Shown here one piece after another: positions 1-64,000 of a stretch of 64,000 nucleotides of DNA. Position 1 is the first letter of the stretch. Each line of letters begins with the position of its first letter. This stretch comes from Aphelidium insulamus (taxonomy: Eukaryota; Aphelidiomycota; Aphelidea; Aphelidiaceae): assembly GCA_036784855.1 (NCBI GenBank), contig JAZDSV010000010.1, positions 342,095 through 406,094 of the forward strand, written 5' to 3'. The notes under the pieces are model-generated. The model had not been told where the DNA came from. It made no database searches and saw only the letters and a list, made by a program, of their open reading frames with translations. The translations under genes were made by a program, and so were the position numbers.

Positions 1-186
1 GGATTCTTCGGACGTGTCTGGCACGTCTTCAGTGTCTTCGGTGCCCACCGACTCCGTGGGCGTGACTTGCGCCGCGTCCGCTGTTGCCGACGCGGTACAG
101 TCAGCAGTCGATGTGACGGCGGGAAGCGCGTGTGCATTCAGCGACGCGACACTCACCAGAACAGACAGAATCAATGCAGACTTCAT
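1..186 (-). CDS. Secreted Thr/Ser/Asp-rich protein, partial (N-terminal 62 residues)
   Basis: The reading frame starts at the ATG at 186 and runs off the left edge, so only the N-terminus is visible. The first 20 residues (MKSALILSVLVSVASLNAHA) are a clear signal peptide: a Lys near the start, a hydrophobic core and an Ala-x-Ala cleavage site. The mature part is rich in Thr, Ser, Ala, Asp and Glu, as in extracellular or wall-linked proteins. The start resembles the secreted protein at 35338 (MKSAIIASTIAL), so the two may share a family or simply a signal-peptide type. No function can be given from the visible part. Confidence 0.65.
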   Translation of the reverse strand, partial: MKSALILSVLVSVASLNAHALPAVTSTADCTASATADAAQVTPTESVGTEDTEDVPDTSEES

Positions 187-423
187 GATTATACAATATG
201 TGTGTGTGTATGTATGATACAAATGCAAGTACAAGAACAAGTGGAGAAGCAGCGAGTGCAGAGAGTGTCCGCCTTATGTACTGTCGGCTCACATAATTTC
301 GTCGTGTGCCGGATTGGCTGCTGGCAAATTGCGGCGATATTGCAATTGATCCTTGATCATCAGGCACTGTGAGGCACCACACACAGACGTGCCTACGAAT
401 AAAAGTATATTGTCTTCTACACA

Positions 424-1402
424 TCAGTACATGGACTCGACGGCGTTGTTGTTGCCGCGCGGCTTCGTAAGCCGGTCCAGATTCTTGGTGATGCGGTCGT
501 GCGTGATGGCGTAGTCGTTACAAATGTCCGACATGCTCATGCGCAGTGACATGTGCATACGCACGTCGTAGTTGACTATAGACTGCGCATAGTCCTCGTT
601 GCGTGGATACTTTACCGCTTTGGAGCAGAGTTTGGCGGTGATAAAGTACTTGCCGATTGATTCCAGCATGTTGAACGCATGGTTCTCCACCTGTCCCAGT
701 TCTTCGATCATTTGTTCCTGAATGATCATGTATGTACATAAACAAATGGTACCGCAATGCCATACCTGCACGCTGACACCAAAGTTGTTGCCATCCTCAA
801 TCTTGGGCACACTGAGTTGTATCCAGGTCTTTATCTGGTTGAGTGAGGTAGACAGCTCCGACACCTCGCGCCGAATACTCTCGCACACCGTCAACATGGT
901 CTGCAGGTGTGCATACATTAATTGTATGACCAATGATTACAATTGCATTAAATAAAAACATGCACTTACAGGATGGGTGGTGGTATGGTGGGTGTAGATG
1001 ACTACTGCACCAGTGTCGGGGTCACGCAATGTACTTGCCGAATCCTCAGTGCTGGAAGGGACGGATTTCCGCTTCTTGGACGTACTAGCTGTATCGTGCT
1101 TGATGTTGCCGGCTGCCGCGCTGGAGGAAGCTTGCGCAAAGGAGCCCCGGGACTCGGCACAGAACGCGTCCATGTCCACATTCCACTCGGGATCATTCTG
1201 CCGGCGAAAAGATCAGTCGTTTGAGAGGAGCGTGCAGCGCAAAAAGAGCACTCCAGCATACCGCCAGAGCGCGTTCCACCGCCGCAACTTTGCGCGGAAA
1301 CACAATCTGTATGAGGTGCAGCGAGTCGCGGCACAGCCTGTCGCGGTAGTCGCCTATCGATGCCGCCAGTGCGGCCGCATTCGCGTCATCACTCATGCTC
1401 AT
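424..1402 (-). CDS. PSME3: Proteasome activator PA28/REG-gamma
   Basis: Homologue of the 11S activator that caps the 20S proteasome as a heptamer and opens its gate without ATP. Exons are 1402-1262, 1197-970, 900-766 and 717-424, all joined in phase 0, giving about 265 residues; animal PA28-gamma is about 254. The C-terminal helical domain is well conserved: WIQLSVPKIEDGNNFGVSVQ (animal form WVQLLIPRIEDGNNFGVSIQ), then KYPRNEDY and a tail ending in SMY, where PA28-gamma ends LY; this tail docks into the proteasome alpha ring. The central insert (residues about 60-110) is low-complexity with KKRK, possibly a nuclear signal as in PA28-gamma. The introns are 64, 69 and 48 nt; two are multiples of three and read through without a stop, so the splices were chosen by family alignment. 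PA28 is patchily distributed and absent from yeasts, a useful taxonomic hint. Confidence 0.92.
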
Positions 1403-1545
1403 TGTAAATAGGAGAGGTTTAATTACGCAGTCAACATAGTTGCACTGACACAACGCGCTGTTCAATGGTTCAATTGACGACACGCGGAACTCTGCAATGC
1501 ATATAAATCAGTCAATAATGGGCGAGGTCAAGAATAGTACTGAAT

Positions 1546-1812
1546 TTATGACAGGGAAAGCCTTCGTCGACGCAGCAACACCATTATTGTTGCCAATTCA
1601 CGTGACTCGTCCTCCATCAGTCCCCCGGGTTGCCGGCTGAGCATATTTAGAATGATCATACGGTCATAGAGCAGGTTGTATCGTCTGTTGGTGCCGGTTA
1701 TGTGATTTCCATACTGTGTCACTGATATCTGTGGTGTCTGTGCCGTTGCCGATGCTGTCGATGTGGTGGACGTGGCCGATGATGACGTGGACGTTGGCTC
1801 GGACAGCGACAT
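1546..1812 (-). CDS. Small unknown protein, paralogue of the 36076 gene
   Basis: Intronless gene of 88 residues starting at the ATG at 1812. The N-terminal 45 residues are a Ser/Thr/Ala-rich tail. The C-terminal half carries YDRMIILNMLSRQPGGL followed by an acidic stretch and Arg/Leu. The same block (DRMLVLNMLNRQPGGL) occurs in the 73-residue protein at 36076-36297, so this is a true conserved unit and not a random frame. A TATA-like box lies about 55 nt upstream and a CCAAT motif near 1920. I do not recognise the family; predicted as a short amphipathic helix-turn-helix, perhaps a subunit of a larger complex. Confidence 0.6.
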   Translation of the reverse strand: MSLSEPTSTSSSATSTTSTASATAQTPQISVTQYGNHITGTNRRYNLLYDRMIILNMLSRQPGGLMEDESRELATIMVLLRRRRLSLS

Positions 1813-1867
1813 TCGCGGCAAAGTGCTCTGCCTGAGCTGCTCCGTCGTGGCGTGCAATTATATCCCG

Positions 1868-1873
1868 TTTATA
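1868..1873 (-). promoter_or_regulatory. TATA-like box of the small gene at 1546-1812
   Basis: The minus strand reads TTTAAATATAAACGGG here, about 55 nt before the ATG at 1812. An inverted CCAAT motif (GCCAATCGCG on the minus strand) lies near 1920. The paralogue at 36076 also has a GCCAATCGG motif, 80-90 nt before its ATG. Confidence 0.4.
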
Positions 1874-1980
1874 TTTAAAGCCACGCATCTGTCGCGGAGA
1901 TCTGCGAGTGACGCCAACGCGATTGGCTTCCGACGCCAGCTCAGTCATACGCATCAAGTTCGTATAGTAGAATAACGCAT

Positions 1981-3395
1981 TTATTCACCCATAATATTTG
2001 TGCAAACGTTGGCAATTAGTGAAGGTGGCGGCGGTGGCAGTGGCATGGCCTCCTGAGCTGCTGCATCCAAATTTATTGCCGACCTCGCCAGCAGAGGCGG
2101 CGGCGGAGATAATAAGCGATCGGGCGCACTTGTTGCGGAAACAATTGGCGATGGCGGCAATGGAATGTCGCACGGATGCAGCGGCGCTGGTTTGGTGCCG
2201 CGGGCCAGCAGACGTTCTGCCAGGCTGGCCAAAAATCCTCCCCCGTTTGACATCAGTGGCACAGCTTTCCTTGTTGGTGAGGCTGTCCACTCACCAGTTG
2301 ATTGTGACAATGCTGCCGTATTATTTGGTAGCGCGAGTACTGACATCTCGGCCAGCACTGTGCCGGCGCGGTATGCTAGCACATTGTCCCGCTGGCGTAA
2401 TGGGGTCACCGGGCAGCGGCCCGGTTCATCTCCCTGTATATTAATTAGTATAAGTGAACGGAGATAAATATATAGCTTACATTTTGCCACAGGCTGGTGC
2501 GCTTGTTGGATATAGGAGCTCTGCGCGGCTCTCCATAAGTAGATATTCGCCGTGTTTCCTATAATGTGAAGTTAATACCTTAATCATAATATGGATAGGT
2601 ATATACCGGGGCCGGGTGAACAGTTAGGCGGCGAGCTGGGCCTCCGATACTTTTCCTTCCAGCAAATTCATCTGCTGAGGTGTGCGACAGAAACGCACCA
2701 CAGGACGCACGCTTGGTCGAGAATAATGTGGATGACTGTGAGCGGTTGCCACTGCCCATAATCTCCTGTAGCGATTGCGGGTCCGCTTCGAAACAGTCGG
2801 CAATATCTGCTGCATTGGTGTTCGTGTTCATAGTAGTTCCGCGTGGCTGTGATCTGTCAGTGTGCTTTGGTGGGTTAAAGAGTGTTCGTAGCGGCTGCCT
2901 GTTGATAGATTTCCCCGAAGCTTCGGCAATAAGATTGCCGTTTTCTTGCTGGTAGCCGGTGCGCCTTGGTCGCTGACTATCGGTGTGGTGCAATGTTGGT
3001 CCACGCTGCGGCAACCTTCCATTTACAGTGGCCGGCTGTTGCGGTCGGGAAAATGTGAATTCTCGTGGCACTGTCACGGCCTTCTTGGTGGCCAGGCGGC
3101 GCTGTTCCTTCTCGGCGGCCCATTTCTGGTGCAGTGCCTTGAAATCCGGGGCTGGTCGCCGAGCAGGTACAGTGGGTAGGGGCGGCGCGGAATGTGACTG
3201 TCGTGGCGGCGCTGCCTGTGACGCACTGTCAGTCGGTCGATTCCTGCACACCGAACATCAAGCTAATTGTCACACCTGCACACGTTGCATCCGCTGTGCC
3301 ACGGGGAGTCTGCTGCTGGTCGAGTCAGAGTGCCTGGCAAGTGCAGATGGCTTTGTCGGCTGTTCTCTGCTGCGCGGTGCGGGCCGTGCCAACAT
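1981..3395 (-). CDS. Uncharacterised, largely disordered protein
   Basis: Four exons can be joined in frame: 3395-3276, 3215-2607, 2558-2481 and 2433-1981 (introns 60, 48 and 47 nt), giving about 419 residues. The protein is rich in Pro, Ser, Arg and Gln. The only clearly structured stretch is near residues 60-95, PDFKALHQKWAAEKEQRR followed by VTVPREFTFS, which loosely recalls TPX2/FAM161-type microtubule-associated motifs; this is weak. A second basic patch (TYGEPRRAPISNKRTSLW) lies in exon 3 and the tail is Pro-rich (LPPPPPSL). The upstream exon with the start is inferred: without it the next exon has no early ATG. Neighbouring genes include flagellar proteins, but that is not evidence of function. 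Confidence 0.55.
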
Positions 3396-3779
3396 TGGGG
3401 CGAGATTTGTCTCTCTGAAAACGAACAATATGCATGCCACGAAAATATCGCGAATTTCCGACCGAATTTTATGCCCTCATAATGCAGAATCTGATGAAGA
3501 GTCGTGTTGCTTTACATCGGAGACTGAGCGGTGAGTCGCATTGCTCACCTCATCAGGGATCACCAACTTGGTGACGCCAAATGTGCCCGTAACACCATAT
3601 ATGTGCTACATTCAATTCATGCTGAGCACCAATTAGGGCTTTGCAAAGAGCTATGAGTTTCATGTATGGTTTCATGTGGTGGCTGGGCCTATCAGATTCA
3701 TCAGAATGTGAAACTGCTGTGTAACATGCAAATATTATAAAGCGCGCCAGGAGCTGAGCAAAATCCTTTCGTGAAAATG

Positions 3780-4290
3780 AAGCTGCTCTGCTTGTGGGCT
3801 CTTTCTGATCAATAGCAGTTGCGTATGGTGATAGCCGCCTCGGCACCGTAGATGCAGACTGGGGAGTGAGGCTCAAAGATGGCGTTTTCTACGGCATTGT
3901 CAACCCTGTCTCACATCTTCTTGTGATGTCGTGGAGAAGAAAGTTGAACTTCGTCTCATGGAAGTCTTCAGCTGAAGGCGCATACTACGTCGTCGGAGTT
4001 CATTGATTTTTCACGAAGCAAAGACAGTGCAATCAGCGTTGGACCAGGTATTCGTAGCTCGAGCCAACACAAACGATTGTCTGTTTGGCTACAATTTGGA
4101 GCTGAATAAGGAAAGCAAGATGATTGTACAGCATACCTGTTATCCCGAACTTCCTAAACTTCCTGCATTTTTCGCTGACGGAAAGTGCCGAAAAATGAAA
4201 CAGGCATTCCTGTTCCGATGCGTTAGAAACAGGCTAGGGAAAATGACCTGTGTCAACTATAGCACTCGCCGCACTGACTAGCAGATAACC
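3780..4290 (+). mobile_element. Probable decayed Ty1/copia-like pol fragment (RNase H end)
   Basis: Between the genes at 3395 and 4533 there is no intact gene. In one frame (about 3824-4007) the translation contains VDADWG, KDG, MSWRRKLNFVS and SSAEGAYYVVG in the order and spacing of the copia RNase H signature (DADWA ... R.S.SGY ... SW.SKKQ..V..SS.EAEY). An upstream stop at about 3812 and a stop at 4006 break the frame. An open stretch at 4003-4281 (92 codons, no ATG start) continues without a recognisable domain. No LTRs are seen. The match is short, so a chance resemblance is not excluded. Confidence 0.4.
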
Positions 4291-4532
4291 TATGTGATCT
4301 TGGTCATAGCTAACCGTTCATTATCAGCTACAAATTGTCGCCACGAAGCGCCAGTAGATAGGACACAAGTGAGATCAACAGCGGCAACATCACCCACGTC
4401 GGTCTCCTGAACCAATCTCACGCGGGTGCCGTCACCGCTGTTATATGGCTCATTCAGGCGTCATCCGGGTGGCGACTCATAAAAGCTGGTTACAAATCCG
4501 CGGTAGAATTACAGCACAGCGAAAACTTGACC

Positions 4533-5012
4533 ATGCAACCATCAATATTGGTGATCGCAACGCTGTGCGCACTGTTCTGTGCTACCACCCCCGTGGTCCG
4601 CGGTGCAACACTGGCCCAGGACATTAACCTGGGCGTGCTGGCCAAGGAGGGCATCTTCAACCGCATGAGCACCAAGTCCAGCATCTTTCTGCTTAACTGG
4701 CAGCGCAACTTGATCATACTGCTGGAGGACAGTGTGACTGGTGGTGAGTACGCTGTGGACCTGTTTTACAGTGATCCGAGCGCGTGCACCCCCGCCAACC
4801 TGGTCAGCATCTGGGTGCAGCGTTCCGACACGTGTTTCTACGATGACTTTGTGTCGGTCACTGACTTGCACGTGGTGGTGAATGTCTGCGTGGGCCCAGG
4901 GATCACTCGACAGTACAATGGCAATGGTGTGTGTCGCGCAGACGGTCACCGTGGCTACGTTGTGCGCTGTGCCCTTAGCGGTGGCAATGTTAACTGCAAT
5001 TTTGCCTCTTAA
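4533..5012 (+). CDS. Small secreted cysteine-containing protein
   Basis: Single-exon gene of 159 residues. The first 25 residues are a signal peptide (hydrophobic core LVIATLCALFCATTPVV, cleavage near VRG-AT). The mature protein of about 135 residues is beta-strand-like (long alternations of Val, Ile, Leu, Tyr), with six Cys after position 85 that could make three disulphides (CTPAN, DTCFYDD, VNVCVGPG, NGVCRADG, VRCALSG, VNCNFAS). A TATA variant (CATAAAAG near 4480) precedes it. No family is recognised. It is one of several small secreted proteins in the window. Confidence 0.65.
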   Translation: MQPSILVIATLCALFCATTPVVRGATLAQDINLGVLAKEGIFNRMSTKSSIFLLNWQRNLIILLEDSVTGGEYAVDLFYSDPSACTPANLVSIWVQRSDTCFYDDFVSVTDLHVVVNVCVGPGITRQYNGNGVCRADGHRGYVVRCALSGGNVNCNFAS

Positions 5013-5093
5013 AGTACATGTGCTTGGTGGTGCCGTGATGGATAATATAACATATGTTGAAGCTTCCATATTTGTACTGCATACAGTCAGCAT

Positions 5094-7307
5094 TCATTCA
5101 TTGAGACCAGCTAGTGCAGTGATTTGCGCGCGCTTCACGGCATGGACAAAGGGGCCACCGTAGAGCTCGGTGACAACCGTGTCCTGCAGGCGCTGTGCGT
5201 CTGTTTGCAGTGCTGCCACCACCCCGGCCTCTGCGGCATTGCCTTCACCGTCACTCGAAGAAGCTGACAGTGACGATGACGACCAGGATGCCATCAGTGC
5301 CGCGAGCCGTGTCTCCAGCCGCGAGATGGCAGCGGCCAGAGAGTGCGAGTCGTGGACCGCCAGTTCGGCTTTGCGCACGCATAGACAGTTGGACAATGAG
5401 AGCGGCTTGACTGGGTTCCAGCGAGTGAGTGTCAGCCGCTGCATCGCCTCCCCATCCAGATTGTCGTCGTCCATGGGGATGTTGAGTGCGTTCTTGACTG
5501 CCGCTGTCTTGCTACTGCTGGTCTTGTTGGTATTGGTGGCGGTGGAGACTGTGGTGTCGTCCGAATGCACCAGAGAGCGCTGGGTGAGGGCGGATTCGCC
5601 TCGCCACGCGCCGGCCACCACGCGCCTCAACTGTTCCGGGTCGGTGGGCAGCGGCTGTGGGTCCGTGGCAAGTGCACTGCCATCCGCGCCAAAGAACGCA
5701 TCAATGTACGCAGTGACCAGGGACTGCGAGCGGGGCCAGCCGGCCAGTGAGCGTCGGTACCGGTGCCGCAGTCGGTGGTAGACGGACGCCAGTGTGGCCA
5801 CGCGCTCCTCCTCTGCCACCAGCATCCAGCGCGCCATCTCTCGCACTGAGTGATGTTCATGCCGCGGCACGCGCGTGGACAGCCGGGCACATCGCTGGCA
5901 GCTCAGACAGCGCTGGCCGCTGGCATTCCCACTGTTGCTACCATCTGTACTGGCGGCGCTGTCAAACTGCCGCAGCGAGCGGAACTTTTGGCAGCCGGCG
6001 CAGTAGCGGTAGGCATTGTCGGCGCGGTCTTGCTCGTCCACGTGTGCTGCAGCCGCATCTTCTCCGCTGATGCCCCGCGCCGCAGCCCGCGCAGCTTGAC
6101 GAACCGCTGGCAGCGCCGAGTACTTGGCGGACTCGGGGTTGTAGGCGGGCGTGCGCATGAACTGCAGGAACAGCGTGCCGATGCGGCGCCGCAGCCCCCC
6201 AAGCGCCACATCCGGCGTGCGCAGCCGGGTCAGCAGCGTCGTCTCGCGGTCCAGCAGCGCCAGCAGGTCTCGGAGCAGTGGCGGTGTGGCGGCGGGGGTG
6301 TCTGTGCCAGAGCTGCCGCCCACAAACTCGGCCACGGTGTAGCGCACGTTCAGCAGCAGCTCCAGCCGCTCCTTGATGGCGGCGGCGGGGTCCTCGGCGC
6401 TGGTGGTGGCAACAGTGCCGGCAGCAGTGAGTGCCGTGTACAGGGCGCCCAGTTCGCGGCTGCGCTGAATGGGCCGGGTGTCCATCTGGAGGAGTGGCTG
6501 CTGCTGCTGGCCGTCATGGCCGTCATGGCTGTCACCGGCACGGCGTCGCCACTGCATCGGCTCCGTCATCTGGCGCAGCAGGTGTTGGACGCGGCGGGCC
6601 CGGTTCTCCCTCACCGCCTCCGTGCGCAGCCGGTCCATCTCCTGCAGCAGCTGGGTCTCACGGTGCAGGAGGCGCGTGAACGCCACCCGCCGCCCGTCGG
6701 AGTGTCGCTCGGGGTGCGCGCGCACAATGGCCGCCGTCTCGGCGCGGTGCCAGCGCTGCAGGGCCGCGTACAGCGCCTCAAAGTCCGCGCGGGCCGTCGG
6801 GTGCTGCATGGCGCGCTGTCTGCGGTGCAGCCACCTTGTCTCGGCGTCGGCGCAGCGCTGCTCGGCGTCCTGCAGGCGGGCTCGGCGCTCGTGCAGGTCG
6901 CGCCGCAGACGGCCGGCAGCCACGCGGCTCACGGCACAGCGCCAGAACCGCTGCAGCACCGTGGCGGCCTCTTGGCGACGGCGGTGCAGCTCCTCCGCGG
7001 GTTCGTACTCGTGCGGCGGTCGGGCGTGGATGACGCGCTCGGCCGCCGTGAACAGCACCAGGTCTCGGCGCGGCATCTGCGTGGCGGCATCGCGGCCACT
7101 CTGCACCGCGTGGTTGTGCGTCTGCACCGTTTGGGTGTCGCGGTGCAGGCGCTGCGGTGCGCGCAGTCTCTTCAGGTCTGCCGGGCGCGGTGTCTGTGTG
7201 CCGGCGTGCAGGTACACTGTCCCGGTGACGGTGTTTCGGTACCCCTTGCTGTACTCGGCCCGCTCCACCGGGGCCGCCACATCCTCCACCGACGACAGGC
7301 TGCTCAT
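5094..7307 (-). CDS. IQUB: IQUB-like flagellar protein (radial spoke associated)
   Basis: Single-exon gene of 737 residues starting at the ATG at 7307. It matches the C-terminal two thirds of IQ and ubiquitin-like domain protein IQUB, which in animals and algae belongs to the radial-spoke region of motile axonemes. Diagnostic parts are the entry block KGYRNTVTGTVYLHAGTQT, HRDTQTVQTHNHAVQS, an IQ-type helix (AATVLQRFWRCAVSRVAA), a long Arg/Glu coiled coil and a Cys cluster YCAGCQKF ... CLSCQRC typical of the IQUB C-terminus, followed by a WNPVKPLSLSNCL block. The N-terminal ubiquitin-like domain of the animal protein is missing: the frame starts at the post-ubiquitin segment and only 93 nt separate it from the next gene. 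The gene is very GC-rich, so long open frames on the other strand are artefacts. Confidence 0.88.
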   Translation of the reverse strand: MSSLSSVEDVAAPVERAEYSKGYRNTVTGTVYLHAGTQTPRPADLKRLRAPQRLHRDTQTVQTHNHAVQSGRDAATQMPRRDLVLFTAAERVIHARPPHEYEPAEELHRRRQEAATVLQRFWRCAVSRVAAGRLRRDLHERRARLQDAEQRCADAETRWLHRRQRAMQHPTARADFEALYAALQRWHRAETAAIVRAHPERHSDGRRVAFTRLLHRETQLLQEMDRLRTEAVRENRARRVQHLLRQMTEPMQWRRRAGDSHDGHDGQQQQPLLQMDTRPIQRSRELGALYTALTAAGTVATTSAEDPAAAIKERLELLLNVRYTVAEFVGGSSGTDTPAATPPLLRDLLALLDRETTLLTRLRTPDVALGGLRRRIGTLFLQFMRTPAYNPESAKYSALPAVRQAARAAARGISGEDAAAAHVDEQDRADNAYRYCAGCQKFRSLRQFDSAASTDGSNSGNASGQRCLSCQRCARLSTRVPRHEHHSVREMARWMLVAEEERVATLASVYHRLRHRYRRSLAGWPRSQSLVTAYIDAFFGADGSALATDPQPLPTDPEQLRRVVAGAWRGESALTQRSLVHSDDTTVSTATNTNKTSSSKTAAVKNALNIPMDDDNLDGEAMQRLTLTRWNPVKPLSLSNCLCVRKAELAVHDSHSLAAAISRLETRLAALMASWSSSSLSASSSDGEGNAAEAGVVAALQTDAQRLQDTVVTELYGGPFVHAVKRAQITALAGLNE

Positions 7308-7400
7308 AGGTGTCTGCAAGGTGTCTCTGTGTGTGTGTGTCTACAACGCAAGAAGTCTCCACGGACAACGCCACGGCTATTTATAGACATCAGTACAGAG

Positions 7401-9402
7401 TTATGCAGCGTTGCGCGCCAGCAAGCGGTTCAGGGCGGCCACATACGCCATTGCCGACGCCGTCAGGATGTCCCAGTGCGCGCCGACGCCGTGGAATGTT
7501 GTCTGCTGCGGCTGCTGCTGCGGCTTCGTACCGTTCGTCTGCTGAAGTCTGATAAACACTTTGCCCAGCGCATCGGCACCCGGAGTCACGCTCTTCACGT
7601 CATAGTCCACCACTTGCAGCCGGTCACCGAGTCCCGACATCCGTGCCAGACACTGGAAGATGGCTTGCACCGGTCCCTGTCCCGTGGCCGCATCCACCAG
7701 CTCCCTCCCCGTGCTCGTCTCTGTCAGCGCCACCGTGGCGGTGGCCGTGTTGTTGCAGTCACTGCTTGCTACTGATGCATCGCTTGCCGATCGCTTAATC
7801 GACGATTCATGCGTGGTGACACACTGCTGCACATCCACCGCATCGATGCTCGGTGCCATGCCATCCGCGGGGAGTCGCGACGTGCAAAACACTTGGACAA
7901 ACTTTAGCTGATAGGTCTCGGAAGCCACGCGGCCCATCTCGGCGTCCACCAGTGCCACAATGTCTCCGTCCGTCATGCGTCCACTGCCGCCACTGTCATT
8001 CGACTCCCGTCGAGAGTCCGCGGCCGCCTTGAACCGTGCAAACAGCCGGTCCAGCCGCGCGCTATCTTCGGCAATGGCGGCCGCGCCACAGCCAAGCGAC
8101 AGCAAGTGCTGGCGGAATGCATTGCGACCGGAATGCTTGCCCAGCACCAGCTGGCTGCTGGGCACACCGACCACACTGGGGTGTATGATTTCGTATGTCT
8201 GCTGGCACTTGAGCAGACCGTCCTGGTGTATGCCGGACTCGTGTGCAAATGCATTCGCTCCCACAATGGCCTTGTTGGCCTGCACGGGCATTCCACACTA
8301 CAGTGGTGTTTATAAACATATACATATAAAATACAGTGTTGAATGCTTACCTTCTGGGCAACCAGCCGCGAAATCCCATAGATCCCCGTGGTGTTGATGT
8401 CGGTGTGGACGGGCATGCGGTGCTGGTGCGTGTAGATGGCCATGGTCACCTCCTCGAGGCTGGTGTTGCCGGCACGCTCCCCAATTCCATTCACTGTCAC
8501 CTCCACCTGTCTGGCGCCATTCATGACGCCGCTGAGTGCATTTGCCGTGGCCAGTCCCAGGTCATTGTGACAGTGCGTGGACCACACCACCTGCAGGAAT
8601 ATTAATATGGCGCCATCTTCTACAACAATAATCTTCTGACCCTGTCACTGCCCGGGGTGTGTTGAATGAGGTGCCGGATGAGAGAGCCGTACTCTTCGGG
8701 CGTGTTGTAGCCAACGGTGTCGGGAATGTTGAGCGTGGTAGCACCGGCTTCGATTACCGCGGCTAGCACCGTGCACAGGAAGTCGCGATCGCTCCGCCCC
8801 GCATCTTCCGGACTGAACTCGACATCGGGGACGAGAGAGCGGGCCAGCCGCACGGCACTGACAGCCTTTTCAATGCACTGCGGCCGAGTCAGACGCAGCT
8901 TGTGCTCCAGATGAATATCACTCGTGGCCAGGAACGTGTGTATGCGGTGCCGTGGGGCGTCCCTCACCGCCTCGTATGCCCGCTCAATGTCGGCGGGGAC
9001 TGCGCGGGCCAGTGCGCAAATTGTCTGCATAAATGTGTAAATATCATTCTCAGACACCTCCACACCGACCATGGGACCCTGACGCCGTCCAGTGTCCAGT
9101 GGGCCGACTTCACGCGCGATACGCTGCACCGCCACAAAGTCTCCATTGCTGGCCACGGGGAAGCCCGCCTCGCAGATATCCACACCCAGACGGCTCAACT
9201 GGCCGGCAATCTCCACCTTTTCGTCGGCGGTCAGCGTGACGCCGGGACTCTACGGGGTCCCGGCGAGGGAATCAATTATCTAGAGATGCATATTCCCGGC
9301 CACCATGCTCACCTGCTCTCCATCCCGCAGTGTAGTGTCGAATATCAGCAGCTTGTCGGTAGCGGGCGCTTGTTGCGACGACGGCGGCGCAGCTCGCAGC
9401 AT
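7401..9402 (-). CDS. leuA: 2-isopropylmalate synthase (leucine biosynthesis)
   Basis: Condenses acetyl-CoA with 2-oxoisovalerate to 2-isopropylmalate, the first committed step to leucine. Exons 9402-9313, 9249-8641, 8590-8351 and 8297-7401 join in phase 0 to about 611 residues. The N-terminal catalytic TIM barrel shows [14 protein letters not shown] (metal and substrate binding), CEAGFPVAS, and the metal-binding [12 protein letters not shown]. The linker has GIHQDGLLK, and the C-terminal region keeps the LeuA-type regulatory domain likely to bind leucine. The third exon start restores the catalytic histidines exactly. The donor of intron 2 is GTCAGA, a weak site. The N-terminus ([11 protein letters not shown]) is short, so mitochondrial import is uncertain. 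Animals lack this enzyme, so the organism makes its own leucine. Confidence 0.93.
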
Positions 9403-9599
9403 TTTGGCAGCGATGATCGACGACAATCGCGGCGTTGACACAGTGGCTCTTCCCTCTCTGTCATTACATCTGCCTTACACATGCACAGACAGATGAAATG
9501 CACAGCTTCTACTTGTTCTCGTGCCGTACTACTACTTTTGACGTACAAGTGATAAATGTATGTATGACGCCGTTAATACATAAGTAAAAACATCAAGCT

Positions 9600-10127
9600 T
9601 TACTTGGACTCATTCTGCTTGTGGAGACGTGTGATGAGACCCGAGGGAGCGCACTTGACTGCGGACACTGATGGAACAGCTGTTGACGACGTCTGCACCG
9701 TGATGCGGCTTGCAACTGGTTTTGCCGGTGTGTTGCCGCGTCCAACGGCAAACGCGGAACCTTTCCGTCCCACTTCCCGCGTCACGAAGCCCGACTTCTC
9801 CTTCCACACGTAGGCGCCATTGAGTGCCTTCATTTCGGCATCCGTCAGACCGACCGACGATTTAAACTTGTGCAGTGTTGCCGAGTCGGCGCCAGTGGCT
9901 GCAAACAGATCTCGTCTACTGGCAAATGTCACTCCGGCAGCCGTGGTCTGTCCAAATCGCTGCAGTGTTGTTTTTGCCGCCACAATCAGCGGCATGCCCT
10001 GATTTGGCGAGTCGTCATATAGGTTTTTCGCGGACCGCACACGCGGCGTCCTGGCAATATTTTGCAGATTCTTGACGCACTTGAGCACACGTTCACTGTC
10101 TGCTTCGCCGTCTGCATCTTCCAGCAT
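9600..10127 (-). CDS. Uncharacterised basic protein
   Basis: Single-exon gene of 175 residues from the ATG at 10127, 70 nt downstream of the claspin stop on the same strand. It begins with an acidic patch (EDADGEADSERV), continues with an alpha-helical middle (LKCVKNLQNIARTPRVRSAK) and a stretch with SRRDLFAATGADSATLHKF and LTDAEMKALNGAYVWKEKSG, and ends in a Ser/Thr/Val-rich basic tail. No transmembrane segment or signal peptide is seen. I do not recognise the family; the basic, Lys/Arg-rich composition would fit a nuclear or cytoskeletal protein. Confidence 0.5.
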   Translation of the reverse strand: MLEDADGEADSERVLKCVKNLQNIARTPRVRSAKNLYDDSPNQGMPLIVAAKTTLQRFGQTTAAGVTFASRRDLFAATGADSATLHKFKSSVGLTDAEMKALNGAYVWKEKSGFVTREVGRKGSAFAVGRGNTPAKPVASRITVQTSSTAVPSVSAVKCAPSGLITRLHKQNESK

Positions 10128-10197
10128 GCTGGTGTGGTCAACGGTTTCATGGTCCTCATTCTATCCGTTGAATTGAGCTCGCTAGACATACAATGCA

Positions 10198-13164
10198 TCA
10201 ATAACTGACCAGGCGCCGGAATGCAGCACGCTTCAGCGCTCGCTCTTCAAGCTTGTCCAAATCGGTCTCCACAATTTGGCCAGGGGCCAAAAGCACCTCG
10301 CCTATTCCCGCATTTTCATTTGTCCAGTCATAATCTTCTTCGTCATTGTTGATTCCGTTTAGGCCTGCTGCGATCGCACCACCAGCCTGCTCGCCATCTC
10401 CTTGCCCGCCATCGCGTCGCTTTCGCTTCTTGATGGCATTGTTGCGGTGCACTTCCCGCCTGATTGCAATGTACTTGGCAATCACATCGCCAAACACTCC
10501 ATAGTCGGCCGCCTCGTCCAGTTCACGCAGCGCATCGTTCGTCTGCTCTTCATCTTCCTCGGCGCGGCCAAACTTGTCTCGCTCCAGTTGCAGCTTGTCG
10601 CCGGCTTGTCGGTGCTTACGGCGCTCCAGTATCTTGCCGGTGGTTATGTCCTTCACCAGGTCTTTAGTGTCTTTCAGGTCCTTGGCGCGCAGCTGCTCAT
10701 TGAATCGCTGTCGCACGCTGTCGTCCTGCATCAGCAACTCTTCCAGCTCCTCCATGCTCATCGATCGCACTTTCTCCAGGTCTTCGTCAACGAATGCAGC
10801 CAGTTCTTCGCGCAGTGCTTTTTCAGCCTCTGCGTCCTCTTCGTCACCCTCGGCCCCTCCAGCGTACATGAACTCGTCATCCTCGACCTCGGCTTCACCT
10901 TCCACGAAATTGGTTCGAGGTGCCGGTGCTTTCGGTTCCTTATGAGCTGGTTGTAAAAGTTCTCTGTCGCTTCCATTTCCATCGTCGTCACTACCTTCAG
11001 AGCCGTTACCCTCACTGTCGTCATCTTCGTCATTGCCATCAGACATGTCAATCCTCTCGTCGTCATCGTCATCAACCATTCGTACGAGTCGTCGACGCTT
11101 TGGCGCAGTGTGTCCATCGGCTGGTGGAGAAGCTGAAACAGAGTCATCCTCGACTTGATCTTGCGTACTCGCTGCAGACGAAAACGAATCTTGCGTGCTT
11201 TCACGCATGCGGGCTCCGTACTGTATGATGCTCTGTTGCTGTGTGGCGGTAATTCCGTAGACTTCTGTATTGGCCGGCGAAGGATCACGAGGTGTCTCAT
11301 CGTCGGCAGGTGCAGCGTCAACACTTTGTGTCTGGACAGAATCAAGTGCAATTTCGTGGGCAGTACATGCTGCTTCCTGAAGCTGTTTTCCCTTCATGCG
11401 CTGAAACATTGCCAGTAGGGGGCCTTTGGCATATCTGATGACCTTTGGCGGTGCAGCTGCCGATACCGGTGGCGGCGCAGTCGGCATGAATTCACTAGCC
11501 CACGGCGGTGTTGCCGACTCGTCATTCCGTTCTAGTTCAGCAGATGAAGCCACATTTGACTCAGTCGGATCTTGTTGCGCAGTGTCATATAGCGCATCTT
11601 CCGTCATCATGTCGGTGTCTTCTTCTTGTGACAGCTCTGGCTCCCGAAATTTGAAATCATTGGAGTCGCCGCCATTGCAATCAGACTCGCTCGACAGGTC
11701 GTCATGGCACTTTATGGCTTCGGCGTCCCCATCCTGTTCATCATTTTGCTTTTTTTCTTCATCATTACTAACTTGTTCTTCGTCGTCGACCGTGGCTTCA
11801 TTTTCCACACCAACTTTAACCTCCATGTCGTCTATCTTGCTAGTTTCCGGTGTAGGTTCTTCCTTGTTCTGATTCAACATCGTCTGCCGCTTCAACATTT
11901 CCGCCCGGCGCGACTCTTGCGCTGCGTGCTTAAGCCATTCCATAGTCTTGAGTGGCGCTTTGCTTTGCGCCTGGCGCTCCCGCTCCGTATGTTCCTGTTG
12001 TTGTAGCCGACGTGCAATCGCCTGGCCCTTCTTTGATTTCATCAAATCATCAATAAATGACGTTTGCGGCGCCGGGCCTGCCCGTTTAATTACATGATAA
12101 TATAAAGCTGTGTTCAACCTGGCCTGATTTCCATGTCATCGTCTGAATCAGACTCGTCTGCCAGATTCGCTACCCGGACTCCCTTTGGCAGAGTCGGAAT
12201 ACTAGAAGTGCTCTCGGTAGTCGCCATGTCCGATTTGCTTGTCACTTCAATGGGCGCCTCTGGCACTTGCACATCTACCGCTGGTTTGGGTGCGTACTTG
12301 GCAATAAACTCCCCGAGATCCTTCTTTACAGTTTTCGGCTCCAGTCGCACAGAGGCGCCTGCAAAAAATAAGTTAATTATGACACATCGGAATGAAACCA
12401 CTCACATCTTATCAGCCGCTCTGTCTCGCGGCGCATTTCCAACAGTTGCTTCTTGGTGGCCTGAAAATCAACTTGCTGGAACATAAAGTGAAATACAAAC
12501 CTTTTTGGGCTTCATTGGCTTTTCTTTGGCAGCGCCATCAGACTTCTTGGCCTTCTTCGATAACTTCTTCTTTGGAACGATATTGATGTTCCCACTGTAA
12601 CCAGGGTCGGAATCGGATTCCAGATGGCCGTCATGGTCGGACGCTCCGTACAGGAACTCTCGCACCTCTGTTGTATCACTTTCATCGCTCTCGTCGCTGT
12701 CGCACTCGCTCCCAACGTCAGTGCGGCGGTGAAATTGCAATGCCAAATGGTATGGTTGCAGCTCGGTGTCTGTGTCGGGGTCGTAGTCCGACAATGGCAA
12801 ATGCTCGTTCTCGTCATCAGAGTCGCTGATCGTCTCTCTGGATAGCGGCCGCGAATTGGCACTACTAGACGACGTGGTACCGGCCTTCTGTTTATTGGTG
12901 GCTGCAACTAGTGCCAGTCAACTAAATGGTGCCACACACTCATGTGCACACCCACTGACCTGCTGACTTGTGTGTGTTTGGCACTGCCTTTGGCCTCGCG
13001 GGAACACCCCGCGGAGCGTCATCACTGTCATCGTCGCTGGAGTCAGTGTCGCTCGCAATGGATGCCTTTGCAGCGCTCGTGAGATACTTTTTCAGTGCCG
13101 CAGCACGCGCAGCCGGCTCCTGTGACGGTGCAGCTTCCCTGCTGTCCAATGCTGCGACAGTCAT
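10198..13164 (-). CDS. CLSPN: Claspin/Mrc1 replication-checkpoint mediator
   Basis: Adaptor that travels with the replication fork and links ATR/Mec1 to Chk1 or Rad53. Exons 13164-12960, 12907-12501, 12460-12406, 12358-12119 and 12077-10198 join in frame to about 928 residues (introns 52, 40, 47 and 41 nt). Diagnostic is the MRC1 region near residues 690-810: FVEGEAEVEDDEFMYAGG, then a long acidic helix and KDLVKDITTGKILERRKH. An upstream claspin-like helix (LLEMRRETERLIR followed by the ASVRLEP segment) lies in exons 3-4. The rest is highly acidic with Ser/Asp/Glu runs, and contains SQ/TQ dipeptides (for example VQTQS, STQDS) of the kind ATR phosphorylates. Shorter than human claspin (1339). 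Confidence 0.85.
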
Positions 13165-13276
13165 TCTGCCGGTATTATAATTGTTGCGAGAGATTTGTTA
13201 CCATTGGCTGATTATATTAGGCTGATTAGAATTGCGAGCAAGACATAAGTTTTCCATCCACACTTTCAATCAACAC

Positions 13277-14005
13277 ATGCAGCCGATATTGGCGCTGCAC
13301 GCACTGCTGATTCTGGGGACAAGTGCAGCGCCCGGTCGCTCCCTCATCTGCAGCGAGGATAAATTTTTTCCTGGCTACTATAATGACGATCTACATTATA
13401 ATGATGATGATGCACTTGTCGCGGCATTGGAGGGTAATCTGCTCGCGTTAAAATCGCTATTTCTGGGCAACTACCGCCGCGATGAACGGCTCGTGCAAAT
13501 AGCTGCCGCGCGACGTGATACGGCGATGCTAGTATGGTTAATGCAAGCTGGGTTCCCAGTGGATGATGATGTGGTGCGTGGCATCGTGGCAGAGGCCGAG
13601 GCGGTCGCTGCTCCTCAAGGCGCATGGACTACGAAAGACGTTGCCCGTGCGGTACGACGCGACAAACGCGATCAATTGCAATTTCTGCGCAAGTATCTCT
13701 GTCCGTGGGACATCACTGCTGCTAATACCGCCGTGTGCAACGGCCGTATGGAGATACTTAAATGGCTCATGGAGCATGGTTGTCCTCGTGACAAAGATAC
13801 CTTTCGCTTAGCTGTCTGCGCGCTGGAAGTAGATGCACTGACAATACTGCAGGTTCACGAGTGTCCGTGGGATCGGCAAAAATGTGGATATAGTTGTCAA
13901 ATGATACTTCAAGCTGCGTGCAGCAACACCCATCGATCGTATGAGACTTTTTACGACGGCTTGAAAGTTCAAGAGTGGCTAATTGATCATTTTCCGCCCG
14001 AATAA
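13277..14005 (+). CDS. Secreted ankyrin-repeat protein 1 (CPWD type)
   Basis: Single-exon gene of 242 residues, first of three tandem paralogues. It starts with a signal peptide (MQPILALHALLILGTSAAP). The body is divergent ankyrin repeats of about 33 residues with the loop signature CPWD or CPRD (YLCPWDITAANTAVCNGRMEILKWLMEHGCPRD; HECPWDRQKCGYSC). This repeat style is known from large-virus and protist ankyrin families. Between repeats lies a conserved Pro-Trp-Thr block (APQGAWTTKDVARAV) shared with the other two. An inverted CCAAT (ATTGGCTGATTATATTAGG) lies about 70 nt upstream. The combination of export signal and ankyrin repeats suggests a role outside the cell or in the secretory pathway; the target is unknown. 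Confidence 0.75.
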   Translation: MQPILALHALLILGTSAAPGRSLICSEDKFFPGYYNDDLHYNDDDALVAALEGNLLALKSLFLGNYRRDERLVQIAAARRDTAMLVWLMQAGFPVDDDVVRGIVAEAEAVAAPQGAWTTKDVARAVRRDKRDQLQFLRKYLCPWDITAANTAVCNGRMEILKWLMEHGCPRDKDTFRLAVCALEVDALTILQVHECPWDRQKCGYSCQMILQAACSNTHRSYETFYDGLKVQEWLIDHFPPE

Positions 14006-14168
14006 GATTAAATTGATGAAATTGATTTATTGCGATATTTAATTGTACTATTTAAATACTGTGTGCAGGCTGCAGTCCACCGAAAAGCAAAAGGGGCAAA
14101 GCGCATGCACGCGCGAAGCCAATAAGTTACACATAGTGAAAAAACGCGAAAAATCATTTCATTCATTC

Positions 14169-15299
14169 ATGCTGCCTGCATATCACGCGTGCTGCCTTCT
14201 GGCGGTCATTATTCTGGCGGCATACATTCCAACATACAGTGCTGCACCGCAGAAAAGAAATCACCCGAAATACTACATTATTGTGCGAAGTCCTAACGGT
14301 CGGGAGAGGCGTGTTGAGGTTGAGGCGTGTGACCGCGAGGAAGATTCTACGCCGGAAATGCCGACCGCCGCGCGTCCAGAACAGGCTACTGACAGCAATT
14401 CTGCATGCCGAAACATATTGGCGATGAAGGCGATCAGGCGTGCGGCAATTATGATGCGGCGAATTTGTTCAGATATTGGCCAGGCCTGTGACTCGAGCGA
14501 AGAGTTCGCACAGGCTGCCTTGACCGGCGATAACGACGCAGCCGCACTGCAATCGTGCTATTTAAGAGGGTGCACATACGATGACCGTGTTGTCCGGATA
14601 GCTGCCGCTCGACGAAACCAGAAAATGCTGGAATGGCTGCATCACATGAAGTTTTACTCCAAGTCAAAGGCAATTATCGACATCATGACCAAAGCGCTTA
14701 AAGTTGGAGCTCCGTGCGGTCCCTGGACAGAGAAAACAGTTGCAAAAGCAGTTTTTACTAATCGATTGACGTTAGTAAAATTTCTACATGAACATCATTG
14801 TCCGCTGGACGTTAAAAATCATGGCAAGGTTCTGATGGCAGCTGCGCTCAGGAATTACAACGGGGACATGCTGAAGTATCTGATGGACAATGGTTGTACG
14901 TATGACCAACAAACGTTTCGCTTGGCTGTTGTCACGGTCAATTTTGAAGCAATGGAGATTTTGCATCAAGCTGGCTGTCCCTGGGATCGCAAAGATTGCG
15001 AGTTTAGTTGCCTTAGCATCATTCAAGCAGCGAAAGAGCTCTTGTGTCTCAAAGATGATTTAAAAGAAGGAGAGAAGATGATGATTTGGTTGGCGAATAA
15101 TCAACCTTTGCGTCCCAGTGTGGTATGTGCCGCGATAAATGGTCAATCCGCGACGAATTCCAACTCTGATCAAAATGTTGCGCCAGAACTAGCGTTTTAT
15201 GAAGAAACGGACGGCCAGAAGCGATTTCGACGCTCGTTAGCTTTTGCAATGTGTGTCGCGCTTGTTTATCAAGCATATTGCCGCTCAAGTCCGGACTAG
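14169..15299 (+). CDS. Secreted ankyrin-repeat protein 2
   Basis: Second paralogue, 376 residues from the ATG at 14169, which places a signal peptide at the start (MLPAYHACCLLAVIILAAY, cleavage near TYSA-AP). An extra 80-residue low-complexity segment precedes the repeats. The repeat region contains YLRGCTYDDRVVRIAAARR, EHHCPLDV, DNGCTYDQ and QAGCPWDRKDC, with the shared block APCGPWTEKTVAKAV. The C-terminus has a hydrophobic patch (SLAFAMCVALVYQAY) that could be a membrane anchor or a packing helix. A truncated relative is found at 18340-18840. Separated by 163 nt from paralogue 1 and 121 nt from paralogue 3; all three share the strand. Confidence 0.75.
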   Translation: MLPAYHACCLLAVIILAAYIPTYSAAPQKRNHPKYYIIVRSPNGRERRVEVEACDREEDSTPEMPTAARPEQATDSNSACRNILAMKAIRRAAIMMRRICSDIGQACDSSEEFAQAALTGDNDAAALQSCYLRGCTYDDRVVRIAAARRNQKMLEWLHHMKFYSKSKAIIDIMTKALKVGAPCGPWTEKTVAKAVFTNRLTLVKFLHEHHCPLDVKNHGKVLMAAALRNYNGDMLKYLMDNGCTYDQQTFRLAVVTVNFEAMEILHQAGCPWDRKDCEFSCLSIIQAAKELLCLKDDLKEGEKMMIWLANNQPLRPSVVCAAINGQSATNSNSDQNVAPELAFYEETDGQKRFRRSLAFAMCVALVYQAYCRSSPD

Positions 15300-15420
15300 T
15301 CGGTCCGCCTACTAAAGTTTAACTAATATAGACGCAAAATATCTGCCACGTTTTGCGCAGTTGGGTTTGAGTTCTGCGATAGTCACATTTCCCCGCATTC
15401 TCCCCGCATTGAAGTTGATC

Positions 15421-16254
15421 ATGAAGCTTCTGCTGCTTGTCCCGGTGCGGTATGCACCTGCATTTCTCGCGCTATGGGCTGTGATGGTGAAATATGGGTG
15501 CACTGCCCCGGTGCATCTTTCAGATGCGGCCATGACCGAATTGCAATATCGCCTGGCGGAAACTGCAGCCAGATTCGCCATCCAGCATGATCTAGATTAC
15601 AAGGATGTGCCGCTCATACTACGCGTGGACTGGGATCTGTCCGTGGCCAAAACTGCCGCTCTGAACGGAGATTTAACCACACTGAAATATCTCTACGCGC
15701 ACAACTGCCCCATGGATACGGGGGTGTATCGCGTGGCAGCTGCACGGCGCGACACGGACATGCTGGAATGGATTCGCCAACAGAGCAGTATTCCCATTGA
15801 TGAGACGGCCGTGGCGGCAATAATGCAGGAAGCGCATGAGGCGAGTGCGCCGCGTGAACCGTGGACAGAAGAAACCTTCACGTGGTGTGTCACGAACTTT
15901 CCGCTGAAATCACTGAAATTCATGCGCAAGTACGGCTGTCCGTGGGATACATCAGCGATTAGTGTCGCGATGAACATTTACATGACGCCAACCATGACGT
16001 GGCTCCTTGATAGCGGGTTTCCGTGCGATAAAGGTACATTTCTGACTGCTGTATCGCGATTCGACCTTGAGCTTTTGCAATTGCTTCATAACGCTGGCTG
16101 TCCGTGGGACAAGGAGGCCAGTCTGCAACATGCGCAGATATATGCATCACGAGCATTATCCGTGCAAGACCTGGATGCTACCACACACTGGCTGAAGTCG
16201 CACGACCCATCAGCCAAGTGGCGCTCACGCCGATCTGGCAAGGGAGGAATGTGA
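15421..16254 (+). CDS. Secreted ankyrin-repeat protein 3
   Basis: Third paralogue, 277 residues. The ATG at 15421 gives MKLLLLVPVRYAPAFLALWA, a signal peptide or signal anchor. Repeats include YAHNCPMDTGVYRVAAARRD, RKYGCPWDTSAISVAM, DSGFPCDKGTFLTAV and NAGCPWDKEAS; the shared block reads APREPWTEETF. The last 20 residues are basic (KWRSRRSGKGGM). The end of this gene is echoed in the pseudogene at 18340-18840, which fuses a start like paralogue 2 to an end like paralogue 3. Confidence 0.75.
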   Translation: MKLLLLVPVRYAPAFLALWAVMVKYGCTAPVHLSDAAMTELQYRLAETAARFAIQHDLDYKDVPLILRVDWDLSVAKTAALNGDLTTLKYLYAHNCPMDTGVYRVAAARRDTDMLEWIRQQSSIPIDETAVAAIMQEAHEASAPREPWTEETFTWCVTNFPLKSLKFMRKYGCPWDTSAISVAMNIYMTPTMTWLLDSGFPCDKGTFLTAVSRFDLELLQLLHNAGCPWDKEASLQHAQIYASRALSVQDLDATTHWLKSHDPSAKWRSRRSGKGGM

Positions 16255-16412
16255 CGGATATGGTGCTGTGACGCCTCTAAAGATAATTTTTCCATCAGTC
16301 GGCGCCATCCCATTAGTGCCAATGACAATTAATACAGGCCGTGTTTAGTCTTACGAAACAGGATCAACTCGCAGATTGAATACTACCAAAGAGAGGACAT
16401 CTTTATTTGATT

Positions 16413-17672
16413 CTACAACGAGGATACCAACGTGCGGAAACTGGCAAGTTCTTCATTTAGTTTTTCGGGATCTGATTCCAGTGATGAGAATGCAAAGTCA
16501 ATTATGAACGGATTTCCCGCAGTATCAACCACAATGTTCTCCAGTCGAATATCGCCATGTAAAACGCCAAGGGAATGTATTTCACTTAAGCCATTAATAA
16601 GCGTCTCCTTTTGATCTTGATTAAGACGCGATGGGACATTTCCTGAATAGTCCAAGCCAACCACAAAGAGAATGCCCTCAGCAAGACCACAGTACCGAAA
16701 TGTTGGGATTACTTTTCCTTGCAATTGGGCTAATCTTGCATAAATTGCAATCTCGTTCAGAATTTCAGGCAATAGATGAGGCCTTTTTGAAACGTCCAAC
16801 GTTTTCAACGCAGTCAACTTGGAATCCGCCAAAAATACGTTGCCAGTTCTACCCTCTCCTATCTGTGGCCCAGTACTTAAGTCATCAACTGAAAACGACT
16901 GGCTCAAGGGGCATTGCACCATTTCTTGTGTTGACAACAATGTGCGCAACAGTCTTGGAGTTGAAGTTCTTGATGATGGCAGAGCATTGAAATCAGCATT
17001 ACTGGCAACATTCCCGATAAAATACGCGAGACATTGGAAAAGAGTTGGGTCCCGGCTGTCAAACGGTATCCCATCCGAGACATAAAGATGTCCTTCTCCA
17101 TTTTCGCCCCGGCGTTCAAAAAACCAAGTCATATCGTAGGTGGTAAGAATTCCTGCCTTGCGATGATTTAAAACGAGATAGGAAAACAACTGATGAACAG
17201 CGCCGGTCACATATTGGTTAGACTCATACTGAGCTCGGATGTTTGGTTCAGAGGGAAGGGACCATTTACCCTTGACTTCCACAAATCCAATCACTTCCCC
17301 AGACGACTGACCAACTACATCACGCCAACGAACAAAATCGGGTTTTGCCCTGGTTGGAAGTGGGCAACCGCGAGGGTGCGTGAAGTAATATCCAGCGAAA
17401 GCGGCAACTACCGGGTTCAGTACATTATCCCAAATAAATGGCTGAAGTTCAGCTACTTCTTCAGTAATAAGCGCGCGTGGCATCCACGTAGGGGGCGGAA
17501 AACGCTGATCACTCTGAGAAACAACCGTCACCATCCAGTTTAGAACTTGATCATGAAAATTGTCCCACGGCAAAAGTGTTGGAAGACGTTGGTCAGCCAC
17601 ATGAGGCGTTGAAGGGCCGGGGAAATTCCCATACGATGGAATCGGAGGAATGGTTGACAGATATTGGACCAA
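16413..17672 (-). CDS. PD-(D/E)XK-like nuclease fused to protein-kinase-like domain, N-terminus unresolved
   Basis: About 419 codons are open. The N-terminal half (residues 60-220) has the pattern of a PD-(D/E)XK nuclease: KPDFVRW, then GEVIGFVEVKGKW (acidic residue, strand, E-x-K). The C-terminal half is a kinase-like fold: IGEGRTGNVFLA (glycine loop), TALKTLD (ATP lysine), GVLHGDIRLENIV (catalytic loop, HGD for HRD) and FIIDFAFSS (DFA for DFG). Nuclease-kinase pairs of this type occur in Crinkler-like and related fungal/oomycete effectors. No ATG precedes the domains; the open frame is preceded by a polypyrimidine tract and CTCTACAG, so either an upstream exon is unidentified or the gene is 5' truncated. 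It lies in an accessory island beside a repeat pair and a pseudogene. Confidence 0.65.
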   Translation of the reverse strand: MVQYLSTIPPIPSYGNFPGPSTPHVADQRLPTLLPWDNFHDQVLNWMVTVVSQSDQRFPPPTWMPRALITEEVAELQPFIWDNVLNPVVAAFAGYYFTHPRGCPLPTRAKPDFVRWRDVVGQSSGEVIGFVEVKGKWSLPSEPNIRAQYESNQYVTGAVHQLFSYLVLNHRKAGILTTYDMTWFFERRGENGEGHLYVSDGIPFDSRDPTLFQCLAYFIGNVASNADFNALPSSRTSTPRLLRTLLSTQEMVQCPLSQSFSVDDLSTGPQIGEGRTGNVFLADSKLTALKTLDVSKRPHLLPEILNEIAIYARLAQLQGKVIPTFRYCGLAEGILFVVGLDYSGNVPSRLNQDQKETLINGLSEIHSLGVLHGDIRLENIVVDTAGNPFIIDFAFSSLESDPEKLNEELASFRTLVSSL

Positions 17673-17699
17673 ATCTGTAGAGATTTAAGAAGGGGCGCT

Positions 17700-17847
17700 C
17701 GCTTTACTACTCAACCTGAGGCCCGGGCATAACTAATGCCTGAGTGGCGCAAACCTAACCCCCATCCCAGGCGCAATCGCCTCACTCAAGTCCCCCGCTG
17801 AATCACAGCGCCCACGCCCATCCCTGCCGCCGCTTTACTACTCAACC
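17700..17847. repeat. 17-bp direct repeats flanking a 114-bp segment
   Basis: CGCTTTACTACTCAACC occurs at 17700-17716 and again at 17831-17847. The sequence between them is C-rich with no open frame. It sits directly upstream of the 5'-incomplete nuclease-kinase gene. Such an arrangement can come from a small insertion with target duplication or from slippage. Confidence 0.6.
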
Positions 17848-18339
17848 CCCGGGCGCACAGAATGTGTTACGACACTTTTGCTTCACAAGGTCTATCAGTC
17901 CATCCACATCGGGACAAGCAGTGACGTTAATTTCAATAGCTTGCGTGTAGCTGGATTTCACCCACACAAATATCTCATTCATTTTTTGGGAAGACAAGAG
18001 GGAAAGTTGAATTTCGCCGAAGTCATTTCAGAAATCGGACCAATCAGCATAGACGATTTCAAGACGAAGATTTCAAGTTGCATTTGGGCATGAGTTGCAA
18101 GGGCTCCGAGGCTCTTCCTCGTCTTGATAAAACTTGAGCTGAAGCAAGCTTGCTCATTGTGCTTGAAAGTAATAGATCCTGATTACATTTGAGGTGAAGC
18201 GCGTTGCTCACTCTGCTCGAAGATCACGAGAGTCTCAACCGGAGAATCTCAGTAACTGAGCAATCACGGTCGTCAGTCACGTTTGACTGAACCAGAGATT
18301 CTGCTACAGCAGGTGTAGGATGGCGTTCAAGGCAATAAG
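17848..18339. other. Gene-poor stretch with open-frame remnant and diverged tandem repeat
   Basis: The plus strand is open from 17878 to 18093 (71 codons, no ATG start; contains AGFHPHKYLIHFLG) without a recognised domain; it may be the remains of a gene. From about 18136 to 18235 two diverged copies of a roughly 55-nt unit can be aligned (TTGAGCTGAAGCAAGC... and TTGAGGTGAAGCGCG...). Nothing else is supported here. Confidence 0.35.
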
Positions 18340-18840
18340 TTATTGTTGACCATCCATTCCAACATATAGTGCCGCACCAACACATACCAAACAACGAAGT
18401 CCACGTGATCAGGAAAGGCGCGCCAAGGCTCATTGATCATAGCCGCGCCGCGTCTGACATTTCGACCGCCGCGTGTGCAGAAGAGACAAACATCAACCCT
18501 GCATTCCGCTGCATAATGATAGTGAAGGCAATTAAGCTAGCTAAAATTATGGTTCGGCGCCTTTCTTCAGACAAAGGATTCTGCCAAGGTTGTGACTCAA
18601 GCAATGCTGCTATCCAGGCTGCCTTTGCCGAAAACTTGGACGATCTGCGAGCGTGCTATTTAAGAGGGTTTGCGTGCGATCATCTTGTTATTCAGATAGC
18701 TGCAGAGCGGCGCGGTACCGAATGGCTGCGTCGTATGGATCGCGAGCATTAACCACGGAAGACTTGCACGCCATCAAGCAGTAGCTAAATAGCACGACTC
18801 TTCAGCCAAGTGCCGCTTTCGCCATCAAGTAGGCGACGCG
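18340..18840 (+). pseudogene. Chimeric ankyrin-gene pseudogene
   Basis: Remnant of the secreted ankyrin family. The first part aligns with paralogue 2: CATTCCAACATATAGTGCCG matches its signal-peptide end, and the translation shows MIVKAIKLAKIMVRRLSSD, CDSSNAAIQAAF and CYLRGFACDHLVIQIAAERR in the same order as in paralogue 2. The frame ends at 18752 after only one repeat. The sequence from about 18786 to 18835 then resembles the end of paralogue 3 (TCAGCCAAGTGGCGCTC there, TCAGCCAAGTGCCGCTT here). All central repeats are missing, so it is a deletion product joining two paralogues. Confidence 0.65.
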
Positions 18841-18918
18841 TGTAGTGCCAGTACATGCAAAATCTGGCCATTTACGAATATATATTCGCCACATGCCTAT
18901 AACTTAGCGTGACAGAGG

Positions 18919-20264
18919 TCACTTGCCGGTAACCACACGCCGTGCCACTCTGACAATGTCTGCAGTGGTGGGCAGCGCCAAGTCTTCGAGGTTCTTGGCG
19001 TAAGGCATGGGCACATCGGCGCCGGTAATACGCCAGACTGGATGGTCCAGATAGTCGAATGCCTCCGATTCCATAATCTGCAAAACATTTCGTATTTGAT
19101 CAGTGTCAAATCATATAAATGTAATTCACCGTACCTGGGCGCAAATCTCGCTGCCCACGCCAAATAGAGGCCAGCCGCCTTCGACGGTGACCAGGCGATT
19201 CGTCTTTTTGATGCTAGCCTTGATTGTGTCGACATCGAGCGGACGAATGCTGCGCAAATTAATCACTTCTACATCAATGCCCTCCTTGGCCAGCTGTTCC
19301 GCGGCCTCCAGACAGTGCCCGACTGGACGCGAGTGCGACACCAGGGTGATGTGTGCACCAGTTCGCTCCACTTTGGCCTTGCCCAGGGGAATGACAAAGT
19401 CGTCGCGCAGCACGGCATCGGTTGCCGGAAACGAGATACCGTACATCAGCTCGTTCTCAAGCACCACGCACGGGTTCGGGTCACGAATGCATGCCTGCCG
19501 AATTAACATAGGTCTGATTAAATATAAACATATAAAATGTTGCTACCTTGAGGAGACCCTTGGCGTCTTCCGCGCTCCAGGGAGAAACAACTTTCAACCC
19601 GGGCACCGAGCCGTACCATGCAGCAAAGCACTGAGAGTGCTGAGCACCGACACCGGCAGCCGCTCCGTTCGGGCCACGGAAAACTATAGGCACATCTACC
19701 ACACCGCCAGACATGTACCGCGTCTTGGCCGCCGAGTTGACCACATGGTCAATAGCCTGTGAAAGTTATGAGTGGAAGGGGATACTCTCATACACATACA
19801 TACATACTATAGACATACACATGAAATGACAACTTGCCTGCATGCTAAAATTCCAAGTCATAAACTCGCAGATGGGCTTCAGCCCAGCAAGTGCCGCGCC
19901 GACCGCCAGCCCAGCGAACCCGCTCTCGGTGATGGGCGTGTCAATGACGCGCTTGGCGCCAAACTTGTCCAGCAGACCCTTGGACACCTTGTAGGCGCCA
20001 TTGTACTGCGCCACCTCCTCGCCGAGCAGGAAGACGGACTGATCGCGCTGCATCTCCTCCTCCATCGCCTGGTTGAGGGCATCGCGCACGGTGATCTACG
20101 CAGCGCACGTCAGAGAGTTCAGGTGAAGCGCAGTGACGTGGTCACGGTGTGCGTGCATGCCAAGGGCTCACCTGAACCTGGGGCGCTGAAGCATAAGATC
20201 GACGAAGGAGGGCGGCGGAGCGGATGTGCCGTGGGACAGCCTGTCGGCACTGTGCTGTCAGCAT
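18919..20264 (-). CDS. PDHB: Pyruvate dehydrogenase E1 component subunit beta, mitochondrial
   Basis: Beta subunit of the E1 enzyme that decarboxylates pyruvate with thiamine diphosphate in the mitochondrial matrix. Exons 20264-20172, 20095-19838, 19756-19547, 19494-19135 and 19077-18919 give 359 residues, the same length as human PDHB. The first exon encodes a mitochondrial presequence ([20 protein letters not shown], Arg-rich, ending RRSYAS). Conserved parts include [20 protein letters not shown], the [14 protein letters not shown] loop, [17 protein letters not shown], and [15 protein letters not shown]. Intron 2 (19757-19837) has a GC donor, CAG|GCAAGT, needed to keep the family sequence [13 protein letters not shown]. 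It shares a 291-bp divergent promoter region with the gene at 20556. Confidence 0.95.
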
Positions 20265-20497
20265 GTCGTCAATGAGGAATAGGAGCGGGGCGGCGCGTGT
20301 TTTGGCAGGCTGCGTGGATGGATTATCGGGCCCGGACAGTGGCTGTCGATTGTCGCGCTTGCAATGAGTCGACTGTCACACACACACAGACACAAAACAC
20401 ATGCAATGGCGCCATTGTCAGCGCGCGTCTTGTCTTGGCCCGTCTAGACACCTGCTATGCCGCGTTCCTGTCACCCATTGACACATGTCATTGCGGC

Positions 20498-20505
20498 TAT
20501 AAAAG
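20498..20505 (+). promoter_or_regulatory. TATA box of the KPKHDDY-repeat gene
   Basis: TATAAAAG in the context GGCTATAAAAGCGGGG, 51 nt before the ATG at 20556, leaving room for a start site near 20530 and a short leader. The same strong TATA type (CTATAAAATGGG) precedes the secreted gene at 35338, which fits high-level expression of wall or secreted proteins. Confidence 0.65.
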
Positions 20506-20555
20506 CGGGGTATGTTGGCCGGTGTAGCGCATCAGCTCACTAACAAGCTTCCGAC

Positions 20556-21485
20556 ATGAAGTACTCGACACTGTCTGCGCTTCTCTTTGTCGTTCCGGCC
20601 ACAGTGTTGGCCGCTCCCACAGGTTCCGGCTCCGATGTATACGCCCCTACTTACGACATTAACCCGCCAAAGTATGACGGTAAAAAGGTTACCAAAAAGT
20701 ACGGCGACTACAAGCCCAAGCATGACGACTACAAGCCCGACTACAAGCCGAAACGCGACGACTACAAGCCCAAGCATGACGACTACAAGCCTAAACGCGA
20801 CGAGTACGATCCCAAACATGACGACTACAAGCCGAAACGAGACGACTACAAGCCCAAGCATGACGACTACAAGCCCAAACACAACGACTACAAGCCCAAG
20901 CGCGACGAATACGAGCCCAAGCATGATGACTACAAGCCCAAGCGCGACGAATACGAGCCCAAGCATGGCGACTACAAGCCGAAGCGCGACGACTACAAGC
21001 CCAAACATGATGACTACAAGCCCAAGCGCGACGAATACGAGCCCAAGCATGGCGACTACAAGCCGAAGCGCGACGACTACAAGCCCAAACATGATGACTA
21101 CAAGCCCAAGCGCGACGAATACGAGCCCAAGCATGATGACTACAAGCCGAAGCGCGAGGAGTACGAGCCCAAGCATGACGACTACAAGCCGAAGCGCGAC
21201 GAGTACGAGACCAAGGACGACGACTTCAAGCCACTCTACGGCGGCGGCTACATTCCCATCAAACCGCCCGTGATCTCGTTCAAGATCCAGTGCCCGAAAC
21301 TACGCTGCAAAGCATTCGCCGACATCCCGGCCCTGACCAACAGTCTGATCGGCCCCAGTGGCACCGTGTGCTTGTACGGATCCAATGAGAACACTTGCTC
21401 CCTGTCGCTGGCTGGCTCCTTCTGCCGTCTGAACAATCGCTACTTTGGTCCGGACCAGGTGCTGTGCTGCACTATACTTCTCTGA
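20556..21485 (+). CDS. Secreted KPKHDDY-repeat protein with C-terminal Cys domain
   Basis: Single-exon gene of 309 residues. A signal peptide (MKYSTLSALLFVVPATVLAA) is followed by about 25 copies of a 7-residue unit, DDYKPKH or DEYEPKR, at residues 50-225. The units alternate Lys/Arg/His with Asp/Glu and place a Tyr every seventh residue, a pattern seen in structural or adhesive extracellular proteins where Tyr can be cross-linked. The C-terminal 70 residues form a compact Cys domain (IQCPKLRCKAF, GTVCLYG, NTCSLSLAGSFC, VLCCTI) with eight Cys in an order that loosely recalls hydrophobins (CC doublet near the end rather than after the first Cys), so this is only a likeness. Probably a wall, coat or adhesive component. 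Confidence 0.8.
   Translation: MKYSTLSALLFVVPATVLAAPTGSGSDVYAPTYDINPPKYDGKKVTKKYGDYKPKHDDYKPDYKPKRDDYKPKHDDYKPKRDEYDPKHDDYKPKRDDYKPKHDDYKPKHNDYKPKRDEYEPKHDDYKPKRDEYEPKHGDYKPKRDDYKPKHDDYKPKRDEYEPKHGDYKPKRDDYKPKHDDYKPKRDEYEPKHDDYKPKREEYEPKHDDYKPKRDEYETKDDDFKPLYGGGYIPIKPPVISFKIQCPKLRCKAFADIPALTNSLIGPSGTVCLYGSNENTCSLSLAGSFCRLNNRYFGPDQVLCCTILL
20707..21220 (+). repeat. 21-bp coding minisatellite (DYKPKHD units)
   Basis: In-frame tandem array based on GACTACAAGCCCAAGCATGA, period 21 bp, about 25 units. Larger 42- and 84-bp super-units recur (alternation of the DEYEPKH and DDYKPKR types), showing expansion by slippage or unequal exchange. Unit number is likely to vary between strains. Confidence 0.85.
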
Positions 21486-21696
21486 CACGTTGCTAATATG
21501 CGCATCACAGGTCATCGTTGAGCCGAATGGAGAGTCGTTTGTCAAGTGCCCGCGTGAACCATACTTTTACGAGTAGACGGATGACTGAGTGGTGGAGAGG
21601 AGAGGTTGCGACTTGGCCGCCTTTGGAAATGACTGCTGAAATACAAATGATATGCCCACACACTTCCGCATGTATTACTCTGCAGAACCACAAGTA

Positions 21697-24204
21697 TCAA
21701 GCGTCCATTGATAGCTTGTCGGGGCTAATTAGCAGTTGGTTGTCGGCGGCGACATTGATTTGGTCACCAAGCAATTGCCGCAGCTCTGCGTTTTCCTGCT
21801 CCAGTCCATCACACTCTTGCCACACCTCGTCGCGATGCTTGAGCAACTCGTGGTACTTGACCATGGCAGCGTACAGTTTCTACACATTTCAATAATGTTC
21901 ATAAAGTACATTGTGCACAAACCTCCCAAGTCCGGAACTGCGGCCCAGATGCCAGCTCGATTAGCTGCTCCCACTTTTTCAGACCGCTTGACTCGACGGA
22001 TGTTGCGGACTCGCCAAGGGACTGAGACGCTGGGGTTTTTAGCGCCGGGACAGAAATCATCTGGGCTTGGGTATCTGCTGTTTCCTCTTGTTCTTCACCT
22101 GCGGCATCCTCATTAGATTGTTGTTGTCGCGCGACCATAAATGCCTTCATCTGCTCCATGACAGACTCTGGCGGGACAAGAGTGGCAGGTTGTGCATCTT
22201 GGCCAGCGCTGGATGCATCCCGGGTAAACAACTTGACCAGCAGTTGGATATCGGCGGCGCTGGTGATGCTGAAGGCACGGCACAGACACTCGGCCTTGAC
22301 GCGGAACTGTTCGGCAGGTGACGAGCTGTTGAGCAGCACTTTCAGCTTGCCATCCACCAGCAGGTGCCCCATCTCATCCAGTATGAGGGTGAATACTTGC
22401 TTGCTGGTGTCAGTCAGCGCCTCGGCAAGAGCATTGCCGCACAGTGCATTCCCCGTGGACCAGCCACCGCTGCTGCTACTCGCGTCCATGGACGTGGTGG
22501 TGGTGGTGGCCAGTTCAACGATGGAACTGATCGCCGACGTCTCGGCACTGCTGTTGCCGCTACTGCCCACAGAATCCGCTGAAGGTGTCAGTGTTTCGGC
22601 AAAGGTGCGCAACTCGGCCGGGTACTCCCACGTCAGCTGCAGCATCTCTTCCCACACGATGCGGTCGGCCATGGCAATCTTGTGCAGCAGTGACTTGATG
22701 TCGCCGGCGTGCATGGCCCACAGTTCCTGGTAGAGCTTCTCGTTGTTGGCGTGCACACGCGCCAGCTTGTCCTGCAGCTCCTTGTACTGCGTGGCCACCC
22801 GGCCATAGTCGTCGCTGAGCTGCTGGTACTGCCGCTGGAACATGTCGGCCTGTTTGGCCAGCCGCTTGCGCAGCCCCGTCACAATGTCGTGCATGCGGTT
22901 GATGCGCCGCTTCTGCACGGTGACGGTGCCGCTGTTCTCGTCGTCGCGCTTCTTCAGTATCTGGAAGTTGAACTCGAGCTTCTCCATGTTGAGCTGGTAG
23001 GTGGCTTTCATCTGCTGCAGCTGCTGCGTGAGCGCCGTCACCTCGGCCTCCAGCACCGCGCGCATACTGTTCAACTCCTCGGCCTCGCGGTCACGGCCCT
23101 GATCCGCCAGCGACAGGTGCTCGTCCACGCGGTCCGGATAGCCTTCCAGGTGGCGCTGCAGCCGGTCACGTATGGCATTGGCCACCCGCTCCCAGCCGTG
23201 CCACATCTGTTTGACGCGCGCGGCCCGCTCCATCATCATGGCGGTCTCGATAGATTTGAGCTGGTCGGCGCTTGCCTTGCGCATCTCGGCCTGCTGCCCC
23301 GACAGCCGCGTGATCAGCGTGTTGACGTCCAGGGCCTGGCGCTTCATCTCCTCCGCGTACTGCTGGTCGTGGGCGGCGATCTCGTGCTTGTAGGCGGCGG
23401 CCACCCGCTCCCGCATCGCCTCCAACTGCCGGCACTGTTCACGCTGTGCCTGCAGCTGGTCGTGCAGTCTGTACGGCGCGCCATTGGTACTGGGTGTAGC
23501 TGTGGCGGCACTGTCTGACTGTGCGGTATCTCCACCACCACGGGCCGCTATAAGAGCACCGCTGTCGGTGCGGGTCTGCGCGAGGAGCTGGATGCGCGAC
23601 TGCAGCTGTGCCCGACGCGCCAGTTCCCGCTGCTGCGCCGCCTCTGCCGACTCCTTCACTCCCAGCAGTTGTGACTCCTGTGTGGTGGTGATGGTGATAT
23701 GTATGACGCTCCGATTCCATGTCTCCACACACATCTGCACCTACCTCTATCTGCTGCAGTGTCAGCTGGCTGTGTTTGCGCTGGCTGTCCACACTGCCGA
23801 CGGCGGTGATGCGCTGTGTGCTGCGCGGGAACAGCTGCTGCTGCGATGGTTCCGCAGCCGCGTCCACCGCCAAGTGTTCGGCAACAGTGGCGGCGATGGC
23901 CACCGTGGACTTGGCTAGCGAATGTTACATAAGTTACATGACGGACACCCACGCGACACGAACATTTGGTGGGCAGAGTGCGTGGCGCGAGTTGTCGGCC
24001 GCCACCTAGTGCAGCAGTGGCCGTGGTGGCAGCGGTGGAGGGCGCGTTGACACGTCGCTGTGCCATCCGTTCACGACGCGCAGCAATCCGCTGCTCCGCC
24101 GACATGAACTCGATGTTGCCGGCGGCGTTGAAGGCTGCCGAACTGTTGGTGGCCGTACGTGCGCTGGCCACATTAGCCTCGGAGCTGTTGACCTGGCTGC
24201 TCAT
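21697..24204 (-). CDS. DRC1: Dynein regulatory complex subunit 1
   Basis: Central coiled-coil subunit of the nexin-dynein regulatory complex that joins outer doublets in motile cilia. Exons 24204-24006, 23914-23745, 23677-21923 and 21879-21697 join to 768 residues (human 740). The conserved core near residues 380-450 is nearly identical to the animal protein: LQQMKATYQLNMEKLEFNFQ, ILKKRDDENS, KRRINRMHDIVTGLRKRLAKQ. The C-terminal DRC1 motif is in the last exon (TWEKLYAAMVKYHELLKHR ... ENAELRQLLGDQIN). A Ser-rich insertion separates core and C-terminus. The N-terminus has the family's AEQRIAARRERMAQRR. Together with IQUB this is firm evidence that the organism builds a motile flagellum. Confidence 0.95.
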
Positions 24205-24513
24205 CTGTGTGGTGTCTCTATGATCTGTCTCTCTATGAATGTATGGGAATGTATATCTGTGCCGTTGTCAAGGATGCTTTCAGTTGATGTCCACGCCGCT
24301 TTACAGCTGGCCTTCACACACGGTATGGCACGCAGTCACTTCACTGTGTAATAACAGCACTGTTACTCGTCTTTCCCTCGTGGCCTGTGTACTTCCATAT
24401 TGTAACAGTCGGTTGGCTGATAGTCTGCGCAGCCGCTGTCTGAGTTACAGGCTCTATCTTGTCTGTAAGAACCCTTAGGCAGAACAGCATATGAACAGTG
24501 CATATGTAATCAG

Positions 24514-27067
24514 TCATGCAGCAGCAGAGTCTATATCAAACTTCCGTAGCAGGGCCGAGTAGAGTGCAATCTTGTCTCGTATGCAGCCACTGACCCTGTC
24601 CCGGTACTCGGGCCAGTCGCCGTCTGCCAGCGCCAACAGATCCTCCTCTACGGCCGTGATCTGCAGACACTGCCTCAGCGACTGCATGTGCTCCTCCACC
24701 AGCTGGTTTCGCCGGACATCTGCCTCTTGCTCGTGGTTGTTACTGGAAGTAGAGACATCACCGCCATCTTGTGCACTCTGCTTGTCAGTGGGCGAGGTAT
24801 CACTTGCGCGTTCTCGTTGTTGTTGCTGCTGCTGCTGCTGCTCGCTCATCAGTTGCAGCGGATCGTAGACCAGTGTGCCGGCCGACTGTTCACCGCTGGC
24901 ACCGCTGCCGCCGCGAAAGTCCATCACTCGGTCCGCGTAGCGCAGAGTGTTTAGCGAGTGTTCCACATGCTCGTGCACCGGCGATATGTTGGCCATCATG
25001 ACCACGGCGCGGGTATTGGGTGGAGTGGCAGTGCTTGATGTCACGGCATTCGCCGCCGGTCCTCCGATGGCGGGGAGAAATGTCTGCTGGCCGCCGCCAC
25101 TACCACTGCGGTCCCTCGGTTTAGTAGGAGTGCCGGCGGTTGATGCCGACGGCTGCAGCGAGTCGCGCAGTATCTGTGTCAGTTTGCTGGCGCGGAATGG
25201 AACGTGTCGGGCGGTCGGATCGTTCAGCGCGCGGATGCACTCCTTGAGCGCCAGCAGAGACTTGTTGATCTCGCCGCCCTCCATGCGGGTGTGGCGGTCG
25301 GCGGCATTGGCCTCACTGGCCCGCTCCGACCCCGCCAGATCAATCAGTGAGAACTGGCCGTGCACCGGGTTGCCGGGTGCCACGGATCTCAGTGTGAACT
25401 GCAGTATGGCGTGGCTGCGTGAACTGTGCGGGTTGGCATCGGTGGCGCCCGTGGTGCGTGCCCGCTCCCCCACCTCCATCCAGGCGTGCATATCGTCCAG
25501 TGCCAGCACCGGCACCTCCTTCAGCCCGGGCACCTGCGCCTGGCCATCCCGATCCTCCAGCACGGACACCTTGGCGCGCTTGTTGAACAGGTCGAATACG
25601 CGGCCGCTGTAGATCTCAAAGAAGCGCAGTGTCAGCATCAACTGTTGGTCCGGTGCCGCGGTGGTGCTGACAGTGGAGTCTGGCTGGCTGGCGGCCGCTC
25701 CCAGTCTGCGCTGCTGGGCATTCACCCGCAATAGCCGGTTGTGCACCGTGCCGCACAGGTAGTCAAACAGTCCCAGCACACGCTCCCCGCGCTTGTTCCC
25801 AAACACCGTGTAACTCTTGCCGCTGCCCGTCTACATAGTGTACTTCAGTGTGGCTCATATAAGTGTACACACTACATATATATAAGAGACACTCCACAGT
25901 CCACGCACACACCTGACCGTAAGCAAAGAACGTGGACCGACCACCCGCACGAAACATGACATCGATTAGCGGCGGCATCAGAACGCTGAATATATCTTCA
26001 TTGCCGGCACGGTCATTGAACACGTGGTCGAAGCGGAACTTGTGCGTGTCAATGCACTTTGTCAGGTCCACGCGAGCTTTCGGCTCGTGCACAAACAGCT
26101 CGGCATCGGCGCCGCTCAGTGTGGCAGCGTCCGCCGCAGCGTACTTGCCCCGCATCGTTGTAATCACGTCCAGACTGCCGGCGCCTCTCTCTGTGATGTT
26201 ACATATTGGCATCACACACACACGCATCATACACATACCAGTATCATTTAACGGCCGCTTCCGTACGCAGACCCGCAGTGCTTTTGCTTGTACGGCGCGC
26301 AACTCTGAGGTGCCGTCCAGTGCCACTGTACTCTCGTCACCCGCCACTGTACTCTCAACAGCAGCAATCTTGGAAGCGGCATCGGCATCAGCTTGCGCAC
26401 GGAACCTATCAATGAGGTATCCATACGCTGCCAGATTACTTCCGATGGGGTCGTGGTTGTGTTGCTGTTGCTGCTGCTGCTGCTCCCCCAGCAACTGATC
26501 CTTGAACTCCTTGACCTGAGCCTGGACGCGTCGCCTCTCCTCGCGCGCCTGTCTTATGGCCTGGATGCCCTGGTGTGTCTTGGATGGGGCAGTGACGGGG
26601 CTTCCCGAGATGTTGCTGCTGCTGCCACTGTTTGCAGGGGCCGGTCGTCGCGGAGTCGCGGGTGATTTGGACGCGGCTTCTCGGGACTGCTATATAGTGT
26701 GAGTGCACTGATATCCAACTGTATCATTCAGCTTACCGACGGCGACGAAGAGGATGAGGGTGATGATCGCGGCGACGACTTTTGTGGCGACTGCTTCGCG
26801 TCTCCGCCGGAACCTGGCCTCTGTTCACGGAGCTTCTCCTGCCGCGCCTGCGAGGCCTGCATAGCGTATCAGCCGTGAGTGGATGGATGTCAAGGCAAAA
26901 AACGACATACCACCACCAACCTTGACAAAGTGGGCGGGTGGCCGAAACACTCGCTGTGTACTCGCGGCCGGGTCCCCACCCTTTGCCGGCGTGGATGTCG
27001 CGGTATCAGCACCACCGCGATCATTGTCACGACGTCCAAGCAGGCTGCGCGGCAGAATGGGACTCAT
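24514..27067 (-). CDS. KIF2: Kinesin-13 (microtubule-depolymerising kinesin)
   Basis: Internal-motor kinesin that removes tubulin from microtubule ends. Exons 27067-26921, 26856-26737, 26686-26239, 26190-25913 and 25830-24514 give about 769 residues. After a basic Ser-rich N-terminus and a neck helix (QARQEEK-like; RQAREERRRVQAQVKEFKDQ) the motor starts with RVCVRKRPLND. Kinesin-13 hallmarks are VHEPKARVDLTKCIDTHKFRFDHVF, P-loop AYGQTGSGKSYT, switch I NPHSSRSH, switch II DLAGSE and NKSLLALKECIRAL. A poly-Gln run lies before the motor and another after it. The C-terminal helix (EEHMQSLRQCLQITAVEEDLL) matches the family tail. Its 5' end marks one edge of an old tandem duplication: a copy of the first 35 nt region lies at 29680-29725. 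Confidence 0.93.
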
Positions 27068-27164
27068 ACAATCCCGACAGATATTTACAAAGCGCTTCTG
27101 TGATATGTATGGACAAAGAGACTGTCTGTAACGATGTTTGTTCAAACGTATGATCTATATCAAT

Positions 27165-27220
27165 CCGCGCCCGTCCGCCTGCACCGTCTGGCTGTCCAGT
27201 TGGACTTCGGTGCGTCGCGT
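27165..27220 (-). pseudogene. Relic of NUP50 first exon
   Basis: About 53 nt (plus strand CCGCCTGCACCGTCTGGCTG... to ...TGCGTCGC) match the first exon of the NUP50 gene at 32070-32124 with only a few changes. The start codon is lost (CTTCAT in the gene, CGTGTA here) and the rest of the gene is absent. It lies 100 nt from the kinesin start and upstream of the secreted UIM gene, exactly where a first NUP50 copy would end if the region had been tandemly duplicated. Confidence 0.7.
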
Positions 27221-27382
27221 GTATTGTAATTGATTGATTGCTAAACTCATGGCGCAATTTATTCATCTGGTTGTAAGTTACATGCATCACTAAAGAGTTT
27301 GGCTCTCGAGATTGAAAGTGCTGTGCTGATGTGGCATTGAGTAAGGTGTTGATCTGGCTGCTGCTGCTTCCACAAAAACCGT

Positions 27383-29155
27383 TCATATTGCAGAATATCT
27401 CGAGACAAGTGCTCGAGCATCTTGCTTGTGGCGGTCGTCCATCTTCATCCACTTCTGGTTCATTTCTTCGTAGCATGCTGTAATTTTCGTCTCGTAATCT
27501 GCCATGACTGCTTGAATACGCGGCTGCTGTTCGTATGGTAACGTTCTTCCTAGTGTTCGTAGTCTTCGTACTTGATAGATTAGACCGTCAAGCTGCTGCT
27601 CAAGTTGGGAATAATCACTTAGTAATTTATCCTGATCCTCTGCAGAGGTTTGTCTTGATGCCACGGCCCTTGGCGCATAATTTCTGGTGTGTGGCTCGAA
27701 TGGATCTTCAGCTATGTGGCCATCGGACAGCAATTGCAGTGCAGTATCCTCAGCTTCCGTTGCTTCAACTATTTGGCTCCGCAGTTCATCAACACGACGT
27801 AGATCGATATCGGTAGCTACTTCGGAACGAATGAAGTATTGCAAGCGTTCAAATTCTGCAATGAGCTCTGCAAGTGTTGCTTGGCTAGTCGGCAACGAGG
27901 CGGCAACATCATCTGCGCCATTGCCAACTGTTGGAAATGACGGTCCGGCACTTGGCACTGAATACACGGTGCTCCCCCCAGCGCCTCTCGTGGCGGCGGG
28001 TTGTGCATTGCTGGGTTCAGCTGTTCTGGCCGTTGTAGCAAATTGATACGAACGCGTGCTGGCTGCCGGATGTGCGTCACCGTCGTATTGACTGCTTGCC
28101 TCTGGTTCTTGCAACGAAAGAGCAATAGCAGCGTCAAGATCCGGATCACCTCCCGCGTGAGCCTGATTACCTTGAGCATTATGAAGTAGCAGTGCAGCAG
28201 CCTGCTCTGCCATGACCGCATCGGTTGCACTCTGCTGTTCACCAGTAGCCGCTGCAACATTATACCTTCTTAACGCATCTATGTTCAGCATGTCAGTCAC
28301 GTCTTAGCGTCAAGAATGTGAATCTACTTGCCGATATATTCGTCATTTGTTGCCTGTATGTTCTTTTGAATTGTTTCAATATCGTCATATTTTTCTCGGT
28401 ACCACGGAGCAACCTCTTCAAGATAAGTACGCTCCTCCACCAAGCGCACCATTTCCGCTTCGAGTAGATCCAATTTCAGCCTCGCTGGTGGTACGGAATG
28501 GCTTCCAGTAGAAAACGCAGCTTGACTGCGTTGAGCATTATAATATTGGCGTACAGCAGCCTGTGCTGCATTGGCCGCACTGGTCGCACTCGACTGTTGA
28601 CCAGTAGCCGCTGCAACATTATACAATTACACTACAACGCGTAATGCATGCGCTCACCTGAAGTACTGGGAACATCGTCAAGTACTGCTTGCATAATGTC
28701 ACCGTTATCCATTGGCCACTGGAGCAAAAAGCGGAATTGGCGAACTCCGTCAGGCACAATAAATTTGATAAAGAGCAGATGATTGAATCTTCCGCGCGGT
28801 CTGAAATATTGTTGCACGCCGTTGACTATTTTGGTTGGAATATTATCGTGCAAGTTGCGACGCTCGAATGTCATTTGCCACGGCCGCGTTGGCACATACT
28901 GCCGCAGTGTGGCATCATAAATCTGCGTAATAATTTGAGTCGTCCCGTCAACTGCCCAACGACTGCTGGCAGTATTGACGGCCACGATAACTTGTCCAGC
29001 CCTGTTATGAACGGGGTAGAAGTAGGACTCGGCGGCTAAGAATGCATAATTCAATACGAGAATATATATACTACACCACACATACTCTCCCCCTGGGCAA
29101 ACGCTCCCGACACCAGAACGCACGCTATTAGCAGCAATAATTGCGAGAGAAACAT
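27383..29155 (-). CDS. Secreted protein A: beta-rich domain, UIM motif and coiled coil
   Basis: Exons 29155-29086, 29035-28658, 28610-28332 and 28251-27383 give 531 residues. The signal peptide is MFLSQLLLLIACVLVSGAFA. An N-terminal domain of about 125 residues (ends FRFLLQWPMDNGDIMQAVLDD) is followed by helical, Gln/Ala-rich segments. DPDLDAAIALSLQEPE fits the ubiquitin-interacting motif exactly (acidic, hydrophobic, x-x-Ala-x-x-x-Ser-x-x-Glu). The C-terminus is a coiled coil. Intron 3 (28252-28331) has a GC donor (CG|GCAAGT); if it is not used the protein stops at 244 residues. Exons 3 and 4 begin with the same sequence (AATG.QQSAT), an exon duplication. Paralogue of 32296-33831 and sharing its promoter sequence. 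Function not known; see findings. Confidence 0.65.
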
Positions 29156-29375
29156 TTCTTTTCTGCAGCTTTGCAAGAATGAAAAAGTTGCGGCTGCATG
29201 CGCGCTTTTTATGCGCCAAATCGGCCAATCATGTTGCGCCACAGGATCAACGTGCATTCTGGCCATGTCACGTGAAGTGAATATCATCTTTGCATCTAAT
29301 TGGCTGCTTCGATCCATATATCGATCTACTGGATCGGTGCCTTGTTATCGATATTCTCCAGGAACAGATAGGCGG

Positions 29376-29640
29376 CTAGTTCAGTGGCTAGTCGAACACC
29401 GCGACCTAGTTCAGGTGGAAGCCGACTGTCGAGTGACATGTTCCAATTTGTTGCGCCATCAATACTTTCGTCGTCGTCATCACTGCCGCCTCCAACGCCA
29501 TGCAGTAATGCTTTTCAAACCGCGGCTGAAATGTAGACTGACGCGTCGTCCGTATCCAGCACTAATGGACACAGGTTCAACTTTGACTGCAGTAGCGTAC
29601 ACGCGTGAACTTGATGTATGCTATGTAATGATACGGCAAA
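29376..29640 (-). pseudogene. Relic of the roadblock-like gene last exon
   Basis: The sequence aligns with the last exon of the gene at 33974-34887: TTCCAATT.GTTGCGCCATCAATACTTTCGTCGTCGTC, GAAATGTAGA.T.(A)GCGCGTCGTCCG and CTAATGGACACAGGTTC are shared. In this copy the reading frame is broken and the first exon is absent. It follows secreted gene A just as the intact gene follows secreted gene B. Confidence 0.7.
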
Positions 29641-29679
29641 ATTTGCAATGCCTGCATCACCGCAGGTGCATCCGTGTCA

Positions 29680-29725
29680 CGTCCAAGCAGGCTGCGTGAC
29701 AAACGGGACTCATACCGAGATGTTA
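29680..29725 (-). pseudogene. Relic of kinesin-13 5' end
   Basis: GTCCAAGCAGGCTGCG and GGGACTCATA are shared in order with 27037-27070, the first codons of the kinesin-13 gene (minus strand SLLGRR and the ATG). The relic is followed at once by the NUP50 3' end, as expected for the junction of a head-to-tail duplication. Confidence 0.6.
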
Positions 29726-29820
29726 CTGAGTGCAGGTATAATCTGGACATAATTGTAACTCTGCTTGTTCACACTGATGAACTAGACAATGTCGTCTGTA
29801 TTAACATCACGTGTTGCAAA

Positions 29821-32124
29821 CTATGACGCCGCTTCAATGGCTTCGTTAAGTTTGGCGTTCAGGGTTTGAGCATCTGGTGCCTTGCAGCGGACAATGTACC
29901 GCGCGGGCACGGTCTTTGTGGTGCCGTCTGGCTGCACCGCCGCCTCAAACACCAACAGTGTGACATCCTGCTGCTTGGCACCAACAACTTTTGCCTGCAC
30001 TTCTGGCACCACGCGCACATTCAGCGTCACATTACCCGTGCCATCTCTGGTGTATGTTTAATGATGGTACAAACTAAATGTGTGTGTTGGACGTACTGCC
30101 TGACTAGTATGCGCGAGCGATCAGTGGCCGTGTCCTTGTTCAGTTTGACAAAGCCACGACCGAGATCCTTGTAGCCGCCGTCCGTCTGCGCGGCATACAG
30201 CTTGCACTCGCACTCAAACGTCGTACTTTCTGCTTCCTCGCCGGCGCCCCGTTTCACCAGCTCCACCTGTTCGGCGGTACGTGCTTCTTGCGGCTCGTCC
30301 GCCTCGTCCTGCTCGTCCTCCTTACTGCTAGTGTTGGCGCTGGTATTTTCAGTGGCGGATGTAGCTGTGCTACTAATTGTTGGCTGTAACGAGCCGAATG
30401 CCGGGGAAGTTGTCGAGGAGAATGAGAATTGACTGGCGCCAAAAATGCTGTTGCCACTGCCGGGAGTAGTAGTAGAGGCAGGCGAGAAAGCGGTACTAGC
30501 TGCGCCAAACAGTGACGGTGGCGGTGCAGCTGATGCGTTTACTGCAGCTGTGGCACCAAAAGTGAATGACAGTGGCTTGGAAGCGGGTGGAATTGAGACG
30601 TTGTCTGGGCTGACAAGGGACTTGCCGCTCGAATCTCCTTGTTCCTTGACTGTTGCAGCGGCATTCGCGCCAAACTTAAATGATACCGGCACAGTGCTTG
30701 TCGTTGTTGGCGCCGCAGAAGAGCCAAACTTGAATGATGAAAATGGTTGTGGTTGCGACGGCTGCGTCGTTGACGGAGACGCAGCGGATGGCACAGTTGA
30801 GGACGCTGCCGGTTTCGAGGCGGGGCTGAACGGCGAAAGTTGTGAGGGTTGCTTTGTCACTTCTTTTTCTTCATTGCCCTTCTTTGCGACGGCCGCAGTC
30901 TGCAGAGTAGTCGAGAACACAAAGCCACCGGTCGCAGCAGCAGCAGATGCACTACCAGATGAAGCAGCCTCGGCCACGGACTTGCCGCCAAATACAAACG
31001 GCGATGCTTTACCAGCGCTGTTGGCAATCACGGCCGGCAAGCTGAATCCACTTGCAGCAGGTACTTTGACCGTTTCCGCTACATGCTTTTGCCTCGCTTC
31101 TGCAATGCGGTCCGCGTGCTGCCGGTACTGTTCAAACAGGCCGCCGTCGCCGTCGAGACGCTGCGCAAGTGCCACCAACTGCTGGTCATTGATGGAATTC
31201 TCCTTGTTGTTGTTGCTGGCGGCATCGCGCAACTTCTCCACAACTTGGCCAACGTGCTGCTGCAGCTGCCGAAATAGTGAATAATTAAGCGCGACCATTT
31301 GCTGGCAGAATTCTTGTTCCGCTCCGCCATTGCCAGTCGACGGCTTAGTATTACCGGTTGCAGTCTGCGCTGCTTTTACCGGTGATGTGGTCGGAACGTG
31401 GAATGATGGTGGCGGCGGAGAACCGGCTGCCGGTGGCGGTTCAACATCTGCGACAGGTTTCATCTTGTCAGCTGCGTTGAATGTGGACATTGGCTTGAAT
31501 GAGAATGCCGGGCTGGCCTGAGTATTGCCGGTTTGAGAATGGCTAATTTGAGTATTGCCGGCTAGAGTATTGCCGGTTTGAGTATTGTTCTCTCCAGAGA
31601 CAGGAGTGCCGGCGGGCGCCAGTGAAAACTTGGGCACGGCGCCGAATAATGAACCACTAGAAGTAGACGGCGGTTTACTACTGCCAAACGCAGGCGTGGC
31701 AGCAGCCGTGAATGGCGCAGGGGACGCCGCCACACCCCACTGCACCTTGGGAGCGGATAGTGAACCCGCCAGACCAGCACCACCAGCATGAGTAGCAGAG
31801 GTTCCAAACTGCGGGACAACAGATGTCGGATGTGGTGCCTTGGCGGTTGGTGTAGTGGGAGCAGGGGCCGGTGCCACCACTCCAAACTGAAATGACTGGA
31901 AGGGCTTGGCGGCGGCAGGTGGAACGGCATTGCCCGCCCCAGCCAGCCCCGCCCCTGTCCAGCGGCTTAATGGCGCGTGAGCCAGCTGCGGCGTCCGCAC
32001 CAGCACCCATCACCGCCGATCCAGTGCCACCATCCGTATCCTCCTCGACGCGTGCACGCATCACAGCGCGCCCATCCGCCTGCACCGTCTGGCTGTCCAG
32101 CTGGACTTCGGTGCGTCGCTTCAT
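29821..32124 (-). CDS. NUP50: NUP50/Nup2-type FG nucleoporin with Ran-binding domain
   Basis: Mobile nucleoporin of the nuclear basket that speeds importin-alpha release. Exons 32124-32007, 31954-30097 and 30046-29821 give about 733 residues; the 52-nt first intron resolves what would look like a frameshift. The N-terminus (MKRRTEVQLDSQTVQADG) resembles the importin-alpha-binding motif of the family. The middle has many FG units (FQFG, SFKFG, FTFG, SLFGA, PAFG) in a Ser/Thr/Ala/Pro-rich setting. A helical block near residue 300 contains FCQQMVALNYSLFRQLQQHV. The C-terminus is a RanBP1-type domain (FECECKLYAAQTDGGYKDLG.. FVKLNKD .. ILVRQDGTGNVTLNVRVVP). The gene sits inside a duplicated block, but only this copy is complete. 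Confidence 0.88.
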
Positions 32125-32295
32125 CGCTGATTAATTGATTATTGCACGGTGCATTTATATCGCTGTACAGTTTGTGGTGGCTTTACGCCTCTTGCATTTC
32201 ATGAATGGGCGCGTTGCATTGACTAGAATTTATTGGAGTTGTTTTAGATTATGAAGAAATTTAGGCACTTATGCATGCCATCCGCCGCACCAATA

Positions 32296-33831
32296 TCATG
32301 TTCGACTAGCACCGCGGCCTGGCGCTGATGTGGCAGCTGCCGCGTCCACATTTGCCGTTCGTGTTTCGGCATCTGGGGGTGCAATAGCTCGAGCCACTTG
32401 CTTGTGCTCGTCATCCAACCGATCAAAAATATTGTTCATGTCAGAGTCGTACTTTTGACATTGTGCTTCCAATGGTGACAATTCCCTAGCGAGATTCCTC
32501 GATTGCTGTCGACTTGCGAGCACGACTTCTATTTGGGCCTCTAGATCGCGAAGCTCCTGATCAAGTTGTACATATCGCCGTAATAAAGCATCCTGACGTT
32601 CTGCATTGGTAGATGCCGAGGCTCCATGGTCAACATTTCTGGTGCGTGGCACATCTTGGTTTCCACGGCCACTTGACTGCGTTTGCAGGATAACCGCCTC
32701 AGCTTCCGCCACTGGGCGCGATGGCCCTCCAGAATGACGTATGTCGCCGCCATTTCTACCTTGTCCTTCTTGGATTACACCTCGTACGCGATCCAGTTCC
32801 GCCTGAAGCGCATCAATCTGCGCTTGCCGATCCTGCAATAAGAAGGCGACAGCACCAACAATATCATGTGATGCAATTGACGGTCCCGCACTTGGCACTG
32901 AATACGCGGCGCTCCCAGTGCCTCTAGTGGCGGTGGGTTGTGCATTGCTGGCTGCAGCTGTTCTAACCGTTGTAGCAGGTTGATACGAACGCGTGCTGGC
33001 TGCCCGTTGTGCATCACGGTTGTTTTGCATCTCTAGTTGCAACGAAAGTGCAGTAGCCCAGTCAAGATCTTCCTGATTAAATCCATCAGTATTCACCCGA
33101 GGTTGAGCACTTGCGGAGCTTCCAGTACGATAAGGAGCTTGACGGTGCCGATTCTTATAATACTCAAGTAGAGCCTTCTGTTGCTCAATGTCCTCAAGGA
33201 TCGCACTCTGCTGGTGATCAGCAGCCGTTGCACCATTATTTGTGCTTGTCGAAGCTATATGCAGCACGTCAGTCATGTCCCAAAGCACATAAATATATAT
33301 ACACGTACAAGCAACCATAAAATCACAATGCTACATCCTACAAAATATGTGCAATGAATGTACTAACCGGGCAAAGAACTGTGAACGTCGTCAAGTACTG
33401 CTTGCAACGGGGCGCCAGCTCGGTTGCGCCACCGGAGCAAAAAGCGGAATTGATCGACTCCACGAGGCACATTGAAATTAACAATGAATCGATAATTATA
33501 GCTTCCAACGCGCGAATCGCTGTCTACCGAAACATGACTCACTCCGATGTTCCAATCGGCGCGGTTAAGATGGTCCACATATACTCCACCGCTCTTATAC
33601 TGTGGAATGATATGGCTTTTCCAATCGTGTGCCCCCAGATCACGTCCACTAGTAACGGCCACAACGACACTTCCAGTACCGTCCCTGATCGGGTTAAAGT
33701 AAGAAGTAGCGGCTATGAGTGCATGTGGTTATTTGGGGGCAAATATATACACCGTACATACTCTCTCCCTGGGCAGAAGCTCCCGACGCCAGAGCGCACA
33801 CTACTAGCAGCAAGAATTGCGCGAGAATCAT
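32296..33831 (-). CDS. Secreted protein B: beta-rich domain, UIM-like motif and coiled coil
   Basis: Paralogue of the gene at 27383-29155. Exons 33831-33762, 33712-33368 and 33254-32296 give 457 residues. Signal peptide MILAQFLLLVVCALASGASA. The N-terminal domain (residues 23-138) ends in FRFLLRWRNRAGAPLQAVLDD, like protein A. QEDLDWATALSLQLE is a near-UIM with the Ala and Ser kept, the final acidic shifted by one. Then comes a shared linker (RAASTRSYQPATT, YSVPSAGPS) and a coiled coil (QIDALQAELDRVRG; QLDQELRDLEAQIE). It lacks the duplicated exon of A. The 5' flank (GCGCTTTTTATGCGCC, GGCCAATCATG) is almost identical to that of A, so the two may be co-regulated. Confidence 0.7.
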
Positions 33832-33973
33832 CTCTTTTCTGCAGCTTTGCAAGAATGAAAAAATTGCGGCTGCATGCGCGCTTTTTATGCGCCAAATCGG
33901 CCAATCATGTTGCGCCATACGATCAACGTGTATCCTGGCCGTGTATAATTATCCATTCCAGGCATATAATGAT

Positions 33974-34887
33974 CTATTGGAGTGGTCGCTTGTTATCGCT
34001 GTTTTCCGGGAACATATAGGCAGCTAGTTGCGCAATCAGTTGAGCACCGTGATCTTTCAATTGGGCCACATTTCCATTCGATGCCGACTGTCGAGTGGCA
34101 ACTAGGCAAATGTTCCAATTAGTTGCGCCATCAATACTTTCGTCGTCGTCGTCATCACGGCCGCCTCCAATGCCGGTGGTTTTGCCCTCCAAACTGTTTG
34201 GACTGACGGCCGAGATGTAGATTAGCGCGTCGTCCGTGTCCAGCACTAGTTCGTTGATGGACACAGGTTCCGCTGTGCCTAATTTAATTGCAGCAGGCCG
34301 GGCAGCATCTATACAAGTTGGATGTATGCTCATCTTTATCATACACATATGGTATCATGTTCGATACCTGCTTCGTGGGGTATCGGGGAATCGTACAGAG
34401 TCGCCGGCGCGGTGTAGTCGTACTGTGGCTGTGCAGGCGGCAGCGGCTGTACCGGGAACCCAAACTGAATTCCCGGCGGGTCAGGTAGAGGCGGCGCTGT
34501 CAGGACCGCAGGGCGCGAAGCCGTAGTCGGCGAGGTAGCGGGCCGGGAGACGGCAGATTGCGGCCGGCTGTCGGCCAGTGCCGCGGCGCCTAGTTGCACG
34601 GGCGGTGCATTTATCCGGTAATTGGCGCACAGGGCCGTGGCCAGAGCGCAGTGTGCCTCTGCGCTGCTCTGTGCGCGTGCTGAATGCACCGCGGCGATCA
34701 CAGACACGGCGCAGGCTGGAGCCGGTGGCTGGCTCGCGGTGGGTGAGGCGAGACGCACCGGTACGTTGGTTGTGGTCAGTAGCAGCGCAGAGCAAATCCT
34801 AGTACCATCACCACTGTCAGCGCCATCGTCAGGGTCGAGGTGCTGGCGAAGCAGCTGTGTAACGGTGCGTGAACTCAGTTGTCTCAT
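33974..34887 (-). CDS. Putative roadblock/LC7-domain protein, LAMTOR2-like
   Basis: Exons 34887-34368 and 34308-33974 (intron 59 nt) give 284 residues. The N-terminus MRQLSSRTVTQLLRQHLDP, then ICSALLLTTTNVPVRLAS, resembles the opening helix and strands of LAMTOR2 (roadblock subunit of the Ragulator complex that anchors mTORC1 to lysosomes). Later parts fit the same fold in order: AEAHCALATALCANYR (helix), DALIYISAVS (strand), NWNICLVATRQSASNGNVAQLKDHGAQLIAQL (strand and C-terminal helix). The family is usually about 125 residues; here two low-complexity insertions (Pro/Ala-rich about 90 residues, Gly/Asp-rich about 30) account for the extra length. The match is by fold pattern, so moderate. 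A broken copy of its last exon is at 29376. Confidence 0.45.
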
Positions 34888-35075
34888 GATCAATGATGAT
34901 GGCGCGGCAGTAAAAGTTCCTGTGAACTCAAACTATCATACGTCGGACTGTCTGGCACTGAATTATCATCCACCCAGTCGTTAGATCTTGATTGATATCT
35001 ACATTACAATAGGGCTGCAGGGGACTTCATGGTGAAGTCAGTAATTAATTTTATTAATTGGCTTGCAAGCCAATA

Positions 35076-35240
35076 TGTCGAGCAGCCAATCAGCGTGCCG
35101 CAATCTTTGTGACCAGCCAATCAGCGCAGCCAATAAAACAGCCAGCCAATCATGCGACGTGTGTAACGGCGGGGACCAATCTGCACGTCGAAGAAATATT
35201 AATTGCGCTGTGTTGTGCAACCACGCGGAATCGCCTATAA
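35076..35240 (+). promoter_or_regulatory. CCAAT-box cluster and TATA box of the 35338 gene
   Basis: Five CCAAT motifs lie within 80 bp (GCCAATATG, GCCAATCAGCG twice, GCCAATAAAA, GCCAATCATG between 35070 and 35153), followed by CCTATAAAATGGGC near 35236, about 100 nt before the ATG. CCAAT boxes of the GCCAATCA type also precede the secreted genes A and B and the gene at 51504, suggesting a common NF-Y-type promoter design for secreted proteins. Confidence 0.6.
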
Positions 35241-35337
35241 AATGGGCAGTCAGCTGCTCACTGGGCTCCTCACCAACTCGCCACACTACAGTTGATCAAA
35301 ACAGCGTTCTACTACACTAGATAATACTATACTAAAT

Positions 35338-35790
35338 ATGAAGTCTGCAATCATCGCATCCACCATCGCTCTGATCTTTGCGTCGGCCAACGCTGTGCCG
35401 CAGTACGGTGCCCCGCCCCCGTGCGACGAAGTTGACGGCGTGTCCACTACTGCCTACGGAACTGTCGAACCGACCTTTACTGTCCCCTACGGAACAGTCG
35501 AACCTACTTCCACCGAGACCCCGTGCCCGGATGAGGTTGACGGTGTTGACGCCGGCTACGGCACCGACAACACCACGGAGACTGGCTACGGCACTGTTGA
35601 CGGCGTCGAAGCCACTCCCTGCCCGGATGAGGTTGACGCCGGCTACGGCTCGGACAACTCCACCGGCTACGGCTCGGACAACTCCACTGGCACCGGCGGC
35701 TCATTCGAGGGTGCCGAGACCAGCGGTGCGTCTGCCATCAGCGCCGGAACTCTGGGAGGTGCCGCCCTGCTCGCCTGGATCCTCGCCTAA
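35338..35790 (+). CDS. Secreted, probably GPI-anchored repeat protein
   Basis: Single-exon gene of 150 residues. Signal peptide MKSAIIASTIALIFASANA. The body carries loose repeats built on CPDEVDGVDAGYGT and GYGSDNST, rich in Asp, Gly, Tyr, Thr and Ser, with few Cys. The C-terminus (GASAISAGTLGGAALLAWILA) is a hydrophobic tail preceded by small residues, as for a GPI-anchor signal. Strong TATA and CCAAT elements point to high expression. The start resembles the partial gene at 1-186. Likely a cell-surface or wall protein; no enzymatic motif is seen. Confidence 0.75.
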   Translation: MKSAIIASTIALIFASANAVPQYGAPPPCDEVDGVSTTAYGTVEPTFTVPYGTVEPTSTETPCPDEVDGVDAGYGTDNTTETGYGTVDGVEATPCPDEVDAGYGSDNSTGYGSDNSTGTGGSFEGAETSGASAISAGTLGGAALLAWILA

Positions 35791-36075
35791 ATGAATTTGC
35801 GCGTTTTCAGTTGCTGAAACGCATGGAACAAAAAAAACCTGACTGAAATAAATCTGTTTCTTCAGCACTTGCATATTGCATATATATTGTATATATTGTA
35901 TGTAGATATTCGTGTTATAATCTGTACGTATCATGTACCATGGGCACAGATAAGCACAGTCGTACATTAATCGCACGTGGCATCCCGCAGCCAATCGGAA
36001 CATTGCCGGCGGGCGTCACTTGGCACACGTTCACCGCGGCCGCAACTCCGATTCTCACTCTGTCCACGACGACAA

Positions 36076-36297
36076 ATGTCCGGCACGTCTGTCACGTCGG
36101 CGGACAAGCATCAGCTGCAGTTGCCCGTCACCGAGGCCGACATCCGGCGCATGATTGACCGCATGCTCGTGCTCAACATGCTCAACAGGCAGCCGGGCGG
36201 ACTGCTGGAGGCGGAACAGCGTGAACTGAACCAGGTACTGGCCGATTTGCCGCGGCTGCGGAATCAGCGGGCGCCCTGGCAGGAGAAGTGGCGCTAG
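36076..36297 (+). CDS. Small unknown protein, paralogue of the 1546 gene
   Basis: Single-exon gene of 73 residues from the ATG at 36076. Residues 20-55 (EADIRRMIDRMLVLNMLNRQ, PGGLLEAEQRELNQVL) match the protein at 1546-1812, with the N-terminal tails unrelated. A GCCAATCGG motif lies about 85 nt upstream in both. The gene ends 205 nt before SFI1 on the same strand. The family is not recognised. Confidence 0.6.
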   Translation: MSGTSVTSADKHQLQLPVTEADIRRMIDRMLVLNMLNRQPGGLLEAEQRELNQVLADLPRLRNQRAPWQEKWR

Positions 36298-36502
36298 CGG
36301 GGGATGTACTTGTGCTTGAGTGGGTGTGCGTGAGTGAGTGCAAGTGGACATACATCGCTGCAACAGAGACGCCATTGTATATCAAGATAGTTGCCAGTGT
36401 GTTTGCGGGTGTGTGTGTATGTGGTGTGGTGTGGGCATATCATCTTCGTACATACATACATACATACACCAGCTATAGCTGCTTTAAACATACACATCGC
36501 AT

Positions 36503-39500
36503 ATGGACGGCTTGTCGGCAAGCAGCGTGCTGGCGCAGATGGGGCAGATGGTGGCGCAGCGGCAACGGCAGCCGGAACAGTGTGACGCACGCATGGACTG
36601 CACCGAGAGCATCACACTCATCAAGGTGCTGCGTGTGTACGAGGCCGTGCTCCGCCGCCAAGGCAAGGACCCATCGCTGGACGGCCGGTACCGCTCCATG
36701 CTGCTCAAAGTGGCTGCTGCCTCGACCACCCCGGAACTGCCAGTGCCAGATTACCGCCACGGCAGTCGACAGCATCCACCACAGCCCTCCACAACATATG
36801 ACGCTGCCAGTATCGTCAACGTGCTGGCTGCCATGCAAGAAAAGGAGAATGCTGGAAGCTCTTTCGGCAATAGGTCTCTGCCACTGGCGTCCACTGGCAC
36901 CGCGTCGCGGCGACATCTAGTGGTGACTGCGGTGGACACTGACAACCCACTCTCTGCCGCCTGTCCCACCCCAGACGTGTCCATGGCTGCTCCGGCAGCT
37001 TTTCCTGGCGTCTCACATCGAGGCATCGAGGACAGGGAAACGCTTGCTACAGCGCCGCCGCATCACACGCACGATCGCCGCCTGCTTGCCTACTGGTTTT
37101 TGGCCACGCACGCTGACCGACGACGCTTGGCCATACGGGCGCTCAAGCACTGGAAGAGCGCATCTGCCGCGCGACAGGTACATAAGCCGAATACACGTGC
37201 TGTGTGTCTCACGGTCACATAGAATCGCTTTGCAACACTGGAGCGCTTGCTTTGTGTACGGCACGCTTTGTCACAGTGGCACCGCAGCATGGAACAACGC
37301 CAACACAGCATCTACAATTCACTCTTGGGCCATTTGGTGCGCCGCGTGTGGAACCGATGGCTGTTGCGGTATCGCGTGAGTGTTGAATGCGCAGAGCACC
37401 TGTCGCTTCCATATTTGGCTGCCTGTGTCAAGCTAAGTCGACTGGCGGGCAAGCGGTCGCTGCACGCAAGTGAATTCAGGCGCACTTTAAATCTATACTC
37501 ACTCTATACAGTTATGGAGAGTGCGATTGCGGGAACAGAGTGGTGTTGGCTTGCTGAAACACAGATGCGAGCATCGCCAACTAGCGCAACATTTCAGGCA
37601 CTGGAAGCACTTGTCCCAGTTGCGCAAAGTATCAGCAGAATTGCGCGATATGCTTTCGTATCAAAGAGCAAAGTGGGCAATGATACAGTGGCTTTGCCGG
37701 CAAGCAGTGTTTTAGTGGCTTTTGAGTGTATTGATATGTGTAGTTGTCGCAAAAATCAGCAAAATTCATCAAAGGCCAATGCATTCTGGCGACGGCAACA
37801 TCGCGCCCAGTTGCAAATGTTGTTATTCGACAAGTGGCACCGTTGTGTCATGTACATGAAGAAAGCTGGCCAATTGGCACACAAAGCACGACGAGGGAAG
37901 TTGAGACGGCTGTTCAACACGTGGAAGAGCGAATACGGCGTTCGGCTTCGGGCACGAAATCGGCACCGTATGGCATTGTCAAGACGCGTGTGGAACAATT
38001 GGCGTGAACGGCGGGAAAAAATCAAGTCAAATTGCGATGCGGCCGATCGATTCCTTGATGATCAATGCAGAGTTTCTCATGCCAAACATCTGAAGCTGTG
38101 GCGTTACAAGCATGTATGCATGTCATTAGTACGCCGCCAAAATAAGAACGTGCTTCGATCCAATCTACACAGCGTACGACAGAAATACTGTTACTATAAC
38201 CAAAACCTATCTGGCAGCAAGTAGCAATGTGGAATTAGTGCAATCTAACACAAGATAGTGATCACGAGGCGGGTATATATGCGAACGTGGCACAAGAAGG
38301 TGAATACTTTAAGAGCACGCAGATTGCAAGCAAAGGTATGTACGACAAAAAACTAACTAATTGCGCCATTATTGATTGAGATTCCCGCAGTCACTTAAAG
38401 AGCGTGCTCTAGTTTGCAGTTCTTGGAATCGGTTGACGCTGCGGCGTTCTATGCACGAGCAATCACTTCGGTTAGCTTGTGGCAAGCATGACAACACTGT
38501 CATTCTGGCCGCTATACAAATATGGCAGTCGCTATGTCTGGCGCGGAATGAATCTCGTGCACATGCAGAAAGTTGCAGAGAATCGATGGCTAGCTGCTTC
38601 TCGGGTAATTCAGTACCATGCTTGTGAATGTGACTAACTGTTAGACTGGCGGCTACAACGTCGCAGCATCAGTTGCCTGAAATCCATTTCGCACACCAGA
38701 AAGTCATTGGTTTTTCAGCAATGGAAATCTCATCGATGCAACTTGGAAACTCTGAGCACAGCAGCCGACCAAGCCTTCATCAACAGCCGAAGGAGACACG
38801 TGATGCATCATTTCGCAGATCAAGCATGCAAAATTGATAATTTACAAAGTCTTGCGCAAAATTTCTCTGTGTATAGTCGTCGCAAGCTTGTAAAGACATC
38901 TATAATAGTTTTCCGGTTGCAGTTCTTGCTCAAGCCTTGGCTTTTTCGGGTAAGGTGATGATTGATTGTAAGTTGATTGTTGCATAACTAATGTCGCAGA
39001 GCAATGATATTCTTTGCGAGTCATTATTGTCGCAATGGAAAAACATCTACATGGTACAGTCTGTAGCATTACTTGTTGACATGCATGCTAAACATTAGGA
39101 CCGCAAATGTGTGCGACACTCGGCTATTGCAATGTACAGGAGAATACTCTTTCAATGGCGCGCAGAAGTTAAATTATGTGCTTGCGTTAAATTGATGCAG
39201 AGCTACCGTAAAAGTACGTACTATCAGTAATGAAATTTTAGTGTCTCATTGATGCAGGAATTATTTTTCGCAAGTGGAAGAATACCTATGTGGCTACCGT
39301 CCGGTTTGCGCGGAACATCACGGATCACAAACCGCTGCATTCGCTTTCTTACGAGTCAAGACTTCGAAATCTGAATGGAACAATTCTGAGATATCATTTT
39401 CACGAGTGGTTGGCTCGTGTGCGATATCTCCTAGGCTTGGGAGACGACTTACTGAATAATAGGTCACGGCTTGCGCTCCATTCGAGTTTTGATGCATGGA

Positions 39501-41311
39501 GAATACTGACAACATCGAAAGCTCACGATATAATACGTGCAGATCAGTTTAGGGCACAAGCTTGGCATTCCATCAAGATGAAATTCTGTTCTCGTTGGCG
39601 GCGCTGCGCCATCAATAATTTGGACAAGAGAGTCGACTTGGTTGCTAGAATGAGAAGCGTCAACATTCTCCGCAGCTACCTACAAAATTGGCGAATGCAC
39701 TTTCAAGTCTGCTACACAGACTTGCCACAAAAAAGCTCGAATCATTATCGTCTATCAGTATTGACTGACACATGGATGCTTTGGCGGCACGAAATACAAG
39801 CCATTCGATGGGATACAAGATTATCGTCGAACCGACTAAATTCTTCATTGAAGTGTTGGCATCAGCGCTTAGTATATCTCAAAGTTGCGGAGGCTGAAGT
39901 CTTCCGTTCCAGATTGCGCGTTGCATTTTGTAACTTGTTAAATGGCTTGCGAAATAACATGGCACAGCTAGAAAAGGCGGCCACAAAGGCGGATTTGCAC
40001 GACTGGCGTGCAATTTTTAATCGCTGGCACAGAATGATAACGATTCGAGCGGTACATAAGGTCACGCTTGAAGAACGAGGCACAAAACTCTACGAAGATA
40101 GACTTCGGGGAATCGCGATGGAAAAGTGGAGCCATCGCCGCATAAAACACCAGATTACCGCCGAGTCTGCCCTTATTCAACGTGAGCGAACCAGCTTACA
40201 GCAAAGTTTAGCCATTTGGAGACGCAAAGTGCACTATTATCACATACATTCTTGTCGCCCGCTAAAAGCCAGTCGAGGCCACAGACTTCGAAGTGTACTA
40301 TTACAGTGGCGGATAAAGGCCTTGCGCCACGGCAGTCACCGGGAATTTACTCAGCTGGCCAATGTAAAATTGAAACGGCGCACTCTGGCAATTATGATAA
40401 AAGCATTAAAGCGGACGCGGAAATGCAGACTGCAGTTGCTCCGCTATGCGTTTCAGAAGTGTCGCTATATCCAGGCCGTGACTGGACATTATGTACGATG
40501 ATATATGTACGCTGCTAAGAATTTTACTTCAACGAATTCGCAGAGTGAAGAGCAACTAGTCGAATCATATCGTGCCAGTCCAAGGTTGGATATGGAGCGT
40601 CCCGTGGGTGTGCTAACCAGGTTGGCGACTCTACTAAAATTCTTGCGACATTGGCGTTCACACAACCGTGACGTGAGTAACATGTCGCAGCAAGCGGTCA
40701 CAGTGAGGAGTTCAGCGCTGTTTTCCAAATGGCGAAAAGCCTGTGTCATGTCTACGCGGTGCTGTTTATTGCTTCGTTCATGGACCACCGACATGGTGTT
40801 GTCTAAGTGCTTGGCAAGGTGGCGACGGGAATTGAGATCGCGGCGATTATTGGAGTCTGCAAGGGTGGCACTGAGTGCAATCCACTTATTGCAGACAATT
40901 CGCCGCTGGCGAGTAGCGCTTCGTTCACGTGCCGCGCACAATGAGAATGCATGGCTGGCCGCGTATGGAACACTGAACAGTCTGGCTGCGGTGGCCAATG
41001 AGCGCAGAATATGCCGGCGATACTTTAATGTGTTGTTGCGAATGTGGCGCGCCCGTCAATGGCAGCGTAGAGAGAACATTTCGGTACGCCCGCAGTGACT
41101 TAAACTGTACCTAATAAAGCATAGATTCTTGCTCCGTGGCGCGACAAGAAGCCGGCAAACAGAATGCAGCCGCGTCTGCCGGTGCCCGATGTGGACCGCA
41201 GAGTGCTGGCAGAAAGAGCCATCGCCAAATCTGCCAGCTTTGCGCTCCCCCGGTCTCCACGCCGCAAGCAATCGACTCGCCGCCGAATCGATCTGTCACT
41301 CCAGCAGTGAA
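36503..41311 (+). CDS. SFI1: SFI1-type centrin-binding repeat protein
   Basis: Long multi-exon gene, roughly 1,400 residues, starting at the ATG at 36503 and ending at 41311. SFI1 forms a centrin-covered filament at the centrosome or basal body. The protein is built from helices with the SFI1 signature of Trp in a W-(x)-W or HW pattern every 30-35 residues: LSQWHRSMEQRQ, VWNRWLLRY, LFDKWHRCVMYMKKAG, LFNTWKSEYGVRLRAR, VWNNWRERREK, FHEWLARVRYLLGL, LLQWRIKALRHGS, FLRHWRSHNRD. Well-supported splices are 37178-37222 and 41084-41124; further introns of 40-60 nt near 37480, 37700, 38230-38390, 38600, 38960, 39100, 39220 and 40496 are needed but were not all placed exactly. The final exon is basic (LPRSPRRKQSTRRRIDL). 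Fits with the flagellar genes nearby. Confidence 0.85.
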
Positions 41312-41345
41312 CAAATTCCGCAGAGTACGATAAAAAAACTGTATT

Positions 41346-42231
41346 TTACAAACGGTCACGACGGTTCCAAGCGCAGTTGTCGCTCTGCCATACAGCTTGT
41401 TAATGGTTGATACTTTGTAGAATAGAGATGGATAAATACATTTAACGCGGCATATGAATGTATGCGACAAGGTGATCTACCTGAATTGCGATTGAGATAG
41501 ACAAACCACGGCACCACCTCCTTCTCGGTGAGAGCGGGTGTCATTGCGTCACCGTTACCCATGGCATCGTAGTGCCGCTGACACGCGTTAACCAGTCGCT
41601 GCCACTCCATGGTGCCTGCACCGTGTTACATCGTTCAGCATACAGACGGTCTTAACAGACCTATCATATTCCTACATACCTTCCCTAATGGTGGACTGTG
41701 GGTCGGCGTAGAGCGTCTCTGGCATCCCGCCAGCGGTAAACACCTGGTCCCAGTTGAGCAGGGAACTTCGCGCTTTTGATGCTGCCGGCGTCTGCTGTTG
41801 CTGCTGCTGCTGCTGTGCCTTGGTACCGGTGGGACGTCGTTGCTGCGCGGTCCGTGTGACAGCGGGCGCGCTCTCCTCCCCTGTGGAGGAATCTGTGGCA
41901 TCTGCCGCCTGACTGGACATTATGCCGTCCATCATCTGCGATGCCGTGTCATGGGCGGGAGTAGCCGCAGTGGCAGCGGTGTTGGCAAGGTAGCGATGCT
42001 GGTAGCGTAGGAGCACCGGCACTGGCAGCGTGGCAAAGTCAATCTGCCCATATGGTTAGTGAGACATATGACGTGCTGATAACAAGTGTTGAGCAGCAGG
42101 CGAGCAGCAGGCAGACAGCTTACACCAAACTCGCGCGACATGGCGGCCAATATGAGATGCGCGTTTGAACCACGTGATTGTTGAAACAGCCCTGTGAAGT
42201 CCTGTGCCGCGTAGCGAATATGATTGCACAT
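41346..42231 (-). CDS. Unknown protein with SAP30-like (Sin3-binding) motif
   Basis: Exons 42231-42124, 42043-41680, 41615-41481 and probably 41395-41346 give about 218 residues. The best clue is FGIDFATLPVPVLLRYQHRYL at the exon 1-2 joint, resembling the Sin3-binding helix of SAP30 (VDFSKL...LRRYRRHY). After it come a Ser/Thr/Ala-rich linker with a run of eight or nine Gln, LNWDQVFTAGGMPETLYADP, and a helical end (MEWQRLVNACQRHYDAMG). The last exon is uncertain: an alternative acceptor at about 41413 would extend the protein into the SFI1 3' end. The gene is convergent with SFI1, stops 35 nt apart. The SAP30 assignment rests on one short motif. Confidence 0.45.
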
Positions 42232-42388
42232 GATATGTTCTTCTGGTCTATAGTTCAATTATATAGCTATAAAAACGACACTACCGTTGCACATGTACGA
42301 CGAGAAGGGATACAAAATCTATGCAAATGCTCTATGCAGATGAATGCTCGCAATATTACGCAAGATTACTGAAGCCGGTGAAACACAT

Positions 42389-42983
42389 TCAGCGCGCCAC
42401 AACCTCCAGCCGTCGCTCCAGTATAGCGCGGTCCACATCTGCGGGCGATAAAAATGCCCACAGCAGCGGTTTGGTCCCTGTAAATGTTTCAGACTTGCAA
42501 TAACAACGTGTAATAAGTGACATACCAGACTCATCGTGACGGTCGTGGCCGCTGACAGCATCCACTTGAAACATCCAAAAGTGGCCGTTATTGCAGCTGT
42601 CCAGGCAGCTCTCACACGGTTGTGTCACGTGGTACCCGACCACATTACCGCTGCACAAAATTGTTATACAAACAATGATGGAGCTGAGATTTCTGATACA
42701 CATACCATCCCAAGCAAGCCATGTCTTGGATGCGACAGTTGCAATTGTCCGTACGGTAATCATCATTCACCAACTGGACGCTGCTGCAGTCACATGTCGA
42801 TTAGATCACTCTGGTCACGAGACACAATCAATGAACTTGCCCGAGCGGCGGGGCGTCCGTGCTATACAGCTCCACCTTTGTATCGGCCAGCAGGATGGCC
42901 TTCATGCCGCGCTCGCACAGCGCCAGTGAACAGTGGCGACAGTCCAGATGGCACACGGTCTTGTAGCGGAAGTGGCTATACAT
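42389..42983 (-). CDS. FAM72A: FAM72 family protein
   Basis: Exons 42983-42841, 42780-42706, 42650-42526 and 42477-42389 give 143 residues (human FAM72A 149). The conserved core is plain: CERGMKAILLADTKVELYST, CNCRIQDMACLGCGNVVGYH, VTQPCESCLDSCNNGHFWMF, and KPLLWAF. Cys pairs (CRHC, CNC, CGNVVGYHV, CESCLDSC) suggest zinc binding. In mammals FAM72A binds the uracil glycosylase UNG2 and promotes its loss; whether this holds here is unknown. Intron 1 (42781-42840) has a GC donor (GG|GCAAGT), the only choice that keeps the frame. The ATG lies 30 nt after the stop of the upstream gene on the same strand. Confidence 0.9.
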
Positions 42984-43013
42984 TGGCGCCTGAGTGTGGT
43001 GGTTGAACCCAAG

Positions 43014-44721
43014 CTACACAGCACGAGTGTCAGGTATGGCGGCCTCGGCATCTACAACACATGCCTGGCCAGAAGTGAACGGGTCATTGTCCAGCGCTGC
43101 AGTGACGGAGGCATTATTTTGCGCAGAGGCTCGATACCACCGGAGCTGGCAGTAATGATATTAGCCGCCTGTTAACATGGCATATGATTAACACACTTAC
43201 AATATCACGAGGACCATTCGAGGAGCGTAGACGCGCGGCCACCGCTGCCGTAGCTCCTACACACCCATGCAGTTAGTTGTATATTACAAACAAGATAATA
43301 CAACATACGGTCACGTCGCTGCCCACGAGCACCGTCAAACCCGATAGAGTCCACGGCCATGCTGTCGGCACCGCCGTGGCCAAGACCGAAATCATCAATG
43401 TCGTCCACATCGTCGGCAATCTGATCGCCGCCAAAATAGTCTTGACCGTTCTCATAGTCCTCATCTTCGTCACCGTCCTCATCGTCATCTTCATCGTCAC
43501 CGTCCTCATCCATCATCATGGCGGCATCGGGCGGCATGTACCGCCGAATATCATCGACTCGTTGCTGGCGTCTAGGCGGCGCTGGCAGCACGCGTCTGCT
43601 AGTGACGGTGGCAGTGCGCTGTTGATCCGCGCCGCGCCCACCAATGTTCAGCGTGCGGAATATGTCGGTGGCAGTGGCGCTGTCACTGCGTTGTGTGCGT
43701 GCCGCCGTGCCGGGTGCGGCTGCCGTGAAATTAAGCGGAGGCGCAGTGCCGTGGTGCATGTGTGGGCGATGCTGCATAACCGGGGCCGCATTAGTGCCGG
43801 TGGATGCACCGCGGGAAACTGTTGCCGCGGTGGCTGAGGCGCCGCCCGATGTCTGCACACCCGCATTGGCGACCGAGTGGTGTGGTGCTGGCGGCGGCGG
43901 AACATTGTTCAGAGACGGTGCCAAAGCATTGCCACTACCGGCCGGGGGTGTGGCTGCGGCGGTGCGACCACCGATGGCGGCTGGCGGCACTTGCGACAAG
44001 TACTGGCGCAAGTTGAAGAATGCCTGCGACACGCTTTGCAGGTGGTTCAGCGCAGAGGACGCCGTCTCGGTGAACTGCACCGAATCCGACGACGACGATG
44101 AACCACTCGACGACGATGCGGCAGACACGGCAGAATTCACCGACCCAGCCGAGCCGCGGTGTCCCGGAAACGCGCTGCCAGGAATATTGCTGGCGCGCGA
44201 TCGTCGACCAGACTGCTCCGACGCGGTGGCGGCACGACTGGCACCAGAGTCCGGCGCCGTAGAAGTCACGGGACGGCCGGTGGATACGTGGTGCAGACGG
44301 CGACGGGAATGGGCTCGCGTGGCTGCCGGCGACACGGCGGGATACAGCGCGGTGCTGTTGCCGTTATTGGCGCTGCTCGTTTGACGCGTCGACGCGTTTG
44401 AAACAGTGGCGATTTCGCCGGCTGTGCAAACGCGTTGTTAATATATTGTAATAAATATACAGCAAGTGCAATATATATAACGCTTATGGATAAAGTTTAT
44501 GAATACTTATATATACATGTATGTATGTACATTGATACTATTAATATATATATATCCGTATATAACAGACCTGAGGGGGACGCGCGGGGCACACTGTTGT
44601 CAACTTGGGGCCCGGGTGGACGATGGCCAGCGTGTGTGATGCTGGGCAGCTGGGTGGCGGCGCCATTGACAGTAGCTGCAGTTGTAGCAGTTGGAGATGA
44701 AGTGGGTAGTGGTGGCGCCAT
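43014..44721 (-). CDS. Uncharacterised acidic, low-complexity protein
   Basis: At least four exons: 44721 to about 44571, about 44410 to 43310 (starts after TTTGCACAG), one at about 43258-43201, and a last one of about 130 nt ending at the TAG at 43014; introns carry CTAAT-type branch sites. The protein, roughly 470 residues, is rich in Ala, Ser, Thr, Pro and Gly. A possible helix (ALNHLQSVSQAFFNLRQYLS) lies in the middle, followed by a strongly acidic run (DEDGDDEDDDEDGDEDEDYE) and a short C-terminal region with ARLRSSNGPRDILRWYRASAQN. The AT-rich 160-nt first intron is longer than usual here. No family is recognised; nuclear localisation is only a guess from composition. Confidence 0.5.
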
Positions 44722-45081
44722 GACAGTGCAGATATGATGAATCGCAATGAATGGATGGATGTAATGGATTACAACGCAGTGATTAGAAGCAGACTATGTA
44801 ATACAGTGGCTGGTGGCTTGGGACGGGCGTCACGGCGCAGGGGGTGAATATATACGTGGTGTGAGTAGAAGATAAAGAGGAGCCGCAGTCAGATGGTAGC
44901 CTGGTTGACTCGTATAAATACGCATCGACGCATCTCGTTCCGTCTATTTATAGCGCTGTGTTGTTCTACTCGCCAACGCTCAGACTGCATACCATGTTGT
45001 CAAAATGATTATCAAAAAGTTATGGCCAATATATTTGACTGAATATTTCACGCATTCATACATAAAGTATAACTATCGACA
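44722..45081. other. Intergenic, no gene seen
   Basis: About 360 bp between the start of the acidic protein gene and the stop of the DEAD-box gene, both on the minus strand. It should hold the promoter of the former. A TATAAATA element lies near 44925 on the plus strand but no plus-strand gene follows. Nothing else is supported. Confidence 0.5.
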
Positions 45082-46870
45082 TCACTGATGAGCGGACGCG
45101 CCGCCACCTCGACCCCGACCACGGCCACGACCACCGCGACCACCACGTGAAGGTCCACCGCCGCGTGAGTTAAAATCGCCACGTGGACGTTTCGGTGAGC
45201 CAGTTCCGGGACTGTCCTGCTGACTGCTTCGATATCCCCCGCCACCTGCCGATTGTCCCTGAAAACTGGATGACGACGGATGGTGCTTGACGCCGTGCAT
45301 CGACTGCGGTGCATAATTGCCATCGTCCACTGAATTGACTAGATTCAACCCGGGCACACCCTTTAGTCCCATCTTGCCGGCGGTCTTTTTCAGAATGGGC
45401 GGCAGAGACCGGCAGCCAAGCACGTCCATGGCATATGAGTTGGAATCCTGGACAAGTTGCGCGGGTGAAATCTTCATCTGCCGCAAAAAGGCCTTGTAGA
45501 ACCCTAGATGGGCGGCATATGTCTGCGCCTTTGTCTGTTCGTCGACTCTGGTGAGCGCTGCGTTGACTGTTTTTCGGTGCCCGGCAAGATCACCAAATGC
45601 CAGCTGCTGCAGCGGCAAGTCACTGATTTGCGGCAGGAAGAATGCTTCAGCCGTCGATAGTACCAGTATGCCGCGACCAACACCGCCAGCGCGTCCAGTT
45701 CGTCCCAGTCGATGAATGTACTGTTCACGGTTTGACGGCACGCCAACCTGGATCACCAGAGTGACACCGGGAAAGTCCAGCCTGCAAGTCAAGTAAGTAA
45801 ACAGCTATACCATCAGTGTACACTGCAAGACCAACCCTCGAGCAGAGACATCAGACGAAAACATTATTCCGTTCTCGGCGGCGCGGAATCGGTCCGAGGT
45901 CTTGGTGCGCGCAGACTGCGACTTGCGACTGTGGATCTCTTCCACCTGGAAGCCGAGAACGTTGAACAGCTCGCTGGCAAGCTGCGTCGACCGTGCAGTG
46001 GGAAAGAAGACAATGATCTTGTTGACGGCATTGGCGGCCTTTTCGCGCATAAGCAAATCCAGCAGTGCCGGAAACACGTCGCCAATTGGTACCACGGCTG
46101 CGTGCTGATCCACGTGCTCGTGTGTCGACTCATCACTGTCCTTCACCGTGGATATGGACACGTGGTTCTTGGCCAGGACGAGGTGTGCAATCTCGCGCAC
46201 CTCCTGGCTGATGGTGGCCGAGAAGAGGAGGCCTTGTCGTGGGCACCGGCCACGATCAGGCAGCAGTGCAATAATCGCCTTCAAGTCCTTCTGGAACCCG
46301 GCGTCCAGCAGACGGTCACACTCGTCCAGGATGAGAAACTTCAAGCCGCCCAGCCGCTGCGCCAGACCCTCGTTAGACATGAGGTCCAGCAGGCGGCCAG
46401 GGGTGGCCACCAGGATCGTGGGCGGCCGCGATGTAATCTGCCGCACATCGGCCTTGATGTTTGTGCCGCCAATGACACACTGCACAGACAGCGCGCCGTG
46501 GAACTTTATCAACTGGTTGGCCTCTTCCTGGATCTGTTGTGCCAACTCGCGGGTGGGCGAGATGATTAGCGCCTGAATAGTGCCACTTGCTGTCGGCTGC
46601 TTGCGCGACACAATCTGCTCAATGGTGGGCAGGAGAAAGGCGACGGTCTTGCCGGTGCCAGTCTTGGCGCGTGCAATACTAGGCTCTATGTATTAGAGAG
46701 AGTACGTGGTGAGACAGTGTCTGTATCCAAGCGCACCAGTCACTGCCGGCCAGGAGCGGATTAAATGTCAGCGCTTGCACCTCGGACATTTCCACAAAGC
46801 CCATCTTGGCAATAGCCTGCGCCGTGGGCGGAGATATCGCTCCATTCTTGGCCAACTCTTCAAACCGCAT
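45082..46870 (-). CDS. DEAD-box ATP-dependent RNA helicase with RGG tail
   Basis: Exons 46870-46737, 46678-45836 and 45781-45082 give 558 residues. Motifs in order: Q-motif region (MGFVEMSEVQALTFNPLL), I AKTGTGKT, Ia PTRELAQQ, GG, TPGR, II DECD (variant of DEAD), III SATIS, then HSRKSQSAR, SSDVSARGLDFPGV and VI HRLGRTGRAG. The short N-terminus and the middle (HLGFYKAFLRQM) resemble the Mss116-like group, but there is no clear mitochondrial presequence, so no gene symbol is given. The C-terminus (GGGPSRGGRGGRGRGRGRGG) is an RGG box that binds RNA. Motif II with Cys is seen in some functional members. Confidence 0.9.
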
Positions 46871-47809
46871 GTTGTGTGGTAGTATGTATGTTTGTGAAGT
46901 GGATAGTTTCTGAGAGAAGAAGGAGCACGCAGCAACAAACACGACCCAAGTGCGGGGATAATGGATTGATCTGTGTGTGTGTGTGTGTGCTGCGTGATAA
47001 GCCGTGGAACACTCTGAAGGGCCGACGACTGTGCTAGTGGATGCGAGTGGATGCGGGTGGATGGATGGATGGATGGGTTTGGCAGCCAGCCTGCCACTGT
47101 TAATATGTCAGCCAATCACGCAATGGACTCTGCAGTTCATGCATGCTGTATTAAATACACAATACAATATATACAATACAATACAATACATTAAATACTA
47201 CAAAACAGCAACTCTTTTACGAATAATATATCCAAGGAATAAATGGCATCGAACCTAACATGCATATGTGGTTTCAGCGCTGGTGTTCCAATGGAACCAT
47301 CAAGATTAGAAGGGTAGTGTTCCAATTTTCCGGCTATTCAGGCCTTATGCAAGGAAATGTGTCTAGTAGCAGTGTGTGTCGATGGGCATTGCAATCATGC
47401 TCGGAGTACTACAAATCACTCAATTGCAATACCGCAACAAGCAATAGTTGTGCAGCCCATATTGCGACATGAAGGACACGCATGGCACATTAGCATAAGT
47501 ATGGTGAAGTGAAGTTTACTTTAAATTAATGTAAGTGCAAGTGAATATATGTGTAGTGTAGTGTGTGAGTTTAGCCGTCAAGATAAACTCTATATATGTG
47601 CTTACACACACACACACACGAAAGGTTGCAAGTATGAACAGTGAAATCGAAAGTATAAGTTGTAAATATTACGTACAACTAAATACATATTAAATACTTG
47701 CAACTTGGAAATAAGTCCAACCTGTGTTGTCAGCACACGTAAACACTCACACCGAGCACACATTACAACACACACCGACAGACACCGACAGACACACCCC
47801 GCAGACAGC
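46871..47809. other. Divergent intergenic region with simple repeats
   Basis: Between the DEAD-box gene (minus) and the MYND gene (plus), 939 bp without a supported gene. It contains a (TG)n tract at about 46973-46989, GGATG repeats near 47056-47076, an ATACA-type run at 47157-47192 and a (CA)n tract at 47605-47620. A CCAATCACG motif lies near 47113. Short open frames here show no coding character. Confidence 0.6.
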
Positions 47810-49788
47810 ATGGAAGCGTACAACCACATCATACAGGACAATGTCAGTCTGAGCACCAAGAGCACTGCGTCCATGATGTGTCTGGCGCTGGAGATGGCGC
47901 TGGTGCACCGGCCCGCCGAGATGCTGCCACCGCTGCTGCAAAAGATTCGCACCGCCTCCTCCGAGTTCAACCGCAAACTGTCGTTCCGGGCAAGTGTTGC
48001 CGCTGATATGCACCTGTCTGCCTCTCTGCAGACATGGTCACTGACCGTCTCTGTGCAGCTGCTCCAGTCCAACCGCATACTGGTCATTGTGGACGCGGTG
48101 CAGCGCAGCCTGGACGAGTCGCCGCACTCGTACACACCGCAGCTTCTTCAGCTGCTGCAAAAGGTGCTCTGCGTCACCGTGGACATTCGGCATCACCTCC
48201 TCCAGCACCACATACCGCTACAGGAGAGCACGTGTCGCCTAATCATGCGTCTGGGCGGCCCGTCAGCCCTCGTCAGTTCCGCCGTCACTGCCACACCCGG
48301 CCCACGCTCCACGCCCATGGACACGGACCCCGCAATGAATACGAACACTAGTGCTGCCCGCGAGATATCTAGTACTACGGCGGTGAGAGACACTAACGGT
48401 ACGGATGTGACTGTCGCGGCGGACACGCCGGTCGAGGTGAATGGCACCATCGCCGTCGGCTCTGCACTGGCCGCCGTAACTGTTGTGATACCCGAGGAGT
48501 ACCGTATCAGCTGTCTGGAGATGTTGGTGCGGTTCTGGGTGGATGCCACTCTGGTGGCCGAGAAGGAGCACATGGGACCAATATTCAGTGGCAAGGTGCC
48601 GCTGATGGACGCCGTGGATCTGATGATACGGCAGCCCTCGCCCACCACGCTCGACCCCACTCTGCGCCTGCTCTCCTACTTGTACGAGCTGGCCTCCACC
48701 CCGGCCGATCTGCAGTACCTGAGCGCCCACTCCACCTGGCCGACACTGTTTGAGCACACCATGTTCCAGGAGCAGTTCCGGCTGACGCTGCTGCAACACT
48801 TTTCCAACCACCTGATTCCGTGTATACCGGCACCAATGCGGTCCCTATTCCGGCGCATGTTTGAACAGTTGACGGCCAGCTCCAACGTTCAGATACAGAA
48901 CTATGCGTTGCGGTGCTGCCGGGTCATGACATCGCTGGGTGTGCGCATTGGTGCCGAGGTGTTGAACCGGGAGAACATTGCATTCCGTCGCAGTCGAGCG
49001 GTAAGTCTATATGTATCTTTTTTATCAATCGTTCTTTATACAATGTATCTCACTGTCTGGCAGGTGTGGATGCGGCGCAGTTGTGAAGGCTGCCAGTTGA
49101 TGGAGTCCAGTTTTGGCGAGTTCATGATGTGCGCTGGTTGTCGTCAAGTGCGCTATTGCAGCAAGGTTAGTTAATGGCTCTTCATAAAACACATGCCAAT
49201 TTTATTTCCCTTTAGGACTGCCAAGTGCGAGACTGGAAGTACCACCGGATGGCTTGCCACTTCTTTCGGCCACGGCCCGGCTTTAGGTCGCGCGGCACAC
49301 AAACCCCCGCCGACTCATTCACCCAGACCGCCATTAGCATACCGATCTGGGGCGACGGTGCTACCGGCGGCTTTGGTCTCGCTGAAGAAGCTGCGGCTCC
49401 CGCGACCGCCACTGTTACTAGCATGATAATTAGCACTCAGCGCGTTAGACTCATCTCCACAATGTCTTTGCAGCCAAACACTGATGAAGTGGTGGAGGAG
49501 GCCCCCGTCGCCGATGATCGCCAAGGTGGACAGGCTGCCGAGTATGGTGACGAAGATGTTGTGGTATCTGTGCTGCCCACAACTCGCAACGATTTGGCAA
49601 ACCTGGGTGCCACGCCCGCCGTCAACAATGTCGCTGCGGTGCCCATGGAGGTGGACGGCCAAGCTGACGGCGCTGCTGTTGCTGCTATACATTCGCCGGA
49701 GCGGCGCGCCAACAATCTGCCGCTGCAGGTGACACGCGCCACCGAGACTGATCTGACATTTCCTGTAAACTTGGAACGTGTGGAATGA
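47810..49788 (+). CDS. MYND zinc-finger protein
   Basis: Exons 47810-49000, 49064-49165 and 49216 onward. The first 397 residues are helical, armadillo-like (LQLLQKVLCVTVDIRHHLL; LRLLSYLYELASTP), with a Thr/Ala-rich linker. The MYND finger spans exons 2-3: CEGCQLMESSFGEFMMCAGC, RQVRYCSK, DCQVRDWKYHRMAC, with all Cys and His in place; MYND fingers bind Pro-rich peptides. After it the sequence is acidic and low-complexity up to a stop at 49786-49788. An OTU-like domain follows at once in another frame and has no ATG of its own, so the true gene may splice near 49609 (GG|GTGCCACG) into it and end at 50215. Total 588 residues without, about 670 with, that exon. Confidence 0.75.
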
Positions 49789-50215
49789 AGGCACAAAAGC
49801 TGGCAATTGTTTGTACGAAGCATTGGCTGATCAACATCTGCGCAAAATTTGGACCTATCTCACCGATGATGAGAGGCGAGAAACTATAACGACGATGGCT
49901 GCCACCATCAGGGAAGTAGTAGTAGCCGAACTCAGAGATGGCGGTTTAGAGAAATATCCCATTCATCATCAGCTCTCTACTGCTTCATTAACATTTAATC
50001 AATATCTCGACCATTTGGCAGAAGATGGCATATATGCTGATGATGCTTGCGTCGAGGCGTATGCTAATCGTTATGACAGCAGTGTTCAAATATTCACCTT
50101 CAGCGACAATAAGTTTCAATCTTATATAGTTGGAGAGGGTAAAGAATCACGAGTGACAATTGCGCTCTACAACCCTCCAAATAGCGATGGACACTACGTT
50201 TCGCTCTACCGATAA
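49763..50215 (+). CDS. OTU-like cysteine protease domain, probable last exon of the MYND gene
   Basis: An open frame of 151 codons that starts after a stop and has no ATG before the domain. It contains the OTU pattern: KAGNCLYEALADQ (catalytic Cys after Gly-Asn), a helix with ITTMAATIREVVVAEL, FNQYLDHLAEDGIYADDACVEAYANRY and a C-terminal GHYVSLYR with the catalytic His. OTU enzymes cut ubiquitin chains. The usual Asp before the Cys is replaced (A-G-N-C for D-G-N-C). A similar domain ends the gene at 53497-55836. Acceptor sites at 49789 and 49797 both need phase 1, which the donor at 49609 provides. Joining to the MYND gene is an inference. Confidence 0.55.
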
Positions 50216-50262
50216 CGATCTTGGCAAATCATAGTTCCAATATAATCTCTATTACTGCACGT

Positions 50263-51504
50263 TTAATATTGAACACTGAACACCAGCGTCGCGGAACCGC
50301 GCCAGCGTCCACGTATTGTACCCAAATTATTTAAACCTTTGATCCACTCTTCCCATTGAGTCTGTTTCTCTTCGTGCAACTGGGCTGATGCTATCAGAGC
50401 CATTTTCATTTCTCGCTGGTCCTCCGCGGCATTTTTACTGGCATCTTTTTCCACTTGCACCGATTGTTGTATAGCTTTCGCCAGGTTTACTTCTTCTTCA
50501 TCAATTTCGCTAAATGCTGTGATGTCAGCATGATTATCCCTTTTTAATCCGGCTATTTCGTCCTTCAGCGCGCCATCGATCTGACCGGGAGTCATACGAT
50601 CCAAGCTTATTTCTTCATCAATATGGTACGACAGTAATCCAGCTTTAATAGCATCACGAAACGCCTGAGTTTCATGCTCGTCTGGCGTCAATACTTCGTA
50701 CCCGCGACCATTCATTAGAGCACGTTCAGCGAAATGTCGTCCTTCGACGGCCATGCCATCATAGAGCGGATCGAACTCCATAGATCCTTCAACATCTGCC
50801 AGCTGCTTTTGCTCGATTTCGATTAAATTATTTTCAGGTAAAGATGACGCTTCTTTCAGGGATGCTTTAATTGCCGCTTGCAATAGCTCTTCGTCAGTGA
50901 TAAGGTTCGATGCAATTTTCGATCGCGCAATCCTAGCTTGAATCTCTATTGTAGCAGCAACAGAAGCAGGGTCAAAATTGATTTGCAATTTGGCTTTCGG
51001 TATCGTATAACCGGCATGGTCGAAGTAATCCATGCGGAAAACAAGATGAGTGGCCAGTCTCGGCCAATAGGAATTGTACCGCGGATCAACCATAATTTCA
51101 ATAGTATAGCCGTCAATAGGATTTTTCGCAGCGACCACAGAAGCACCGAAAAGAATGTTCCGTGCTATTTGCGGTTCACTTGAATGCGTCTGGGGTAATT
51201 TCAGGACCTCCTCTCGTGATGTAATAAATTTCTCACGGATGGCTCGCTTATCGCCATCGTGCAAGCTCCATTTGATATGCAGGCTTCCGTAACTTGGTTG
51301 CGGGAGAGAGACAACTCCAACTGCTAGTTGGATCATCGCGTAAGGCTGAGGAGCTACTGTTGGCAATACATATTTGTTGTAGTCAGTAGCCTCCATTAAG
51401 TTTGTAATATATGCGGGAAGCAGACTTCCATCGTAGGTAAAAAAAGTCGTGGCCGCCGCTGACGCGAAGAGAAGACTCAGCTGCGCCACGCACATCCAAA
51501 TCAT
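50263..51504 (-). CDS. Signal-peptide protein with three UIM-like motifs
   Basis: Single-exon gene of 413 residues. Signal peptide MIWMCVAQLSLLFASAAATT. Residues 20-190 form a beta-rich domain (FRMDYFDHAGYTIPKAKLQI). The C-terminal half is helical and acidic with three motifs of the UIM type: DEELLQAAIKASLKEA (perfect: hydrophobic, x-x-Ala-x-x-x-Ser-x-x-Glu), EEEVNLAKAIQQSVQVE (last acidic shifted) and REMKMALIASAQLHEE. A signal peptide plus C-terminal UIM is also the plan of secreted proteins A and B, though the N-terminal domains are not clearly alike in sequence. A CCAATCAGAAGC motif lies 70 nt upstream. The partner ubiquitin would have to be outside the cytosol or in a host. Confidence 0.7.
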   Translation of the reverse strand: MIWMCVAQLSLLFASAAATTFFTYDGSLLPAYITNLMEATDYNKYVLPTVAPQPYAMIQLAVGVVSLPQPSYGSLHIKWSLHDGDKRAIREKFITSREEVLKLPQTHSSEPQIARNILFGASVVAAKNPIDGYTIEIMVDPRYNSYWPRLATHLVFRMDYFDHAGYTIPKAKLQINFDPASVAATIEIQARIARSKIASNLITDEELLQAAIKASLKEASSLPENNLIEIEQKQLADVEGSMEFDPLYDGMAVEGRHFAERALMNGRGYEVLTPDEHETQAFRDAIKAGLLSYHIDEEISLDRMTPGQIDGALKDEIAGLKRDNHADITAFSEIDEEEVNLAKAIQQSVQVEKDASKNAAEDQREMKMALIASAQLHEEKQTQWEEWIKGLNNLGTIRGRWRGSATLVFSVQY

Positions 51505-51751
51505 TTTTGCAACGCAGAAGAATCTCGCTGCGCGCGCTGCGTGTCACGCGCGCACGAAGCAAAATCCACCAATCAGAAGCGCGAATTCCCAGTCAGGGGT
51601 TTGCTGCATAGCGCGATCGGCCGGCCAACTCAAAACAGTCGCGCCGCCACGTCACCGATTTTGACACGCAGCTCCGCATGCACTCATACATACGCGCTGT
51701 TTATATATAGACATCATACGTTGCTGCTGCTGCATACATTCGGTCAGGGTG

Positions 51752-53417
51752 ATGAAGAATGCAACATCAATTCGGTGCTTGCTGGGGCTGAGTGCCGCAT
51801 TCCTGCTGGGCACCGCCATCTACCTGTCACACACAGACACTGGTGTGCCTGGGGGCAGCATTGCATTCAGTCGTGGTATGTAGTGTCACGCATACTGTGG
51901 CAGTACAACAAAAGATTGATGCTGAGCAGGATATTTGGCTACCGGCAATGTCGAGGACGTCCAAGAGGCCACGCCGACACAGGAACCAGACGAGCCTCCT
52001 GCCATGACATTTGACGACATTGTACCATCCTCAGAGACATTTACGCCCAATGCTGATGTTCACGGTTCACTTGAACCGCCTGTTGCTATTGCCGGCGGTG
52101 GCGAGGCTCTGCTGGATGATGTGGAGAATGCTGAAGACGATGAAGATGCTGACGACGACATGCTCGACGAACAAGACGGCGTGGATTTCAAGGGCGTCGA
52201 CGAAGTTGAACAGTTTGAGCAGAGGGTAGCCGACACCGAGACTGCCGATGCCACTCCGCCTACATGCAGTCGGCACTTGCAGTGCCGATCCCTGGCCGAA
52301 GCACTTCATCCCGGTGCAGAGTTGCCGCGCTGCTCCATACTGGATCCCAGTTCCTCGCCGCCGTACACTCGCGGTGCCTGGCAGAATGTTCTCCCGGTTG
52401 AGCTAGGCCCGCTACACAACACTACGCTGGCAGAGGCACAGACGGAGTGGTTACGCTCCAGTGCCTACTCGTACCAGAACGAGTGTAATATGGCCCAGTC
52501 GTTCAGGTGTCACACATATGAGCCGAATTCGTGCCGCATGAAATCGCTGGACGTTGTGAAGTACCAGTGGCTGCCTTCTGATTGTTACCTGGAGGACTTT
52601 GACGCGGTGGCACTAGATCGCGTCATGCGCAATCGCACAGTGATGTTTATCGGAGACTCGCTGATGCGACAGCAGTTCAACTCGTGGCGATTCCTGCTGG
52701 ACGGCACTGCCGCCGAAAGTCTTGCCAATGATACCTCGCCGCTGCACGAACAGTTTCGTACCGTGAGCGGTGCACGCTACATATTCGAGTGGGCGAAATT
52801 TCTGTTGGCTGACCGAGATGTGCGCATGATAAGCAAGGACGGTAAATTCCAGCTAGATGCTGAGATGGGCTGGTCAGTGCGGCTCCGTGAACAACCAATC
52901 GACGTAGTGCTCATGAATGTGGGTCATCACTGGCACAAGGCAGACGTAGACTTTAAGCAGTACGAGCGAATGGTTGATATAGTGGCGAAATTTTTCAAGG
53001 AACACTTTGGCGGCGCGCTGATATTCTTTCGCACCACCTCTGTCGGCCACTACAGCTGTGACTCGGACCCGGCGTTGCGATCGCCGATTGAAAGGGCCCC
53101 GGTACTGACAGCAGACATGGACAAACACAACTGGCGCAAACCCATCAAGGCCGAGTACGTTTGGGCCAACGCAATGGCACAAACCGGTTTGCAGGATAGG
53201 TTCCGCTTCCTGAATGTGTCGCACAGCCAGCTGCGACCCGATGGCCACCCAGAATGGAACATTCGTGGGCGATACAATATTGATTGCCTGCATTGGTGCC
53301 TGCCAGGCATTCCCGGTACTATTATATGTTCCATTGCGTAACCTCAGACTAATACGAGCAGACACCTGGAATCACTTCCTGTTCAATGCATTGTTGGAAA
53401 GGTTCTCTCCGGCGTAG
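51752..53417 (+). CDS. PC-esterase/TBL-like O-acetyltransferase, type II membrane
   Basis: Exons 51752-51875, 51930-53315 and 53362-53417 give 521 residues. A single N-terminal transmembrane anchor (CLLGLSAAFLLGTAIYL) implies a Golgi type II protein. A long acidic stem (residues 45-130) precedes the catalytic part: a Cys-rich entry (CSILDPSSSPPY..GAWQNV; YQNECNMAQSFRCHTY), the GDS block FIGDSLMRQQFNSWRFLL with the nucleophilic Ser, and the C-terminal [20 protein letters not shown] with the DxxH catalytic pair. This is the plan of trichome-birefringence-like and other PC-esterase acetyltransferases that acetylate polysaccharides or glycans. The acceptor sugar is unknown. The last exon codes only 18 residues but completes the DxxH motif environment. 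Confidence 0.85.
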
Positions 53418-53496
53418 TACGATAAAAGCATCATTTCGTGTTTAGTCAATATTCATATATTTTGCCTGGATATTCACGATGCATTCAATTATAGAA

Positions 53497-55836
53497 TCAG
53501 CCAGCGTGTGACTCAGTGTTCGAAATAAGCTGCTCCTCAGGATAAATGGATTCATAGTGGTCGCTGGCAGAGTTTCCCTCGGCATGTTGCTTATACTGCA
53601 GGTAGAGTTTGTGGCATCGGCCGAGTGCGCGTGGTTCCACACCTTCATACGGCCCTTGAGTGAAAACGTTGTATGCTCCGTTAGACATGTTATTGCGTCG
53701 GATCTCCACCGTGGTGTGATAGATGGAGCAGAAAGCATTGATACAATTTGCATCGCCATATTCACCCGGCGCACCCAATCTGGCAATGTAATCGTCAAAT
53801 GGTTCTTCGGACAGGAAATCCTTTGTCGGACTATCACTTAGTTTGTCGCGCACTACTTGCGCAATATTCTTTCGAAGTTCCGAGACTTGCTTTCGCCACC
53901 ACTGTTGAGAACCATCCGACGTGAATTTAGGTTTCTCTACCAATCCGCAGTGTATAAGCTGTTCCAACAAGGCAATAAATAAACAGTCCCCACGCTGTCC
54001 GGTCTTGCTGCCGTGTGCCTGTAATTCTGGGTGTGCATCGCCGCCGTGCTCCAAGACAAGATCATCATCATTGCCATATTGCGCATTCGATTGTGCTTGC
54101 TGTACCTGGCCTATGCCAAGGATATGTAAGTTAAAAAAAAATCAATGACAATGTATTTTTGCCGTACCAACGTAATCCAGCAAAAGCTGCGGCGTGCCAT
54201 AATCTTCTTGAACCGACTGTGCACTGTTGGCATGACCCTCACAGTCAGCAATTTCGCCATAATGGCAGTGGAATCGTGCGCGCTCCACATGAAGCGTGTA
54301 CCGTATATCAGCCACGGACTGCTGTTCATACTGCTTTTCATTTTCTGCGCCGAGCACCTGATCAAAATGGTACAATGCCAACTGCTGGTCGTTGTGCAGC
54401 CATGCATCCATCGCCAGCTCGCGATGGAAAATCATTTTCAGCCGCAAACTGACAGCTGCAGGTGCCGCCAGGGTTTCTGTGGGGTTGCTCGAGTGAAGTT
54501 GTGTTCGGTGGCGAAGGTAAAACACCTCAAGCAGATCGAGACAGGCGGTCAGTTGCTCCAGCAGCGTGGGACGGCTCGAAATGCGGTGCTGCAGGAACTC
54601 GTCGTCCATCGCCATCAATCGTTCGATGGAATCGATGGCGGTGTACAGCGATTGCGGGTCGGTCATTCTCGGTAGCTGCATTGGATTGGGCGCTGGGCCA
54701 ACTGCTTGCGCGGCACTGCTTTCGTACAGGTGCCGCAGGCTGTTCACCAAGTCTCGGACCAGATCAACAATGTACATAACAAAGTAGCGACTCGAGTTGG
54801 CTGCAGCCGACTTGCACTGCGTGTCCGACTGCAGGTGGCGACCATATTGTTCAGCGAGCACAAATAGGTGACGCAGGCGCACGCAGAAATCGCTGGCAAG
54901 GGTTTCATCGATTTCAATCTGCGGCTCAAACAGCGCCGCAGAGACCAGCGGTGTTGCAACAGACGCATGGGCGCCTCCATGAGACGGCGGCGGCAGCACG
55001 ACCGCGCTAAATTTGAGCTGCAACTGCGAGGCGGCGTCCAGAATGTTCATGTAGTGCAGCTGGTCAACGTAGTCGCGCAACAAGTCGCTGATCGTGACGT
55101 CCAGCGCCAACGTCAACGACATCAAGTCACCCGAATCTGATATCCCGCCGGCCGACTCGCTGTACGGCTCCAGCGCCACATGCAGGAAACTGGAGCCATT
55201 TCCTCGCGGAGCAGACAAACTCTCTGGCTCCTTTGGCCATACGGACGGTGCAGATGGAGACAGGTACCGCAAATGCAGATCGAATTCAGCCACCAGGTTG
55301 ATTAGAATCTTGTCATACGCAGGCGCTCCATGAGGAACATCCTCGTCATCGTCCCCACGCATAAATGAATACCGACGACCGGTGAGCGTGGCCGAGACAC
55401 GGAGCAGCGCTACTGGCTCCACTACAAACGCGCCTGACAAACGTTGCATCAAGTTGATCCCTGGGCCATTAACGTCACGACCACGACCACCCGGCAGCTC
55501 ATGGTCACCAAGCACACGTCGCGCAAAACGCGGCCCACTAAAAACATACAATAAATGCCACGCCTTTGGGTCGGACGTATAGGTGAGCTGCTGGGGCGGC
55601 AGACAATAATGCGCCTCGGCATCCTGGTGGGGCGCAAATGGCGGCAACCGCGTGAATGCATGCCGCCGCACAGCCTGGGCCTCAGTGCCAAATGGCCGGA
55701 ACGTGTCATACGGCGCGGGACAGGGCGCCGCACCACGAAGCAAAGTTTGCTGCTGCGCGGACGCCACAGCAGAGCGTGCCAGCAGAAGCAGAAGCAGCGC
55801 GAGCGCCCAAAGAAGCGACCACGACGCGCGGGCCAT
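53497..55836 (-). CDS. Signal-peptide protein with C-terminal OTU-like domain
   Basis: Exons 55836-54168 and 54110-53497 (57-nt intron, phase 1) give 760 residues. The start MARASWSLLWALALLLLLLARS is a strong signal peptide or signal anchor. The N-terminal 550 residues have mixed beta and helical regions (HYCLPPQQLTYTSDPKAWHL; LVAEFDLHLRYLSP) and a tetratricopeptide-like end (LALYHFDQVLGAENEKQYEQ). The last exon encodes an OTU-type fold: TGQRGDCLFIALLEQL (Cys), LRKNIAQVVRDKL, FDDYIARLGAPGEYGDANC, YHTTVEIRR and a DHYESIY end (His). Gly-Asp-Cys replaces Gly-Asn-Cys. OTU domains are normally cytosolic, so the topology is unusual and worth testing. The stop lies 79 nt from the convergent PC-esterase stop. 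Confidence 0.7.
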
Positions 55837-56333
55837 GATGTGAAACTACTGCAGCGATAACCCACTGTCTCTATGTACTGGCCAGAAAGAAGAAAGTTAA
55901 TCGTTGTGGGGTTCACATTTTAAACCTCTCACTAACGCACAAAGAACAACCATATGGCAGCCATTTCACAGTTTGCCCTGTAAACCGCTCTCACATGCAC
56001 AAATATCTTTTGTAAATTAGTCGCAAAGACTTGAAATTTACATCAAATTCATATCTCAGGCCAGGAGTCGAAAGCTGAAGCTAAACAATTTAAATTATTA
56101 TTTCCTTCTGCTGGACAGCTCTTGCGCAAATGGTGCTTTCAAAGCCACTCAAAGTTTATCCTTTCAAACCTTAAAGACCTTTCAAAGACCTTTCAAAGTT
56201 AACGCCGCTCAGTAACGTTCCCCGTCACACGTGAAATGTGGAAATGTAACGAAAGCCCACCGCGCGGCATTTACGGGATAATTTAAGGGGATGAATACCC
56301 AGGGTTAGGGGATTGACTGAAATCCATCGCGTG
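55837..56333. other. Intergenic region, divergent promoters
   Basis: About 500 bp between the OTU gene (minus) and the gene at 56334 (plus). It has a short tandem motif (CCTTTCAAA, CTTTCAAAGACCTTTCAAAG at 56157-56200). No open frame with coding character is seen. Confidence 0.5.
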
Positions 56334-57428
56334 ATGTTTACGCCGCCGCCGCCGCCGCCGCCACAGCAGCCAGCCACTCAAGTAGAACCACCAACCATTT
56401 GGCGTCACGTGCGGGAGAGTGACGGTGAATCAGATATCGAGTCCGAAGCGTCTGTCATTATCGAAGACGATACCTTCGAGCACCCCGTGTACGATGCGGT
56501 CGCTGATTTCGCGCGCCATGTCGACACCAACACGACGAATTGCGCGAGACTACTCGCCACGGCCGTCACGAAGCGGATTGATGTCGGTCCAAATGTGGGA
56601 AAACACGTCATCACCGCGCCGTCAGCCTCAAAGATCGCGTCTAGAAACCTGTTCCCGGCCCTATACACCAATTGCCACTACATCGGCGATTTGGAGAACT
56701 TGGCAGAGCTCTTGCGCGTCCCGGCAGATTGGAATACACGGTTGGAGGCTGTATATAGTTACAACCGCGTCCAAATCTTTCGCGATTACTTTGTGTCGCT
56801 AAATCCGCTGGCGCCTGAAACTCTAGTTGAGGGCTCGTTCACTTCCCTGGTCATCGTGATAGCAGAAGCATTGGGGCTGAATGTGATATCTATTGGCGCC
56901 CAACGGTATGGTGTCGGCGGACTGTTGGCTGGTCATCCCAATCATGCAGTCGTCGGCGTGACTGATACTGCCTACTCGGAACTCGGCTCGCCGCATGCGC
57001 GCCTCATTTCGGAGATAAAGACAGAACAAACTTTCACCGACTTGGACCTTTGGTACCGTGGTTCGCGCGGCTGCCAGTTGTTGGCCGGCATGTACTGGGC
57101 AGGCTGCCCGGCGATACTTGTAACGCAGCGCAAGTTCAAGTTTGCGGTCCAAAGCGACCACCAGGTGGCCGTGTTTCCTGCTGGCTTGGCATACGGACGC
57201 ACGAACATGAACGACTTTCTTGGCGCGATTGCTCTGTGCCTTTTGTCGAGTGTTGAGCGCGTGGAATCCGGGCTGCCTGGCAATGTTGTTGCATCCCCTG
57301 CCGGCAGTTTCGTGCACCCTGAATTGCAGCAGTTTGCTACAAACCCCCGTGAGCGAAAGGACCGTCGAGACAAAGGCGAGCATTTATTTACAATGTTCAA
57401 TCTTTCTTTTTTTTTTTTTTTTCACTAG
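56334..57428 (+). CDS. PD-(D/E)XK-like accessory protein, possibly C-terminally truncated
   Basis: Single-exon frame of 364 residues from the ATG at 56334. It opens with a run of eight Pro. The conserved-looking core contains VEGSFTSLVIVIAEALGLNV, GVGGLLAGHPNHAVVGVTD and HARLISEIKTEQTFTDLDL: an acidic residue followed by E-x-K, the layout of a PD-(D/E)XK nuclease fold. CQLLAGMYWAGCPAILVTQ and FKFAVQSD follow. Modules like this often sit before kinase domains in Crinkler-type and related proteins; the window has a fused example at 16413-17672. Here no kinase follows. The frame ends by reading through a run of 16 T (FFFFF-H), which looks like the poly(A) of an insertion on the other strand, so the C-terminus was probably replaced. 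Confidence 0.5.
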   Translation: MFTPPPPPPPQQPATQVEPPTIWRHVRESDGESDIESEASVIIEDDTFEHPVYDAVADFARHVDTNTTNCARLLATAVTKRIDVGPNVGKHVITAPSASKIASRNLFPALYTNCHYIGDLENLAELLRVPADWNTRLEAVYSYNRVQIFRDYFVSLNPLAPETLVEGSFTSLVIVIAEALGLNVISIGAQRYGVGGLLAGHPNHAVVGVTDTAYSELGSPHARLISEIKTEQTFTDLDLWYRGSRGCQLLAGMYWAGCPAILVTQRKFKFAVQSDHQVAVFPAGLAYGRTNMNDFLGAIALCLLSSVERVESGLPGNVVASPAGSFVHPELQQFATNPRERKDRRDKGEHLFTMFNLSFFFFFH

Positions 57429-57441
57429 ACCAAGTTTTATT
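57407..57441 (-). other. Poly(A) signal and 16-nt A tract downstream of the 57483 gene
   Basis: On the minus strand AATAAA (57441-57436) is followed 14 nt later by an uninterrupted run of 16 A (57422-57407). It lies 60 nt after the stop of the intronless gene at 57483-58244. A genomic A tract just behind a polyadenylation signal is the mark of a reverse-transcribed mRNA. Confidence 0.55.
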
Positions 57442-57482
57442 AAATTAAATTCATTTTTGATTCTCAGTTGTCGCCCTCCAGG

Positions 57483-58244
57483 TCAAAGGTCCGGATCCAC
57501 TCCGCTGGCACCATCAACTTGTAAGGTCCAAAGGGTCCGCAAAACAGAGGTCGTCAATATTGCGGGCAGAAGCAAAAGAATCCAGAAAGTGTAGTATGAG
57601 ACTCCAATCTCGTCGGGTAAAAAACAGCTTGCACTGTTTGGTTTTTGTTGAATAAGCCCGGCATTCCCATCCTTGTGAGACAGGTCCGCATTGAGAAATT
57701 TTGGGATTGCTCCCGGGTGAACGTTCGCTACTATTTCTTTATCTTTCGTCCATGCTTGCAAGACAATAGCGACCAAGTCTTGCATATCTCTGTGCACTTT
57801 TTGAATTTTGAATTTTGATCCGCGTAGGTGGCCCATCACACATTGCAGCAAATATCCAATCGACCATGCCATGTTATGTGCCATGGCCGGCTGCCACTTG
57901 CAGTAGTAGGACATTGCCTTTATCACCATGTTGAATCGTTCGAGGCAGTCAATGCTGTAGCATTTCTCATCATGCAGGATTAAATCACGGCAGCCAATGA
58001 TAGCTTGGTGTAGACGCTGTCTGTACTTCACATCGTTGTCTCGGCGCTGAAGGTCTCTCCACTGGCGGTGCCACAGATATTGTGAATTGTCGCAGTCTGC
58101 ATCAGTGCACTTTGCTGCATCTAGGCAAGGGGTTGGGTCGATCCCATATGAGCCCCAGAAGTCGTCATAATGCTCATCGCATGTGTTTCTGTCATCCGGA
58201 TAGTTGGCCTCGTCCTCCATGTCGTCCTCCATGTCGTCCTCCAT
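57483..58244 (-). CDS. Uncharacterised intronless protein with C-terminal membrane segment
   Basis: 253 residues from the ATG at 58244 (an earlier in-frame start is not available). The start has three copies of MEDD coded by a 12-nt tandem repeat. A Cys-containing acidic region (CDEHYDDFWGSYG, CLDAAKCTDADCDNSQYLW) precedes a helical middle (RLHQAIIGCRDLILHDEKCY, AMAHNMAWSIGYLLQCVMG). A hydrophobic stretch near the end (FWILLLLPAILTTSVL) may be a tail anchor. No family is recognised. The lack of introns and the genomic poly(A) behind it suggest a retrocopy that has kept an open frame. Confidence 0.5.
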   Translation of the reverse strand: MEDDMEDDMEDEANYPDDRNTCDEHYDDFWGSYGIDPTPCLDAAKCTDADCDNSQYLWHRQWRDLQRRDNDVKYRQRLHQAIIGCRDLILHDEKCYSIDCLERFNMVIKAMSYYCKWQPAMAHNMAWSIGYLLQCVMGHLRGSKFKIQKVHRDMQDLVAIVLQAWTKDKEIVANVHPGAIPKFLNADLSHKDGNAGLIQQKPNSASCFLPDEIGVSYYTFWILLLLPAILTTSVLRTLWTLQVDGASGVDPDL

Positions 58245-58350
58245 GCTGTCGCCCAAGGGGTGCCGCTGTGCAATAATGGTGACGGGAGCAGCAGGTATTG
58301 ACTCACAAGCCCACTAGCCGCTTGTGGCCGGGCTGTTTCCCCTTTGCTCC

Positions 58351-58909
58351 TGTAACACGGAGCTGTACTCCGTGTCAGCTTAGCGCCGATGACGTCATTA
58401 TGACTCATCCGGTACCGAGAGTTTGGGAATCTTTCGTCGCGCCGGTAACCGCGGATTGGCAACCGGAAAGCGCTCAGCGAGAGGAGGCGTTGGACACCAA
58501 CCCTGGCATCTACGTTCATTATCAACTGCTGAGCCTATAGGTTCGTGATCTCACTCTGCTCGCCACTTCTCTGTCTCTGGTACCAACGGCACAAGGTCCG
58601 CCGTGACGGTCAGACTGTGTCCATCTGACACGTCACAGGTATATAATAAATACGTTCATTATCAACTGCTGAGCCTATAGGTTCGTGATCTCACTCTGCT
58701 CGCCACTTCTCTGTCTCTGGTACCAACGGCACAAGGTCCGCCGTGACGGTCAGACTGTGTCCATCTGACACGTCACAGGTTCGTGATCTCACTCTGCTCG
58801 CCACTTCTCTGTCTCTGGTACCAACGGCACAAGGTTTGTGATCTCACTCTGCTCGCCACTTCTCTGTCTCTGGTACCAACGGCACAAGGAGCCCCTGGCC
58901 CTTGTTACA
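58351..58909 (+). repeat. 5' LTR (559 bp, missing promoter segment)
   Basis: Starts TGTAACACGG and ends CTTGTTACA, giving the inverted terminal TGTAAC/GTTACA. The first 150 bp match the 3' LTR at 63471 almost base for base, including a hairpin ACACGGAG/CTCCGTGT at the very start. Compared with the 3' LTR it lacks about 65 bp between CCCTGG and ATCTACG, which in the other copy hold the TATA box and the start of the transcript. Confidence 0.9.
58511..58890 (+). repeat. Tandem repeats inside the 5' LTR
   Basis: A 140-bp unit beginning TACGTTCATTATCAACTGCT occurs at 58511 and 58651. After it a shorter sub-unit beginning GTTCGTGATCTCACTCTGCT recurs near 58780 and 58833. The 3' LTR has the same 140-bp duplication. 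Such internal duplications in the R or U5 part probably arose during reverse transcription. Confidence 0.8.
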
Positions 58910-58919
58910 TAGATCAACT
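58910..58919 (+). other. Primer-binding site of self-priming type
   Basis: TAGATCAACT follows the 5' LTR with no gap. It is the exact reverse complement of AGTTGATCTA at 63683-63692 in the 3' LTR, about 30 nt after the TATA box, where the transcript should begin. This is the self-priming arrangement known from Tf1 and related chromoviruses, in which the mRNA 5' end folds back to prime minus-strand synthesis instead of a tRNA. Confidence 0.75.
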
Positions 58920-58925
58920 CACAAA

Positions 58926-60644
58926 ATGGATCAAGTCGTTGAAGACACACTGCAACCAACACAGCAACAACTGATTGATCAAGTCAAACGCCTGACGGCA
59001 GAAAATCAAGAATTAGGACAAGCTATATTGCGCCTTGGTCGCAAGGTAGACTCCGACCCCGATCGCACACCACGGGCCTCTCAGCGCAACATACCTGAGA
59101 GTAGCATCCAGACTATCCGAAACGATGTCCACCAGCTGCTACGGTCAAAGATGATACACCCATTTACCGGTCAAGAGGAAAGCACGCTTCTGGTCCGCAA
59201 GTTTCTGCGACAGTGCCTGTGCGCCTTCGAATTCTACGGCGTGCACATGCTGGCGGCGCGTTATATCGTGGTCGGCACCTTGCTGACGGAGAGGGCGGAA
59301 CGTTGGTGGGCTGCATTGCCCAGCCAGCCAACAAGCTGGGACGATTTTGACGAAGTCTTCACGCAATACTTCACTCCGGTCGGCGAGCTGACCAAGGCGC
59401 GATATCAGATGAGTCGACTCGAGCAGCGCCAGTTCACCACCTTGGCCGCCTACAATGCCAAGTTCCAAGATCTACATAGCATTATTGGCAACATGACAGA
59501 AGCAGATGCCCTGGACGTGTACCTTCGTGGCCTACAGCGCGATACCCAGCTGCATGTGTCGGCGTTGGGACCCACCAGCTACGAACAAGCCATGGCGTGG
59601 GCGGTGCGCTACGATGGCATTGCTGCCCAGGTGGAGGTCAACACAGGGAGAAACCGCACGCGCAATGCTCCGTACCACTATGCCAATGCGGCTCCATACC
59701 AACCAGCCCAACGTCAAACCGGCCCAGAGCCCATGGATCTATCAGCGGCAGCCACGATGAGTACTACTACACGACCAACGTACCCTGCTCGGCTGTCACC
59801 AGAGGAGCGCGAGAAGTGTTTTCGAGAGGGTCGCTGTCTGGCATGTCGCCAGCTGGGCCACATTGCTGCCGCGCCGGCCTGCCCATTCTTCCACCTGCGC
59901 AATAAACCGGCCACTTCCCAGTGCGAATTGATTTCTGTCGAAAGTGAAACGACCGCTAGTAATAGCGGCATTATTGAGTACCCCAATCAGCATAATTTGC
60001 TGCGGAAAACCGGTAAAATTAATGGGCGATCCGCCCGATTCTTATTCGATTCCGGCGCATCGCACAATTTTGTCTCCCGCAATACTCTAGAACACCTACA
60101 CGTGGCGGCCACTGGGCCTGTAAGTCAAGTACGACTTCCTGACGGGTCTCTGCATGACGGATTGGGCAAAGTGAGGCTACCTGTGGAGATAGGCGGGGAG
60201 TACCGCGACACAATCGAATTTACTGTCATTGATTTACATGGCGGTCTGGATGTCATACTAAGTAAGGCGTGGTTCACCATCATCAACCCCACAGTAGACT
60301 GGCGTGAGAATGTGCTGCGATTTGACCGGTTCGGCAGGCAAATCACAATTCATGCTAATAATACTCCTCTACGCGAGGTGGTGGACTGCCAGGTTATGGA
60401 GTGTAATGCATTCACACACGAGGCAAAATCGTCGGATGCACCCATTTTTGCCGTTCTGATGAAAACCGGCATCAATATCAGCCACGAGCACTCGGTTGAT
60501 GTTCCCGGCCTAGCGAATCTTCTTAGTGAATATGGCGATGTGTTTGCAAAACCGCCTGATAAATTGCCGCCACGACGTGCCGTGGACCATGCCATACCGC
60601 TCGTGGACAATGCCAAAACTCCGCGCAACGCCTATATCGATTAA
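58926..60644 (+). pseudogene. Retrotransposon Gag and protease part
   Basis: Open for 572 codons from the ATG at 58926. The N-terminus is a coiled coil (LIDQVKRLTAENQELGQAIL). The capsid part follows (residues 70-230; WWAALPSQPTSWDDFDEVFT is the retrotransposon Gag signature). A zinc knuckle of unusual spacing, CLACRQLGHIAAAPAC (C-x2-C-x4-H-x6-C), lies near residue 305. The aspartic protease has FDSGASHNFVSR near residue 377. The frame stops at 60642-60644 just as the reverse transcriptase begins; the continuation is in another frame. Confidence 0.85.
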
Positions 60645-63470
60645 GCTTTGCGGAGTCCGACGAGTTGAAAGTGCAATTGGAGAAACTACTTGCTTCGTGG
60701 GTGGATACGGCCATCTACCAGTAGCTACGGCGCTCCGGTGCTCTTTGTTCAAAAAGCCAACAACCGCGGACTCCGACTTTGTGTCGATTATCGCGCCCTG
60801 AATGACATAACCATGAAGGATCGTTATGGGATGCCACGTGCCGACGACTGTTTGGACCAGCTATCGGGCGCCAAAGTGTTTTCAAAGCTGGATCTAGTGT
60901 CCGGGTTTCATCAAATCCGCATCAAGGAGGAGGATATACCGAAAACGGCGTTCCGAACAAAATATGGTCATTTTGAATATCTCGTGGTCCCATTCGGCCT
61001 AACCTCAGGCCCGGCGACGTTTCAACGATTAATGAACCAGGTGTTTCAGCCGCTTCTGGATCAGGGCGTGGTGGTGTATTTAGACGACATACTGATTTAC
61101 GCTAAAACGCCGGATGAACACTTGCATCTATTACGAGAAGTGTTTCAACTTCTTCGCGAAAATGAATTGTACGCAGAACCCGAAAAATGCGAATTGCGCT
61201 TGACATGAAACCCAGTTTCTAGGCCACATTGTCAGCCGCGATGGCATTCGTGTAGAGGATACAAAAATCGATCTGATTCGGGATTGGGAAACGCCTAACA
61301 ATGTCACGGATCTCCGATCATTTTTGGGACTAGCAAATTATTATCGTCGTTTTATTGATCAATATTCGCATAAGGCAGCGCCATTAACCGCACTAACGGG
61401 CAAAGACGTACCTTGGGCATGGCCAACCGAGGCGAGCAGAGCTTTTGGGAGTCTGAAGAAAAGCTCGACGTCCGCGCCACTGTTGCAGCCGCCGGATAGA
61501 AACCGTCCATTCTTCATCTTCTTCGATGCATCATCGGTCATTGCAATTGGTTCCGTCTTATGCCAAGAGGACTCGGATGGAAGACTTCACCCTGTTGCAT
61601 TTGAGTCACGTAAGTTAAATCCAGCGGAACGTAACTATCCGGTACACGAGGTTGAACTTGCATCCCTTGTTCATGCACTCAAAAAATGGCGCCACTACCT
61701 TGATGTTGAGCGGTTTTTCGTATACACAGACAATATCTCGTTGCAGACCCTGCATACTGAGCGAAAATCTCAGCAAACGTCAAATTCGCTGGTTAGCAGA
61801 AATACAAAGCTTCCAATTTACCATTCGACACATACCAAGGGACCAGAATGTGGTGGCCGATGCCCTGTCCAAGTATGACCCTGGACCGGTCATACTGCCA
61901 AAAGGACGCGATCTTCACACTTTCAATGGCGATTCCGAAATGCTCATAGCTTCTACCGATCTGATTGCGCCTGCTGACGTAGCACCGCGCGATTTAGAGG
62001 CGGAGCGTCGAGATTTTCTGGATGTGGTCCGCCGCGGTTACCAAAATGATCGCCGCTGCCAACGCTTGCTGACAAACTGTGCGCCACCGTTCCGGTTGGA
62101 GGACGGATTGTTGCACTTTGAGCCAGCAAATGCCCGCTCGCGGCTATTAGTTCTACAACACCATTAGTCATTCGTCGGATACTACGAGATGAACATGACC
62201 GGGCAGGACATTTTGGCATTGATAAAACCATGGAGTTGGTGCGACGAAAATATCTCTGGAACCATATGGAGAAATCTGTACGCCGGTACTGTGAAGCATG
62301 TGACTCCTGCCAGCGTGTCAAAGATACTGATCGAGCACCACATGGTCTGGCTGTACCATTGGAGGTCGCCGTTGAGCGCTGGGCTGATCTGGCGATGGAT
62401 TTCATGCCTGCACTACCGGAAAGCCACAATCACAACGATTCCGTCCTAATCGTTGTGTGCCGTCACACCAAAGGTATTGTATTGATTCCGTGTAAACCCA
62501 ACAATACCTCCGCCCAAATTGCCGAACTACTACGTCTACATGTCTTTCAACACAAGGGTTATCCAAAGTCAATAGTGTCGGACCGAGACTCGCGATTTAC
62601 GTCGCGATATTGGACGGCATTGATGGCTCGATGGGGTATTGCGCTGAAAATGTCAACCGCCAACCACCAGCAGACGGACGGGCAGAGTGAGCGTGGTGTG
62701 CGAACGGTAGGAAGTTCTGCGTCATTATGTCAACTTTCAGCAAAACAACTGGGAAAAGTTGCTACCTGACGTAGCCATGGCATGCAACGATGCCACCAAC
62801 GCGTCGACCGGCTTGACTCCATTCTTTGCCGACTTGGGCCGTCATCCAAATGTATTGAAGCTGTGCACCCCATCATCCAATGCACCAGCGGTGGAGGAGC
62901 TGGTGCGGCAGCTGAAGGACACAAGCGAACGCATCGCCGATCGCCTGACGTTGGTGGCACAAGACCAAAATTCTACGCCGATCGGCGAAGGATTGAACCG
63001 CCAACCTTCCAAATTGGTAATCTGGTTCTACTTGATGCTTCGGCCCTTGCCAATTGGCCGATCTTCCGACAAGCGCCGATCCGAAAGCTCCGACCGCGTC
63101 GTTTTGGCCCATTCAAAATTGCCGAGATTGCTGGAGTGAACATCACGCTGGAACTCCCACCAACCCTGCGGATCCACCCAACTTTTCATGTGTCACTCCT
63201 CACGCCCTATGTAGCATCGGACATTCCAGTGTACGATGAGCCTCCTGCAGAAATGGTTGATGGTCGAGCGGAGTTCGAAGTAGAGGCTATTCTCGGACAT
63301 CGAACCTTCCGGCGACAGAGACAATACTTGGTGAAATGGCGTGGCTACTCAAATGAACACAACACTTACGAGCCACGGCAGAACTTAACAAATTGCGCGG
63401 ACCTACTGGCTGCATATCACCAGCAACTGGGCACATTAACGGCGGAGGCGGTTCCGATTTTGTTGGGGAG
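60634..63470 (+). pseudogene. Retrotransposon Pol: RT, RNase H, integrase, chromodomain (frameshifted)
   Basis: Pieces in several frames, in order: reverse transcriptase 60700-61205 (GAPVLFVQKAN, LDLVSGFHQI, LVVPFGLTSGPATFQRLMN and the catalytic YLDDIL near 61080); RT end and RNase H 61209-61760 ([26 protein letters not shown]); integrase zinc and core 62170-62740 (CEACDSCQRVKD, DFMPALP, SDRDSRFTSRYW); and an integrase C-terminus ending in a chromodomain at about 63265-63420 (YLVKWRGYSNEHNTYEP). Breaks lie near 60640, 60700, 61207, 61765, 62166, 62745 and 63010. The order RT-RNase H-integrase identifies Ty3/gypsy, and the chromodomain a chromovirus. Confidence 0.9.
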
Positions 63471-64000
63471 TGTAACACGGAGCTGTACTCCGTGTCAGCT
63501 TAGCGCCGATGACGTCATTATGACTCATCCGGTACCGACAGTTCGGGAATCTTTCGTCGCGCCGGTAACCGTGGATTGGCAACCGGAAAGCGCTCAGCGA
63601 GAGGAGGCGTTGGACACCAACCCTGGGAGGCGTCGGACGCCATATCGGCTATAAATACGGCATTGGAGTCGGAAAGCCCAGCAGTTGATCTACGTTCATT
63701 ATCAACTGCTGAGCCTATAGGTTCGTGATCTCACTCTGCTCGCCTCTACTCTGTAGTGTTTTTTAGAGAGCTAGGCTCTTTTACCAACGGCACAAGGTCC
63801 GCCGTGACGGTCAGACTGTGTCCATCTGACACGTCACAGGTATATAATAAATACGTTCATTATCAACTGCTGAGCCTATAGGTTCGTGATCTCACTCTGC
63901 TCGCCCTTTCTCTGTCTCTGGTACCAACGGCACAAGGTCCGCCGTGACGGTCAGACTGTGTCCATCTGACACGTCACAGGTTCGTGATCTCACTCTGCTT
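63471..64000 (+). repeat. 3' LTR, partial (continues beyond window)
   Basis: Starts TGTAACACGG like the 5' LTR and follows it closely, with an extra segment of about 65 bp at 63626-63690 carrying TATAAATA (63650-63657) and the self-primer sequence. Near 63753-63780 a short unrelated stretch (GTGTTTTTTAGAGAGCTAGG) replaces part of the sub-unit. The window ends inside the second tandem unit, before the expected GTTACA end. Confidence 0.9.
63650..63692 (+). promoter_or_regulatory. LTR promoter and transcript start with self-primer
   Basis: TATAAATA at 63650-63657, then AGTTGATCTA at 63683-63692, about 30 nt downstream where RNA polymerase II starts. The 10 bases pair with the site at 58910-58919. 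The following bases also allow a local hairpin, AGTTGAT with ATCAACT at 63702-63708, which could compete with or position the primer. The 5' LTR of this copy lacks this segment. Confidence 0.65.

Follow-up and report, generated by a model that had tools for sequence, protein, structure and literature searches.

Proteins that parasites expose to their hosts have been catalogued in microsporidia, including Nematocida, where, in the passages of PMC5423893 drawn on here, they carry signal peptides, belong to clade-specific families, and mostly have no known domain. The same passages place ubiquitin carboxyl-terminal hydrolases among the commonest domains in predicted host-exposed microsporidian proteins outside the large families (PMC5423893). 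Signal peptides are likewise found on the normally cytosolic hexokinases that Trachipleistophora hominis secretes and that act in the host cytoplasm near the parasite, according to the parts of PMC6460350 used here. Among bacterial systems, Spaid-type toxins of Spiroplasma combine a signal peptide, ankyrin repeats, and an OTU deubiquitinase domain for use on the host (PMC9742256, in part), and the phytoplasma protein SAP05 is described in the available passages as a secreted effector acting through the host proteasome via RPN10 binding (PMC10850148; PMC8525514). Effector papers containing the words "ubiquitin-interacting motif" (UIM) exist (PMC9045269; PMC10959940). In a literature search with most subscription journals outside its scope, which covered secreted proteins with UIMs, effectors of the OTU type or from aphelids, and the loss of sequons, titles and abstract openings among the matches listed did not describe the architecture considered below.

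The window, meaning the whole 64,000-nucleotide stretch analyzed, lies at the end of a contig in a eukaryotic assembly of 18 Mb that resembles the aphelid Aphelidium. The organism, a small flagellated eukaryote, is probably a parasite of algae, an identity that we infer. Some of its predicted products look made for export while carrying modules that ordinarily bind or cleave ubiquitin within cells.

Predicted Signal Peptide/UIM Genes

Three genes of the window combine a signal peptide-like start with UIM-type motifs:

50263..51504, minus strand: P0001; signal peptide (about residues 1-18), N-terminal region, and C-terminal UIM array; 413 aa, single exon
50848..50898, minus strand: UIM 1 of P0001 (residues 203-219); Pfam PF02809, 20.0 bits in the genome search
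50449..50499, minus strand: UIM 2 of P0001 (about residues 336-352); pattern match
50371..50424, minus strand: UIM-like helix 3 of P0001 (about residues 361-378); pattern match only
27383..29155, minus strand: duplicate 1; signal-peptide exon 29086-29155, beta exon 28658-29035, UIM/coiled-coil exon 27383-28251 (UIM 28106-28147)
28324-28610, minus strand: competing exon of duplicate 1, ending without a UIM
32296..33831, minus strand: duplicate 2; signal-peptide exon 33762-33831, beta exon 33368-33712, UIM-like exon 32296-33254 (motif about 33025-33081)

A preliminary description of this DNA had proposed all three as signal-peptide proteins with UIMs, and P0001 bears this out most clearly. Its 413 codons form one open frame, the same exon encodes signal peptide and UIM, and Pfam scores the UIM at 25.1 bits against a cut-off of 21, counting two stretches of which the second is unplaced. 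Three pattern matches start at residues 208, 341, and 366, a count equalled in none of 20,000 residue shuffles. At 20.0 bits, its best UIM is about level with the weaker UIM (19.8 bits) in the genome's own Rpn10-like gene. The N-terminus has no basic n-region, and the mature protein contains no Cys. A single-sequence structure model (pLDDT 36.9) was set aside.

The other two genes are diverged duplicates with the exon order signal peptide, beta, UIM (41% identity over the UIM exon). Here the earlier claim holds for the order of exons and is weaker for the motif itself: the UIM of 27383 scores 14.6 bits, under the cut-off of 21, that of 32296 was not listed by Pfam at E 1, and splicing of 27383 to the nearer exon gives a 245-aa product without a UIM. 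A separate exon in each gene encodes little beyond the signal peptide, and codon scores did not favor the own frame in the UIM exons of the pair or in exon 2 of 32296. The N-terminal domain of the pair was modelled as all beta, and a fold search returned Ig-like arrangements with ordinary scores.

The same architecture occurs again on a second contig, C158, in two tandem paralogues (C158A and C158B), each in an uninterrupted frame and taken only to the end of its first long exon. Because each lies in one uninterrupted frame, signal peptide and UIM cannot be separated by splicing in P0001 or in these two paralogues. The C158 proteins are only 33% identical, yet both keep the motif's two E, Q, A, and S; Pfam scores the UIM of C158A at 10.3 bits (cut-off 21) and listed none in C158B at E 0.01. 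Thus, P0001 alone passes the Pfam cut-off, and the motif is sub-threshold in four of the five signal peptide/UIM proteins. The core pattern is present in all five, which were themselves picked by the pattern or by membership of the window. This pattern (a hydrophobic-x-x-Ala-hydrophobic-x-x-Ser core with an acidic flank) was written by us after viewing the window, with Thr admitted for 32296. It occurs in 6 of 363 ORFs of at least 150 aa over 264 kb, namely the five signal-peptide genes and one FYVE/UIM gene; six further matches, in short frames of 67-94 aa, resemble noise, and shuffle probabilities for a single motif are 0.005-0.017. The N-domains of the three lineages (P0001, the pair, and C158) could not be aligned or joined by profile comparison, an all-against-all phmmer search linked nothing beyond close paralogues and the ankyrin proteins, and no relative of the pair or P0001 was found in the viral contigs scanned.

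UIMs with similar scores are also carried by the FYVE/UIM gene (L008 on C158, identified by Pfam) and by a gene on contig C1 (L007) that is presumably Rpn10-like. Both look like conserved cytosolic housekeeping proteins; L008, the one of the two that was scanned, has no signal peptide at its UIM frame, unlike the predicted secreted UIM set.

OTU Genes and the PC-Esterase Neighbor

Two OTU-like coding regions and a PC-esterase gene lie beside P0001:

54168..55836, minus strand: SP-OTU exon 1 (P0002); signal peptide (about 55759-55836) and about 530 aa without a family match
54111..54167, minus strand: predicted SP-OTU intron, 57 bp, GT-AG
53497..54110, minus strand: SP-OTU exon 2 with OTU domain (match 53581-53991; Cys in QRGDC, His in DHYES)
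47705..50215, plus strand: MYND gene with downstream OTU-like exon (about 49783-50215); no signal peptide, join uncertain
51935..53341, plus strand: main exon of the PC-esterase gene, between P0001 and SP-OTU; PF13839, 85.7 bits

The computed model of SP-OTU agrees with the earlier reading of a gene that starts with a signal peptide and ends in an OTU-like domain. It joins two exons over the predicted intron, no ATG precedes the OTU core within exon 2, and the OTU match (PF02338) reaches 30.5 bits against a cut-off of 23.3. A Cys and a His, which we take to be the catalytic residues, do not vary when five OTUs of the genome, SP-OTU and MYND-OTU included, are aligned. SP-OTU is thus a putative secreted OTU-type deubiquitinase, and it may share the host pool of the UIM proteins.

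The exon after the MYND gene was rightly described as OTU-like, with Cys and His kept, although its score of 19.9 bits falls below the cut-off of 23.3. Among the joins tried, connecting it to the MYND gene needs an intron of 184-274 bp; the models here contain seven further introns, of which five measure 47-57 bp and the remaining two 113 and 406. The gene starts without a signal peptide, and MYND-OTU was dropped from the secreted set. The "four to five such genes in 64 kb" of the preliminary description accordingly come down to three independent signal-peptide cases, the pair being duplicates and MYND-OTU not secreted.

Neither P0001 nor P0002 has a homologue at E 0.001 in a collection of 5.8 billion proteins, of which about 8,000 word-sharing candidates were scored for each, while the neighboring PC-esterase, whose hydrophobic N-terminus we place in an exon farther upstream, near 51751, finds 22 homologues there (the best 53% identical), a difference that points to lineage specificity of P0001 and P0002. 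Against PDB sequences at E 10, P0001 and MYND-OTU matched only unrelated proteins (E 0.24-0.94 for both together), and SP-OTU and P0002 matched nothing.

Signal Peptides, Sequon Loss, and Destination

By our own heuristic rule, which combines hydropathy with small residues, the five UIM proteins and SP-OTU have an N-terminal signal peptide and no transmembrane segment. In our reading of the sequences small residues precede the likely cut sites in all six, and none of the six as modelled has a KDEL- or HDEL-like end. The rule also picked a protein with a PRKCSH domain, an ER-type domain, and other nearby signal-peptide genes carry ankyrin repeats. Signal-peptide-like starts occur in 26 of 111 ORFs of at least 250 aa near these genes, about a quarter, and because they are so common their overlap with the UIM is unsurprising by itself; it is not significant (P 0.14), and the idea that it is statistically striking was dropped.

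N-glycosylation sequons provide a more informative signal. The five signal peptide/UIM proteins contain none, against 9.66 expected, and no shuffle out of 20,000 was as low (each pair protein was shuffled with a single misjoin where its first two exons meet, which touched no motif or sequon). With one paralogue per lineage the count is 0 against 4.75-6.41 expected (P 0.0008-0.006 in the three of four possible trios that were run), and when the motif is reversed or replaced by its Gln or Asp version, counts come out close to expectation. The 81 ORFs without a signal peptide hold 148 sequons against 139 expected. Since the codon-selected ORFs that start with a signal peptide (25 in all) hold 26 against 34.1 when pooled, the loss is not general among secreted ORFs; it recurs in secreted ankyrin ORFs and is absent from ten other secreted ORFs, in groups (ankyrin, beta, and other) that were formed after the first counts had been seen. 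SP-OTU is undepleted, with 3 sequons against 2.36 expected, one of them (residue 697) inside the OTU region.

Sequon loss in the UIM proteins suggests passage through the ER followed by work in a place where glycans are unwanted, and the simplest such place would be the host cytosol. Together with the lack of transmembrane segments and of KDEL/HDEL-like ends, it speaks for export rather than for residence in the ER. The effector role put forward in the preliminary description gains from the sequons, from signal peptide and UIM in one frame, and from the missing membrane and retention signals, and loses by the P 0.14 overlap, the sub-threshold UIMs of the pair, and the overstated number of cases. 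The reading we prefer, which could well be right though we give it slightly less than even confidence, is that P0001, the duplicates, and the C158 genes are secreted ubiquitin readers, peculiar to this lineage and directed at a host, and that SP-OTU is a secreted deubiquitinase. The signal peptide would route the readers through the ER and Golgi, the N-terminal domain (all beta in the model of the pair) would serve targeting or binding, and the C-terminal UIM helices would bind ubiquitin attached to host proteins; SP-OTU, once secreted, may act on the same host pool. If the parasite is aphelid-like and sits within, or takes up, the cytoplasm of its host, normal secretion would reach the host cytosol and an injection device would be unnecessary. 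Secretion itself, contact with the host, binding and cleavage of ubiquitin, and a benefit to the parasite are what we infer from predicted proteins.

Alternatively, the proteins may be secreted or surface beta-domain proteins whose acidic C-terminal helices, except in P0001, are UIM-like by chance or drift, with SP-OTU an unrelated hydrolase of the secretory pathway. The sub-threshold scores in four of five proteins, the modest single-motif shuffle probabilities, the UIM-less product of 27383, and the non-significant overlap all suit this account, which we nevertheless consider unlikely, as P0001 lies above the cut-off with three matches, the diverged C158 paralogues retain the hallmark residues, the pattern is otherwise confined, in frames of at least 150 aa, to the FYVE/UIM gene, and SP-OTU retains both catalytic residues. 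That the N-terminal hydrophobic stretches do not direct export, the proteins being ordinary cytosolic or membrane-anchored UIM/OTU proteins, is highly improbable. The calls do depend on our own rule, and P0001 has no basic n-region, but small residues stand ahead of the likely cut sites in all six proteins, the pair dedicates an exon to little more than a signal peptide, and the same rule found the PRKCSH-domain protein. Sequon loss, moreover, is to be expected only in proteins passing into the ER, and it is not seen in ORFs lacking a signal peptide.

If the proteins are exported, they could instead enter the parasite's own food vacuole, where UIMs and OTU would capture or strip ubiquitinated proteins of engulfed host cytoplasm for digestion. 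Paraphelidium, an aphelid, takes up algal cytoplasm by phagocytosis (PMC6299283, in part). Signal peptides without ER-retention ends suit vacuolar as well as outward traffic. Vacuolar proteins, however, usually bear glycans, yet the UIM proteins have lost their sequons, and we regard this destination as quite unlikely. A bolder form of host-directed secretion, possible but doubtful in our judgment, is that an algal parasitoid floods the host cytoplasm through its ordinary secretory pathway with an arsenal of cytosolic modules (UIM arrays, an OTU enzyme, ankyrin repeats), mostly purged of sequons. Missing sequons behind a signal peptide would then mark effectors of a foreign cytosol, and the set with signal peptide, N-domain, and UIM would be its ubiquitin-reading arm.

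Comparison with Known Effectors

Should host-directed secretion prove correct, relatives of fungi that feed on algae from within would possess a secreted toolkit for reading and cutting ubiquitin that has no kinship with the effector families known so far, and sequon loss would sort secreted proteins that act in the host cytosol from those that stay outside, using sequence only. Both claims can be tested in aphelid cultures and transcriptomes.

To our knowledge, SAP05 has no UIM. It bridges its targets to the proteasome without ubiquitin, unlike the proposed ubiquitin-reading UIM proteins. The T. hominis hexokinases are metabolic enzymes rather than ubiquitin readers or cutters (PMC6460350, in part). 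With the microsporidian host-exposed proteins the present set shares signal peptides, clade-specific families, few known domains, and, in the reading proposed here, release directly into a host cell; the passages of PMC5423893 used here do not name UIM or OTU, and the Nematocida set is backed by proteomics, whereas the present proteins are known from sequence alone. Spaid, in the parts of PMC9742256 consulted, is bacterial and a single fused protein, whereas here the OTU domain and the ankyrin repeats reside in separate eukaryotic genes.

Genes joining a signal peptide to a ubiquitin-related domain

The core observation, that a signal peptide is combined with a ubiquitin-related domain, holds in two genes, and a second locus strengthens it; the count of four to five such genes in the preliminary description does not stand. 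The two genes, which flank a PC-esterase gene, are:

50263-51504, minus strand: P0001, a single exon of 413 codons whose product begins with the hydrophobic stretch MIWMCVAQLSLLFASAAA
53497-55836, minus strand: SP-OTU, comprising exon 1 (556 codons) and an OTU exon, separated by a predicted 57-bp GT-AG intron

The signal peptide and UIM first described for P0001 are borne out in one exon, the UIM scoring 25.1 bits in two stretches (Pfam cut-off 21), and our UIM pattern finds three motifs there, a number seen in 0 of 20,000 residue shuffles. No other Pfam family was found at E 1, and at E 0.001 neither a paralogue in its own genome nor a homologue among 5.8 billion proteins. This lack of homologues is informative because a search of the same collection with the adjoining PC-esterase yields 22 relatives (best 53% identity). 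SP-OTU is likewise as described, with a strongly signal-peptide-like start to exon 1, no ATG of its own in the OTU exon ahead of the OTU core, and an OTU domain of 30.5 bits (Pfam cut-off 23.3). Invariant in an alignment of the five OTUs of the genome are Gly, Cys, Ala, Gln, Tyr, Ala, His, Tyr and Ser, including the catalytic Cys and His. The long N-terminal part of SP-OTU gave no Pfam family at E 1, no PDB sequence match at E 10 and no match at E 0.001 in the 5.8-billion-protein collection.

The genes at 27383-29155 and 32296-33831 (both minus strand) are a local duplication. In each, the signal peptide takes up nearly all of exon 1, a beta domain is encoded by exon 2, and a UIM-like motif and a coiled coil by exon 3. 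Searched against the genome, the 27383 beta exon matched only itself and its twin, and the 32296 UIM exon hit, besides itself and its twin, a single further sequence weakly (E 0.02). Structure prediction for the beta exon gave a nearly all-beta model of moderate confidence (pLDDT 72.5, pTM 0.62, the twin being the only other alignment row); a fold search likened it to Ig-like sandwiches, with scores common to many folds. The UIM scores 14.6 bits in 27383, below the Pfam cut-off of 21, and is not listed by Pfam in 32296; for scale, one Rpn10-like UIM exon scores 18.1 bits, also below the cut-off. A duplicated exon in 27383 (28324-28610, minus strand), 47 bp past the donor, shares an identical splice acceptor with the UIM exon (27383-28251), which requires a 406-bp intron. 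If used, the duplicated exon gives a 245-aa product lacking the UIM, and its alternative use would yield products with and without this motif. Codon scores favoured the own frame in P0001, SP-OTU exon 1, 27383 exon 2 and both genes of the second locus, but not in the UIM exons of the pair or in 32296 exon 2.

The exon at about 49783-50215 that follows the MYND gene (47705-50215 with this exon, plus strand) is OTU-like as claimed and keeps Cys and His, but it scores 19.9 bits against a cut-off of 23.3 and the gene start has no signal peptide. Among the joins tried, MYND and OTU could be joined in frame only via introns of 184-274 bp. The product is taken to be nuclear or cytosolic, as is that of a Myb-SWIRM-OTU gene on another contig (C118:345210-348614, minus strand). 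In the latter, a Myb-like domain, SWIRM (split across two exons, each piece below the cut-off) and OTU lie in neighbouring frames, as if OTU stood where a MYSM1-like protein has its protease part.

Genome setting and a second locus

The assembly totals 17,953,404 bases in 169 contigs, with the window at the end of contig C2 (bases 342095-406094), and G+C is 52-53% across the 264 kb read. Figures stated in PMC10608142 for Aphelidium insullamus are 18.93 Mb, 274 scaffolds, 52.05% G+C, 7820 protein-coding genes and 1431 predicted secreted proteins. The window DNA is eukaryotic, with intron-bearing genes, a kinesin-13-like motor, IQUB, NYD-SP28 and a Ty3-type retroelement (58902-63654, plus strand, at the contig end, with gag, protease and chromodomain matches); a flagellum is indicated because IQUB and the sperm-tail (NYD-SP28) family are present.

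A genome-wide UIM search with an E threshold of 1 gave at least eight matches, those listed being an Rpn10-like gene (two), a FYVE/UIM gene, P0001, 27383, a gene on contig C91, a 24-aa frame and a frame on contig C158 that begins with a signal peptide. The last has a tandem paralogue (35% identity). At this second locus each of the two genes is a single open frame carrying signal peptide, N-domain and UIM motif; in their alignment the motif retains two E, Q, A and S, at an overall identity of 33%. When 263,671 bases (C158 in full plus 224 kb from C2) were scanned with the UIM pattern, it occurred in 6 of 363 frames of at least 150 aa, namely the FYVE/UIM gene and five signal-peptide genes, among which the pair is counted with its signal peptide in a separate exon. 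Six further matches, all in frames of 67-94 aa, are taken for noise. At C158:4934-21336 (minus strand), five signal-peptide genes stand in a row, their N-terminal parts beta-rich by eye; two carry the UIM motif, one further gene has a UIM-like stretch with Arg replacing the central Ala, and no mutual sequence match was found in the row besides the two paralogues.

Secreted-looking frames are common. Among 111 frames of at least 250 aa in the 263,671 bases, 26 had a signal-peptide-like start, 6 had a UIM and 3 had both; co-occurrence alone is therefore no argument (hypergeometric P 0.14). With SP-OTU, P0001 and the C158 paralogues set aside, 22 signal-peptide frames were left, of which 20 were read out and 16 scanned with Pfam, three as whole window frames. 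Ankyrin was over the cut-off in five and below it in a sixth, one had a PRKCSH domain over the cut-off, one (C2:317722-318810, minus strand) a PARP-like match of 17.7 bits against a cut-off of 26.7, and the remaining eight had no Pfam match over the cut-off. Ankyrin matches genome-wide number at least 174, counted as repeat stretches and not genes. Two related neighbouring genes at 13226-15296 (plus strand) have signal-peptide-like starts and ankyrin repeats (Ank_2 at 30.2 bits, over the cut-off, in one and 22.1, below it, in the other), and a signal-peptide frame at 20556-21482 (plus strand) consists of many YKPKHDD-type repeats and has no Pfam match.

N-glycosylation sequons

The strongest new evidence is sequon loss. 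The five signal-peptide/UIM proteins contain 0 sequons against 9.66 expected, a count that 0 of 20,000 shuffles reached. Because the five include paralogues, the test was repeated with one member per lineage, giving 0 against 4.75-6.41 expected (P 0.0008-0.006; three trios run out of four possible). Control motifs in the five proteins were near expectation, whether the sequon was reversed (11 against 9.59) or had its Asn exchanged for Gln (13 against 14.46) or for Asp (12 against 14.72). Coding-like frames of at least 200 aa had 148 sequons against 139.0 where a signal peptide was absent (81 frames); the loss is not general, since the 25 signal-peptide frames of that set together had 26 against 34.1. 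In groups drawn up after a first sequon count had been seen, observed and expected counts were 2 and 7.95 for six ankyrin signal-peptide frames, 0 and 3.29 for three further ones on C158, 0 and 0.93 for the PARP-like frame, and 27 and 17.3 for the ten other frames with a signal peptide. SP-OTU, with 3 against 2.36, does not follow the rule, and its membership in the UIM set is therefore weakened. Neither a KDEL-like end nor a transmembrane segment was found in the six modelled proteins (the five and SP-OTU). The simplest reading is that the UIM chains pass into the ER, so that any sequon in them would be used there, but act in a place or form in which glycans are unwanted.

Secreted frames on C2 and C158 seem to be of two sorts, ankyrin, beta-looking and UIM frames being nearly sequon-free and the others sequon-rich beyond expectation.

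Possible roles and precedents

That these proteins are effectors which would read, and perhaps cut, host ubiquitin is tentatively favoured; this reading is plausible and gains new support from the sequon loss. It is unlikely that secreted beta proteins merely bear helices resembling UIMs by chance, and a role in the food vacuole is slightly less likely still; both are ranked under the effector reading because of precedents in Paraphelidium, Amoeboaphelidium and microsporidia. In the aphelid Paraphelidium, as described in PMC6299283, an amoeboid trophont is delivered into the algal cell and engulfs cytoplasm there. A protein secreted inside the algal cell may meet the host cytosol directly. During infection by the aphelid Amoeboaphelidium, host ubiquitin genes shift, E1 and E2 going up and E3 going down, and there is a rise in putative parasite effectors, according to PMC8657485. 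Microsporidia, as described in PMC5423893, export signal-peptide proteins into host cells; most of their predicted host-exposed proteins lack any known domain, and in the remainder ubiquitin carboxyl-terminal hydrolases count among the commonest domains.
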